Assembly: GCA_951799445.1 (NCBI GenBank)
Contig: OX637288.1
Coordinates: 32,529,288 to 32,593,287, forward strand
Source: Pseudisothecium myosuroides
Taxonomy: Eukaryota; Streptophyta; Bryopsida; Hypnales; Lembophyllaceae
DNA length: 64,000 nt
Direction of reading: 5' to 3'
The translations under genes and the position numbers were made by a program. Shown here in pieces: positions 1-64,000 of this stretch (its first letter is position 1; the number at the start of each line of letters is the position of its first letter). The notes beneath the pieces were generated by a model, which did no database searches, was not told where the DNA came from, and worked only from the letters and a program-made list of their open reading frames with translations.

Positions 1-548
1 CCTCCTCATACTTCTGCATCCTCTCATGCATCATTTTCATGTAATCCTTCATAGTAAGATCTTCTGTTTCATCCAACTTCCTCTTTCCTCGATCACGCTC
101 TGAAGAAGGGGATGGAGAAGTGAACGATGAACCACGACATTCACTTGCTGGTGGATCCATAGGGGCGACTGGTCCAGCATGTGGAGTGCTAAACTCTTGG
201 GACGCGGGAGGATTGATCATGAGGACTTCGTCACCTTCTCCTTGGTCAATTATGTCATGCTCCAAATCTTGAGCAACCAATTGAATACGATCTCTCTTGC
301 CCCTACCGGATGACGAGGTGTCATTATCGACCGTCTTTGGATACTTTTCTTCATCAACATAGTACCCTGACTGAAGGAAATCCGCCTTGTCCAAGTCCAC
401 AGACAATTGCGAGAGGTCACTAAAGGATTTTGTCTCGTCAGAATCCCCAATGATATAATTTATCAACGAATTCATCTGGAAGAAGATGGAAAAATAGTTA
501 GAATAACATATTTTAGATAATAAATTCCAAGACAAACAAACATGTCAA

Positions 549-569
549 TTCACCTTGAATGGAGGTGAA
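549..569. repeat. Single palindrome copy in intron 2 of the ParB-like gene
   Basis: TTCACCTT, centre GAATG, GAGGTGAA. It lies inside the 119-bp intron (594-476) and belongs to the family that forms the arrays at 3781-4196 and 15611-16593. Confidence 0.85.
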
Positions 570-2004
570 TACTTAGAAAGAACAACATACTCACCCATGC
601 CGCACAGATGATTTTTCCACCCCCGTATATGGTAAAGACCGCGTCTCCAGGATTGCAAAATAAAGCCAAAATGCTTATATAGAATTCCATCCGTAGTTCA
701 TTCTCATAGATTCGATACTGCATTTCATTGTAAGCTCCCGAGGTAATGAATTCATGCGTTTCCGGAGCCTTGAATTTTGTTGGCAAGGAGTTGCATTTTG
801 CCTTGTGGTTCTTCTTAATGAGGAACATGATGTGGACGTTCGCTTCGACTTTCTTCTTGTTCAACTCAAGATCTTCAAGTCGCTCGTACTTTGCCGGCAT
901 GTACTCTGCGTGGTGAAGGACATAATTATCTGTAAATACAGAATTGTAAAAATGGTGTATGAGACTGGAGTCGGTCTTCTTATCTCCAGATAACCACACC
1001 CACACAGGGATATCAAGAATTGCAGGATCAGTTAGCCGCATCAGCAACATCAAAAAAGAATAAAAATACGGAGTTGCCATCCCTCCAGCCTCCTTCTTGC
1101 TGCTTGGAAAAATTCTGAAGTCCATGAATCCCATCTTTATACGGTCGACATCCAAATGATCCCAATCACCTCTGGCCCACTTTGCTAAGTCGCCTGTGTT
1201 TTCGTTGAATGGACGGTAGAATGCTTGACCGATGGGAACTGTAAACCTTCCTTTATTTCTCAAGAAGACCTTCAGAAATTCCTCGGCATAGGGTGACAAT
1301 TCTCGAATGCTCTTGTTGATGTTACACAAAAGCTTCGATGCAGTGAAGAATATCTCAGAAGGACCTGTGATGAGGACATGCATGGCAGCGTCCGTGATCT
1401 TATAATCCTTTTTAAATTTCTTCCACATGTCCTTCTTAGTCTCTCCTGTCGTGGTTAACAAATCAAGTTCGAGCTTCATATCATTGAGCTGCACCTTTAC
1501 AATTTGTTTTCTTTTGCGCCTCTCACACCACTGTCGATAAGTACAGCAGTTTGGTACAACCTTCTTCAGCTTCTTAAATGTCACCTTTGGATAATCCTCC
1601 ATTCTCTTGTTCTTCTTCTGTGGTGGGTCAGGCTTCATCAATAGATGCTCTGCAAGTCGCTTGAGGCTTGCGTTGGAAAGGTTGCCAAGCCATTTGAAGA
1701 ACTCTTTACTGATGATGCCATCCTTCTCCGGAACCCAACCCTTGTTGTTCTTGAACAATGTTCTTGACTCCGGATCGATCAACTCTCCCATTGAGGCAGC
1801 GGAAATGAGTTCAGAGTATAACTCATATACATCTGTTGGAGCAGTAATAATTTTGAGCTCGTTTATAATGTCAACCTTCACGGGCTTGCCAGACTTGGTT
1901 CTTTGCTGCTTCTTAATGTCAATCATACCAAACCGTAGCTGGCAAGCAGCGTCAAATTTCTACACTCAAAGATAATGTAAACAGGTTAGTCACTGAATAG
2001 AAAA

Positions 2005-2025
2005 TTCACCTTGGATGGAGGTGAA
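2005..2025. repeat. Single palindrome copy in intron 1 of the ParB-like gene
   Basis: TTCACCTT, centre GGATG, GAGGTGAA. It lies inside the 182-bp intron (2141-1960). The only two introns seen in this gene each carry exactly one copy. Confidence 0.85.
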
Positions 2026-2495
2026 TTATGAACTAGAAAATTGCATTCTGCAAGCTTCAAGAATAGACTGATGACCTCCTAACTTATATGTATTAGAAAG
2101 AATTTAGTTGAATAATATAAAACTACTTCCTTATGACATACCTTCCAATTTTCGGCATTGTTGCCCTTGGATTGTGACTTTGTTCTTGAAACTGATCGTC
2201 CCACTTCGGATGCTTGTTTTGGAGGCGTTGGTTCTCCCATCCTTACCCACACTCCACGAGCACCAATTATATTAGTTGCCCAGGTAGGTGTATATCTGTC
2301 GAAGTGATTCACTCGATTATAATAAGATGAAATTTGTCGTAGAATGGAGTGGTCCTTGCTCCAGACAATGAAGCATGGCCATTTTTCAAACTTCTCCTTG
2401 ATCTTGGATGCAGATGCCTCGGTCCTCATCTTCTTTGATGCCTCGACACTGTGCTGGCCATTGATCATGTAGAACTTGCAATCTTGTATGTCTTT

Positions 2496-2498
2496 CTA
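2496..2498 (-). other. In-frame TAG inside the ParB-like domain
   Basis: The minus-strand frame reads ...ATG CCA AAG GAT TAG AAA GAC ATA..., with nine sense codons before the next ATG, all in the frame of both flanking ORFs. A single C-to-T change from CAG, or one change from AAG, would produce it. No obvious readthrough context is visible. Confidence 0.85.
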
Positions 2499-3780
2499 AT
2501 CCTTTGGCATTTCCTCCAATCCGATAGGCATAGCACAAAGGGCCTGCTTTCTATCTTTGTCAGGCATCTCCAACAAATAATGCATGGTGTGGTCGATGCC
2601 GGACGGCTCTAGACTGCGGCAGTTCATGTCAGGTAGAGGTACCATCAACTGATCAATCGAAATCTCTTCAACTTTATCACTACCAAAACAATATGCTTCT
2701 TGGCATTCAGACCAATAACTATCATAGATCTTCAAGGACTCCTCGTAATTCGCTTTCCCAGAGTCTTTATCCTTGGGTATAAACTTGAAATCCTTTGGTA
2801 TGTTTGTAAGGACTGAGAGTGAGCTAGACTCGGGATCTTCATCATTGGCTTCAGCTGTTGTAGTGTCCCACGTCCTCATTGGTGTGCTAGCACGCACCGT
2901 TCTTGAAGTACTAGGTCGACGTTTTTTATTTTCACTTCTGCCTGTCTCAGAAGTGAGATTTAGGCGGGATTGCTGGCTCCCGACCACGCCACTTGACTCT
3001 CGAGACAAATGTTGAGGGGTCATGTTCTTGTGACTAGTCCTTAATGTTGTTGTCTCAATTTGAAAAGAGACTAACAGCTGCTTCAGTCGAGTTGCCAGAA
3101 TTGCTGAAGGTAGCGGTCCTCCATCCTTACTCATCCACCTTCCTTTCTGGATTTGTGTTTCCAGCTCCTTATAGAGGCCTTCGTACTGGGTGTTCATAAG
3201 AGACGTACAACATTCATGAATACTGAATGGCGTCTCTTGAGGATTGACGGCATAAGTGTACTTGTATTCCTCTGGCATGTCTGGGTCGTTCTTGATCAGG
3301 CACGTGATCAAAAGCATTCCTGGAGGACCCTTGGCAATATCAACAACTTCTTCATAGTGAGAAATTGGAAGTGTGGCGTCAGGCCCATTTTTGAATTTCT
3401 TCATGAACCCAACGTTTTGCGTCATTGGATAAAGAATGATGCTCCAGAACTCAACGCTCTCTGGCTCTTTTAGTTTCCAATAATCCCCATTGTCGGCCTC
3501 TTCACCAAATTCTTCGACCAAGTCTTCGGGTACTTCATATTGATTGAAGTACATGTCTAGTTTCTTTTTGTGTTCGTCCATACCTTTACTGAAGCATACA
3601 AGAAGAATTTAATTAGAAAAGATATTCAACTGGAGGCCTAAACGTTTTGCTTATACAACACGAAATTGGTAGTAACCAAATTACCATTGGCTCCTAATGG
3701 AACACTCTATATATCAATTGAATTGAAGAACCTCATAAATAGGAATAGATTAAATTCACCACGAATGGAGCTACAAGCTA

Positions 3781-4196
3781 TTCACCTCGAGTCAAGGTGA
3801 TTTTATTTATGGATACTACTTGTACAAGAAAGGCAAGCGGCCGTTGATTCAACTCCACTCGAGGTGATTTGAGTCCGGAAACTACTTCTACAAGAAGACA
3901 AAGCGTCTTCTGATTCACCTCGAATCAAGGTGAATTTAGTTTTGGATACTACTTCTATAAGAAGACAAAGCGGCCTTCAATTCACCTCCACTCGAGGTGA
4001 TTTAAGTATAGTATACTACTTCTACAAGAAGACAATGCGGCCACTGATTGATTCACCTCGACTCAAGGTGAATTTTGTACTTCTACAAGAAGACAAAGGG
4101 GCCATTCATTCACCTCCACTCAAGGTGAATTGAGTTTGGAATACTAATTCTAGAAGAATACAAAGTGGCCTTTGATTCACCTCGAATCAAGGTGAT
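3781..4196. repeat. Left palindrome array, 7 copies, about 67-bp unit
   Basis: Palindromes of the form TTCACCTC-nAnTn-GAGGTGA(A/T) start near 3781, 3848, 3914, 3981, 4052, 4109 and 4176, spaced 57-71 bp apart. A degenerate copy lies near 3754. The unit also carries a second short inverted repeat, CTTCT-ACA-AGAAG, followed by 'ACAAAGCGGCC'. The centres tend to alternate between CACTC and GAATC types. The array ends about 200 bp upstream of the start codon of the ParB-like gene, so it occupies that gene's promoter region. Confidence 0.9.
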
Positions 4197-4820
4197 TTGA
4201 GTTTCGAATACTTGTTCTAGATATAGACCAGAAGAAGGAGAAAAATCATTTTATGTAAGGGAAAGACTAACATCCATTAAAATAGCTCACCTCTAACTTC
4301 ACAAATGAATGTATATAGCCAAAATGCCACGGAAGTCTTCTAGAAATTTGGATGTCGTACACGCTGCAAACAATCAAACCACATGTTGAAGTGAGATTGA
4401 CATTCCTCAAAAAATAGTGACACCTCCACAATGTTATGATAGTTATAGCCGCAAGAACTTAAAGAATTGGAAACTCAAAAACTAATAATTAGAACTACTC
4501 GTTGGAACCTAATTTTGAACTCTTGTTTTAAAATTGCTCATTTGAACTCTGGCTAAGGAGCTCACAAAGAAATAACGATGACTCAACAGCCTGTAAAGGT
4601 CACAATTAATCAACAATGAATCAAAGATGACTACAAAGCTCACAAAGAATCAACCATGACTGCAAAGGCAACATCGTATACTCACGGTCCTAAACCCTTA
4701 AATGTTCACAACGATTCTCTCAAAATTGATAAAGCGCCTCGGGAATCATTCAAAATGCATACTGAGTTCAAAATTCAGAAACATGTCAAAGAACGAGCTT
4801 CCTCCAGCTCGAAATTCATG
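4197..4820. other. Gene-poor spacer
   Basis: No coding region is supported. The stretch from 4560 has several short repeats around 'CTCACAAAGAATCAAC..TGACT', suggesting a degraded tandem repeat. No further palindrome copies were seen. Confidence 0.5.
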
Positions 4821-4825
4821 AACAT

Positions 4826-5320
4826 CCTGATCAGTCAGTCGATCACTGCAATCAAACATAAACTTCCTGATCAATCGATGCAGCCAAACATAAACTTCCT
4901 GATCAGTCGATCACTAAATCAATGTAGCCAACCCTAAACTTCCTGATTAGTCAATCACTGGATCGATGCAGCCAATCCTAAACATCCTGATCAGTCGATC
5001 ACTGGATCGATGCAGCCAATCGGGTAAACATCCTTGATCATTTGGAAACAGTCGATCACTACAAGCCCTCGATTATTGGAACGAAAACCCTCGACAGTAA
5101 GACCGCCAAACCATACAGTCAAGCTGGAAACCAAATCCAAGGCCGAATCAAATCAACCCTAAACATCCTGATCACTAAATCAATGTAGCCAACCCGGATC
5201 ACTGGATCGATGCAGCCAACCGGGTAAACATCCTCGATCATTTGGAAACAGTCGATCACTACAAGCCTAGAAATCACTGATCAGCCTAAAAATCACCGAT
5301 CATTTGGAAACAGTCGATCA
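4826..5320. repeat. GATC-dense imperfect tandem repeat
   Basis: Imperfect repeats of 'CCTGATCAGTCGATCACT' and 'GGATCGATGCAGCCAA' recur across about 490 bp. By hand count there are about 19 GATC sites, where random sequence would give about two. A roughly 115-bp segment near 5042-5157 recurs almost exactly at 5299-5417 ('CATTTGGAAACAGTCGATCA' through 'CCAAGGCCGAATCAAA'). Confidence 0.8.
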
Positions 5321-5419
5321 CTGCAAGCCCTCGATTATTGGAACAAAAACCCTCGACAGTAAGACCGCCAAACCATACAGTCAAGCTGGAAACCAAATCC
5401 AAGGCCGAATCAAAAACGG

Positions 5420-6395
5420 TGAAGCCAAATCCGAAACCCCAGCAACTCAATCGTCACTATTCAAACAATGCAAGTGCTGAAAGATGTAGTGCTAGTTACG
5501 TTGGTACTAGATTTGAATTCTGTGTTCAGATTCTCGTGGGTGAGATTATTGAGGACTGATTGAACCGATACGAGTACTGAGGTTTAAAAAGCCGGCCGGT
5601 GAGATTGCGGTGACACAGTCACAGCATGCCTAGAAACAGGTGCAAATCCAAACTCAGATTGACAACCAGTATCACAAAACTTTCCTGCAGTAGCGACTTG
5701 CTCTTGAAAGCTAGCACTTCCTACAGCAAATACTGAGTACGTAGGTCAAAACAACGACCAAAACAAAACTCACAACCTAATACCGCATCGCCCGAAACTC
5801 ACCCCAACCAGAGATCTTGACTTCCACGCCCACCGCAATGAAGTCCACAAAGCAACCTACCGAGACTCAAACAAAGCCGACAGAGCCTACATGAGCAACC
5901 GAGAGAAATCAAAGCAATAAGAATGACAATTTCGGGAAAGCACCTGGCTGCTTGCGCTTCACGACGTGTTTGCAGGGACGTCCGTGAAAAGCACCGCTGC
6001 AGGCGCCCAAGAAGAAATCGGTAGTAGGAGGCGCAACTTCACAAGCCCAAATCGTCCGGTCCTCCTTGGTCTTCTTCGCGATGAGGAACAAGGCAAAAAC
6101 TGGCAGCACTCACGCAAGTTTCTCCTGCTGCAAATCTAGCTAGAAGGATAATATAAACCCCAACACCCGCAATGAAAAACGAAGCTACACACCTACGCCC
6201 AGCCAACACAAGAGAACTCCAACTAAAATCTCGGTCCGCGCCCGCACGGAGGGACAAGACAAGCACGCTCGCAAGCACGTCGCTATTCACCACAAGTTTC
6301 TGACAGCGGTACTCTCAGAACCACGACGACGGCAGAGCCCGGGAAAGCAAACCCCAGAAACCCTAGGAGGCGCTGAAGATAACGAGGAACAACCT
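5420..6395. other. GC-richer spacer without a recognised gene
   Basis: This stretch is less AT-rich than its surroundings. Short open frames on the minus strand (6039-6293, 5909-6109) lack recognisable motifs. It could be the remnant of a gene 5' end or of a repeat. No function is assigned. Confidence 0.35.
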
Positions 6396-6398
6396 CCG

Positions 6399-6475
6399 TT
6401 CATACCCGGACCCCAGTACATATACCCGGACCCCTGTACATATACCCGGACCCCAGCACATATACCCGGACTATT
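6399..6475. repeat. 20-bp tandem repeat, about 4 copies
   Basis: Units of 'CATATACCCGGACCCCAGTA' type follow each other with one or two changes each. The unit is GC-rich and the copies are close to each other, so the expansion looks recent. Confidence 0.85.
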
Positions 6476-6534
6476 CCTGACCCAAACCGTGACCTCAGCA
6501 ATCACAGTGATTACGAAATATTTATTTTCTTAAT

Positions 6535-6775
6535 TTTCCTTGAAAGATAATCAGAAATGACATGTAATCCAAGTTGTTTCATATTAATTGGAGGTTTGCG
6601 GAATTAGCTATAAAATTTTGAAGTTGAAATACCATATGGCTCTAAAAGTGACCACCTCCTAGAATGTACACCTTTTGTACATTTTGGTATATTAAAGAAA
6701 GCAAAATGTACCTCTGTGTCATGTTTCGTTTAAAATGCCCAATCAAAGTGCAAGCCTCCTACTTTAGTAGACAAC
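6535..6775 (+). repeat. Dispersed repeat, related to 58780-59010
   Basis: Shared landmarks in the same order in both copies: GAAAGA..., TTTCATAT, TTTTGAAGTTG, GACCACCTCCT, GTACATT, AGCAAAATGTACCTCTG and CAAGCCTCCTAC. The copies are diverged, indicating an old repeat family without coding capacity here. Confidence 0.7.
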
Positions 6776-7439
6776 AAACATACACTTTAAACGTTCAACG
6801 CCTGACTGGTGACCCTTAGAAATCATGCTATTTGGTACTTTGTGACATCATGCACTTTTAAAAAATCCATACCTTAACCACTAAACGTCTGGATTCATCT
6901 CCAAAATTGATGATTTGAGAAAAACCATTATAAACTACAATTTGGAAGAATATTTTGGAATTGGTATACAAATGAAAGCTATAGATTTTGATTTTTAAAT
7001 TCTATCCGTACGGTTAGATCTACGAATGCTATCACCAATCTTTTTCTATAAATTTTAAAAAGAAAATTTTAGAACTCCTTCTAAATTCAATTACAAGTAG
7101 AATATTATCATTTTTTGAGTAGAACTTGTTGGAATGGATTTGAAATAAGGTTATCTTCATATGGTGATTTTTGAAATTTTTGTAACCTTTACATCTTTGA
7201 TCTCATTTTTGCACATCTAGTTTTGAACTAAAGTCAATGCAAATTGACCACTTGACATACTTCTACATCTGTAATTTTAGAAATGTATATATTCTAGTAA
7301 TACCAAATCCAACTGATGGATAGGACAACAACTTGATGAAGTATCACCAAAAATTAGGATGACTTTCATCCAAGCAGGAATGAGACAAAAACAAGGTTTT
7401 GAATCTGTTCATCGTCCAGAAAATGGACGTCGGAGCGCT

Positions 7440-8392
7440 CCAGGGTTAAGACAGGCTGTTTGTTTTGTTTTGTTTTGTTGGTTGGTTTGTCACGTTCAGA
7501 TTTCCTGGACCGTACGCCCCCTAGGCGCGTGCTTGGTATCGTCAAAAAGACCTCGGCAAGGAGGGGTGCACGGGCTTGGTTTCGTCGCGTTTGGAATTAG
7601 GGCGCGGAAGTTATTGAATTAAAAAGTATTTATGGATTAAAAAAACTACTAAACTATGCTAAATTATATATCTTTTGAACCGTGTGACAATTTGTCATGT
7701 TCTTGGTAGCATTGGAAAGCCCTAAACTAGGAGGGGTGTATGGGCTTTATTTTTGTGGCGTTTGGACCAGCGATGTAAAAGTTAGAGATTCTTGAGTTAT
7801 TTTTTGTTTTCAAAATTATTTTTATTTTTATTTTATTCTTTTTTTAAAACAACTTTTATTTTTTGAGGGGCTGTGGCAACGGCACAGGGCTACACTTGGT
7901 TTTGTGGCGTTTGGATCCATGACGGAGAAATTATTGAATTTGAAAGTTCTTATTGAATAAAAAAATTAGAAAATGACTTTTTGGTTGTAGCAACAGCACA
8001 AGGCACACTTTGCTTTGTGGAGTTTGGACCTATGGTAGAAAAATTATGGATTTTTGAGTTATTTTTGGTTTTAAAATGGCTTTTACTTTTGTTTTGATTG
8101 TAGCAGCAGCACAAGTCCATACCTTAAGTTTGGCTGTTAGTTTTGTTTGTTTTGTTTTGATTTGTTTTGTTTTATTTGTTTGTTACATTGAGATCTTCCG
8201 GACCGTGTGTTCCCCGAGGGCGTGCTTGGTATTGTCAAAAAGCCCTTGGCTAGGAGGGGTGCACGGGCTTTGTTTCGTGGCAGGGGAACCTGCAATGAGA
8301 AAGTTATTGAATTTTGAAGTTTTTATTGAATAAAAAAATAGAAAAATATTTTTATTTTTATTTTTTAGATTGTGGCAACGGTACATGGCACA

Positions 8393-8395
<3 letters not shown>
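7440..8395 (+). repeat. Cluster of diverged copies of a dispersed repeat
   Basis: At least three partial copies (about 7480-7640, 7690-7930, 8160-8400) share 'AGGAGGGGTGCACGGGCTT', a GTGGCGTTTGGA-type block and AAGTTATTGAATT. Another copy lies at 45430-45665. Open frames across these copies are short and unrelated, so no gene is called. Confidence 0.75.
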
Positions 8396-8459
<64 letters not shown>

Positions 8460-8478
8460 TTATATATATATACTTATA
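8394..8478. repeat. (TA)n microsatellite
   Basis: About 80 bp of near-pure TA dinucleotides with two ACT interruptions towards the right end, placed at the right edge of the repeat copy ending near 8395. Confidence 0.97.
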
Positions 8479-8479
8479 T

Positions 8480-11260
8480 GTATATAATCAATTCAATGTG
8501 AATGATTTTGATCATTGTACTCAAGATGTTATGCAAAGGTGCTTGTTTAAAATCTTCATTTTCTAGTGTTCAGGGCTTGTAGAAATAAGCCTCAGATGCA
8601 CTACAATTGTAAGAAAAAATGACAATAAAATTCATTTAAAAAAATTGTAAAGTACATTTTGAAAAGACATGAATTGGTTTGAATTATGTAAAATATGCCC
8701 TTTATCTTCATATTTTGTTGGTGACAAATTTGACATGTGACAAGAGGATAAAAAGACTTGAAATATATTTTAAAATTCAAAAAATTCTAGAAAATGTAGA
8801 ACTTTTTTTTTCATACAAAGTAATTTATTTTGCATAGAAAGATTTGATTTAGAAGATTTTAGAACAAAACCCAGACATGCTACAGTATACTATGTTTTCA
8901 ACATTTTTGAAGTTTAAATTAAAAAAGAAATGTTGAACGTGAATGTTATAAAACTATTTGAATAATTCTACTGAATTTTTTTTTAATTCTATTTAAATAA
9001 AATTGGTTAGTGTAGGGTTTGATTTAAACAATTACCGGTACCTAGATGTAATGTATACATCACATTTTCCAAATTATGTTTCATTGTCAGCTTCATTTTT
9101 TTCTTTGAAGTTGCATTTTGTAATAATATTCTCAATTTTGTAATTTTGGACATTTCTTTGGTCCCATATTTATATATATATTAATATTTTTAACAAATAG
9201 AAAAATAAAAGCTTGTGATTTTGGATGTTTGCAAAGAATGGTATACTTCAAGTTGAAGTTCAAAAGATATCGTCAAAATTTTACACAAGGTAACTTTTAA
9301 CTGCGTTGATCATTGCCCTCTATAATTAACCTTTATAGAAGCTTTTATGTAGATGATGAGATGGCCTTGAAGATAATGAATGCTATTTTGAGATTTTGAG
9401 GTAGTACCCAACAATGAGGGGTTTAATTGAATGATTTTATTCTAAAAACAATAAATATCATATTTAGAGGTCATAATGGCCATATTGTCGCAAAATAAAG
9501 TAAACATATTCATAAAAAAATTTATAGTTTATAAATGGACATTTCATATTTCTTGTTAACACGAGAATGCGGTTGTATGTAATTTATGCTTTAACTTCTA
9601 GTACCCTTTATGTTATAGTTGCAACTAATATTGACCCTATCATGTAATGCAAAATAATCATGAACTTGAAACCAAACGTTGAATTGACAATCAACACTGT
9701 GCATTGTAACATTGTAGACATTTATTCAATTAATTGTGTAATGATTGCCAAAATGCAACTAAATAAGGTGTTCCATTGTATTCCAATGAAATGATTCAGA
9801 TTTTGTGACACTTTTCCTTTATAGGCTTTACAAATTTGATTAATGTTTTACATTCTTCAATCTTGCAGTACACAAGTAAAAGGATGTGTGGTAGAAATTT
9901 AAAAAACTTCTCCCACATGTTTAGCAAGATCTTTGCATTCAAAGTAAAGAATGCCAATTTTGAGGGAACCTTCCGTGATTTGATTTTTTTACTTTGAATC
10001 TATTTAACTAAAAAGATTTTGCACTATAGGTAGTGAATAAAAAAATTGTGTTCAAGACGTCAGTTGAGGGTCTACATTTTTGTTTTAAAAGCACATTTCA
10101 TTTTAATTCGTCAAGAAATTGAAATGTTGAAGCAAATACTCCATATGAAATACCACAGTGAAGGAAAACATGAAATCTTCAGTACTTATAAGATAGAATT
10201 TCAATACACTAATTGCAACAAAGACATTGTTTTAGCTAGCAACCTCATCCATATGCAACTTCTTTTCTTACAAAAATGTAAAAATGGAGTTCAATAATGA
10301 ATCATGAGTTATTTTTTGAAGAAGATGATGAGATTGCTTGATAAATAAAACACTCCATAATTTTTTCATCACTAGTCCAAAATTAATGGGATGAATCAAG
10401 TTGCCATTTACATACAATAGTACGGAGTATTCTCAATGAGAAAGATAAACTTCTCAATTTATAATTCTAATTCTTGTGATTTTTTTGGTTTAGGGTCAAA
10501 TTGATCGATTTTCTTAGTAAGGCATACTTTCAGGTAGAAAGCACTCAATCATTGACTATAATAAAAAGCCTATAGGGTCCCAACAAATTTATAGGAGATG
10601 ATTTTGGCATAACCACTGCTTTTTTTAAAGAATCTTTGTTCTAATTGTTGAATATGCCTTAAAACATGAAATCTTTTTGTAGTACTTTGTTCTTAACTTA
10701 CGGTTATTTGACATAATACAAAAGAAAATAACTATGTTAAGTTTCTAAGTTTCAATAAAAAAAATTAGTTGTCAACACTCATTCAGTCATCCATATTAAT
10801 GGTTCTTTAATTCATCCAATTCATGACTATTTTAGATGAATAAGCAACAATTTCTGTTAGAATATTCCAATAAGAACTTGCATGAGCACCTCAATAACGT
10901 CCAATACTAGCTCCTATTACTGTGGTTTGAACCTATATATCTACCTCAGTCATATACATTTAGAACTGGAGAAAATCAAATGCAATCTTTTCATGGCCTC
11001 TTATACATATTTATAGACATTTGTTGGCACTAATCAGTGCTAGGTAGGTCCTCGTTTTCAAAAAATTTAAGAAAGTCTACTTTATATTTTATTGTTATGA
11101 ATGTGTATTACTTTCCAAGAACTGAAAGCATTGAATAAAATTGTCTATTTCTTTGAAGACTTCTATTCAAACAATTAGTATGTATAAAATTTTAGAAAGT
11201 AATTTTAGTTTTCCGAGGTTGGAACTACTGCAATGCTTGCCACATTATTCAAATATTAAA
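8480..11260. other. AT-rich spacer, no gene seen
   Basis: Strongly AT-rich with short random frames only. The longest (10046-10297 plus) has no recognisable motif. Nothing functional was identified. Confidence 0.5.
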
Positions 11261-11284
11261 AATCCATAAGAAATTGGAACTGAA

Positions 11285-11615
11285 ACAAATATCAAAAACT
11301 ACCTAAAGCGTTATAAAATTGGAAGGTAAGGAAAATGTAACTACCATCAGTTCAAAAAAATGGGAAGGGAAAAAAATTGTAAACTACCTTAATCACCAAA
11401 AAAATGGGAAGGGACAAAAATCAAAAACTACCTTCAGCCACCCAAAATGGGAAGGACAAAAACCATAAACTACCTTTAGCCCCCAAAAAATGGGATGGAA
11501 AAGAAAATGTAAACTACCTTGAGTCCAAAAAAATAAGAAGAAAAAGTAATTGTAGACTACGTTAAGACCCCAAAAAATGGAAAGGAAAAATAACCATAAA
11601 CTACTTCAAACTGGT
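11285..11615. repeat. Imperfect tandem repeat, unit about 50-58 bp, 6-7 copies
   Basis: Each unit contains an 'AAACTACCTT' block followed by an A-rich segment and 'AAAATGGGAAGG'. Copies differ in length by a few bases. It sits in AT-rich spacer with no coding content. Confidence 0.8.
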
Positions 11616-11619
11616 TGCA

Positions 11620-13455
11620 ACAAAATTCCTGTTGTTTTCCATTCACTACTTAGCTCGCACTTCCTAAAGAAGTAACCAGCCAGTTGAAACAACATCAAAT
11701 GAGGAACCTTGAAATTCGCACTGAAAGTTCACAAATTTAAATTGATAAGGTAAGCATGTTTAAAAAAGTAAAAGCCACAGACACAAATCATGTACTATAA
11801 TATGTGAATAATACAGTATGCAATACAATATGCACTACAGTATGCAAATACTACAATATGCACAGGAATCCCCAAACCAGTTCAGTTGCACCCAAAATCC
11901 TGACCACCCTAAAGTTGGCACGTTGCAGGCAACGGATAGTAGTGGGCAAAATCGTCCATCCAAATTTGACTAGTACCAATATGTCTTCATCCCCTAAATG
12001 GATCAGCAGTTCCATAAATTGAACATAGTAACAAAAAATTTCTAGCATCTATAGCTTGTATCCTACATTGGGTGCAATTTTTTGAATACGTAGTATTACT
12101 TACCTATATATCTTATTTATAATTGAGTGCATATGATTTAGTATACCATGTATTATCTCTCGGTTATTTCTAAATTTTAGATGTTGTGAATTAATACCTC
12201 CCTATATCATGCTGCACATAGTTTGCTAAGTTTTTCTGTATAACCCCCCCATGTGGGATACAAAAGTATCTTTGATTCTATTTTAATTTCTTTGTATATT
12301 TATGCACAAATAGTGAATCTTCAAATACTAAGAGAAGCAATCTACAACAAGGCAATTGTGTGACCCCCCCTAGAAGGATTAAAGAATTCTTGGAGATTGC
12401 ATTTAATATGAAAGCAGTTAAAGATAATTTTTACAGCACATTATACTAGTTGAACTCTAGTAATCTAATATATTCTTTCAACATAAGAAATTATAAAAAA
12501 TATGAATGAATTTTTTATTGTTATAAATAATTCAATTACTTAGTTTGAATTTATAGACTTCTCAACCTTGAAAAAAAATTTAATACTACAAAATTGTAGT
12601 CTTTATTTCTTTTCTCTTATGACCAATTAAATTAATGTTATACTTTTATGCTAAAAATATCCTATTAAAAAATTAGAATCATGATTAATAATGTACATAT
12701 GGGATAGATTGAACACAAAATAATCCCTAGAAAATTACATTGTTTTGTAAATTCCAATGCATAAAAAAAATCCACCTTGAGTCATATTTTTACTTTTAGA
12801 TTTTATCTAATCAAACTTTTTGGAAATAATTAAATATTAACCAAAGATGTGCTACCTTTCATCTTTACTTTAGTCTCATTACCTTGGAAAGGCATAGATA
12901 TAAATAAAGAATTAGTTACTTTGATGTATTGAGAAGTAAAAATTAGTACCCCTAACTTTGTGCTCTCAATTCTAAAGAAATTGAACGACTCTCCTTCAAA
13001 ATACAAACATGTCATTTCTATATGGTTTGAGACTTATATAGTACAAAGTCATATTCTAACATCAGAAAGGGTAAAATAAAGAGCATTCATTGTAAAATTT
13101 GATGAATTTTTTGTGTGTGTGCTAAATTTTCATTTACAATATTTAATGTTTTTTTATGCATGATTTTTGGCTAGTTATATAATCCTGAACCGCTGAAAAA
13201 AACTTTAATTTACTTAATTCAAAATGATCAAATCACTATTATTTTTTAAAACTAATATTGAATTTCATCTAAGTATGTATCATTTACTTCTAATATTTAT
13301 TTCAGTCAATAAATATCACTTAAGTGTGATCCAAGTATCACATAAGTATTGAAAAAGTAGTTGCTTCTTTTGTAGAATAATTCCTATAAACTCACTCTAG
13401 GTGCCCTTCTTTAGTTTTAATAGATACTACTCTGCCTTGTGTTGTTGCCACATTC
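11620..13455. other. AT-rich spacer, no gene seen
   Basis: Short overlapping frames near 11804-12048 and 12830-13015 have no recognisable domains. Two C7-containing motifs (12246 'CCCCCCCATG', 12364 'CCCCCCC') stand out against the AT-rich background but remain unexplained. Confidence 0.4.
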
Positions 13456-13456
13456 A

Positions 13457-13503
13457 AACCCTAAACCCTAAATCCTAAACCCTAAACCCTAAACCCTAAA
13501 CCC
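13457..13503. repeat. Interstitial telomere-type repeat (CCCTAAA)n
   Basis: About six tandem CCCTAAA units with one variant (TCCTAAA). This is the standard plant telomere repeat. The run is short and flanked on both sides by ordinary sequence, so it is interstitial. Confidence 0.95.
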
Positions 13504-14226
13504 AGTAGCCTCTCTTATGGTATGGATAGAGTGTTATTGCTCCAAAGTTTGCTAGCAATTCGAATTGCCGTCCACTTTAGGAAGAAGAATATACGGCAAA
13601 AAAATCCATAATTATGAAGATAATTTCATCAATTTCCATTGATAATTTGCTCCAAATGTAATACCTAATGTAAGGTTTTTGGAACCTTGATTTGAACACT
13701 AGATCCAATTTCATTAGATGTGTTTTAAATAGCCAAATGGAATGAGGTTGAATGGGATGAGCTATGTAAAGGGTAGGCCTTAGCCATGTCAGGTGCGTAA
13801 TGTGCAAATTATCCTACTTAAAATATGTGCACGTGGATCCTGACTCCTGAACCTTGTATTCCTAAAATTCCCTGATGAGGACTGAGCCTCTCATAAATTC
13901 AAGTAGGTGAACGTGAACTTTTCCCATTTTTGTCGCCTACCTGCAAGTTTAGAGACGGTGGAATAAAGTGACGGCAACATAAATGCCTTTGAAGTAGTAA
14001 ATGGAATTTGATTTTGTAGGTGGAGAAGGATCTGTCATTCTTCCGTTGTAAGCGCACTAGATTTGAGGAGAACCGTTTCAACTTTGGAAACGCACTTCCC
14101 TCCCAAAATTTCCCGCCTCAGTGATTATTGTTGCGGCCATTCCAAATTTTTGGACGAAGTTTGTTTGTCTGTTCTTGTGAGGTCTCTTTGCTCTTGCGCC
14201 TGAGATGTGCAAATATTGTTCTTATG

Positions 14227-14349
14227 AGTGTTTGCGATTAAACTTTTGAGTACCGGTGGGCAAGTGGTCGAGTCCGGTGCTATTTCAAGTGTTTGTGATT
14301 AAACTTTTGAGTACTGGTGGGCAAGTGGTCAAGTCCGGTGCTTGTTCAA
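14227..14349. repeat. Tandem duplication of a 61-bp unit
   Basis: Two adjacent copies run from GTGTTTG(C/T)GATTAAACTT to CAAGTCCGGTGCT-type ends, with only a handful of substitutions. The surrounding 13,510-15,600 holds no recognised gene, although 14,100-14,620 is less AT-rich and could be a degraded exon or promoter. Confidence 0.85.
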
Positions 14350-15610
14350 GTTGTGCTGCGGCGCTTGCTACGAGCTTCATATCGTGTTGAGGTTGCGGTC
14401 GAAGGAGTCAGGCAATTTCTGTAGAGGTATGACGTATCCCTTTGATTTGAATTTGATACTCTTTGTATTGTGCAATATGCTCTGTCTTTTCTCTTGCTTG
14501 TGTGGACTCCATGGAAACATCGTCGCATCATTCAACCTATCAATGGTTGTGATTTTGGTTCGTAATCGAGATGTAACGCTGCTAGTTATCTTCAATTCAA
14601 TGCAAGTGTAGAAAAGCTATGTCCAATTCTTGGATTTCTAGTTCTGATTTTTTTTTTCTTCGGTGATTCTCAACTGATGCGGCTTTAGGATTTAGGCGTT
14701 CGCATCGTTATTGTAGTATAGTAGTGCCATCTGAGATAGAAGAGGTAATAGTAAAGGTACAGATTCTGCTCACATCCCTTTGAGAATGTTTTGTGGAGAC
14801 AACATTTCTGAATTGAAGTCCTTCAACTTATAATTTAGTATGTAGAAGGTGAACTTCACTGTGCTGATCTCTGTTGTAGTGATGACAAAGTTTAGTGAAT
14901 TAGAAAACCCTAAATCTTAAAAAGTAGGATCGAAAATAGAATTGTATTGCATGCACAGAGTTGTTCAATTGAAGACCATTTGTCTTTCGGATTATTGAAT
15001 TGCAGTCCAGAATGTGTGAGGCAATTGACCGCAGATGTAGCTTGAATAGCGGAAATTGTGCAATCGTAATGGACAATTTTGTGTTCGATTGTATTTCCTG
15101 CAACAGTTTGGTCTCAATTGTTGTCACTTGTACTTGTTCAAATGATTTTGTATACAGGGAGATTTTAAGAGATTGACCGATTTTTTTGAACTTGTGTGTA
15201 CATTGCTCTATTATTAATTCTGAAGATTACGCTGAGGAGTTCAAGGAGGCATGCGTCTACATTGGAATTGATGGTTTCAAATGTTTTATTGACTGATAAT
15301 TGCAAGGAAAATTGCACCCCATTATGATTCCTGTTATTAGTGTAGTTGTTTGTATTGGATCTTGTTAGTAAGTGACAGCAGGTTGTAGCACCTCCCACAG
15401 TGAAGGGTGTACATTGCAAGTGGTGTAGTTGTAATTCTTCATTTGAATGGAATTTGCTACGAACAATATGAATTCATAGTCGACTTGAATGTACTACTTT
15501 ATATTCTGATTGGAAAACAAGATGAGAAGAGGTTTTCAAAGTCCATAAATGAGATAGAGTGGAATTACTTAATCACAAATTGGTTATCTAAGAATAGGTC
15601 AATTCATCAA

Positions 15611-16593
15611 TTCACCTCGACTGGAGGTGAATATTGATTATGTGAATATAAGAAGAGGTCAATTCATCAATTCACCTCTAATCGAGGTGAATATCAGTTA
15701 TAGATATCTAAGAACAGGTCAATTCATCAATTCACCTTCAGTCGAGGTGAATATCGATTATAGATTTATAATCAATAGATCAATTCATCAATTCACCTCC
15801 AGTCGAGGTGAATATTGATTATGTGTATATAAGAAGAGGTCAATTCATCAATTCACCTCTACTCGAGGTGAATGTCAATTATGGGTATCTAAAAACAGGT
15901 CAATTCATCAGTTCACCTCCACTCGAGGTGAATATCGATTTTAGATTTATAATCGATAGATCATTTCATCAATTCACCTCCAGTCGAGGTGAATATTGAT
16001 TATGTGTATATAAGAAGAGGTCAATTCATCAATTCACCTCTACTCGAGGTGAATGTCAATTATGGGTATCTAAAAACAGGTCAATTCATCAGTTCACCTC
16101 CACTTGAGGTGAATATCGGTTTTAGATTTACAATCGATAGATCAATTCATCAATTCACCTCCACTCGAGGTGAATATCGATTTTAGATTTATAATCGATA
16201 GATCAATTCATCAATTCACCTCCAGTTGAGGTGAATATTGATTATGTGTATCTAAAAACAGGTCAATTCATCAGTTCACCTCCAGTCGAGGTGAATATCA
16301 ATTATTGGAACTTGAAAACAAGTCAATTCATCAATTCACCTTCAGTCAAGGTGAATATCGATTATGGGTATTTGAAAATAGGTCAATTCATCAATTCACC
16401 TCCACTCGAGGTGAATATTGATTATGGGTATAAAAGATTGTCAATTCATCATTTCACCTCCACTCGAGTTGAATATGAATTAGGGGTCTATAAGAGTAGG
16501 TCAATTCATCATTTCACCTCCACTCGAGGTGAATATGAATTAGGGGTCTATAAGAGTAGGTCAATTCATCAATTCACCTCCACTCGAGGTAAA
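15611..16593. repeat. Right palindrome array, 17 copies at 60-bp period
   Basis: Near-palindromes TTCACCTC-nAnTn-GAGGTGAA start at 15611, 15671, 15731, 15792, 15852, 15912, 15973, 16033, 16093, 16154, 16215, 16275, 16335, 16395, 16453, 16513 and 16573. The spacing is 58-61 bp. Most copies are preceded by 'CAATTCATCA'. The intervening bases are also repeated, with a higher-order period of about 181 bp (three 60-bp units) most obvious between 15627 and 16190. Weaker copies follow near 16661, 16759 and 16805. The array lies 475 bp upstream of the DUF7869 reading frame. Open frames through it arise because the unit length is divisible by three. Confidence 0.95.
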
Positions 16594-17067
16594 TATCGAT
16601 TATAGATTTTAATCAGTTTACTTATACATGAAAAAAATTCATCTTGTATAAGGTTTGTAATTCACCTCCAATGAAAGTAAATGTTAATTGAATACCACAC
16701 CATCATGAAGGCTATTTTTCCTTCTTCTGAGTTGAAACTTATTTTTGGAGGTTCTTGATTCACCTTCATTCGAGGTGAATACGACTTGCATTTTATTTTG
16801 AACCAACTCCACTTGAAGTGAATACAACTTGATGAAATTATTTCATTTAGCTAGACTGCAGGTAATATAGTACTTTCAGGAAGTAGCTATATCACCTTTG
16901 CTCACCATAATTGTAAATGAGTTATAGTGACTAAGTACTAGCCTTTCTTATGACTTATGAAGTATATGTTTCGCTTGTTTAAAATAGAAAACTCCGTCCC
17001 AGTACAACGCCCATATTTTCTTTGTCAAGTTGGCGATTGAGATCATCATTGATTTGGTGAACAGATC
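16594..17067 (+). promoter_or_regulatory. Probable 5' flank of the DUF7869 gene with residual palindromes
   Basis: This stretch separates the 17-copy array from the ATG. It contains one good outlying palindrome (16759-16779, centre ATTCG-like) and two decayed ones. No convincing TATA box was chosen. The promoter role is inferred from position only. Confidence 0.4.
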
Positions 17068-19908
17068 ATGAACCCAGCAAGAGTGAACGAAGCGGAGGAT
17101 AACTATTCAGATGACAATGTCCAAGTTCATCCAGAGGAGGCATTGGATATTCCCGAATGCGAAGGTATTCCACGAAGTCTTTGGAGCACAAAGTTAGTAA
17201 CACTTCTCAATGAGGGTGGTCTTGCAGTAGCGGAAGGGATCTGTCACAGTGTAAGCTCCGAGCTTGTAGTTGGCGCTACAGGTGCACTTGGCGACTCTTA
17301 TATTGCTGTCCAAATCTCAAAGACGTTAGATACCAATCATGTTCCAGATGAATGGAGGTTTTCAGTCCGTGCGTGGCCGATTGAGAACGTGTTCTATAAT
17401 GGTGCAAGTCTTCGGAATCACGAGCTCCGTTACAATTACAATTGTCGTCAGGCAGCTCTTTTGGCTCCTCTGTCAACACAGAGCACACGGTATACGAGTA
17501 CAGTGAGGAACCCGCCAAGAGAAACTTGTGTGAAGGCCAAAGCTCTTCTCACTCAAGATTCCATAAATAGTGTTTCAAGCAACACTTGCTGTGTCAACAA
17601 CTGCGTTCAACCGTTTTCTAGAGACAAAATTAGAGCTTTTTGAGAGCGTATGTATCGAGACACATCGTATAAGTTTCGATACCACATGAAGCTTGATGTT
17701 CATAGACAAGTTCATCGTGATACGCAAGGAAAGAGGATGGTCACCGTGGAGGGTATAGATGTTTGTGTGTCTGCTTGGAGGCATATTGCTGGAGTATCGG
17801 AAGCAACTTTTCAGCGTTTCCAAGGACATGCAGACTAGGGTTTCAATGCCCAGCCCCATGGAAATACTGGTTTGCGGAAGCCTTGGAAGCACACTGAGCA
17901 AGCCATTGCCACTTTGAAGTGCATTCTAGAGAAGAACGCTGATCACATGCCTCACCGTACTCGGACGCTGAAGTCGGGCGAGAAGGTAGTCTCCATGATT
18001 CTTCCAGCTACGTGGAAATGGAAGGAAGCTATTCCTGAAATTAACTCTGTGAACACGGTCTTTGGATTGAAAGAAGTATCTACATCCAATTTGAGCAAGA
18101 TCAGGAAGGTTAACTTTTCAGAGTTTGACGCTAAGAAACCTGGAGACAATTTTGCACGTTGTTCCACATGTGATAGATACCATTCACTTAGGAGAAGTGC
18201 ACCTGTTGGGTCTCAATCAGCTTTAACATGGGCCAAGAAGTTAGATTTGCATTTGGTTGTTGCTAGGGTGCACAGGGAATTGTATTATGCAAATCGTTAC
18301 AGGTCAAGTTCCTACCCACATGAGTGCTTGACGATCATGCATGATAAAATGGATCATGCCAAGACCGCTTCCCCCGTTTTCTCCCACAAACATAAGGCTA
18401 TTGATGGTCTAATCAAGTTGCCTGTATCTGTAACCGGTATGATAGCCCACAGTCATGGTGATGTCCGTTATGCCCATTATGGCCTGGACATCTTTTCTCA
18501 TGATTCCAACTACACAATCGGCTCCTTTGCTAAGTTCTTGAGAGATTTGGAGTTGCCTCCAAAGTATTCCTCTAGGGAGTTGTTTGTTGGCTCCAGATCA
18601 GCTCCTCTTTTTGATGCAGTTCTACAAGGAGATCACATTTGCAAAACATTTCTTCAACCAGCTCCAGAGATCCCAATTTTAGGGCTGTCACTCCCTCCAA
18701 TTTTGAATGTTCAGATGGACAATGCTACTGGTGATAATAAGAATAGATTTGTGTTTTGCTTCTGGTCCCTTCTTGTTGCCAAAATTTTTTTCCGGGAAGT
18801 GTATGTGAATTTCATGCTCGTGGGACATACTCACGATGATATCGATGCACTGTTTGGGAGGTGGAGCATGTTGCTGAAGAAAGAAAACTTTCCCACCATT
18901 CCTTCACTTATGAAGTCCTTCATGGACGTAGAATTGGTTCCTACAATTCCCCATCTTGTAGAAGAAGTGCCTGATTTTAAGGCTTTCATTCAGGGATTCA
19001 TCATGGAGGGAGACGAGTCTCTTGTTGGGCACACCAAGGCTCAACAATTCAAATTCTACCTGGAGTCAAATGACTGCCCAGTCATGAAGTACAAGCTTCT
19101 ATGCACGGATGTAGACTGGCTTCCTAAAGAAGGTGGAGGCATTAAATTATGGCAAGAAGACTCTGAAGGTCGGAGTTTGTGGCCGCGTGGAGAGCCGGTC
19201 CCCGTTTTTTCACGCCCGATGAGAGGTGTTGATGACATATTCAAGGGTTTAACGGGATTCATCAATTATTGGGAGAAATTGTCCAATGAAGACCAAACTG
19301 GGGAGTACAGAAGACGGTATGAGCATTTAATATACTACTGGCAAGCAGTGAAAGCAGTGTTGCATGAACCTATTGAACCTCCATCTTCTTTGAAAGATGG
19401 CTTTTGGCCATCCACTCGTGTTGCACCGACGATCGAAGATCAGTTTGAAGATAATGGTGAGATTCGGGAAGAGTTTGCAGAGGATGACATCTATGTTGGG
19501 CAATTACGCGATCGCCCACAACAATCCTTTCGGGTAATGCGTGATGTCTATGCAGGATACTTTCTTGCTATTCGTCCCGCGGATGGCGATGCAAGGCCTG
19601 TTTGGATTGCAAGAGCGTTGTCTGATCCAAATTGCAACCCCGAAGAACCCAATTCTGTGCTCATTCAGTATTTCAAGCCTACATCAAGAAACCGAAACAT
19701 TCAAGAATTCTACACTGGTTGGGATTCTACAGGAGGATTACGCTGGAAGGTTGACGAAGCTCTCCGTCCTATTTGGGAGCATACAGATTCCTTGATGACT
19801 ACATGGAAGTTACAGATCAAGAAGGACACGACTCAGTGTAAGCTGAAGATCCCGGCCGCTCAAATTGAAGTGATTCACGACAGTTTAGCTGCCTTGAATT
19901 CCACTTGA
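17068..19908 (+). pseudogene. DUF7869-family transposase-like gene with two in-frame stops
   Basis: One frame runs from ATG 17068 to TGA 19906-19908 (946 codons before the final stop) with no intron needed. It is broken only by TGA (17641-17643) and TAG (17836-17838). The part before and between the stops has the family's usual N-terminal features: a CC-V-N-N-C cysteine cluster at about residue 172, an 'FSRDKIRAF' helix, and 'VCVSAWRHIAGVSEATF'. Further on come 'CSTCDRYH', then 'VQMDNATGDNKNR' and 'MLVGHTHDDID', which match the DUF7869 pattern (DN..ENKN..., GHTH.DID). The aspartates of these two motifs could be metal ligands of an RNase-H-type fold; that is inference. The family occurs in repeated copies in several basal plants and oomycetes, which fits a mobile-element origin. 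The start was chosen as the first ATG after the array. Confidence 0.7.
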
Positions 19909-20441
19909 GCATAAATATTACTCTACTCAGTTCATTCTATAGTAATACTTTGCTTTTATATTGTGTAGGTAATGCTTCTGGTTTTCTTATAGAATTTTGT
20001 ATTGTGCGTCATACAAGAGACGTAATATATTTGCGTGTTAAGTGTTTTTATACTATAGATTTGCTTTCCATAAGCAATAGAAATTCTATGTTGCGTGGTA
20101 TACAATAAATAGTATAAGTTTGTATGTTTTGATTTAACCTTAAGGATTTCCATTGGAATCACGGTTTCAAGACAGTGTATTAATTGCTTTTGTGAAGCAA
20201 TTGCATTTATATATGAATATATTTTATTATTGCATTCTACCTTTACATGTTTCTATGATTGACTTTAGTTTCCTTCTAAATTGACTATAGAAAATGCATT
20301 TCAATATCTGAAAGAATTGAAAAAAATGGTAGTAGGTATTACCACTTTATTTTTTGTTAACGTGTTAAGCACTTGTCACATTTTGGGATAGGGGCTTCTA
20401 TGTTGTTACAACTTTTCTGCCTACAAAATTTACTTAGCAGC
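19909..20441. other. 3' flank of the DUF7869 gene, no further gene
   Basis: AT-rich with only short frames. No palindrome copies were seen on this side, so the right boundary of any element is not marked by another array within the window. Confidence 0.5.
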
Positions 20442-20555
20442 ACCAAGTCATGTATATTTCATAGGTGCTCATCCAAACTCAACGGGAATCGAACTCGGAC
20501 CGCTTGAATGAGATAAGCATTCCCGTACAACCAACTGTAGACCTCATGACTTGGT
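20442..20555 (-). repeat. tRNA-derived (SINE-like) sequence inside a short inverted repeat
   Basis: On the minus strand 'GGTCCGAGTTCGATTCCCG' (20501-20483) looks like a Pol III B box, preceded by 'TCTACAGTTGGTTG' as a poor A box. The T stem does not pair properly, so it is not a working tRNA. The unit is bounded by ACCAAGTCATG (20442-20452) and its inverse CATGACTTGGT (20545-20555). Confidence 0.55.
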
Positions 20556-20739
20556 ATTCAATAGATGGCATGATCTTCACTTATATAAATTGAAAAACGA
20601 TTATTATACTGAATTGTATATATTTAAAGACTTCTTGAGTACAGTAACTCTCATTTTAATGAAAGTTTTACTTTACAACTAATGAGCTTAGTGTTTATCA
20701 TCCTAAATTTGCTAAACTCAAAATTCAATTTTTGGACGT

Positions 20740-23546
20740 CTATATGGGTAATGCTATTTTGAGAGGGGCCGACTCTCTCAAAATATTGAATATAGTGTTA
20801 GTACTGTCAAGCTAATAAGCTCCTATATAGGTAATGTACTGTACATAATTTTGTAACTTGATCTACACTCTAGGCTTAGTATGCAAGATTTAGCCTCTGA
20901 GCGTGTCTAGTCCTTTTCCAGAATTTTGCCTTCTTCCAAGCCTTGTTCTGCTTGAATTTGTTTCCTTTGGGCCTTCTTCTTGGCCTCCTCGCAGATGCTC
21001 ACATGTGTGGAGTGCGGTTCCCTTGGAATTTGAAACCTCAAGTTTTGGAACATAGAGGCAAACACCCGCACTTGATCATCTCCATGATTTGTGAGATCAT
21101 ACAGGAGCTTGCACATCTTGTGCACACGAAAATGGTGCGTACAAAGAGTGAGACTCTTCCCTTTAATGACTCCATGCTTCATCAAGTTCTAGAGGACACG
21201 CAAGCCCTTGCAGAGGATGGCGGTCATGAGATGGTTGCATTGGAATTTCCAAAGCATGATCACGAGGACGTGGAGGCCCTTGATGTTTGATTTGGGCATG
21301 AAGACATGGTGGAGGATGGACTTGTTGTGAGTCTTGAGTATGATAGAGAGGTGACGGTTGCTTTCCAAACACAACGCTCTTATAAGAAGCTTGAAGAAAG
21401 CATTTGGTGTGTTGGTCCTCTTATTGAGGCCCCCTTGTTGATCCAAGAGTGCATCAATCTCCATAGCTTGATTTAAGAAGAAGAGCAAACAAGAATGACT
21501 ACAAGGAGTTGAAGCCACAAGGAATGAGGAGAAAATAGAGAAGAGTAGAGCTTGGAAAGCCAAAGGGAAGGCAAGAGCAAAGAAGAATGAGAGCCGTGAG
21601 AAGAATGGAAGGCCTTGCTCTATTTATACTTCTCACAAGGGTGGCTTATTCCCCAATCCACCAATCACAATGTAATAGTAACAACAACCATTAATTAGAC
21701 ATTTCCAATCAACCATAACTAATGTAAAAGTAATGGTTAATTGGACATTTTCCACAAATCATAAATAATGTAAAAGTAATTGCAACTTAACTATTGGCTA
21801 GACATTTTGAACTGTTCGAGTTGCTTGTTGGATACGCATGATGCGGGCTCTGTCATGGACGAAAGCTATGGCAACACTCATGGGCACTACACTGTGAAGA
21901 ATATGTAGAATGCTATAGTAGATTGCCTCGTAGATTGAAATGAATTTGTGAACCAGCATTCAAGCACTGGTACGCAATCGTTTTGAATATACGAAGATGC
22001 AGTTGGTATCACGCTCTGTGCAGCATATTGTATCATGTATCTTAATGCAAATGATGATGAACAAAACGATTAATTGTTTACCGATTTGAATCAGATTGCA
22101 AGTTATTACTCAACTAGATGTCGAGTAACTTGACTAATAAACTGGAAAGATTTTGGTACTTTACTGGCAAGTTGTTGACTGCATTTACAATTGTTTTCTA
22201 ATTTTGCCGTGGTATGCAAGGGAGATGCTGCTTAAAGTCTTAAACCCATTTTGAAACACTTGGGAAGTTGTTCTCAATAATCTCCTACTTATTTTGACCT
22301 GCCTTTTAAACAATTCATCAACTTAAGGCATTCATAGACTGAGTTGCTTGGATACGATACCAATTGTAAGCATGTCTTGGCTACGTGGAAGGCATGCTTC
22401 TGAGCCTTGAATGAGTATTTGACGAATGAGCTTTGAATGAGTCCTTTCTTTCACAGTGGTCTAGAACCTCCTTCAGAAGTGCAGAAAATTTTCTTACACA
22501 GTGATTGATATATGATTGAGTCGATTTACGTTTCAGGGATTTTTGGATAGCCCCGTTTTTAGTTGCCTTCTTGTGAATTGCTCAGTTCCTTAGCTTTCTT
22601 CAGTAGTTGGATTTATTTTTCTGCAATTGCAAGCAAAACATTTGGTAAGAGCTTAGATTTATTAGAACATGTAGAAAGGAAATTCGATATTACCTCATTC
22701 TGTAGCAGGGTTGACGTACCTCTTTGTGGCTGCACCCTTGAGAGTAGAGACTCTCGCTCCAAATCGGCATGTAACTTGTTGATTTCTGCAATTCTTGGCA
22801 GTGAATATTCTGTTATGGATGTGATGTTTTGTGTTTGTTCAATCTCTTCCATCATGTCATCCTTACTGTTGTCATTCTCGTTTTATATGCCCTCTTCTTT
22901 AAAGAATGGTATAAAGAGTGGTGTAGCATTCTCACAAAGAGCAGCTGCTTGAAAAGCTCATAGAGCCATGATAAGAACGATTTCATGACACTTAGTTTTA
23001 ATTGAAGTTTGATGTCTTCTGGTCCATTTGTGTCCAATTGTGATGAACATTTGGTCCATGTTTCACTTGTCAAATTCACAACAAAAACCATGCTCGAGGG
23101 TTCTTTGAATCATCAATAAGTTGCCCAAATTTCGATCCTGTGAATGATGTAATTCTGCAAGAGAATAGCCTAGCTAGTGAAGCCCCCATGGTGGAGTGAA
23201 AAGCTCCAACAACGCAGTTCGTAATGAGATGCTCCAAGTCTCGTCATGCAATACAACCAAGCCATCGTCTCCCAATGTATAGCAAGTGGATCCTGCAACA
23301 CCAACAATCCATAAATTCAATAAACAAACAATTGCATTCAGCATGTTATATACTAAACATTCTCCAAGGCCTTATTCACCCTGCAAAGACGAGGAGAACA
23401 AAAAAGATTCCAGCGAATACCTTTCAGTATTTTTGTAGAAGTGAGGATGCTTATATTCATCTAATCAATTGCATGATTGATTAACTTTGTCGTTTTGAGG
23501 TTAACGTTCCTCCAACAGTGGCACTATTCATAAAATATGCCTCAAG
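20740..23546 (-). repeat. Inverted segmental duplicate of 49018-52083
   Basis: Read on the minus strand, this block follows 49018-52083 in order: part of DUF2358 intron 4, the last DUF2358 exon (copy at about 23172-23290), its 3' flank, the repeat near 22000-22560, and then the small helical-protein gene. The AWPM-19 fragment present on the right (50591-51108) is missing here. Only the final DUF2358 exon is present, so the right-hand copy is likely the source or closer to it. Confidence 0.85.
20907..21464 (-). pseudogene. Helical (LW/TFIIS-N-like) small gene, copy A, with in-frame TAG
   Basis: The frame from ATG 21464 matches the intact gene at 51408-51974 residue by residue, except for a three-codon deletion (HLSIILKTH against HLSILLEAIVKTH) and a TAG at 21191-21189 where copy B has CAA. 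After the stop the frame continues to a TAG at 20907. A possible TATA element lies upstream (TATAAATA near 21626), in the same relative position as in copy B. See copy B for the domain interpretation. It is probably a nonfunctional or shortened duplicate. Confidence 0.75.
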
Positions 23547-23961
23547 GCCAATTAAAGGACCAAATTGAATCTCATGTTTTTTAGCATTTTTTCATGCACC
23601 TTCTCTGTCAAATTGAACCACCCCCCACCCCCCCAAAATGCTGTGTCCAATATTTGGGCTCCCCTAACCTATTGGGGTTCATGAGATCTGTGAGGACCGT
23701 ATTCGGACATTCCCTTTACCCACATGGATGAATGTGCCACTCTCGTTGAGCCCAGGAAGAGTCATTCATCCGTTTCTTCCCGCGCGGTCGATGGCGTCGT
23801 CTTCTCGGTGCAGAGCTTCTTGGACACGCGACTCTCGCACTTGCATGATTCATCTCAATTTACGGTACTTGTCGTGAGGAAAATTCCTAGTCTTCTTCTA
23901 ATTGATCGACCGTTTAGTAGCGCTTCATCTTTTCATTTCTTAGTGAAGAATCGGTGAGCTC

Positions 23962-24432
23962 TTGCGATTTCAAGCGAGGATGTTTGGCCATTCGAATTCA
24001 GGATTGGATCCGGATGACATGATGGACATGATGGACTTTCTTGAAGAGGATTCTTACGCTATGGCTGACACACCAAATCATCGACCGATGGTGATTCCTG
24101 ATGCACAAAATCATCGACCGATGGTGATTTCTGACTCACCAAATCGCCGACCGATGGTGATGTCTGACATTTCCAATCCTCGTCCGATGGTGAATTCGAA
24201 GCTGCTGCGGAAATACGTGGGAAGGAGGGTGACGACCGTGGTGAAGGTGTTGCGCGTGGAGAGAGGAAATTTGGTCGGCGAGTTGCCGGATGGCGCTCCC
24301 ATCACGGTTCATAGAGCGCCGCAGCACGTCGCAGCTCAATCGATGTTCGTCGAGGTCATTGGAGTCGTCGAAAGCAACCGCTCTTTGCGAGCGCAGACTT
24401 GTACAGGCTTTGGTGACGACTTTGGTGAGTAA
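23962..24432 (+). CDS. RPA3-like (replication protein A 14-kDa subunit), first coding exon only
   Basis: The 156-codon frame ends in an OB-fold segment resembling plant RPA3: 'SKLLRKYVGRRVTTVVKV' from about residue 79, 'NLVGELPDGAPITV', 'MFVEVIGVVESNRSLRA', 'CTGFGDDFG'. RPA3 is the smallest subunit of the single-strand-binding RPA trimer in nuclear replication and repair. The end 'GACTTTG|GTGAGT' is a good splice donor, so the true CDS probably leaves the exon near 24423, and the remaining about 25 residues (usually ending in '..NGKYK.LF') should be in a later exon that I could not find. The N-terminal extension of about 75 residues is unusual: it is acidic and contains four 11-residue repeats with core RPMV. 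Start could be Met1 or Met7. If no second exon exists, the gene is truncated. Confidence 0.65.
   Translation: MRFQARMFGHSNSGLDPDDMMDMMDFLEEDSYAMADTPNHRPMVIPDAQNHRPMVISDSPNRRPMVMSDISNPRPMVNSKLLRKYVGRRVTTVVKVLRVERGNLVGELPDGAPITVHRAPQHVAAQSMFVEVIGVVESNRSLRAQTCTGFGDDFGE
24072..24198 (+). repeat. 33-nt in-frame coding repeat, four copies
   Basis: Units of the 'AATCATCGACCGATGGTGAT' type recur every 33 nt and encode (N/S)xRPMV(I/M)xD. They lie inside the RPA3-like frame, before the OB fold. Confidence 0.9.
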
Positions 24433-24504
24433 TACCGACCCTTCGCATGCTAAATCCAAGTCTATATGGTGTGGCTGATAGATAGTTGTGAGTAGTGTAG
24501 TTTT

Positions 24505-25100
24505 CTGATTTGCGGCTACATTGTGGAGCTTCTTGCAAAGTTCCTTCACAGTCCAATTTGGCAAAGTATAGAGCCTCGATCGTTTATTTGTATGAGCTCT
24601 GCACTGTGGCGCTTCTTACAAAGTTCCTTCACTGTCCAAATTGGCAAAGTATAGGACCTCGATCGTTTATTTGTATGAGTTCTGCACTGATTAGATTGGC
24701 AGCTAAGATTTGAGAGAACGAGAATGATATTCAACGGCATAAGTACCGTAGACAAATTGAACTAACTACAAATTTTAATAGAAACATATTAATTAGGAAA
24801 ATTCAGCATGATTCATGATTGCTGGCTTGATGTTCATTCTAACAATGGAAATCACGTAAGTACAAGTACAAATGGAAGAGGTGTAGCTTAGTTTTCTGAT
24901 TTATGTCTGATTTGCGGCTACATGTCGGTGCCTTGCATAATCTGTGCTGTTCTCTGTGTCAAAGTTTTAGGTCCACCGTCGTTCTATTTGCATGAATAGT
25001 GCACTGATTAGAATGCTAGCTGAGACTTGACAGTTCGAGATGTTCAATGGTACAATTACCGGACATTACAAATTGAACCAACTACAAATCTTGATAAAAT
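24505..25100. repeat. Tandem and dispersed duplications downstream of the RPA3-like exon
   Basis: An 83-bp unit (starts near 24523 and 24606) containing 'AAAGTTCCTTCAC' and 'CGATCGTTTATTTGTATGAG' is present twice in tandem. A diverged longer copy of 24505-24780 follows at 24890-25090. These repeats may have separated the first exon from the rest of the gene. 25,100-26,114 holds no recognised coding sequence. Confidence 0.7.
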
Positions 25101-26114
25101 GTTTGCAAAAAAATGGAGAATCACTGCCCGCTTCTTATCATTCTAACACAGGAAATACTATACCGTAGTTAAAATCAGCGTTACGGGAAAACGGTACATT
25201 CTTATTCTCAAAATCGTTCAGTTGCGTTTTTATTTCCTTACTTACAGCTCAAGACTCTGTTCTTGAGCTGTAAGTACAAGTAGGAATGTTAAGAACTTGC
25301 GTTCAAGTCTTACTGAAAATCAGAGAACGAGAATATTTCGTACCGGTATCACTAATTCAAGTACATTTGGTGCTTAAAAGTGAAGGGGCGTAGGGAACTG
25401 AATCCTGTATATTCAATCTAATGTCGTTCGTGCACTCTGGTGCCATTGGACATGTTTTGGATTACATGGCAAACTGTATTCACGTACTAACAACTATCAG
25501 CTCGTTTGGATGGTAAACTTTCTCTCGATTATTGTTTTCTGAAGCCTGCCAGCTGTTTGCAGACATCTCTACGTATAACGAGCTATTATGCCTACTCTCA
25601 AGCACAGAGAATCGTGAGTGCTTCTAGGCATATGAAGTCCGGTTCTGTAGGAACCTTATGGTTCGCGTGGCTGATGAGAGGTAAAATCATATGTACCTCC
25701 ATTCTTCTGCTCTATCATCTTCCACCCGAATACAAGGTCTCTAGACAACGCGGAGTGAGGAACTTATACAACACATGCACGACAGGGACGTCATCAGAGA
25801 CCAAGCAGATCGACTTCGCTTGCTGTGCTCTTCTCAAGTCAGCCTCTGGCCGGAGCTAGGTTCAGTCTAATCTCAGGAAACATATCGAGATTTTGGAACT
25901 TGGATTTGCACCATGCGCTGGAACTTTTGAGTAGCTTTTGTGTGTTAGAACCCGTTCATATCCGCGATTTACTAAACATGAAAGACATCGGACTACTCTT
26001 GGCATAAGCGCCAAACCAATAGCTGAATTTCCATCAAAGATCCATAACGCCATTGAGCGTGGCGGTCTCACACCAAATGCCCCTAGTAAAACCATCTACT
26101 AATATCCTAACTGT

Positions 26115-28867
26115 CTATAACCCAAAGCAGTCGTCTGGCTTTGTGACTTTTGTTTTAGGAGTCTCTTTGCGAATCTTCTCCACTGGAACAACTCTTTCTG
26201 GAACATCATTGCACAGCTTCACACCTGGAGGCTCTGGAATGAAGCGCATCTGTGGAGCAGGGTCTTGGACGGAACTTACAAAAGCTCCAGATTGCTCTGT
26301 CTCCACATGATCCTGCCAGGCCTCGAAGCGCTGCCACATGCGTCTCTGCGGGTGCAACGCATAACCCTTGGCCATGTACTTTGGGACTTTACCCCAAGCT
26401 TCCAACCCGTACCGTGTGGGCTTCAGCTCCGTAAGCTGAAGAAGAAGATGACGAGAAGAGTCAGTAATTGCTACAAAGAAGTCCTGTACCAAGTTTTCTT
26501 AAAGGTATGTATGAAATCCTGTTGCGCTTTGAAGTAGTTACCTGTTCAGGTGTGTGATCGGTAATGTGATGTAGCCAGCCATGCCACTCAGGAGGCACCT
26601 GTGCTGCGTCATAGTCCACAGCTGATGCATACTCCACCCATCTATGTCTTCCTGGCTTTGTCAACACCAAACAATTTCGTCACAGTTGATCGAATTGTCA
26701 AGGTATCGCCAACCTCTCATGATTGAAAAGTTATGCAATCGATATTAGATTGGAATGTTTTTGTCTGTTTGTTTGTCTATTTGTCTCTCTGATTGCTTGA
26801 ACGGTTCTTCGTGACATTTGAGGCTTTCGGAGTGCTTGACACTCTGGCTTATAAAAAGAAGGTGAGCATTGATTTCTTATTGATCTCAGTTCAATCTTGG
26901 TTCCAGTTCTCCTTAAAACGTGAGACCCGAGCCCAAGGGAATTGAGATTCTATGTGAGGAAAGCTTGAACCATTGCAAGCAAGACCAAGCAAAACACTAC
27001 GTCAATAGAGAAGTGAATTTTTTCTTAACGTGAAGTCAGACCCGATTCTGAATTTGAATACATCAGTTTCGTTAAATCGGCGGAATTCCATTACATTGGC
27101 ACTTTTCAGGGCACGGGGCCTGAAACGTAAATCTATACGAGTCCTAGTTTTTCGAGCTTTGCACGAACGATTGTACGTTTTTAAATCACGTCAATTTTAC
27201 GAAATTGATGATTAAGTCTATTCCTGAGCCTTCAACTTCCATTCCTGACTCAAGTTTTGCAATTGGCTTGACCCGTATCTAAAGCCGTCTTGAGACCCAC
27301 ATGTTCTGTTTAAATAAATAAAAAACAATCACGTTTATTCCATTTTCAAATTTTTTTTACTCCCATGAAAGGTAAGTGAGTCCATCGTGGGCAAAATGGG
27401 CAAAACGGGCAAAATGGGCAAGCTCATTGTGGGCAAAATTGTAATGGTGCTACATTCAAGTTCTGAAGTGTACAAAACTAATATACTTTTGCCCACGATG
27501 GACTCACATTTACCTTATGCATGAGCTTATGTACAGTACAAGAGCTCTTTCAGTAACTTCTGGACCAGTGTCAACCACAGGCCAAACCTAGAACATGAAG
27601 TCGAGACAGGAGGAATGAGTCTCTTTTTCTACCATGTTGATCCTGCATCTTCTCCCAATACTTGTTGCCAGCACTGTCAACTCCCTTCAAAACTGCGCCA
27701 TCGACCTTCAGCAATGCTACTCTGCCAGAACGACGGCCAGGTGCGACTTCAGAGATTTTTAATTTGTGCATAAATAGACACAGATAAGTTCGATCAATCT
27801 GCTTCTCCGAAACAAAAGCAATTGCAAGGCTGGCATGTCCTTGAAGTTGACTGTAAACCTGGTGCAGAAATCAACAATTCATCATGGAAATTTAAGACAG
27901 TTACTCAGAAAAATTGCAGAACACTTACAGCAATCCTCCATCCCAGAAGCCAGCTCTGCAAGAAGGATAAACATAATCCATTTTAGTGGCTGTTATTGAC
28001 CATGCAATATAAAAGAACTGGAATCAGTAATGTTTGAAGCTGGGAGGCTTGAGAGTATTATTGGACATTATTATGCCCAGTCATTCAACTCAATCAAGAA
28101 CAACTGTAGTATTTGCAAATCTCATGAGGCTTAGAGTGAGCATATTAAAGATTGTGGTTACTAATCGTTCATTTGACTAGATAATGAGACAATGAGAGGA
28201 CTTTCTGACATCTTGCTTGGCACAACGAAAGCCAAAATCATCAGGAAATTATCATTCAAGACATAAATTTCCTTTAATGTCTTATTAGAAGAACAAAGTC
28301 TCAATAAAGTCCATTCTCATACAGATGATGATCACTCATTGAATAAAGAGAGACGTGTATTTTCCATAATATTGGCTGTTTTAATTTTATTGAGCCCCAT
28401 TTAAACCTTTGATCGAATATGACTGAGCAAGATGCAAGCATTGATGTAATGTCCTGTACCGTGAAAGTAGTCATCCTCTTTGGGATTTGCAGCCCTACTT
28501 TACCTGCTGATTCAGATGTTAGCTTCCAGCGACTCGGCCTCAGAGCACCGATTCAGTTACATAAGGTCTGGCTATGAAACTCACACGCTGCAATTTGAAA
28601 ATCAAAACAACTGCAATCGATGTTGCCGTCTCGATTAAGCCTAAAACCCTCGCAGTGTGCTTATACAGATATTCCGAAATCAGAACGGAGGACATATTCT
28701 CTCAGAATCTCTATACTTAAGCTTTGAGATAACGAACAATGGATGTGCCTCGAGTCTGACCTAAGATTGCGTTGCTTGGCAATTCGCCAGGCTTCGACCA
28801 CGCCATGCTTTCGCACTGCTCGTACCGCGGAGCAAACTATGGAACTCAATGGAGGCGGCATTTTCAA
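26115..28867 (-). CDS. NDUFA12-like subunit of mitochondrial complex I (B17.2), four exons
   Basis: Exons on the minus strand: 28867-28761, 27721-27633, 26651-26542 and 26435-26115. All junctions are GT-AG and the frame closes at 627 nt (208 aa). Motifs in order: '[15 protein letters not shown]' (N-terminal), '[15 protein letters not shown]', '[36 protein letters not shown]' (split here into '[10 protein letters not shown]' and '[15 protein letters not shown]'), '[15 protein letters not shown]', and '[16 protein letters not shown]'. These are the hallmarks of the B17.2 accessory subunit of NADH:ubiquinone oxidoreductase in the inner mitochondrial membrane. Plant homologues are about 160 aa and end soon after the tryptophan-rich segment; here the frame continues about 50 residues in a charged tail. 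An alternative start is the Met two codons downstream. Intron 2 carries a small inverted-repeat element (27370-27514). Confidence 0.85.
27370..27514. mobile_element. MITE-like inverted-repeat element in NDUFA12 intron 2
   Basis: GTGAGTCCATCGTGGGCAAA (from 27376) is repeated in inverse orientation at 27487-27507, and the outer AGGTAA/TTACCT bases also pair apart from a 2-base bulge. The interior has a GGGCAAAA(T/C) mini-repeat. No certain target duplication was seen. Confidence 0.75.
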
Positions 28868-28943
28868 CCCTCCCGATCCTGTTAATGTTCAACAGATACT
28901 TGTATGCCGAACGTCCTCACACGTTTCGCCCGAAGGATCTTTC

Positions 28944-29140
28944 GGTTCTTGAAGCTCTCTCAATCTGCGCCGGGAGCTATCTCCAGAATCGGCAAAATTG
29001 TACGTATAGGTGTAGGATTTCAAGGAGGTAATTAAAACAGAGTATCCGTTTTTGAAGCTCTCTCGATCTGCGCCGGGAGCTGTGTCCTATATGCGCTCTC
29101 CAGAATCGGCAACAAGTTGCGTACGAGTGTAGAATGTCGT
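28944..29140. repeat. About 100-bp tandem duplication upstream of NDUFA12
   Basis: 'GAAGCTCTCTC(A/G)ATCTGCGC' followed by CCAGAATCGGCAA and a GTACG...GTGTAG segment occurs at about 28947 and again at about 29057. It lies in the 5' region of the minus-strand NDUFA12 gene. Confidence 0.75.
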
Positions 29141-29455
29141 AATTAACTGCAAACTGATGCCACCGATTAGGGCGCCAATTGATTTCTTCATTCTGTGCAT
29201 GGGCAGTTACGAAATGAATAGCAAAGGCAAGGAGGTGGTGAGCAGGGAATGCATTGCGAGTGCGTTATGGCTGTGGCTGGGCTCTGCTTGTATGTGCAAG
29301 GGAGTCTGTCTGTTTGAAGGTCTTCAGCTGGCAACTGACTTCAGGTACAGTTACTTCGGAGGAGACCTGTTCTAAAATCAATGGTCTTTCTAACTGTTGA
29401 AAAATTGCTCTAGGCTTGGGTTTTTTTTCTTCTTGAAACACATGGACAATTTTAT
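29141..29455. other. Spacer without a recognised gene
   Basis: A 72-codon frame (29157-29375 plus) is cysteine-containing but has no recognisable motif and no relatives in the window. Not called as a gene. Confidence 0.4.
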
Positions 29456-29870
29456 CTAAGGTAGAAGCACCAGTAGTTGATCATTTAAGGAATTTTGGAG
29501 CAGGTTGTGCTCAGTGAGAGGTGGTGGAATTTGTTATCATGTAAGAAGATAGGATATATGGGGATTGCAAAAAATTTAGAATTTTATTCCCAAATTAAAT
29601 TGAATTTACAGTGAATTTTGGGAGCCAAAAAGTACATTTCACCAATAGCCAATGTCTAGAGTCTTCCAATTCCGATCATTCAAAAACTACTTTCTTACTT
29701 ACTACTTACTACATTCTTGCTCACTACTTTGCGACATGTGTAATGACCTTATTAATTAGTCCCAACCTTGAAAAGGACCCCAAAAAACACATTTGAGCCT
29801 TGGTTGGAAATATTGCACCACTACAGGTTGGGTAGTGGGCGTGGTTGACTACTGGTGCTTCTACCTTAGG
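29456..29870. mobile_element. MITE-like element with 22-24 bp terminal inverted repeats
   Basis: 'CTAAGGTAGAAGCACCAGTA' begins near 29457 and its inverse 'TACTGGTGCTTCTACCTTAG' ends near 29868. The 415-bp interior is AT-rich and noncoding. No clear target duplication. Confidence 0.7.
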
Positions 29871-31630
29871 CTTGGTTTTGAAAGAATTGCTCACAAAAAG
29901 TAGGTTTTGTATTTTTTGGAAATGTTTCAACTTATTGGACCCACTTGATTAGTGGAAATGGCTTGCCAAGCATTGCATTTAGGTTGAAAAGTCAAACCAC
30001 TATTTACTATTCATTGTTGCATGCCCTGACTCCACAAACTTTGGACAAGCAATAAGACCCACACCTTACTTCATGGAAAGTAATATTTTGTTAGAATTTT
30101 TTATTCTCCTTTTATTAGACTCGCAAACATTAAATGTAGTCATTCTGTATTCTCCCATTATTTTGGCAACCATGTATGAATGGGAATTTTTATTTTTATT
30201 TTTCACAAATGAAATCACATGTCTTTTATAAGTTAATAAAATTTTCAGATTTTTTTGTGAAAATTTGAAATTATTTTCAAAAAACCATCCAATATACATT
30301 TCTACCTTTTTGCATTGCCTCTATCTTTTAGCCCTCAATGTCATTTTCCATCTTTCTTCACTAATTCCTTTTTGTGAATGAAATTATTATTGGATTGTGC
30401 TTCTCTCTAGCCTTCTCTTTAGGCTACCAAGGAAAGCTAACTGAAAATTGTAAATTTGGAAATGGTTGAAAATTCAATTGTTCTTACACATAATTTGGTG
30501 TTTGGAAAAAACTCTTTTGAAGTGGATTTAGAAAATCGAAGTCAGTTGGTGAGCGAAGAAAGAACTGGTTGATTCAATCCACCTCCCCAATTCTGTAAAC
30601 TTGGATTCAACTAGAATTCTTTCAAGTACAATTCTATTGATTTTTCATACCAATATGACCTTAAACCATCTTGGTGGATCAAAACGCACGACATTTTTTG
30701 AAGCCCACGACTGCTCAAGAATTGATATGAGACCCTATACATGTTTGTGACATGAACCATGTAAAGAGTAAACGTATCACTAGAAGTATTCAGCAATGGT
30801 AGCAGGGTGTCATCCTTAGGATTCATGAAGAGAATAGCAATTGAATTAAACATAGAGACAATTATTGGTAAAAAAGACAATTGTAACTTGTGTTACACGC
30901 AACTTCACTGTAGATGCTCAATCAAACACCGTTTGCACTAAATTTGCGGACATTTCAATTGAAAATTCAAGCACTCTGCTACTGTAGGTGAAGAAGAAAA
31001 CCCTTAACTCAAATAATCATGTTCAATTACAGGGAATTCCCAGAGCAGTGAAAAACACATCAATACAAAGATAGCATGAGAATTATAAACAAATAGACGA
31101 GGATTAGGATTTCTTAATACCTGCATCCACAATAACCAGCAAATTGGAGTAACCCAGCCATTACATTCAAACATGACTACGAAATGCAACAAAATGTAGA
31201 CTTTTTCTTCCCAATAACTGTTCTGTGGAGAGGGCGCTTGCTATCAAAAGAGGCAAGAAATTAATTCAGTTTCTAAGCGTTCAATCAAGAGCTTAGCGAA
31301 CACAAAGTGAGAGAGGGACTCTTTACCTCAACAAAGCTATGCATACATCCAGGTTGTATGCGTTACACACCAGATGCTTCCAATTGGAACTCATTTCGAT
31401 ATCATGTGACCCTTGCTGCAGGTCTGAAAAGTTGTACATCTCAGGAATCACAGTCAATAGCTCTGTGCCTGCCATTATTGCCTTCACGCCGGCAGCCTCC
31501 TGATTCAATCAACAAATGGCTTTGGCTATTTGCCCTTCACAGGAGTTAAATTGAATATGAAGAGGGCAGAAATCATTGTCTAGTGATTCTTATCCCTAGC
31601 TTCAAACCTTGATATCACACAGTATAGATT
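29871..31630. other. AT-rich spacer, no gene seen
   Basis: Short frames only (30066-30299, 30611-30880 minus and 31307-31549 plus), none with a recognised domain. Scattered splice-like sequences do not combine into a gene. Confidence 0.45.
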
Positions 31631-31631
31631 A

Positions 31632-32015
31632 AGGGCTTTCATAAGAAGTAACTATTGAACCTCTGACCTCCAGATTGCATGTTTTCTTATAAACATGAAC
31701 CCACTCTACTCTGTCTACACAATGATAAAAGCATTTGAAAGATTTAAGGGCTTTAATGAGAAGTAACTAGCTATGTCCATGGAAACCCTAACCTCCAGAT
31801 TGCATGTCTTCTTATAAACATGAAATGCTACCTCTCCCTTCAAGTGAATCCAGTCTACTCAGTCTGCACAATGATAAAAGTCCTTGTCAAGGGCTTTCAG
31901 AAGACCTAACTAGCTATGTCCACAGACCCCCGACGTCCAGATTGTAAGGCTTCTGAAGATGCAATGCCACCTCCCGTATGGAGAATCCACTCTACTCTGA
32001 CTACACAATCATATC
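31632..32015. repeat. Three tandem about 115-130 bp units 3' of the Rab21-like gene
   Basis: Each unit holds 'GAAGTAACTA..', CCAGATTG(C/T)A, 'TTCTTATAAACATGAA' or a diverged form, then 'CCACTCTACTC' and ACACAATGATAAAAG. Unit starts are near 31634, 31748 and 31888. They lie immediately after the stop codon of the minus-strand gene and may be partly transcribed in its 3' UTR. Confidence 0.75.
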
Positions 32016-32125
32016 TCTGCCACTTCTGCCAAGTGCATAAACGCATAGTATCGAGACATCCAGGGAACAGGATTGAATGACAATGTGCACAACAGAACCC
32101 TACAAACTCATTTACAGGTTGGCGA

Positions 32126-32758
32126 CTACGAGCAGCATCGAGAAGCAGGCGGCGTTGAGCCTGGAGATGGCTTGTCTACAATGACCACACTCTTCCTTCG
32201 ACCACCGGAATAATCACTACTCCCCTCAGTGGCTACTCTTTGCTGCAACACACGACGAGCGATGTCCATGAAAGCCTCCTCGATCCCCGTATTAAGCTTC
32301 GCGGATGTCACGAAATGAGTCGCCCCGATGGACTCTGAGTACTTCTCCGAGTCTTGAGTCTCCACCTGCCGTTGCTTATCCAGGTCGCTCTTGTTCCCCG
32401 CGATCGCCAATACGATGTTCTTGGACGCCATCTTCTTCAACTCGCGCACCCAGCTCTGCACGCGATCGAAACTGTCTTTGTCGAGCAAATCGTACACCAA
32501 TAAAGCTGCGTCGGCATCGCGGTAGTAAATCGGACCGAGTGCGTGGAACCGCTCCTGACCCGCGGTGTCCCAGATGGAAAGCGTGACGGATTGCCCGTCG
32601 ATTGTCAAGCGCTTCGTTAAGTACGAGGCCTGGATTGTCGCCGTCTGACTCTCGGAGAATACGTTGTTGACATAGCGGAGGGTGAGCGACGTCTTGCCGA
32701 CTCGCCCGTCGCCGAGAAGCACAAGCTTGACCTGCACGGGAGCCGCGCCAGACCTCAT
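32126..32758 (-). CDS. Rab21-like small GTPase, single exon
   Basis: The 210-residue product carries all Rab nucleotide-binding motifs: P-loop GDGRVGKT (16-23), switch I with TIQASY (41-46), DTAGQERFHALGP (64-76), NKSD (122-125), TSAK (151-154), and a C-terminal CCS for geranylgeranylation. 'TIQASYLTKRL' and 'FHALGPIYYRD' are typical of Rab21 rather than Rab5 or Rab22. Rab21 acts in early endocytic traffic in animals and has been reported in bryophytes but not in flowering plants. The intronless structure could reflect an old retrocopy or intron loss. The ATG opens directly into the conserved N terminus. The start codon faces the EH-domain gene to the right. In the animal family the tail is usually CCSSG; here it ends CCS. 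Confidence 0.92.
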   Translation of the reverse strand: MRSGAAPVQVKLVLLGDGRVGKTSLTLRYVNNVFSESQTATIQASYLTKRLTIDGQSVTLSIWDTAGQERFHALGPIYYRDADAALLVYDLLDKDSFDRVQSWVRELKKMASKNIVLAIAGNKSDLDKQRQVETQDSEKYSESIGATHFVTSAKLNTGIEEAFMDIARRVLQQRVATEGSSDYSGGRRKSVVIVDKPSPGSTPPASRCCS

Positions 32759-34122
32759 CCTCGCTCTCTACGTCGCTTTCCCGTCCAAAGATATGCCAGA
32801 GCTCCCAAACTACGAAAATCAACAAAAGCTTCGATTTAATTCCCTCCTTCCAAGAACACTGTTCAAACCCTAGATCCTTTCGCAATTGTATTGCTCTCTC
32901 TGCCCTTCCCCAATTGCATGCTATTGCAGTTCCTGTTTTTGACTAGAACGCAACCAAAGGTAAGAGAAACGGCAGACGTCGACATAGAATTCAATTTCCT
33001 TCGCCTGAGATTCCCATTGCATCATCATCTCCGCATCACAATCGACAAACAAAATGGCGATCGCATCAAACTAGATCACCACTCGCTCATTCGAATTGTG
33101 ACATCGAAGGCGGAGCAAAAAATTGAAAGACCGCACCGAACAATACGCGTGGATTCAATTCACTCACACCTTGACGTGAGAAGGAAGGGGTCCGTCGGCT
33201 TCCACGCGAAGAGTGCGTTAGGGATGCCTCAAAATCTAGGAAATCTATATATTACTTATAGACTGAGACTCCAGAAATCTACAGAATGTTAGATTTTCGT
33301 TAGCGGGGAGTGTTTTCGGAGAAAGTTTCTCGTGAGTTGCAGAGCATCTGCTGGCTATGGCGAAGCCTATATCGCTGCTGACGCCGGCTTCGTCTTCTTT
33401 GTCTCGCACGAAACTTCGGAGTTCTATTGGAACAGGTTGAGAAATAATTTTTCGAGGTTTGATTAGTGTTTTTTTTGAGATTTGGAGGATTCGGATTTCT
33501 TTACGAGAAAGATTAGTGCAATTTTGATGGTGAGCAAAGTTTGGATTGCCTGCGGTCGTAATAAATCATTGCTATTAATGTTTCGTAGCGTGCTCATGCA
33601 AATTTTCAATAGTTCACTCGAGTATGCGTGAGCTTTGAAAGTCTACTGGTCGGGTGGAGGTTCGATAATTCGGAATGAGAATTCGGGATGAGGTCAATTG
33701 ATTTCGAGATTGTGGAGATGTGACGGGATTGCGGGAAGGGCGCTGACAGCGGAATCCAGCAAAGAATTAGCTCCTGTGAGTAAGACACTGGCGAGGGGGT
33801 GATTAATGGAGATTTTTCTTCTTAATTGATGCAGTTAGGGTTTGCTCATGCATTGTAAGAGACTAATTGATGTGCTTTCGAAGTAGTGGAGAAATGTCAT
33901 CGTCGGATTAGAGGAGTGAGTTTCCTACTCCAAGGAGCATGCTAGTCTATTGTTTGCTGGCTTCGTCAGTAGGTCGTCATTTGAAAGCTATATGTAGGCT
34001 GTGGAGTTGAAGTTTGGTTCTGTAATACCTCCAAGTTAAGATTGCATAATTGTATTTATTCTGTGCGGCTGTATGAACTATGTAAGACTCAATTGGAGTA
34101 CTTGCTTTTGAGCGTCAGGGAC
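32759..34122. promoter_or_regulatory. Divergent intergenic region between the Rab21-like and EH-domain genes
   Basis: It must contain both promoters. A short frame, 33357-33440 (28 codons, MAKPISLL...), opens in good context on the plus strand and may be an upstream ORF in the EH gene's leader or part of a 5' exon (an ACAG|GTTGAG junction overlaps its end). No TATA box was assigned. Confidence 0.45.
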
Positions 34123-37100
34123 ATGGCGAATGCGGAGGTGTTTGACTCGTATTTTCGAAGAGCGGATGTGGACCGCGACAATCTTATTAGTGGTAGTGAA
34201 GCAGTTGGATTTTTCCAGGGCTCGGGGCTACCGCAAGCTACTCTTGCAAAGGTATGTAGTCTTCACTTGCTTTCATCATGAACTAATTTTTCTGGATCTT
34301 CTTGAAATGTCATTCAGCTGTGTTCATGCAGCATGATAGAACGGCTCGAGGAATCCGTCGAAGGAAGTATAAATTTCATGACGGAATTGCTACTTTTTTG
34401 ACAACGTAGATGTCAACAGGAGCATGCGTTACTTTTGAAATTAGTTCTATTGAATTATGTTCTTCTTCTGAAGTCGATTCGTGAGCTTGAGGTGGAGGTG
34501 CACATTTTCGAAGAAGGCAATAAGGAGGAGCTCCAAGGGTTCCTTATAATTACAGTAATAGATTTTTTTTTACAATATTGTATACTGAAGATCAGAATAG
34601 TTTCTTTCATTTATTATGTAGACAATCCACCTACTGTATGAGTTGTGCTCGGATTTCATGTGATTTCGTGTTCTTTATAATTTTCGCGTCGCAGTTTGCA
34701 GGATTGAAAAGTAGAGGAACTTGATCCTTAGATTTCTTGGTGCGAACTAACTCGATTTAATGCTTTAGGTGTTGCACATGCATTTGAGAGAATTGTGGAG
34801 TCCTTTGTTACCAGTTGATACGAGAAGTTAATCTCAGACGGTCTCGGGCTACATATATTTCTAACCCGTTGAACGTCATGCATTCTTTTTCATTTTTGAG
34901 GGTCATTTTCAACTTTGTTTCTCATATTTTTACAAAATGTATAGATTATACCAAAATAAAGTCAAAAGTTTAAATTTTTTGCCAGTTCACTTGATTATTG
35001 AAATTTGTTATTGCTTCATAGCTTGACATCAAAATTTGAAGTTCAAAGTGGGTAATCATGGGGAAGACCTCTTGATGAATCGTGGGGAGGTCTTTGCATG
35101 AATTATGACGTGCTTATCTTGCCTTCCTATGATGAATTGCCCTATGATGTTGTCTAACATTCTTGAAACAATATATTTTTACCAAAACTCATCTTGAATG
35201 ATGGCAGTTTGACGAAGGTAATTTATGTGAATGCCGAAGAGGATGTGCATGTATTGTGAGTTTTCGGTCTTCTATGTCGTTTCCCTCATTTGAGCTCATG
35301 TCTATGTACTCCTTGCAGATATGGCAATTTTCAGATTCAAGCCGTGCAGGCTACCTTTCTCGTCAGGAATTCTACAATGCATTGAAGCTCGTGACAGTGG
35401 CACAGACGGGAAGAGAGCTTACTCCGGAGCTGGTGAAGGCAGCTCTAAATGGTCCGGCAGCTTCACAAATCCCCCCTCCTCGGATCAATGCACCGACACC
35501 ACCTCCTCATGCGAACTTTGGCCCGACTCCTCGAGCTCCGCAAGGAAATTATGGGCATCAATTCTCCTCACCTGGTTTCAATGTTGCTGGATCAGGAGTG
35601 GCACAGGCCAGATCTCCCTTAGGGGTGACTTCCTCTCTTCCTTCTGGGGCACATGGAACACATTTTTCAACCGGTATGGGGTTATCAACTGGATCTGGAT
35701 TGCAGTCCACCCCAGCGCCAGGATTGCCAAGGCCAGCTCCTCCAAGCAGCATGCTATCTACAGCAGCTTCTTTACCGAGCGCACCAGCCTTCCAAGCACG
35801 TATGTTTTGCGAGCAATCGTTGTCCCCACTATTGTTATTTTCTACGCTTTTATTTTTTATCCACATTCTCCACATCGCGAATAACTAAGCTTTTCATTTA
35901 AATTAGATATTTCAATGATTTTTGGACATCAATCTTTGAGAGCTTGCAATCGGGAGATGGCAATTAAGTAGGTTAATCATGGAGAACATCCCCATATGTT
36001 TCATTGAAATTGTTGGATGGTAGTGAGTTTGACATTTTAAATAGTGACATAAGTGTGGATCATGGGGAGGCATCCTGATGAATCATGGGAAGGTCTCTGC
36101 ATGAATTGCATCGTACCTGTCTCACAATGATCAATTTCTTTATGATGTTATCTAAAAGTCCTTGAAACAGTGTAATTTTACTGAAAACCATGATTCCAGT
36201 GTGTTGTGATAGGAAGGCTTTCTGTTAGATTATCAATCATTGTACACATCATTCAAGACGTCTGAAATTTTTGGAACTGTTTGCATGAGTCGTGCCAAGT
36301 TAAGGTTCATACTTGTCATGTTTCGAGATGCTACATTCTCAGTCCGTTATATTTTGCGATTGGTTTCAGGAGTGCCTTCTCAATTTCAGCTTATTTTGTT
36401 AGGATATCAGTTTTCTTCTGCTCTCGAACTCGTGCAGCCATGTTTTTAACAATTTTTTTGCGTTGGTGCATTTCAAAACAGCGGGCACTGGAGGGCTAAA
36501 AGTTGGGCAAGGGTCTGGGGATCTTTATAGAATGGCAATACCCACTAGACCCGCTGGGGCTGGCCTTCCTTCACAGTCGAAATCTACGCCTGAAATGCAA
36601 TCCTTTGGAGGGTCTCTCAGGTTTACAAACCCTTCTTCTTTTCTTGCATTTCTCTTTCTTTGACGCATAAATATTGAGTGATTTGAAAGGTTTAAGGGAG
36701 CACTTTCTATGTGAAAAGTTATTGACTCTACCAGTATTGTTCCTTATCCCTGCTGTACTTCGTTCTTTCAGTTAACACCTTATGATTGCCTTAACAGAAC
36801 TCGCAAGGGCACATTTTGATTTTGCAGGACAGATTCCATTGGGCCCACGGCGCTAGTACCAACCACCCTCCCCTCTTCTTCATCCAGTTCAACGACTAGA
36901 CCTTCCGGAGTTTCACACGCACGAGATTTGGGTTCTGGATATAGTGCGCGGCCCCTGAGTGGACCAGTGGTAACCCCTCCTTGGCCGCGAATGAGTTCAA
37001 ATGATGTTCAGCGGTATACACGTGTGTTCAGCAGGGTAGACACTGATCATGATGGGAAGATTAAAGGAGAGGAAGCTCGTACTCTGTTTCTCAGTTGGAA

Positions 37101-40100
37101 TTTGCCGAGAGGTAGTTTGACTAACCTAATACCTCGTTTCTCTGATCTAGTAGAAGTTACTGCCATTAGCATCTTGCATATATGTAGTTTTTCAGAATGT
37201 GTCTCGCTACAGAATGGTGAAGTGTTGACAGTACTCCTGTTACGCAGTCAGTTTATGAACTGCATATGCTGTATGTTGTTGACAGTCCTTTGTTTTATTC
37301 TCTGATGTACTATTCGCTAAGAAGAAAAACTTGCTCGTTACTTTCTCTTGATCAAATAGCTGAAATGATCCTTGTGCTGATACTCTATTCGCGTGTGTTG
37401 TGGACTCAGAGGTGCTCAAACAGGTTTGGAATCTTTCTGATCAAGATGGTGACAGCATGCTCTCAATACGTGAGTTTTGCACAGCTCTATATCTCATGGA
37501 GCGCTTCAGGGAGGGTCGACCTCCTCCTCCAGTACTTCCACCAGGCATTCACCTGGATGATCCCCCTGGTCCTGGTGGGCAGATGTATGCAGCTCAACGT
37601 CCTGTATACGGTGGTTCTAACTGGCAACAGCAAGGTAATAATATTTATCTTGTTTTACGAAATAGCTTCGTAGGGGAAAATTACATATCTGGCTTGAGGA
37701 TTAGTTGTACCTGCTCATGATGACCTTGCTGAATGTTGACCTACAGTACTGTCGGCATCTTACTGTACATAATATGTATATGAAGATACTCAAGTCTCTG
37801 GTCGACTTGTGAGATTCTGATTTGTTGTATGTGGGATGACGTTTGTAGGCAATATGCAACAGGTGGGTCCTATATCTGCACCGGTATCTGGTCCTGCCCC
37901 AATACGTCCTACACTGTTGACCACACCGGCAGGACAGATGCATCTCCAAAATTTAACTTCTAGTGGCTCAACTGGTGCTGACACCCCCAACGACGCTTTT
38001 GGTGAATTCAACCTTTTGAATAAAAAGCAGCAGCCTGATAGAGAAGCTCCGAGTTCCATGCCTGCTATGCCTTCTCCGAACGCCATACCGAGTGGGCAAG
38101 ACAACCTTGCGAACAAAGTATGTCCTAGAAAGCTATGTTTGACGGGCCAGTCTCTGAGATGGTCTGGTGGTTGTTTAATGAAATCGATTCTTCACTAATT
38201 TTTTTCTTTTTCGGGACACTTGATGTATTGGAGGAAGTCAACTGCTCTTTATTTCGCTTTCTGTTGATTTAAAAATGAGTTGTAATAGCCCAGGAGTCAC
38301 ATAGCTTGTTCTAACTGTAGTGAGTGTCATGCAGCAGGTCACTGAAGATAGGAAACTGATGCCTCATAGAGAGAAGTCAGCGTATTATCGGACCAAGCTT
38401 CAAGAAATTGTAAGTCTCTCTCATATTATCATATAGCATCTTGTGCCGAAGGCTTCGCTAGGCTTGGAAGATTTTGTAGTCAATTATACCATATATTCTA
38501 CGGTCTGTTTCTCTATATAACGTAATCGTCCTGTTCTCACCTTTTGATTAGAAGTTTTATTCTGCCCTCAAGTATGACAAATGAATACTCCTTGTGAACT
38601 TAACAGGTTTTGTTTAAAAGTCGCTGTGACAATAAGCTGTCTGAGATATCAGAGAGAGCTGCTGCGGACAAACGAGAGGTTTTTCCACTTATGCTTTTGA
38701 ACCTGTTTTGCATTTCGTGTTTCATGCCTGTTTCAATAAATATAATCGCAGTTGATTCCTCTTAGATTGATTTCGTTTTTTCTCGCTTGTTTAAGGTTAG
38801 AACTCTAAATCATTTAGCTTGCTACCTCATTTGTTCATTACTCAAGACTTCTCTATGCAGGTGGATTCATTGGCAAAGAAATATGATGAGAAGTTCAAGG
38901 CTGCAGCAGAAGTAAATGCTCAGTTGGCTGTCGAGAATGTAAATCTTCGAGATGTACAGGTTCGTTGCGTAAGGTCAACTGAGTAAGCTCTCTACGTAGA
39001 TGACCGGCGTCGAATTATACATTTCACCGTGACTTTTTTTAGGAGAGATTTGCGCCGGATTGGATGTGCTTTCTGTACAACGAATCTTTCTTACTGGCTG
39101 AGACTCTTCTGTATTATTGCAGGAGAAGAAGATTGAGCTTCTAGATGCGCTTTTCAAGATGGAACATGGTGGCGATCCCAACGCTCTTCTTCTGGTACTT
39201 GTCTGGTTGTACTTGCTAGCTATTCTTTTGTAGGCTCTTAAGAGCGAAACGCTGCATTCTGTTGGTCTTTACCGTCGTCGGGTATATTTGTGAGCACAAT
39301 ATGAGCCTGGCATGTCCTTTCACCGGCTGTTGCTAGAAGAGTGTAGTTGGCATTGAAGAATTTGTATCATTTCATCATGCTCCTGTACCTGCTTTTACTG
39401 CAGAAACGAGCGAACCACATTGCCACTGACTTGGATAAGTTGAAGATTGCGCTCCGTGATCGTGGCCTCATTCTAGGCGTGGAGGTCAAACAAAAGATAC
39501 CAAAGGAGATGCCTTTTGGTGAGTGCAAGATCTTGTTAAAGTATGCAATATGCTTTGTTAACATCTCGGTCTGGTGTTTAATGTTATTACCTTAATGTAG
39601 GAATATACATCTCATGATTTGTGAAATTTATTGCTCAGGCTGGATGCAAAATCTTCAAGACAGAGCTACTGAATGGGATAATTGGGAAGAGCTCGTGGAT
39701 CGAGGTTTGTTGCTCATTTATCGAAAAATAGGGATTTTGAAGTGTGTGCATGTATGATCTGTTTGTATTTTATCGTTTTTCTTGTTTCTGTATTCAGGAA
39801 AGCAAGCTTCTGGCTTGTTCTGAGTCGAACGCTTTCCCTGTTCAAAACTCCATTTTTAAGGATTGTCCGCTCAATAGATAGCCTCTTTTGCTCCCTCGGT
39901 TTGAACTTTCTTTGAGATATTGATTTTATACGTTTGTCAGATTTTTCTGTGGTCCAAGATGCAACGGATGAGACGACTTTTACGGAGAAGCCTTCTGCTG
40001 CCGCAAGTTGGGGTAAAGAGGAAAAGAGTGCCCTCGAGGATGAGTCTGTTCCTGCCGCTGACCTTAACATGAATGTAGAAAAGGAAGTTGCTTCCACCCC

Positions 40101-42605
40101 AGAGCCAGCCCTCACTGATGTAATTGTTCAAAATCCTAGTGAAGCTGACCTTAGAAATGAAGCTGAGGTTTCTGGAAGTGATTTATCTACAAAACTTTCT
40201 TTCGACTCAAAGAGTGGAGTAATCGCATCAGTTCCTACAACCAAAGGCATTGAAAGGTGAGTAGGGCGACCTTTTGGATTATCCGGTTGGGGGGTATGTC
40301 TTATGGGTGTCCGTTAAACCTCACGATGTTTAAATTTTGATGGACTGTTATCTGGGCTTCAATTTTTAGTCAAATAGATCCGTCTCAGTTCTTGAACGAT
40401 TTTGACAGCATGTTCTGCTGTGAATTGGTCGATTTGAACTTACTGCAAGCTGGTACTTTCAAGCTCTATTCTTTTCTATCCTGCTGTGTCGTGGTTTTCT
40501 GCTGTTGGAGTCAAACTCTGGTTTTGTTGCTCTTATGTCTTGGCTGCTGTTCTGATCACAAGTTTTCGCATTTGAGTACTTCTGCGATAAGGCATTTTGT
40601 TCACATGTACTCCGCTGAATGCAGATACGCAAATGTAAGAGAATCGCACGAGTCTAGTTCTGACGTATTCAATGGTTCCACAGCAGCAAGCTCTCCTACA
40701 AGCAGGTTTGTGTGCTTTGGGTTTGGCTGTATCCATGCTGCTTCGTGCGATACTTTACGGTTATGCTCAATCTGTTTTATTTAAACCTTGATTAAATTCT
40801 GAACTTTCTGTATCACCTCAATTGTTGGGATCCTCTCCAAGTGGTCAATTTGAACTAAGAGCAAGGTGGCAGAATTCCGGTCTATTGCTTGGGAGTACCA
40901 CATCTCTGCTCTTCAGTGGTTAAGTATCAAATATTCGGTGTTTATTTAAGATGAATGGTTATTGTCTGCAGTTTGGAATTAGGTCGGGGGTCTTTGACAC
41001 CAGAAACGTTTGGTGGAGTTGGATCGCCTTCGGGATTTGAAGATGATTCAGACTCTGGCCTACGAGATTCGTGGGGCCTGCCAAGTAATCCACCCAGCAC
41101 TCAGGTTGATGTTCCTCCTTCGAATGCATCCCTTACTACTTGAATCCTCCATTTCTTCGTACTTGTATTCTCGCAAATTGTTTTTAATATCGATCACATG
41201 TCTTCCTTGTCCAATCATAGTTTTATGTTTTCCTTCATGAGAATTAATGTTTCCTTTTGACAATCTTGTGAAAGGTTTAGTCAGTTGCGAGGTTTTGTCA
41301 GTTTCTCTTGAGTAGGTATCGCGTCTGAAGTTGCTACTCACTTTAAGAATGCCTAGCCTCGTTAAACCATACCAATTGTAACGCAATTTGTGCAGTTTAT
41401 AAGATAAACCTTGGCAACAGTAACTCTATTAGGTTTTCTAGATACATCTGAAGGTTGGTCTTCTCCTAGTGCTAATCAAAATATGTGGGCGTTGGTGGTA
41501 TTATATTTTAATCCATGTATGCATACAGGCATCCCTTGATGTCACAAACTCTCATGGTCCGACACGCCTCCGCAAATCGACTGGATCCCTCGACTTAGGA
41601 TCTCCCCGGACTTCAAGTATTGACGGAGCCTCTAGCCCTGTTAGGGCCTTTGAACCGTATAGAGCTCACCGCAGTCAAGACTTTGATTCCTTGGGGACTT
41701 TTGACTCTTTAGCTACTTCGAAAGATTCCAACAGGAGGTCAGCGCTTTTTGGAGGAACTTCCAGCCCCACCGCTGCAGCTGCTACCCCTGCACTATTTGG
41801 TGACAGCCCAAGAGCCTCTGGTAGCTTTTTGCGATTTGATTCTTTTGGATCTGGCAGTCCTGTTGCCCCCCCAAAACCTTCAGGTCAGTGGGAAAGTTTC
41901 ACATGATTCTTGCTTGTTGATAACTTCAAGAGTATTCCTTATGCGCAGCACTTTAATTTTTTTTTCATATTAAAGCCAGACCTCTTTGGTGTCGCACCCT
42001 ACGCGCACTTAATGCACATGATTATCAATGGAGTTCTGTAACATTATAGTGTTGCATGTAAAAGGGATCTCAAAGAGTGATGTAGGTGATCTACAGCCCT
42101 TTTCAAATTTGTCAAACTTTTCGTTGTCACATTTGCATGCAACTTGTGTCATGATTGTGTATTTAGTAATGTACTGTACAGTGGGTCAAACCACAAGTAG
42201 AGAGTGAGTTTTGCACTGGTTATATTCAATTCTTAGGGTTTGGTGAGAGCGAGCAAAGGATTTGATATGAAAGAAGGTGATATTTAAGAGGTCTGGGTGT
42301 ACTTATGACCACGTACTTTGTGCTTGGTCCTGTCTTTCACCATTTTCAAACTTGGTGAGAGAACAGAGGATGTGATATTAAGGAGGTCGGTGGTACTTAA
42401 GTCCAAGTACATTCGTGTACATTTTCTCTATACAGGAGCAGCTGAGGACCGACCCAACAGCATTTTTACTCGGTTCGACTCATTTAACAGCGTCCAACCT
42501 GGTGGAGCTCCTAGCAGTGGCTTTCCTTCAGACGACGAATCTGATGTTTTCTCAGCAAGGGGACGTTTGCAAGCTCAGGCTTCCGATGGCTGGAAGACTT
42601 TTTAG
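34123..42605 (+). CDS. EH-domain endocytic protein, EH/Pan1 type (TPLATE complex), 17 exons
   Basis: Proposed exons: 34123-34251, 35319-35799, 36482-36620, 36828-37111, 37410-37634, 37849-38117, 38335-38409, 38607-38678, 38861-38959, 39123-39194, 39404-39518, 39639-39704, 39941-40256, 40625-40705, 40972-41104, 41529-41883 and 42436-42605. They sum to 3,081 nt (1,026 aa) in one frame, close to the roughly 1,020 aa of an Arabidopsis EH/Pan1 protein. EH1 (residues 1 to about 75) contains 'DSYFRRADVDRDN' and 'LAKIWQFSD'. EH2 (about 307-400) contains 'DTDHDGKIKGEEA' and 'WNLSDQDGDSMLSIREF', two EF-hand-like loops. A proline-rich linker follows each. Residues about 510-675 form a coiled coil. The C-terminal part is Ser/Asp-rich with RFDSF motifs and ends GWKTF. 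In Arabidopsis these proteins are TPLATE-complex subunits at clathrin-coated endocytic sites. The least certain points are the start (an upstream leader intron is possible) and the donor of exon 15 (GTTGAT). Confidence 0.88.
35040..36215 (+). repeat. Duplicated segment in introns 1 and 2 of the EH-domain gene
   Basis: About 160 bp at 35045-35220 and at 36055-36215 share 'AATCATGGGGA', 'TGATGAATC', GGTCT(T/C)TGCATGAATT, TATGATGTT(G/A)TCTAA and CTTGAAACA. A shorter third piece lies at 35970-36035. Exon 2 lies between the copies. Confidence 0.75.
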
Positions 42606-43089
42606 GCTACGCCGCATTTCATTCGCATGAGCTTCCTTGCTGCTTGTACCTTGTACATATATTAGACTAGAGGTTTTTGAACCATGCAACTTGCACCACT
42701 TGGTTTGTATGAAGGTTCGCTTGTCTTGTTCTTCTCGTGCTTTTGTTATTCGGGTACGTGAAAAATCTCACTTACAGAATTCTATTGTTTAGTTCATTGT
42801 AAGCCTAGGAGTGGGCCAATGCATACAGTACACTCGGAAATGTTAGTATAAGCCCACGGGTGTGATTTTGTTATTGTTTGAGCATCTCTTTGAGAGTGCC
42901 ATGATTAATGTGTAACATGAGTGGTTGGTGAATTTAAAAATCAAAGAGGATCGTTTTGTTTTCCTAAGTGGTTATTTTGTCGTGAGGTACATGCCATTAG
43001 TGTATATCAACTCTAAGGAGAACGGAACCCCACTAAGTTCAAGAGGTAAAATAGTTCTATTGTACCTTCCTTCAATGTGTATCTTGCAT
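42606..43089. other. 3' flank of the EH-domain gene
   Basis: Probable 3' UTR and spacer. 'TTGTACATATA' near 42650 could serve near polyadenylation. No other gene. Confidence 0.4.
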
Positions 43090-44008
43090 TAACCCCTAAA
43101 GGACCAGCTTGCTATTTTTAGCAACATAGAAATTTTGGGTTGGTACATGTGATTGGAGAATTCCATAATTTAGGCTAAAGTTTGTATAGAAGAAGGGGAT
43201 GAGGAATATCTTTTATATGCACTAAATTTCATGACATTTGGAAATAGGAGTCAAAAGTTATGGCCTAATATGTTATTTTTTTTGTATCTGGGCAGTCCGG
43301 GCAGATCGAAAAAAATCACTTTTTTGAAAAACAAAAATTTGTAATTGGTTTATATATATACCCGAAAAGTTTTGAATCATTTCATTTTGATCAATGAGTC
43401 AAAAGTTATGAGGAATTTTAGTTTGCAGGCAATTATGGATTTTCTACTCTAAAAAAAACTTTGAAGTCGTTTATTTCACTCAATTTTCAATATTTTTTGA
43501 AAAAATCAATCAGAAATTGTAGATTGTTTATTACAACATTACAACCGTTGGGATTGACATTTTTCAATTCCATAATTAAACTCTTAACAATTTTGTATTT
43601 TGAATCATTCTCTATTTTTTCCTACTTACTATTTTTTTTCCTACATGTTTGTACAATTCCAAATGATTTGAAAAAAATTTAGCATGTAGCCAACTTATTT
43701 AGGAAAAAGAATTCAAAGAAGTACCACCATTTTGAACATTTTTTCATAGAAAAGTGAGCGTGTGAAGTGCAGCTGCCCTATTTTTCGTAGGGCTAAAAAA
43801 ATGATTTTAATGAATTTGAATGTTTATATCTTGCAATCTACGCGGTGGAAATTTCTGAAATTTTTACCACCTGTTCTCAAGTTAGCATATTCCAAGATCC
43901 TACGGTTGCATGTGTCAAAAAAAAATTTCAAAATTTTGGTACTTGTACTAAAAATGGCAATTTTTGAGCGTTTTTAGTGAAAACATAGTCATGGAACTTT
44001 AAGGGTTA
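43090..44008. mobile_element. Mutator-type miniature element (MULE-MITE) with perfect 9-bp target duplication
   Basis: The element starts TAACCCCTAAAGG and ends CTTTAAGGGTTA, an inverted repeat with one mismatch. It is flanked by ATCTTGCAT at 43081-43089 and again at 44009-44017. A 9-bp duplication is diagnostic of Mutator-like transposition. No transposase is encoded. Its right part is related, inverted, to 63460-63660. Confidence 0.88.
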
Positions 44009-44017
44009 ATCTTGCAT

Positions 44018-45205
44018 CATAAAAGGGGTTATTTTATCTCTTTCAAGGTTAAGGATTTATTTTACCCACTTTGTATGTTGTGTGAATGTATGTGGTCAAT
44101 ACTCATGAGCAATAATTTAACCTCCAAAAAGAGATGCATACGTTTGGCTCAATCTTACACAATGATTTTTTTTGTGTACATAGAAATGTTTGTACTTCAT
44201 AAAATTTCAAAATGGGATGAGAATTTTAGTTCACTTGAAGGAATCCATAGTGATCTACCTATTTTTTCCCTTATATATTTAATAACATTTTTGGTGTGAA
44301 AAATCAATATAGAGTGTGACAAAGTGAAATAGGGAAAAATTGTATATATAACCCATATTTCTAGCTCCTTACCTTTCGTGCTACAATCAATTCATGACTT
44401 TTTCCCTATGATTTAAATGTAAGGGAACCCTACAATATGACATTCCTTGATGTAGGCAAAATTGTACATAGAAATCTTGGAAAATTTATGGATGCATGCA
44501 ATTATTTTGAAAAATGTACTTGGGCTTGAATGTTACAAGAAGCCAGTAGGAAATTATTGAGATACATTTTTTTGATGTGTGCCGGAGGTACATAATAATA
44601 TTGACCTGTACAAGTCCTTGATTGCTTGGAGTGTGAATAAATGGAATGTACCTAGTGTCGTCACAACAAATTGTAAGCTGACAATGAGTTGACCTTCTAT
44701 CTCCTTGGTTTATTTGGTTGGCACAGCTTTGTTAGTAATTGGTTGTGCAAATTGTGTCACACACATGCAACTACCGGTATTCCAAATAGACCAAAAAATC
44801 CTTTTCAACATATTTGGATGTTATTCATTCATTTCATATGGTTTTTTGAAAACATTCATCATCCACCTAGTGGATGCATTTGATTCTTCTAATGTCATAT
44901 TTTGAATCAAAGACTTTAAAATTGATAGCATATGTCAGGAGATACAAAATTAATGGTCCAAAATAGGGGACAAGTTTTTACATCTAAAACGTGTAAAAAA
45001 ATATTCTCACCACTAAGTTTGTAGCACTACACTTGAGACTACACTAATTAGTCTGATGTTACTACTCAAATGTTATTTATCCTATTATTTGATTCACTCT
45101 AATTTTCATGTAGTTAATAATCAATGTTCAAAGTTGACATTCAGTGTTGAATAACATTTGTGACATTTAGTGCATTACATGTCAACATGAATGCTACTAA
45201 GCATT
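44018..45205. other. AT-rich spacer, no gene seen
   Basis: Short frames (44012-44299, 44689-44905 plus) are hydrophobic by base composition only. Nothing recognised. Confidence 0.45.
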
Positions 45206-45289
45206 ACTCCCTCTGTTTTTTGAATAATACCAGTGTTTCCTTTGTAAAACATAAAAGAAACGTGGATATTATTTAGAATCAAAGGGAGT
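45206..45289. mobile_element. Stowaway-like MITE remnant
   Basis: ACTCCCTCTG... at the left and ...CAAAGGGAGT at the right form an imperfect inverted repeat over about 84 bp, with the CTCCCTC-type terminus of Tc1/mariner MITEs. A TA precedes the left end, but the right TA is displaced. A lone right-end-like 'GGACGGAGGGAG' is at 59855. Confidence 0.55.
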
Positions 45290-45429
45290 CTAATACTTGA
45301 CAAATAATATTCATCGGTTCATATTTAATGTTGGTAACATTGGCTGTGTTGACATTTAGTGCTAGAGTTTGTAATTAGTGTTGCAAACATTATATATCTA
45401 TACTTTAAATGAGTCTGTTTATATTGTTT

Positions 45430-45665
45430 GTTTAGTTTTGTTTGTTATGATGAGATCTGTGAAATTGGGTGCCCCAGACAACGGACATGTTCGTAGTACC
45501 GTTGGAAAGTTCTCTACAAGGAGGGGTGTACGGACTTCGTCTGGTGGCGTTTGAACCGACAATATGAAAGTTATTGGATTTCAAAATTTGAATGAGTTTA
45601 AATAAAATTAGAAAATTTCTTTTTCTTTTCTTTTGGCTGTGGCAATGGCACAAGGTACACTGGTT
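45430..45665 (+). repeat. Further copy of the 7440-8395 dispersed repeat
   Basis: It shares 'ACAAGGAGGGGTGTACGG', TGGTGGCGTTTGAACC, 'AAAGTTATTGGATTT' and 'GTGGCAATGGCACAAGG' with the left-hand copies. No coding role is visible. 45,666-46,400 then leads into the 5' region of the DUF2358 gene. Confidence 0.75.
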
Positions 45666-46410
45666 GAGCTTATAGTTGTATGACGAGTCTCTTGTGGAGG
45701 TCCAACCAAGGGTAAGTGAATGTAAAAAAAGACCTCCTATTTTGTGCCGTATTAAATCTATTTCTCTACACCTCCCCGAGATAATTTGAGACCTCTAATT
45801 GCCAATATGAACCCAAAATTTGCAAAAAAATTCATGCGTTGCAAATAAAACGTTCTAGGGATAAAACGGGGGGCAAAACGGCCTCCGCAAGAAGCTCGTC
45901 ATACACCTATAAGCTCAACCGGGCACACTACTGTAGTTATTATTAATTTAGTGTAGTTTGGACAGCTCGGACTACCGTACGGCATCATTATCCATATCCA
46001 CTCCAGATCTTGACACTTTGAAATCTACCAAAACCCTGAATATTTCGCATCTACAAATCCGTAGATGAAAAACCGATAACGCTCCAGCTTACCCAAAGGA
46101 AATCGAGCAACGTGAGAGACATTGTTGGTCAATTGTCACATTTCTTCGAGGTTGTATTTCTCATTTTTTTCATCAAAATTTTCTATAGCAATGAGCACCA
46201 CCTCCACCAAAGAGTGAATGCAATCTCAAATTCTACAATTCGCAGGATCCGAAGGCGGCCATGACGTGATTTCTTCATTCCAATTTCTCACTGAAATGTA
46301 GACTGTCTGTCCTGTTCTTTGGGTTTTCGAAATTGCGGTAGGTTCCCCAGCATTGAGTTCGTATTGATTGGGCACTAATTTGGTAACAGGTTTTTATTTT
46401 GTTGTTGCAG

Positions 46411-46475
46411 AGGAGGAGGAGGAGGAGGAGGAGGAGGAGGAGGAGGAGGAGGAGGAGGAGGAGGAGGAGGAGGAG
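46411..46475 (+). repeat. (GGA)n microsatellite in the DUF2358 leader
   Basis: About 21 uninterrupted GGA/AGG triplets, directly after a TTGTTGTTGCAG-type splice acceptor and about 50 bp before the start codon. It would therefore lie in the 5' UTR if transcribed. Confidence 0.95.
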
Positions 46476-46522
46476 GCCGGGATCATGAAATAACGACTAA
46501 ATCTTTGGACTGAGAGTGTTTC

Positions 46523-49400
46523 ATGATGTTGTCTTCTTTCTGTTTGAGGGCAGAGTTTCTACGGTTTTCGAGCTCTCCGTTTTCGGTAGGGAATTTGAGA
46601 GGGTTTAGGGTTGAGCAGAAATCATGTCAATCTCGAGCTCCGGTGGTGAGATGTGAATTTAGGGTTGAGGCACCTGGAGGTGCGCAATTCTCCCGTAGAG
46701 ATGCTCTGGCTGTTGCTCTAGCTGGAGTCAGTGTTTTCTTACCTCAGAATGAACTGAGCCGTGCTGGTGCAATTACGGAGGGGAAGCAAGATAACCTGAG
46801 CGTTGAGCAAGTGAAGGTAACGATTCCACTTCATCAAATTTTGCATCAAATTTTACAACCAATGCCTCGCTCATTTTGCAGCTGATTGTTTTTATGGATT
46901 TTTATAACATTCTTTAGATTTAGAGGTCCACTCAATCTATCAATTGTTTATATGTTCGGTTGCTATCTTGCCATTAATAACGTAGCAAGCAGACTATTGG
47001 AGCTTAATCCTTTAACCCTGGAAGGACTAAGGAGACCACTCTGGATTTTTTAGAACTCCAGAAAGCTCTACTGACTTCATAAGTTGGAATTTTTGTATGA
47101 ATCCTTAGGATCAATGCTAATCATCCTAATCTATATGTGAAGCTTTGTTTTTTTTCATTCCAATAAATACTGCAAAAGTTATAAGTTTTTTTTTGGTATT
47201 TCAATGTCAAACCGCAAGTAAGACATATATTTTCTAAAAATGATTAATTTATTTTATTGGATTGTACAAATTGAGATTTTTAGTAGTGAAAAAATTTTGT
47301 ATCCATGTTGAGCCAAATCCAATGGTCCATGGCACTCCCAATTTGGATCATTAGGGTATTGCTGCAAAATAGTCATGTATTCTACAAATCCAAATCCATG
47401 GTATGGTTTGTTGGAAGGGAATGTGTGTTGTCCTCGTTTTAAAGGATTCGGCCTTAGTTTTGATGAGCCAATCCACCGACATACTTGCTGCCTTTCGCTG
47501 ATCATGCACTAATATTTTGAAACGCTTGCGGTTAATGGCAAGCTTCAGTTCCAGCGGTTTGTTTACAGTGAGTTTCCGATGTTGTCTTTGCAGTCTGTCA
47601 TTGAGAACGACATCAGAAAACGCCAATACTACGTAACAGGAAATTTGACACCCAGTATATACAATGACAACTGCAAGTATGTGGGAGTCTTGCCTCTTGT
47701 CTAATGTTTTGTTCCGTTTTTTTGCAAAAATTGAAGTAGTTTAATCATCGAAGCTTATATGATCATATGCTGGACTTGCAGTGTAAGTCTAGGTTTGAGG
47801 TGAAGTGATGTTTTGGGCTAAGCAACAATTGGGTTGATTTTAGGTTCAAGGATCCGACTACGGTAGTGACTGGAGTTAGCAAGTACGTGGCAGCTGTGAA
47901 GCTGTTGTTTGATCCTGAACTCTCTCAGCAGGAGTTGCTGTCAATTGATGTCACGGGACCACGCACTATCGAAGTGAATTGGCGACTTGGCGGGTACTTT
48001 TGTAATTTTGCATTCGTTGATGATCACTGCTCAAGTTAATTTAGTGAGAGATGCTATAGCTGTTTCATATTGCATTTTTTTATTTGAACAAAATTTATTT
48101 GCAAATGATTTCAGGGCAAAGAAGATACTTACCTTCTTCTCTTTAGGAGCCACTAAACAGATAATAACAAAAATATTTTCTAGTTGAGAAATGCAATGTA
48201 AAACATTTAGTACATCCTGCACTATTTGAAAACTTAAGTACTTCAACACTTATGTTTGTCATACTTTTATAGGATTTGCTTACGCCCTGAAGGACCAAGG
48301 TTTCGTGGCGAAAGTGATCATGTCATGAAAATACATTTCATATGGAGTCGAATTTTATTATCACCTAAATTATTAAAGAACATTGCACATGCTTCTTAAA
48401 AAATAAATAACTTTGGAGAAGAGAAAATTCTATTACGATTTACTCAAAAATTGCTAAAAATCATGAGATCCAATTTGGCCCTTTTAGTCTTTTAGAGGCT
48501 AAGGGTTTCGCCTAGACATGGTTGTAACACTTTACAATCCAACTCAACACTCTAATATGTGATTTGTCTATAATAATCTTGACACACAACAAATACTAGG
48601 CATGAAAGTAGATAGTTAGTTCAATGCATTGTTAAGGTACTTAAGATATTCATGAGAGTCCAATAATCCCTCCAGGCCCTTCCAAGTTCAAGAATGTTAT
48701 GATTGCTTTTGATCCTCAGAAGCTGCATTTGTTATTTCTGCAGGTACTTGAAGCTCCCATGGAAACCACACATTATGCCATATGAAGGTATAATCTCTTC
48801 CACCGATTCCACCTAAAATATTGCGTCTATTGATCCTCACCTTACTCTGAGTAAAATCCAGTTCTATTCAACTCTTTCTGCTGAAATCTGCAGCCTCAAA
48901 TGTGTAGATGGAATCATGCATTACATACTGAAACACTCCACACATTGTCCCTTGCTTTTCACTGTTGAGCCACAGTAGAATACAGGAACTTAATATGAAT
49001 CAATCCCCTAGTATCACTTGAGGCATTCTTTATGAACAGTGCCACTATTGGAGGGACGTTAACCTCGAAATGACAAGCCTATCACCGTGTTAATCAATTA
49101 TGCAATTGATTAGATGAATATAAGCATCCTCATTTCTACAGAAATGCTGAAAGTTGTTCACTGGAATCTCTTTTATTCTTCGCATCTTTACAGGGTTAAG
49201 AAGGCCTTGGAGAATGTTCAGTATGTAACATGCAGAATGCAATTGTTTGTTTATTGAGTATATTGGTTGTTGGTGTTGCAGGATTCACTCGCTATACATT
49301 GGGAGACGATGGCTTGGTTGTATTGCATGATGAGACTTGGAGTATCTCATTACTGACTGCCTTGTTGGAGCTTTTCACTCCATCATGGGGGCCTCACTAG
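46523..49400 (+). CDS. DUF2358 (NTF2-like) protein with thylakoid-lumen-type leader, five exons
   Basis: Exons 46523-46816, 47594-47676, 47844-47993, 48744-48787 and 49282-49400 join in frame to 229 aa. The N terminus is a Ser/Arg-rich plastid transit-like region, followed at about residues 60-75 by a twin-arginine-type signal 'SRRDALAVALAGVSVFL', which suggests import into the thylakoid lumen. The mature part has the DUF2358 pattern: 'IENDIRKRQYYVTGNLTPSIY', 'CKFKDPTTVVTGVSKYVAAVKLLFDP', 'TIEVNWRLGGYLKLPWKPHI', 'GFTRYTLGDDGLVVLHDETWSIS'. Homologues are plant chloroplast proteins of unknown function with an NTF2-like cone fold. Intron 1 contains a repeat (about 47250-47550) related to 54830-55100. 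The last exon was duplicated, inverted, at 23172-23290. Met1 and Met2 are adjacent. Confidence 0.82.
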
Positions 49401-50590
49401 GTAGGCTATTCTCATGCAGAATTACATCATTCACAGGATCGAAATTTGGACAACTTATTGATGATTCAAAGGACCCTCAAGCATGGTTTTTGTTGTGAAT
49501 TTGGCAAGTGAAACATGGACCAAATGTCAGCACAATTGGACACAAATGAACCATAAGACATCAAACTTGAATTAAATCTAAGTGTCATGAAACCCCTTCT
49601 TATTATGGCTCTATGACTCTTAATTTCATCTACATCAAAAGAGAATGGTGCTAATAGGTGCAAAACGAGAATGACAACAGCAAGGACGACATGATGGAAG
49701 AGATTGAACAGACACAAACATCACAACCATAACGGAAGATTCATTGACCAGAGCTACAGAAATCTACAATGCCTGTAGAGTGAGAATCCATACTCTCAAG
49801 AGTAAGAGGTACGTCAACCCTACCACAGAATGGGGTAATATCGAATTTCCTTTCTACATGTTCTAATAAATCTAAGCTCTAACCAAATTTTTTGCTATCA
49901 ATTGCAGAAAAATGAATCCAAATGCTGAAGAAAACTAAGGAATTGAGCAATTCACAAGAGGGCAACTAGAAACGAGGCTGTGGAGAAATTCCTGAAATGT
50001 AACCGGAGTCCATCATACATCACTGTGTAAGAAATTTTTCTGCACTTCAAAAGGAGGTTGTAGACCACTATGAAAGAAAGGACTCATTCAAAGCTCAGAA
50101 GCAAGGCCTTGTACGTAGCCAAGACATGCTTACAGTTCGTAATGTATCCAAGGAACTCAGTCTATGAATGCCGTAAGTTGATGCATTGCCGTTCAAAATG
50201 CAGGTCAAAATAATTAGGAGATGATTGAGAACAACTCCCCAAGGGTTTTGGAATGGGTTTTAGCAGCATCTACCTGGCTTGCATACCACGACAAAATTGG
50301 AAAATAATTGCAAATTCTGCAAACAATTAGCCAGTAAAGTACCAAAATCTCTCTAGTTTATCCATCAAGTTACTCCGCATCCAGTTGAGTAATAACTTAC
50401 AATCCGATTCTAATTGGCAACATTTAATCGCTCTGTTCATCGCAGGAAATACCTCATGGGGCAATATGCTATTTGGTATCGTCTGCATCTAGTATATACA
50501 AAAGGATTCCATGCCAGGGATTTGAACGCTGACACAAGAAATCATTTCCCCACCATTTGCATTCTACTGCAGCACACTAATAAGTGACCT
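49401..50590 (+). repeat. Flanking repeat shared with 22000-23160 (inverted) and 56840-57480
   Basis: 49401-49980 matches the left inverted block only. 49985-50560 occurs three times in the window: here, inverted at about 21985-22560, and at 56845-57430 next to the intact AWPM-19 gene. Markers are 'GTAGCCAAGACATGCTT', 'AACTCAGTCTATGAATGCC', 'CAAAATGCAGGTCA', and 'GAGAACAACTCCCCAAGGG'. Confidence 0.85.
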
Positions 50591-51108
50591 CTACACCGCA
50601 GTTGCAACAGGGGCTCCGTGGTGAGCGTTCGCCACAGCAACTCGAACAGCGACAAGATGATCGTGAATGCTTCCACTGTTTTCTGCTCAACAAAAACGGC
50701 AACAAGAGATTAAAAAGGTCCAAAACTCAAGAACTCTCGAAATGTCAAATTTTTAAACCCTGTCGTACTGCGCTGTTTTCTTCGATTTTACAAAAAACAT
50801 AAATTATGAAACATGATTTTACAAAGAACGCAATGTATCTTGCTGACACATCAGATCATGAATGACATAAAATAGAACCAATGTTGAAGCAGAGGATTGA
50901 TGGATTCTCAGTGCTTAACTTACCAGCCTCTTGCTGCGTCCATATCGGGTGTGAATTAATCTCCTTGCACGCCAGACCCATGGCCAACAGAGTCAGCAAC
51001 CACGCGATCAGAGACGTCGCCGCCGTGGCTGCCAGGCTCTCCGCGCACCACACGCGGACGTGGTGCGCACCCGTGAACACCAAAGCCAGGCCGGTCTCAC
51101 AGGCGATG
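50591..51108 (-). pseudogene. AWPM-19 pseudogene fragment
   Basis: Exon-2-like 50682-50591 matches 57649-57488 but lacks about 70 bp. Exon-1-like sequence from about 51108 to 50923 matches 'VFTGAHHVRVW', 'SLIAWLLTLLAMGLACKEI' and then has a 4-base insertion (TAAT) that breaks the frame. The first half of exon 1 is absent: similarity stops near 51108, where sequence shared with the copy A block begins. It is a dead duplicate of the gene at 57488-58248. Confidence 0.85.
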
Positions 51109-51260
51109 TTTGCCATTACCATTTCACATTACAGGCTTTGTTGGAAGTGTCTAAATAGTTGCAATTACTTTTACATTAATTATAAAATTTCTAACCAATG
51201 GTTATCATTACTTTTACATTGTGATTGGCAGATTGGGGAATAAGCCACCTTTGTTAGAAG

Positions 51261-51270
51261 TATAAATAAA
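51261..51270 (+). promoter_or_regulatory. Probable TATA box of copy B gene
   Basis: TATAAATAAA lies about 138 bp before the ATG at 51408. The equivalent sequence TATAAATAGA is present in copy A at the same relative place, and the surrounding 200 bp are conserved between the two copies. Confidence 0.6.
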
Positions 51271-51407
51271 GGAAGGCCTCCCATTCTTCCCACTCTTATC
51301 TTCTTTGTTGTTGCCTTCCCTTTGACTTTCCAAGCTTTATTCTCCTCAAATTTTTTGGCTTCAACTCCTTGTGGTCATTTCTTTTGCTCTTTTTCCTAAT
51401 TCAAGCC

Positions 51408-51974
51408 ATGGAGCTCGATGCACTCTTGGATCAACAAGGGGGCCTCAACAAGGTGGCCAACACACCAAATGCTTTCCTCAAGCTTCTTGTAAGGGCAATG
51501 TGTTTGGAAAGCAACCGCCACCTCTCCATCCTCTTGGAGGCCATAGTCAAGACTCACAAGAAGTCCATCCTCCACCATGTCTTCATGCCCAAATCAAACA
51601 TCAAGGGCCTCCACGTCCTTGTGAGCATGCTTTGGAAATTCCAATGCAACCATCTCATGACAGCCATCCTCCGCAAGGGCCTCCGTGTCCTCCAACACTT
51701 GATGAAGTATGGAGTCATTGAAGGGAGGAGTCTCTCTCTCTGTACACGCCATTTTTGCATGCACAAGATGTGCAAGCTCCTGTATGATCTCACGAAACAT
51801 GGAGATGATCAAGTGCGGGCATTGGCCTCTACGTTCCAGAACTTGAGGTTTCAGATGCCAAGAGAACCACACTCCACACATGTGAGCATTTGCGAGGAGG
51901 CCAAGAAGAAGGCCGAAAGGAAAAAAATCCAAGCAGAACAAGGCTTGGAAGAAGGCGAAATTCTAGAGGACTAG
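51408..51974 (+). CDS. Small helical-domain protein (LW/TFIIS-N-like), copy B, intact
   Basis: An uninterrupted 188-codon frame beginning 'MELDALLDQQGGLNK'. The sequence is almost entirely helical. Its central part, 'SNIKGLHVLVSMLWKF', 'LRKGLRVLQHL', 'MCKLLYDLTKHGDDQVRALASTFQNLRF', resembles the helical bundle (LW or TFIIS N-terminal-like domain) found in plant SETD2-type and PWWP proteins, where 'LL.LTKH.D..VR..A..F...W' is typical. It ends in a charged coiled 'EEAKKKAERKKIQAEQ' tail. The family assignment is by eye and uncertain. The gene has its own TATA-bearing upstream region and is duplicated, inverted, at 20907-21464. An upstream Met at 51369 is possible, but the match to copy A and the good ATG context favour 51408. 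Confidence 0.6.
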   Translation: MELDALLDQQGGLNKVANTPNAFLKLLVRAMCLESNRHLSILLEAIVKTHKKSILHHVFMPKSNIKGLHVLVSMLWKFQCNHLMTAILRKGLRVLQHLMKYGVIEGRSLSLCTRHFCMHKMCKLLYDLTKHGDDQVRALASTFQNLRFQMPREPHSTHVSICEEAKKKAERKKIQAEQGLEEGEILED

Positions 51975-52083
51975 ACACACTCAGGCTAATTCTTGCATTC
52001 TAAGCTTGGAGTGTAGATCAAGTCACAGAATTATGTACAGTACATTATCTATATAATTAGGAGCTTATAAGCTTGACAGTACA

Positions 52084-52879
52084 GATAAAACAGTGTCTGT
52101 CAGTGCTCTCGCTATTGTGATGCTGGTCTTTATTACCAATCACTCAGACAGACAGCATTCAATTGTGTTATAATTTCTCATTAAAAATTTGGGTAATTTT
52201 GGCCTTTCGGGTAATCTTGCTCATTATATTCTTGAGTTCTTTCGTCCTCTTCAAAACCAGTTCGTACTATATCATTGAGGAAGCAATTAAAATCAATCTT
52301 ACAGCAGCACAGTGGATTTCTCATGAAGCACACAATTTGGAACTCTAACTGGCTCACGTCAGTAGTAAAACCATTTTGGGACTTGAAAGATTGATTTGCG
52401 CAGTATCGACAGTACAGAATGGGCTCATGTTGATTTGGCAAATGCACACCGCCTTGGCCGCTATGACCACTTTGGCTTCAAAGTTTCTCTCTCTGTACGC
52501 TCGCACTTTGCACTCACAACTGTATGTGGTTGAAATTTTTTGTATTTATTTGGTAGAGATGTAATTACATATCTTCTGAAATTATCAAAATTTTAGTTTC
52601 TTTTGGGAGAATTTGAGATTACTGTGAGTTTATTGTGAATTTTTGAAAAAAGTGAAAAAAATCATCTTAAATATAAACTTGCTTTTCAAAATCTGAAAAT
52701 TTCTCTGTAATTACATGCATATTATAAAGTATAACACCATCAATGGTGCAAATCAATTTACCATGCAATTCTAAAATTAGAAAAAAAATTCATTTATTGT
52801 AGGCCCAAAGTTCAAATAGGAATAATATACTCAATTCTAAAAAATTCAAGGATTATTAAATTGGAGTAAAAAATAGACT
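52084..52879. other. AT-rich spacer, no gene seen
   Basis: Short frames at 52163-52447 have no domain. Similarity to the left inverted block ends near 52083. Confidence 0.45.
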
Positions 52880-53523
52880 TAACCCCTAAATGCCCAAGGC
52901 CTGTTTTGAGCTTCTTGAAATTTGCTCTAAATTGAGCAAAACCCCAACATTTTGATAAGTTGTATCAATTTTTTCGGAATTGTAACCGTACAAATTCAAA
53001 CTAGACATGGTAAAGATCACATAGGAAAAGAAAACACAACAATATCACTTATGAATTGAAAGATTATAATGTTTAAACATGAGGGTGTTAAAACTAAGAA
53101 ATTTTTTCAATCCTTTTTTCACATGTCAAATCTAAAAAGTTGGTCACCAAAAAAATATGAGGTTAAAGGGCCTAGTATGCACAACCCCAATCAATTTATG
53201 ATTTTTCAAAATCTATTCTACAATTTTTTTAAATGAACTTTTAAGGTGATTTTTTCTCCAAGATCTAGTGTATTTGAGGTTCATTTCTAAGAGCCCTCAA
53301 CACTACGGAAAGTCAAGATTGCAATGGGTACCCTTGCACAAAATCTTGAGTAGAAAAATCATAATCCATCATTTTTAAAATCAGACTTTTGAAGCTCAAA
53401 CTAGACTTCTAAAAGAATTTTAGAAAAAATATAAACTACTAAAAATATCAACTTGGTTAGGTTTTATTTAACTTCAAAGTATTGCCAACACCAGAATTTG
53501 GTGCCTCGGGCATTTAGGGGTTA
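52880..53523. mobile_element. Second MULE-MITE-like element
   Basis: It starts TAACCCCTAAATG and ends CATTTAGGGGTTA, a perfect 13-bp inverted repeat related to that of the 43090 element. Flanks ATAGACT / ATAGGCT are consistent with a mutated target duplication. Noncoding. Confidence 0.75.
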
Positions 53524-53559
53524 ATAGGCTACACTTCATTAGTTGGATCCAAATTTGAA

Positions 53560-54631
53560 GGGTGATTGCAAGAAACACCTGTACTATTTGTTGCGTTTTG
53601 TCACACCTTAGTTTTTTATTTTTGTTTTGGCTATAACTTTTGTGTTTTAGGTCCAAATGACTCAAAATTTATAGGGAAGCTACTTATAACCATTTTATAC
53701 TTTACCTGATTTTTGAGGATTTTTCAAAAATAATTTACTATTTTTAAGCAACCCCGATAATTTCTCACAATGGCTGATTTAGGGGGGTTTAGCACCATTT
53801 AAGCGCAAAAAAAACAAATTTTGAGCTAGAATTTGGAGAAATTGGTCTCTTAGTAGACTTATAGCTACTATCCAAAGGAATTTTAAAAATACTTATTTTA
53901 ATGTGGTATAGAGGTCCACGAAGAGGACTTCTTTTTACATTTTTTTCAAAGATACAAAACAATATTTCGATGATTTTTTTGGTCAAATCTTATGACCCAA
54001 AAGTCTTCTCAAATAGTCAATTTTTATATATTTCTTACAAATTAAAATGTTAGAAGTGGTATTTTCTTCACTACACTTTTGGACATAGAATTCACATAGA
54101 ATTCTGGTGAAGTAAATACCACTTCTAACATTTTAATTTGTAAAAAATAGGATTTTTTTTTTAAATATATAAAAATTTAATATTTGAGAAGAATTTTTGG
54201 TGATGAAGTTTGACCAAGAAACTCACCATAATATTGTTATATATCTTTGAAAAAAAATGTAAAAAGAAGCTCTTTTTGTGGACTTCTACACTACATTAAA
54301 ATAAGTATTTTTAAAATTCCTTTGGACATTAGCTACAAGTCTACTAAGAAACCAATTTATCCAAATTCCAGTTCAAAATTAGTTTTTTTGGGTTCCAATT
54401 AGTGCTAAAAACCCCTAAATCAGCCATTGCGAGAAATTATCGGGGTTGTTTAAAAATAGTAAATTATTTTTGAAAAATCCTCAAAAATGAGGTAAGTTAT
54501 ATAATAGTTATGAGTAGCTTCCCTATAAATTTCGAGTCATTTGGACCTAAAATACAAAAGTTATGGCCAAAACAAAAATAAAAAACTAAGGTGTGACATA
54601 CCGCATTAAGTAGTGTTTCTTGCAATCACCC
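53560..54631. mobile_element. 1.07-kb near-perfect inverted repeat (foldback element)
   Basis: The left end GGGTGATTGCAAGAAACAC is matched by GTGTTTCTTGCAATCACCC at the right end. The arms are about 510 bp each and remain alignable to the centre near 54090 ('GGTATTTTCTTCAC' against 'GTGAAGTAAATACC'). TGAA flanks both ends and may be a short target duplication. No ORF. A transcript would fold into a long hairpin. Confidence 0.88.
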
Positions 54632-54990
54632 TGAAACAAATCTCTTTTGGGAATAAAATCCAAATAAAGAAAAAGGAGCAAAATTTGCCAAAATATACTA
54701 CACAATGACTGGCATGGACGTGCCATTTCCTTATATCAAAAATATCACAAGGAGGGAAAATCCAATACCATTCCTTGACAATGATTTCAAGCAAATTTTT
54801 TTAATTGGATGAAAAATATTTTTTTCCTATCCTCTAGGCCTCTTTGAATCATCCAAAGGGCAAAAAGAACCTCACCCCTCACGCATTTTTGAGGACCAAA
54901 TTCCATCCTATTGCAAAATCTTGATGAACCAATCCACGGACATTCTTGTGGACATTCTTGTGGACATTCTCTAATCATGCATTAATATGG

Positions 54991-55066
54991 TAGAATCTCT
55001 AATAAGCAAAGGGTCGGGACCAATTTGACACATTACTTTAGAGATTGTTGCTTATTAGAGGTTCTA
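54991..55066. mobile_element. Small hairpin repeat (76 bp)
   Basis: TAGAATCTCTAATAAGCAA at the left and TTGCTTATTAGAGGTTCTA at the right form an inverted repeat with one mismatch around a 38-bp loop. Possibly a very short MITE. Confidence 0.75.
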
Positions 55067-55349
55067 TGTATTTTGAAACTCTTGCAGTGAATGACAACCT
55101 CAAGAAGCACTAATCTTAGAAAAAAACATATTGGTACAACTCTCCATGCCATAGAATAATTATATTCAGTCTGAAATTCAAAGTTGAACAACACCAATCT
55201 GACCTGCAACACTCAAAAATTGCTGTGGAAATTGAGGTGCAATGTTGAAATCCTACTATGGCAAGAGATGAGAGAACTAATTCAACAATAAATACAACCA
55301 TACAAAAGCAGAGAATGACCACATACGATGTAGGAAGGAGAAAGCCTTC

Positions 55350-55665
55350 AAATCAAGATGCTCCATAACTTTCAAATTACTAATCCAAATGGAATTAAGC
55401 AAATCTCTCCATATAATCTAAAATATAATCTATAAGAAACTAATTTTCAAGTTTTTTGTTTTGAACTCTTGAATACTTTGAGATTCATGTCACATCACTC
55501 AATTTGCTCTTCAACACCAATTGGAATAAATATCATATTTTCCAAAAGTTAATTCATTTTCCTATCTTAAAAAAATTTCAAAAAATCATATCAAAAGTTG
55601 AAATCATAGGAATGTGCCCGTACCTTAAGTGTCCCCCGAGGTTATACTTGGAACTTTAGGGGTTA
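55350..55665 (+). repeat. Dispersed repeat, related to 63060-63390
   Basis: Shared landmarks: GCTCCATAACTTTCA, 'ACTAATCCAAATGGAAT', ATAATCTATA/AGAA, ATCATATT(T/C)TCCAAAAG, 'TCATAGGAA(T/C)..GCCC'. It ends in 'CTTTAGGGGTTA', the terminus of the MULE-MITE family. 55,666-56,840 has no gene; 56,449-56,740 contains several TCTCCATTCTCCATT repeats. Confidence 0.7.
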
Positions 55666-56844
55666 GTAATAAATTATTTTATTTCCAGGGCTCAGCCCCC
55701 AGCTTTCCACCATTTGTTCTTAATTAATTTCCAAAATAAACTCCGAGTTTCAAAAAAAAATTGCCTTTGTACCATTAGTCAAGGTTTTTGTTATTCATTG
55801 AGTGTTGAAAGCTTGATTATTTTCTTCCATTAACACCACTCAACTTTACACATTTTCATCTCACTTTGACAATATAGAATTTCAAAATGGTTGTTGTTCC
55901 TAAAATATCCTTCATAAAAAAGAGCCAACATCTTTTGGTTGTAGCCAATTGGCAAAAAATGGCATGCAAAATAAAAACCTTGCTGGTGGGCCTAAACTTC
56001 AAACTATAATAATTTGTAAAGTATATATACACTAAGTCAGCCCTATCCAAAATATAACACCTATATTTGACCAAAAAGGGACACTTTTTCCTAAATATTG
56101 ATTAGACAAGATGTACACAATCTAAAAATGAAAGTCTATAAGAGCTTAGTGTTGGTTTTTAATACACCTAGAGTTAAAGAATATAATTTTGAAAATTCAT
56201 AACTTATTCATACGGTGTCCAAACAATGCATGCTCAATTGCATTGGAGTCCTATTTGAGTTGCCAACAAGGTCTAACAAAAATAACGTATGCTTAATAAT
56301 AGTAACTATGCTCAATGGTAATTAGGGTCAATTGTTGGTATACATACCTTAGGTTTATTTCTTCTGATGTATAGAATCTTTCTACTTGTCCACTAATCTC
56401 AAATTGAATTTTTGCACACAACTTTAAAATCCTTACATTAAGGATTCTTCTCTCCATTCTCCATTTTCAAAGAATGAGGACAACACCTTCTCTCCTTACA
56501 TTACCGGGGGCCCATTCTTTAAAGATTGAGAAGTTTTTTCCTTCTCCTCTTGAGGTGAAGAATGGGCATGAAGAAGAGTTTCTCCATCCTCCATTCTCTC
56601 CATTTGATTGGCTCCACTTCTCTCCATTCTCCATTCTCAAAAGGGATGTCACCTTGTTCATGGAGAAGGGCTCCTATTGACTCCTCTTTTCACTCCATAC
56701 CTCATCATTTTTCATAGAAGTTTCATTCTCAGAGAAGGTGTGACGACCTCTATATTACTGATTGCTTCCACATACTTCTATTGTGTAGTACAGTCTTCTT
56801 TCAAATATTTGTATTAGTGAGAATATAATGTCTAGGAGATGTGC

Positions 56845-57480
56845 GGAGCTGTGGAGAAATCTCTGAAACGAAACAAGAGTCACTGTTTGAAAATTTGCTG
56901 CACTTCTAAAAAAAGGTTGTAGACCGGTGTGAAAGATAATACCTCATTCAAAGCTCATTCGCCAAATACTCATTCAAAGCTCAGTAGCATGGCCTTGTAT
57001 GTAGCCAAGACATGCTTTCAATTGGTAATGTACCCAAGCAACTCAGTCTATGAATGCCATAAGTTGATGCATTGCCGTTCAAAATGCAGGTCAGAATAAT
57101 TAGGAGAATAACTGATTGAGAACAACTCCCCAAGGGTTTTGGAATGGGTTTTAGCAGCATCTACCTGGCTTGCATACGACGACGAAATTGGAAATCAATT
57201 GCAAATTCAGTCAACGACTTATCAGTAATTACCAAAATCTTTCCAATTTATCCAGCCGATTGCTCTCCATTCAGCTGAGCAATAACTTACAATCCGATTC
57301 TAATCGGCAAAACTTAATCGGTCTATTCATCGAAGAAAATACCTCATGGTACAATATGCTGCACAGAACATGCTACCGACTGCATCTCGTATATACAAAA
57401 GGATTCCGGGCCAGGGCTTGAACGTTGACACACGAATTCATCTCACAACCATTTGCATTCTACTGCAGCATACTAATTAA
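56845..57480 (+). repeat. 3' flank of AWPM-19, third copy of the 49985-50560 repeat
   Basis: It matches the 49985-50560 copy closely from 'GAGCTGTGGAGAAAT' through the sequence around 57430, and continues directly into the AWPM-19 stop codon. This is therefore probably the original context of the repeat. Confidence 0.85.
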
Positions 57481-57487
57481 GTGACCT

Positions 57488-58248
57488 CTACACCGCAGTT
57501 GCAACAGGGGCTCCGTGGTGAGGATTCTTCACAGCGTGGTGCCCAGGAGCGTTGCCGTAGCCTTCGTCCGTGACGGAGCCGGCGTGCGTGGCCAACAAGT
57601 AGAGCAACTCGAACAGCGACAAGATGATCATGAACGCTTCCACGGTTTTCTGCTCAACCAAAACCAACAAGAGAATGATTAATTACGTTCAAAATTCAAG
57701 AATTCTCGAAATGCCAAATTCTTAAACCCTGTCGTAATGCGTTGTTTTCATCGATTTTACAAGGGCATAATCCATATACAATTGCACGCTACGTATCTTA
57801 CTGGCACATCAAATCATGAATGACATATAATACAATCAATGCTGAAGCAGAGGATTGAAGGATTCTCAGTGCTTACCAGCCTCTTGCTGCGTCCGTATCG
57901 GGTGTGAATCTCCTTGCACGCCAGACCCATGGCCAACAGAGTCAGCAACCACGCGATCAGAGACGTCGCCGCCGCCGCAGCCAGGCTCTCCGTGCGCCAC
58001 ACGCGGACGTGGTGCGCGCCAGCGAACACCGACGCAAGACCGACCATACACGCGATGAGCACGACGGGGATGAACACGGGTGTTACCACGTTGCCGATGG
58101 GCAGGTCGTCGTTCTGACCCGCGTTGGCGTCCAAGTTGCGGTTCAGGATGGATCCCGCCAGGCACGCCGCAATGAAATACAGGCAGAAGTTGATCACTAT
58201 CAACGGGGCCGTCAACCCCCTTCCAATCCCGAACGCCATCGCTGCCAA
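57488..58248 (-). CDS. AWPM-19-like plasma membrane protein, two exons
   Basis: Exons 58248-57877 and 57649-57488 (GTAAGC donor, GAGCAG acceptor) join in frame to 177 aa. Four hydrophobic segments lie at about residues 12-35, 54-75, 88-110 and 127-147. Family signatures are 'APLIVINFCLYFI', 'ASVFAGAHHVRVWRTESLA', 'SLIAWLLTLLAMGLACKEI' and 'KTVEAFMIILSLFELLYLLATHAG'. AWPM-19 proteins are plant plasma-membrane proteins induced by abscisic acid, cold or drying, and at least one has been linked to ABA import. The C-terminal tail after the last membrane segment ('VTDEGYGNAPGHHAVKN...') is hydrophilic. An alternative start is Met4. The coding part is GC-rich compared with its surroundings. A dead duplicate lies at 50591-51108. 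Confidence 0.9.
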
Positions 58249-60321
58249 ATTCTCAGCTCACACACTCTCTCTACACTGGAAACGGAAGCTCAGGCAATCC
58301 AAGCAAGCTCGGCGATGGCGATGCTGGAAGCTTCAGGAGTTGACTTACTACTGGAGTGAGAGAGTGAACGGGTTTATGAGCTTTATGTTGCGAGGAAGAC
58401 GACGAAGTCCTCCTCGACCTCCGGAGTTTTGCCACGTCATGGGGTGACAGGTGTCAGAAAAATAGGATGGGAGGGATATACTTAAGGAATGGGAACTGCG
58501 CTGGCGTTCCGGATTGGCCTGTCTGGGTGCCATGTGGATTGGGAACAGTGGGGAGCGTCGATCTATTTGACACGAACCTAAATTTAAAACCTAAAATTAA
58601 AATTAAAAAATTAGTCACTATTCAATGTGACATTTCTGTGATGTGGTTATAGTGAGGAGAATCGTTCAATATAACTTGATCCCATGTCTGAGGGATAAGG
58701 TAGGAGGGGGCGACCATCTAAGTGCTGAAACTGAATTTTGGGGAGGTAAAACATCTTGAAATATTTTTCAGTAAATTTTCCTTGAAAGACAAGTGGAATT
58801 GACATCTAACTTAAGTAGTTTCATATTTTTTGGACCTTTTATGAAATTAGTTGTGAATTTTTGAAGTTGGAAAAAAGTGGTCATTTGTGGTCATCAAAAG
58901 CGACCACCTCCTGAAATATGCATAGTTGGTACATTGAAGACAGCAAAATGTACCTCTGAGTCATGTTCACTTTTAATGCCCAGTCGGAGGTCAAGCCTCC
59001 TACCTTACTCTCTCTTTTGAGTGGATAGTCTGAAGGATACTCTATCTTTTGAGTGGGTAGTCAAATGTGCATTGCTGCTGAATATATAGTGAGCACCCCA
59101 ATTTAAATATTTTTCCAACACCCCAACCTCCCAAGCCAAAGCCAAAACCCAACCCCAACCCTAACCCTAACTGACCCTATTTGTAAATTTCAATTGTAAT
59201 GTGTACAACAAACGATATGGAATAATGCTTTGTATTTTTGTATCCGTATCGTGTATTTGTATCTCTATCGTATTTCACTACCCATATCTATATCATATTT
59301 TTGATATGCGTATTTGTATCGTATTTCTGAAATTGGCTCCACAATTTCACAATGTTGGAGGGAAGCCAAACCTCTGGCGCATGGCTGCCTCAGATTTGAA
59401 AATCAGATCTACGGCAGGGTGTGGGGTTGGGATTTTTTTTAAACACAATCCACGGCTCTTGTTGTGTCTTGGGGGCGAAAGGAGGCCAAACCACATGTGC
59501 ATGTAATCACAATAGATAGTCATTTGTTGTGGTAAGCAATTGAAACAATTGAAAAGGTGATATCAAAATATTGATATAATATTCTAATGTGATATTGGTG
59601 AGTTTTGGTGATAGCAAAATATGAGCTGTTTTAAAACTTTAAATTTGTATCCAAGTAAGCTTAGCAACCTAAGCATTGCAATTTCAATTCAACACAAGCT
59701 TGGAATCTCTAAAATATTTAGGAGTGTCAAAAAGATACTTAATACAATGACTTCATTAATTGAGACTATCACTTGCTGACCACTGTAGTGGAATAAATAA
59801 AATTTACTTTTACGCTTAATCCGGAACATTTTGTCCAACAAGAAGATAATTTTAGGACGGAGGGAGCACAATGCACTGAGCAACATTGAGCAAAATTATT
59901 CTGCAATTTTGAAAACAAAAGTGGTTCACCGTTGAAGTCCCAAAGCCTTTTTTTCATCAAAAAACATTCAAAACTGACATCTTTATTGCAAAGAGCAAAA
60001 AAAATTGTCTTTTACATTCTTTTTTTTCTTTTGTATACTTAACTATAGGATCTTGCACTAGACTAGAGTAAAAATATGGGAAGAAATTTCAAAAATCTTG
60101 ACCACATAGATTGCAAGATGTTTACATTTGAAACAAAGAAAAAAGGTTGTTTTGCACCTTTTGTGACTTAATCAGAAGATTTTGAAGCTTCTTAGCTTAA
60201 AAAAATTTCACTAAAGATTTTGAATTTAAATTATTTTATATTCAAGAATTTGAGTTGAAAGTTTAAAGATTTTTTTTAAAGAAAAACTATGATAGTTCTA
60301 GCAAGTGAATTAAACCTTGTA
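58249..60321. other. Repeat-bearing spacer
   Basis: 58780-59010 is a copy of the 6535-6775 repeat. 59150-59180 has short CCCTAACCCTAA motifs. 59225-59330 has degenerate TATTTGTATCGTATTTC repeats. 59855 carries a Stowaway-like right end. No gene was recognised. Confidence 0.5.
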
Positions 60322-62972
60322 CACTACAAAAAAATGATGGAAAAAACAATTGCAAAAAACGACTGAAAAGCAGTCGTTGTAGACACAATGACTGCAATAC
60401 GACTGAGGGCCTTGGAGTCGTTGTGAACAAGTCGTTTAGGACAACGACTGCAGTCTATTATCACCATCCATTTCTACGTTGGATGTAGAAATGGATGAAG
60501 TGATAAAGAAAGTTGGGCTTAAGGCAATGTCTATAGAGCTGCCATGTGGAAAGCATCTAACATGGACATCTAAAACATCTGACGTGGAAATCCACGTGGC
60601 CAATTATTTTTTAGTCATTCTGAAGTTATGACTGACCCATGATGAATCTGACGTGGATGGCCATATAGGAAGTCGTTTCTGAGTCATTGAAAAGTCATTT
60701 TGCAGTCATTTTGGAGTGACGCTCGTTTAGGGTATAGGTGATGTTGCCGCTGACGTCTTCAATCATTTTAAAGTGAACATGACATTTGCAAAAAGGAATG
60801 TGGGGCCCATTATTTGGGGAGCAGTCATTCTGTAGTCGCATATGAATACATTCAAAGTTTCACAACAATATACCATACATAATCCACCATATACAATACT
60901 TCATATATCATGTACAATACACCATACATCATATACCATACATTGTAGTTGGCATGTGTCACATGGCTTTCAAAGCCACTTAGTGTGTGAGTGTGAAGAA
61001 ATGAAATGACAAGCCTTTTATACAAGTGGGGTGGTAGGAGGCAAGACAAACCATGTGGGATATGTAAAACCCAAGAATTGTGTTACAAGTAATATTTCAA
61101 ATCTCATTTAAGCATAGTAGATTAATTTTTTTCAAAAACCTTGAACTAAAAAAAGTTGGGAAATCAACCTCACTTTCATCTCTAAAAATCCATTTTATAT
61201 TTTGAGCCTCAAATCAAAACTTATGGACAAATTTGAGAAAGGGATTGGAAAGGATATTTTCTTTTAACATTTTCTAACATCCTCTCTAAATTTTGTCTTG
61301 CCTTTTTGTATATGACCCATGATGAAAATGTGTTGTAGATGCAAAGGAAGTGTGATTAAAGGTACACAGATGTTTGAAAAGCGCACAATGCTTTACAATG
61401 TACAAAGCAGTAGTTGATAAGCTGCTCAGTAATCTGAGATGTTTCAGTCCATTTTGCAGTCTCAAGAAGTCATTTTGCAGTCGCAGGAAGTCATTCTGTA
61501 GTTGCAAAAAGTCATTTTGCAATCTCAAGAAGTCATTCTATAACGACACCAGAAAAGCAATGTTGTTGTCTATGTAAGAGGAGAACATGACTTAACGATT
61601 GCTTTTAGGACTATGAAAACACCTTCCAGCCTTTATGTTGGAACCTGAGGAATATCTATTTTGAATCATATGAAATGTCTAGAAATATTGCGAAGTTACC
61701 AACGCAAATGGACCAAAATCATAGTTGTTGTTCTAGTAGGAGTGTAAATGAATGTTAATGTGGACCGCGACAAAGAAAACAATAGACCCCAACAAAACAA
61801 AAAGGCCATCAGGGATGCATGCCTTTATAAGAGAAGAAAAGAATAATTTTTTCTTTTTAAAGAAGGTCAAAGAAATAAACTTAAGAAGATAAACAAAGAG
61901 TAGAGAAAAGAGAAAGTAAAAGAAAAGTTTTAAAAAAATGAAGAAGAGAAGAGAAAAGGGAAAAATTGAATAACAAAAAAACAATGCGGCACCTAGAAAT
62001 TTGTTTTTGAAAAAGGGAAGAAAATGGGGTGAAAAAAATGGAGAAAAAAATGGGGCACAAAATAGAAAAGGTATTGGAAAAAAAGATGGGTGGGGGGAAA
62101 GGAAAATAAAATAGGAAAAAAAAGTGGACCCAAAATTGAGGAAGAAATAGGAGGAAAAAATGGGGGAAAAGAATGGGAACAAAATAAATAATTTTCAAAA
62201 AAATTGACATCTAAAGAATACAACAACAATAGAAAAATAGAAAAAAAGAAGGAAATTTAAAACTAACTCTTTCTCTCTTTGGAAAAAGATTTACAAATCA
62301 TTTTTATAATTGAATTATTTTTTGGAAAAAGGAGAGCAAGCAATGACACGACTGCAATCCATTTTTTCAAAAAATGGGAAGGAAGACAATTGAATTAAAG
62401 GGACAAAATTTTGGAAATTTTTTAAAAAGGGAATTTTGAAAATCAAAGTGAAATGAGTAAAGAATAGGAGAAGAATATAAAGAAGAAGGCAAAACGGAAA
62501 GAGAGAACGATCTACAATTTTTTTTTTAATTGGGAATGAACTCGTCCGTGCAAAAGACAATGTGAAGTGTTCAGTAAAGAAGGTGGCTTTTTCTTTCCAG
62601 TTCTTTCTGTAAAAACTACGAATGACTTCAAATGACTCCTACACAGTCATTTGAAAGTCATTACGGAGTCATTCCTAAGTAGCACGCAATTACCCCTGCA
62701 GTCAGCTCTTTACTCTGCTGCGACTAGGTCCCATTTGGTAGATTTCAAGGAGTCCACGTCAAAAGTTCGACGACGCAGTTGACGACAAGCTGCGGATGAA
62801 GAGAAGCGGTCATCAACTCCTCATCCCACAGTCACGCCTGTGACTACAGCACAACTCGGAGGCTGTGAAGCTAACGCCGCTGATGCAATTAGGGAGCTGT
62901 AGTCATTCTCTAGTCATTGTGGACATGAAGTCGTTCTTCCCCAGTCGCATATTGGCCCTTTTTCTTGTAGTG
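60322..62972. mobile_element. Non-autonomous CACTA (En/Spm) transposon
   Basis: The left end is CACTACAAAAAAATG and the right end GGCCCTTTTTCTTGTAGTG, the standard CACTA terminus. GTA flanks both sides as the 3-bp target duplication (60319-60321 and 62973-62975). Both subterminal regions (about 60350-60860 and 62620-62955) are packed with AGTC(G/A)TT-type motifs in both orientations, the expected transposase-binding repeats. No transposase ORF is present: the interior includes purine-rich low-complexity DNA (61840-62300), which gives spurious Phe-rich minus-strand frames. Confidence 0.92.
61440..61545. repeat. 22-bp tandem repeat inside the CACTA element
   Basis: About four to five copies of 'AAGTCATTTTGCAGTCTCAA'-type units. 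The unit contains the AGTCATT subterminal motif, so the internal array may also bind the transposase. Confidence 0.8.
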
Positions 62973-63059
62973 GTAAACCTTTTTTTTTTAATTTGTAAAA
63001 ATTGCAACAAAAACGAATCTAGTATGCTATTGTCTCAAGAAGATGTTATGATTGCCCAC

Positions 63060-63390
63060 AAAACAAGAAGCTCCATAACTTTCACATCACTAATCCAAAT
63101 GGAATGAGTCAAAGCTTTCCATGTAGTTAAATATGTAATCTATGAGAAGAAAAATTAATTTTTTAATGTAAAGTTTTTGTTAATTTAGTTTGTTGCCCAG
63201 CAAGTTCAAATTTGTGCTTAGGATGGTATAAATTTATTCCTAGGCACTAGTTTAAAAAAAATCATATTCTCCAAAAGCTAATTTTTTTTCTATCTTAAAA
63301 AAAAATTCAAAAAATTGTGCCAAAAATTGAGATCATAGGAACTTGCCCAAACTTTCATTTGTTTCCTAAAGGACCAATAAGACTTTAGGG
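63060..63390 (+). repeat. Copy of the 55350 dispersed repeat, followed by a MULE-MITE fragment
   Basis: It matches 55350-55660. From about 63464 to 63660 the sequence is an inverted relative of the right part of the 43090-44008 element ('CATGACTATGTTTTCAC', GTAGGATCTTG, 'GATTGCAAGATAT'). 63,670-64,000 has no recognised gene. Confidence 0.65.
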
Positions 63391-64000
63391 ATTATGCCTA
63401 GAGTGAATCATAAAAAAGTAAAAGTTGAAAACATTTGCAATCAAAACTTTGAGATATGTATTCTAACTCCTAAAATTCCATGACTATGTTTTCACCAAAA
63501 ACGCTCCAAAACTACCATTTCTATTACAAGTAGCAAATTTGGGAAAAATAAATTACGGACACATGTAATCGTAGGATCTTGTAGTATCCTAAATTGAGAA
63601 CATGTGGAAAAAATTTGAGAAATTTCCACCACAAGGATTGCAAGATATGAGCTTTTGAATTTACAAAAAGTAAATATGCTTACAATATGTCCTAGAGTAT
63701 TGTATGCTTGCAATATGCATACCATTACAACATTGTATTGTGAGAAATTGTTATCTACATACCGGTATTTTTTTTTTTCTAGTACAATTGCAAGCTGCTC
63801 TTATTTTAACTAGTGTTCTCAAACCACTGGAATTACTTTCGGGCAGAGGAGTACTAACAATGTAAATGAAAAAGGAGCTGCAAGCTGGTGATGAAGCAAA
63901 GCAAAGCAAATCACTTCCACATGTCTTTACGCTACTGCCAAGAGAATGCGCTTTCAGTGGAATTTTTGCGAGAGCACGGAAGTGCAGCTTTATCAACTGC

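Follow-up and report, generated by a model that had tools for sequence, protein, structure and literature searches.

The transposon and its two genes

The window, i.e., the whole 64,000-bp stretch of DNA that was analyzed, contains part of a 24,451-bp DNA transposon (coordinates -3651 to 20799), whose leftmost 3.65 kb extend past the window's left edge. The element carries gene A, on the minus strand with its ATG at 3581, and the divergent gene B, with its ATG at 17068. Features are listed below in window coordinates, except where a position in the sequence to the left (L006) is given.

L006:7960-8448, strand of gene A: FCP1/NIF-like domain downstream of gene A exon 3
1..20799, no strand: window part of the transposon (start at L006:6349), delimited by the shared right end, left terminus, AGTA duplication and empty paralogous site
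1..475, minus: gene A exon 3, continuing beyond the window to about -319
549..569, no strand: palindrome in gene A intron 2, exact, 7 bases of flank included, in 36 of the 42 matches in the genome
595..1959, minus: gene A exon 2 (455 codons)
2005..2025, no strand: palindrome in gene A intron 1
2142..3581, minus: gene A exon 1 (480 codons), with the ParB-like motif NGQHSVEA and one in-frame TAG
3781..4196, no strand: array A, 7 palindromes at 57-71 bp spacing, 5' of gene A
4251..15580, no strand: element middle, 11.3 kb, GC 34%, longest stop-to-stop frame 129 codons, without palindromes (<=3 mismatches)
15611..16593, no strand: array B, 17 palindromes at 58-61 bp spacing, 5' of gene B
16661..16779, no strand: two outlying palindromes between array B and gene B (16661-16681, with 3 mismatches, and 16759-16779)
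17068..19908, plus: gene B, DUF7869 protein, candidate DDE/D transposase, with two in-frame stops
20775..20799, minus: right terminal inverted repeat, reading inward AACACTATATTCAATATTTTGAGAG
20800..20803, no strand: right AGTA target duplication (the left AGTA adjoins the left terminus in L006)
51185..52274, minus: unoccupied paralogue of the insertion site, aligned across the joint at 86% identity

The termini are inverted repeats, AACAC(C/T)ATATTC (left, AACACCATATTC; right, read inward, AACACTATATTC), and the target duplication of the window copy is AGTA. The right end is common to 26 of 27 gene-B loci, and 31 terminus pairs were found. Aligning copies to locate ends and duplications, as the preliminary description had suggested, gave sharp termini and 4-bp target duplications that are perfect in 10 of 12 copies, carry one mismatch in another and are absent from the last. 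The same window also holds an empty paralogous insertion site, where a single alignment, 86% identical, spans the joint. Together with the genome-wide pairing of the two genes (divergent A within 60 kb of 52 of 65 B hits, with about 1.8 expected), these results show an inverted-repeat DNA transposon of 24.45 kb that makes 4-bp target duplications and carries two divergent genes, and so bear out the earlier proposal that both genes and the palindromes belong to a single element of 20 kb or more. Scans of the window for tRNAs and Rfam families gave no match.

Gene A homologues in Ceratodon are frequently fused to an FCP1/NIF-like domain, and the A and B homologues there carry neighboring locus tags. 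Scanning gene A and the Ceratodon homologues against family models gave significant matches only to the NIF domain at the C terminus and to its related NCBIfam entry. NIF-like domains usually have the motif DxD; here it reads DLN, which makes phosphatase activity doubtful. ParB and DNA methylase models gave no significant match to gene A or its homologues (the nearest were DUF6551, E=0.06, and phrog_31036, E=0.19), and NCBIfam gave nothing for the ParB-like part. The best hit in a PDB profile search was an arginine methyltransferase at E=0.49, and the fold model was unusable. Weak matches to MHC trimerisation, FANCF, ZW10 and T4 UvsX were taken as chance. What is left of the label "ParB/methyltransferase-like" that the gene had been given is the motif NGQHSVEA, no family model being significant.

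A Pfam scan of gene B returned DUF7869 only, apart from a chance match. Residues D427, D552 and D594 are invariant among 27 gene B sequences, and the protein is a candidate DDE/D transposase. The confidence of its structure model is modest, and low near two of these three aspartates; fold searches gave no significant match. DUF7869 has at least 153 matches in this genome (150 of 1224 candidates scored). We found no paper naming it in the open-licence literature, a weak absence.

Palindromes in the element and across the genome

The window contains 28 matches to the 21-bp palindrome TTCACCTCNANTNGAGGTGAA at <=3 mismatches, all within the one element, compared to a mean of 0.04 and a maximum of 1 in 100 dinucleotide shuffles. 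They occur only in the 5' flanks of genes A and B and in the introns of gene A, and none of the 28 falls in an exon as modeled. The preliminary description had reported at least 24 arrayed copies upstream of the two genes, two more inside gene A and none elsewhere in the window. We count 7 in array A and 17 in array B, locate both copies within gene A (each intronic in the gene model), and find none at 16780-64000 or in 20 kb of sequence left of the window (L005, L006). The two arrays have the palindrome in common and unrelated linkers.

Across the whole genome, the palindrome occurs at 1572 places with <=2 mismatches, vs. 12 for the reversed pattern. Family-1 sites are present in all 25 B loci whose sequence reaches the flank, and a B gene accompanies family-1 palindromes at all 60 places among the matches listed.

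In the copies examined, sister families have the same layout, with sites before A, before B and where A introns are expected, and the sister palindrome differs from that of family 1 and is identical at both genes within a family, so that four families of one genome have four palindrome versions. Of the flanks retrieved from sister families, 14 of the 15 at B and all 4 at A have the own-family palindrome; flank L040 has none, and among the 2b sites listed, 5 of 50 have no A or B hit nearby. Sister-family sites are mostly dispersed, yet still palindromic and family-specific. Between families, A proteins are 40-45% identical and B proteins 71%. This pattern suggests that each family may have a DNA address private to it, recognized by a protein that the family itself encodes. 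The idea that both genes are controlled from shared sites gains from the recurrence of one palindrome at A and B in each sister family; this support is indirect.

Selection on the sites was assessed in 22 recent copies (L028 and L030-L033 excluded). The minor-letter rate was 0.0154 in palindrome arms and 0.0139 in linkers, and 11 of 80 arm columns were variable vs. 75 of 491 linker columns (Fisher p=0.87), i.e., these copies give no sign of extra constraint on the arms.

Candidate readers of the palindromes

We consider it probable that one of the element's own proteins, most likely that of gene A, reads the palindromes to control or de-silence A and B. This reading is favored because sister families change the palindrome yet keep the same one at both genes, because arrays with unrelated linkers share it, and because A diverges more between families than B. 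Several results count against it: the arms evolve no slower than the linkers in the recent copies, no DNA-binding family matches gene A significantly, the faster divergence of A could reflect weak constraint, and there are exceptions in flank L040 and among the 2b sites. The palindromes would be putative binding sites for the element's own protein. The site-bound A product would sustain expression of A and B of its own family, or lift their silencing, and its FCP1/NIF-like domain could touch RNA polymerase II. The DUF7869 protein would work on the termini as transposase. Private sites would keep the regulator of one family from serving another, array length would shift through tandem duplication, and site and reader would co-evolve.

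The reader might instead be the DUF7869 transposase, which would bind the palindromes and thereby repress gene A and its own gene or set the time of their expression. Sites do stand at both genes of the element encoding it, and B is present at every listed family-1 place. However, B has remained 71% identical between families, against 40-45% for A, though the site changed (weak evidence), and the distances from the arrays to the element ends are 7.4 and 4.0 kb; we regard this reading as unlikely. The same distances count against subterminal sites bound by the transposase, an idea raised in the preliminary description; excision would require such sites, as it does in large DNA transposons of other kinds. 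The element does combine repeated motifs with a transposase-like gene, but the nearest sites are 4.0 kb from an end (4.2 kb for the intron-2 site, on the left), none is near a terminus, and the palindromes flank genes. The fit is poor, and we give this account almost no credence.

Host transcription factors or silencing machinery might bind the sites as plain promoter or silencer elements, as positions 5' of both genes and in introns would allow. A single such factor would favor one site, whereas the genome has four palindromes, and each family has its own at both A and B; an explanation by host factors is quite improbable. A neutral minisatellite, i.e., a chance palindrome multiplied by slippage and functionless, would agree with the tendency of slippage to expand tandem arrays and with the lack of extra constraint on the arms in recent copies. 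It does not readily account for a motif shared by single intronic sites and two arrays with unrelated linkers, nor for sister-family sites that are family-specific palindromes despite being mostly dispersed, and it seems very improbable.

Regulation by an element-encoded reader, as favored here, would resemble the VANC/VANDAL mechanism, with another transposon, protein and type of motif. We know of no sequence-specific anti-silencing system of transposons other than VANC. If the palindromes are an analogue of it with a different protein and in a different lineage of plants, self-licensing by co-evolving sites would be general among transposons. More tentatively, a lineage of giant plant transposons may have independently evolved a family-private code in which a protein with a ParB-like motif, linked to a polymerase-CTD-phosphatase-like domain, reads 21-bp palindromes at the two promoters and in introns. 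The code would diversify from one family to the next, each family licensing only itself, and sequence-specific anti-silencing of transposons would then have arisen a second time, from an unrelated source. Four site versions with their genes in one genome form a natural experiment on the diversification of DNA-binding specificity, and DUF7869, a domain of unknown function, is now placed in transposons in the families examined.

Comparison with known systems

We found no paper describing this element in the titles and abstract beginnings of the open-licence literature, a weak absence. EnSpm/CACTA transposons are large elements with two genes, termini CACTA, a 3-bp duplication and the transposase domain PF02992. 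CACTA occurs inside the right terminus of the moss element; however, the terminus starts AACAC, the duplication is 4 bp rather than 3 bp, and Pfam gave no EnSpm family match for gene B at E<=1. ParB-parS is a bacterial partition system; the moss element shares with it the ParB-like NGQH motif and the clustered palindromes. Here, gene A has no significant ParB profile match, and the sites belong to a plant transposon, where they lie at promoters and in introns.

The transposon may belong to the superfamily Lanisha of Maumus, McDaniel and Carey, who reportedly work on Ceratodon, and since it may, we do not affirm the earlier suggestion that the element is undescribed. Lanisha (Maumus, McDaniel and Carey, Repbase Reports 2020) is a superfamily of cut-and-paste DNA transposons, and the clade holding it makes 2-5 bp duplications (PMC12730594, available portion). 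By description alone, the likeness lies in the cut-and-paste DNA transposon and in a 4-bp duplication within that range; in DUF7869 the invariant C(2)C and H(4)H precede D552 and are not clearly between the second D and the last E. The accessible portion of the same source describes fungal transposons with TET/JBP dioxygenases, a second gene thought to aid escape from silencing (PMC12730594). That is an enzyme and not a private site code, and no TET/JBP gene was seen in the moss element.

The VANDAL transposons of Arabidopsis carry VANC anti-silencing proteins (PMC5735166, PMC10398659), and VANC21 motifs are tandem repeats in introns and upstream regions that co-evolve with VANC (PMC5735166). 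As described in the available portions of these papers, the VANDAL motif is a directional 9-base YAGTATTAY, in contrast to 21-bp palindromes, and VANDAL has a Mutator-like transposase where the moss element has DUF7869, 4-bp duplications and a second protein that looks unrelated; the Pfam scan of gene B gave DUF7869 and no Mutator-like (MULE) transposase. Anti-silencing is a feature of VANC, to which the moss element is likened from its sequence. As far as these sources extend, both systems have noncoding motif arrays upstream of genes and in introns, with a motif that varies by family and a proposed co-evolution of protein and motif.

Palindromes and genes within one transposon

At ≤3 mismatches, the 21-bp palindrome occurs at 28 places in the window, against 0.04 expected, far beyond chance. 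They accompany two divergent genes, gene A with a ParB-like motif and gene B, a DUF7869 gene and candidate transposase:

5' of gene A, minus strand (array A, 3781-4196): 7 palindromes
5' of gene B, plus strand (17 in array B, 15611-16593, and two outliers up to 16779): 19 palindromes
Introns of gene A, by gene model: 2 palindromes

The preliminary description, which placed palindromes upstream of both genes and two within gene A, is borne out, with the latter pair confined to introns and none of the 28 in a modelled exon. At the same threshold the palindrome is absent from 4197-15610 and right of 16779, and none was found in the 20 kb left of the window. The arrays have different linkers and share the palindrome. 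Conservation across units in arrays B and A is 0.98 and 0.95 for the arms, and 0.86 and 0.70 for the 18+18 bases flanking the palindromes; of the 42 genome matches to the intron-2 palindrome plus seven bases beside it, 36 are exact. Among 22 recent copies the arms change no more slowly than the linkers, a pattern that neutral decay of inserted copies would produce and that gives no support for palindrome function. Family-1 (the window's family) array lengths vary from copy to copy, and a diverged copy (93%, C1:32195140-32195686) has steps of 87-89 bp versus 60 in 15611-16593, as expected from tandem duplication. Mid-element, at 13456-13503, the plant-type telomere unit AAACCCT forms a short tandem stretch of 6.9 copies.

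The palindromes and both genes are parts of one transposon. Its right terminus, ...GAATATAGTGTT, is common to 26 of 27 close gene-B loci (window counted), with different flanks beyond it; in the other, L023, it falls beyond the locus limits. The left inverted terminus reads:

3.65 kb left of the window: AACACCATATTC

The window copy measures 24,451 bp. For 12 further copies the sequence at the expected left end was extracted and inspected, and 11 have the left terminus; L065 lacks it at the expected place and appears longer (40.7 kb). Twelve copies have both ends; in 10 of them the 4-bp target duplication is perfect (AGTA in the window), in L061 it has one mismatch, and L062 has no duplication. 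An unoccupied paralogue of the insertion site (52274-51185, minus strand) aligns to the flanks in a single piece at 86% identity, its joint reading TGTA where the insertion has AGTA. The large element of at least 20 kb proposed in the preliminary description thus has termini, a duplication and an empty paralogous site, and the alignment of copies it suggested yielded the common ends and duplications.

A genome search for the termini at ≤2 mismatches gave 63+63 matches (reversed control 0). Pairing the 81 with ≤1 mismatch among the 100 matches listed gave at least 31 inward pairs spanning 23.9-48.0 kb (median 25.6 kb), none of them short and MITE-like, and left 19 termini unpaired. The window copy is worn, with in-frame stops in gene A exon 1 (one) and gene B (two). 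Right of the element lie:

23962-24432: replication factor A3-like, probable host gene (E=5e-16)
32126-32758: Ras-family GTPase, probable host gene (E=5e-56)
36820-37305: probable host gene, weak EF-hand/EH matches

The insertion's right flank (20800-23546) is repeated, inverted and scrambled, at about 48017-57580 (79-89% identity); a 201-codon frame within this repeat (51369-51974) has no Pfam match.

Palindromes specific to each family

In the copies examined, which cover both genes for families 1, 2a and 2b and gene B for 2c, the palindrome differs between families and is the same at both genes of one family. Family-1 palindromes occur in all 25 close B loci reaching the flank (L007-L031), their number running from a single one in L028 to several. 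Neither L032 nor L033 extends to the gene B 5' flank, and L034-L036, from a sister family, have none. The 68-72% families have 38 B genes; 3-kb flanks were read for 15, and 14 of these carry other palindromes sharing the frame TTYANNTC-N5-GANNTRAA; the L040 flank has no such palindrome in its 3 kb.

2a: TTCAASTCGANTCGASTTGAA (3 loci)
2b: TTTAACTCGNNNCGAGTTAAA (8 loci)
2c: TTCAGCTCGANTCGAGCTGAA (3 loci)

Four further A flanks each carry their own family's palindrome at ≤2 mismatches, with 17 matches in L052 (family 1), 9 in L053 and 5 in L055 (both 2b), and 6 in L054 (2a), where plain shuffles gave 0.00. Sites also lie at the expected intron 1 and 2 positions, one each in L053 and L055 and three in L054, with sister-family intron limits set by comparison only. 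The 2a and 2b palindromes differ little and match each other in several loci; cross-matches are otherwise five single ones.

Across the genome (388 Mb, 222 contigs) there are 1572 family-1 places at ≤2 mismatches versus 12 for the reversed pattern. The genome-wide motif check proposed in the preliminary description, that arrays always accompany both genes, was borne out for the family-1 matches listed (100 rows), whose 60 perfect places form five clusters, every one within a terminus pair, and in part for 2b. The latter has 131 exact places; among the 50 listed, 42 are no more than 8 kb from an A or B match (a zone covering 0.6% of the genome), three are 11-12 kb away and five have none near. 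This tally drew on 65 rows for B, 41 of the 92 for A and 24 from the DUF7869 search. For 2c there are 74 exact places (reversed control 0), and the 50 listed include eight site pairs 10.3-11.7 kb apart; in two (C8:17771482, C2:29301052) the right-hand site is just 5' of a known gene B.

Pairing and homologues of genes A and B

Divergent genes A and B travel together. Genome searches returned 66 rows for gene B, which matches DUF7869 (E=4e-40), and 92 for gene A exon 2; removal of second pieces of the same copy (one B, three A) left 65 and 89. Gene A lies within 60 kb of 55 of the 65 B genes (about 1.8 expected), and 10 are without it. Among the 55 pairs, 52 are divergent and 52, not the same set, join the same family class. 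One divergent pair, C2:29301052/29281826, belongs to a family-2 element lying within a family-1 element, and the B gene of the outer element is at C2:29319166. The 36 A hits without a listed B include some with a B in the DUF7869 search (for example C4:6839100, C4:12504340, C7:215601), so the B list is incomplete. In the nesting on C2 (29274128-29322093) the inner element is of family 2c, and nesting is also indicated at L035 (C11:12808474), whose right flank resembles exon 3 of another gene A.

The element's host is probably a moss, as species-named homologues come from Ceratodon and Physcomitrium for gene B and from Ceratodon for gene A; in Ceratodon the two have adjoining locus tags, KC19_3G000200 (A, 39% identity) and KC19_3G000300 (B, 74%). 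Among the Ceratodon gene A homologues (P0123-P0136), most have locus tags of the U or V sex chromosome, a hint that these chromosomes may bear many copies. A C-terminal NIF (FCP1-like) domain is annotated (precomputed) in 9 of 16 gene A homologues, and the window's element encodes one left of the window, beyond a stop (E=4.6e-10).

Proposed mechanism and known systems

Because the site is family-specific yet common to both promoters and the introns within an element, the simplest reading is that its reader protein travels with the element. An element-encoded protein would read the family's palindromes at both promoters and the introns, and may thereby keep genes A and B expressed or undo silencing. 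The gene A product is the better candidate, since it is more divergent between families (exon 2 42-45% and exon 1 40-41% identity, versus 71% for gene B) and has an NGQH motif, as does ParB. A NIF-like domain would fit contact with RNA polymerase II, although its motif reads DLN. From the 4-bp duplications and the invariant residues D427, D552 and D594, we infer that the DUF7869 protein acts as transposase; the structure model is of low confidence near some of these residues.

As far as excerpts of the published accounts go (PMC5735166, PMC10398659), the transposon would work in like manner to the Arabidopsis VANDAL elements with their VANC anti-silencing proteins. Membership in VANDAL/VANC was rejected, as no Mutator-like match was obtained for gene B. 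The superfamily may be Lanisha, a group of DNA transposons cited and described in PMC12730594. The strategy is already known, and the set of parts appears to be independent.
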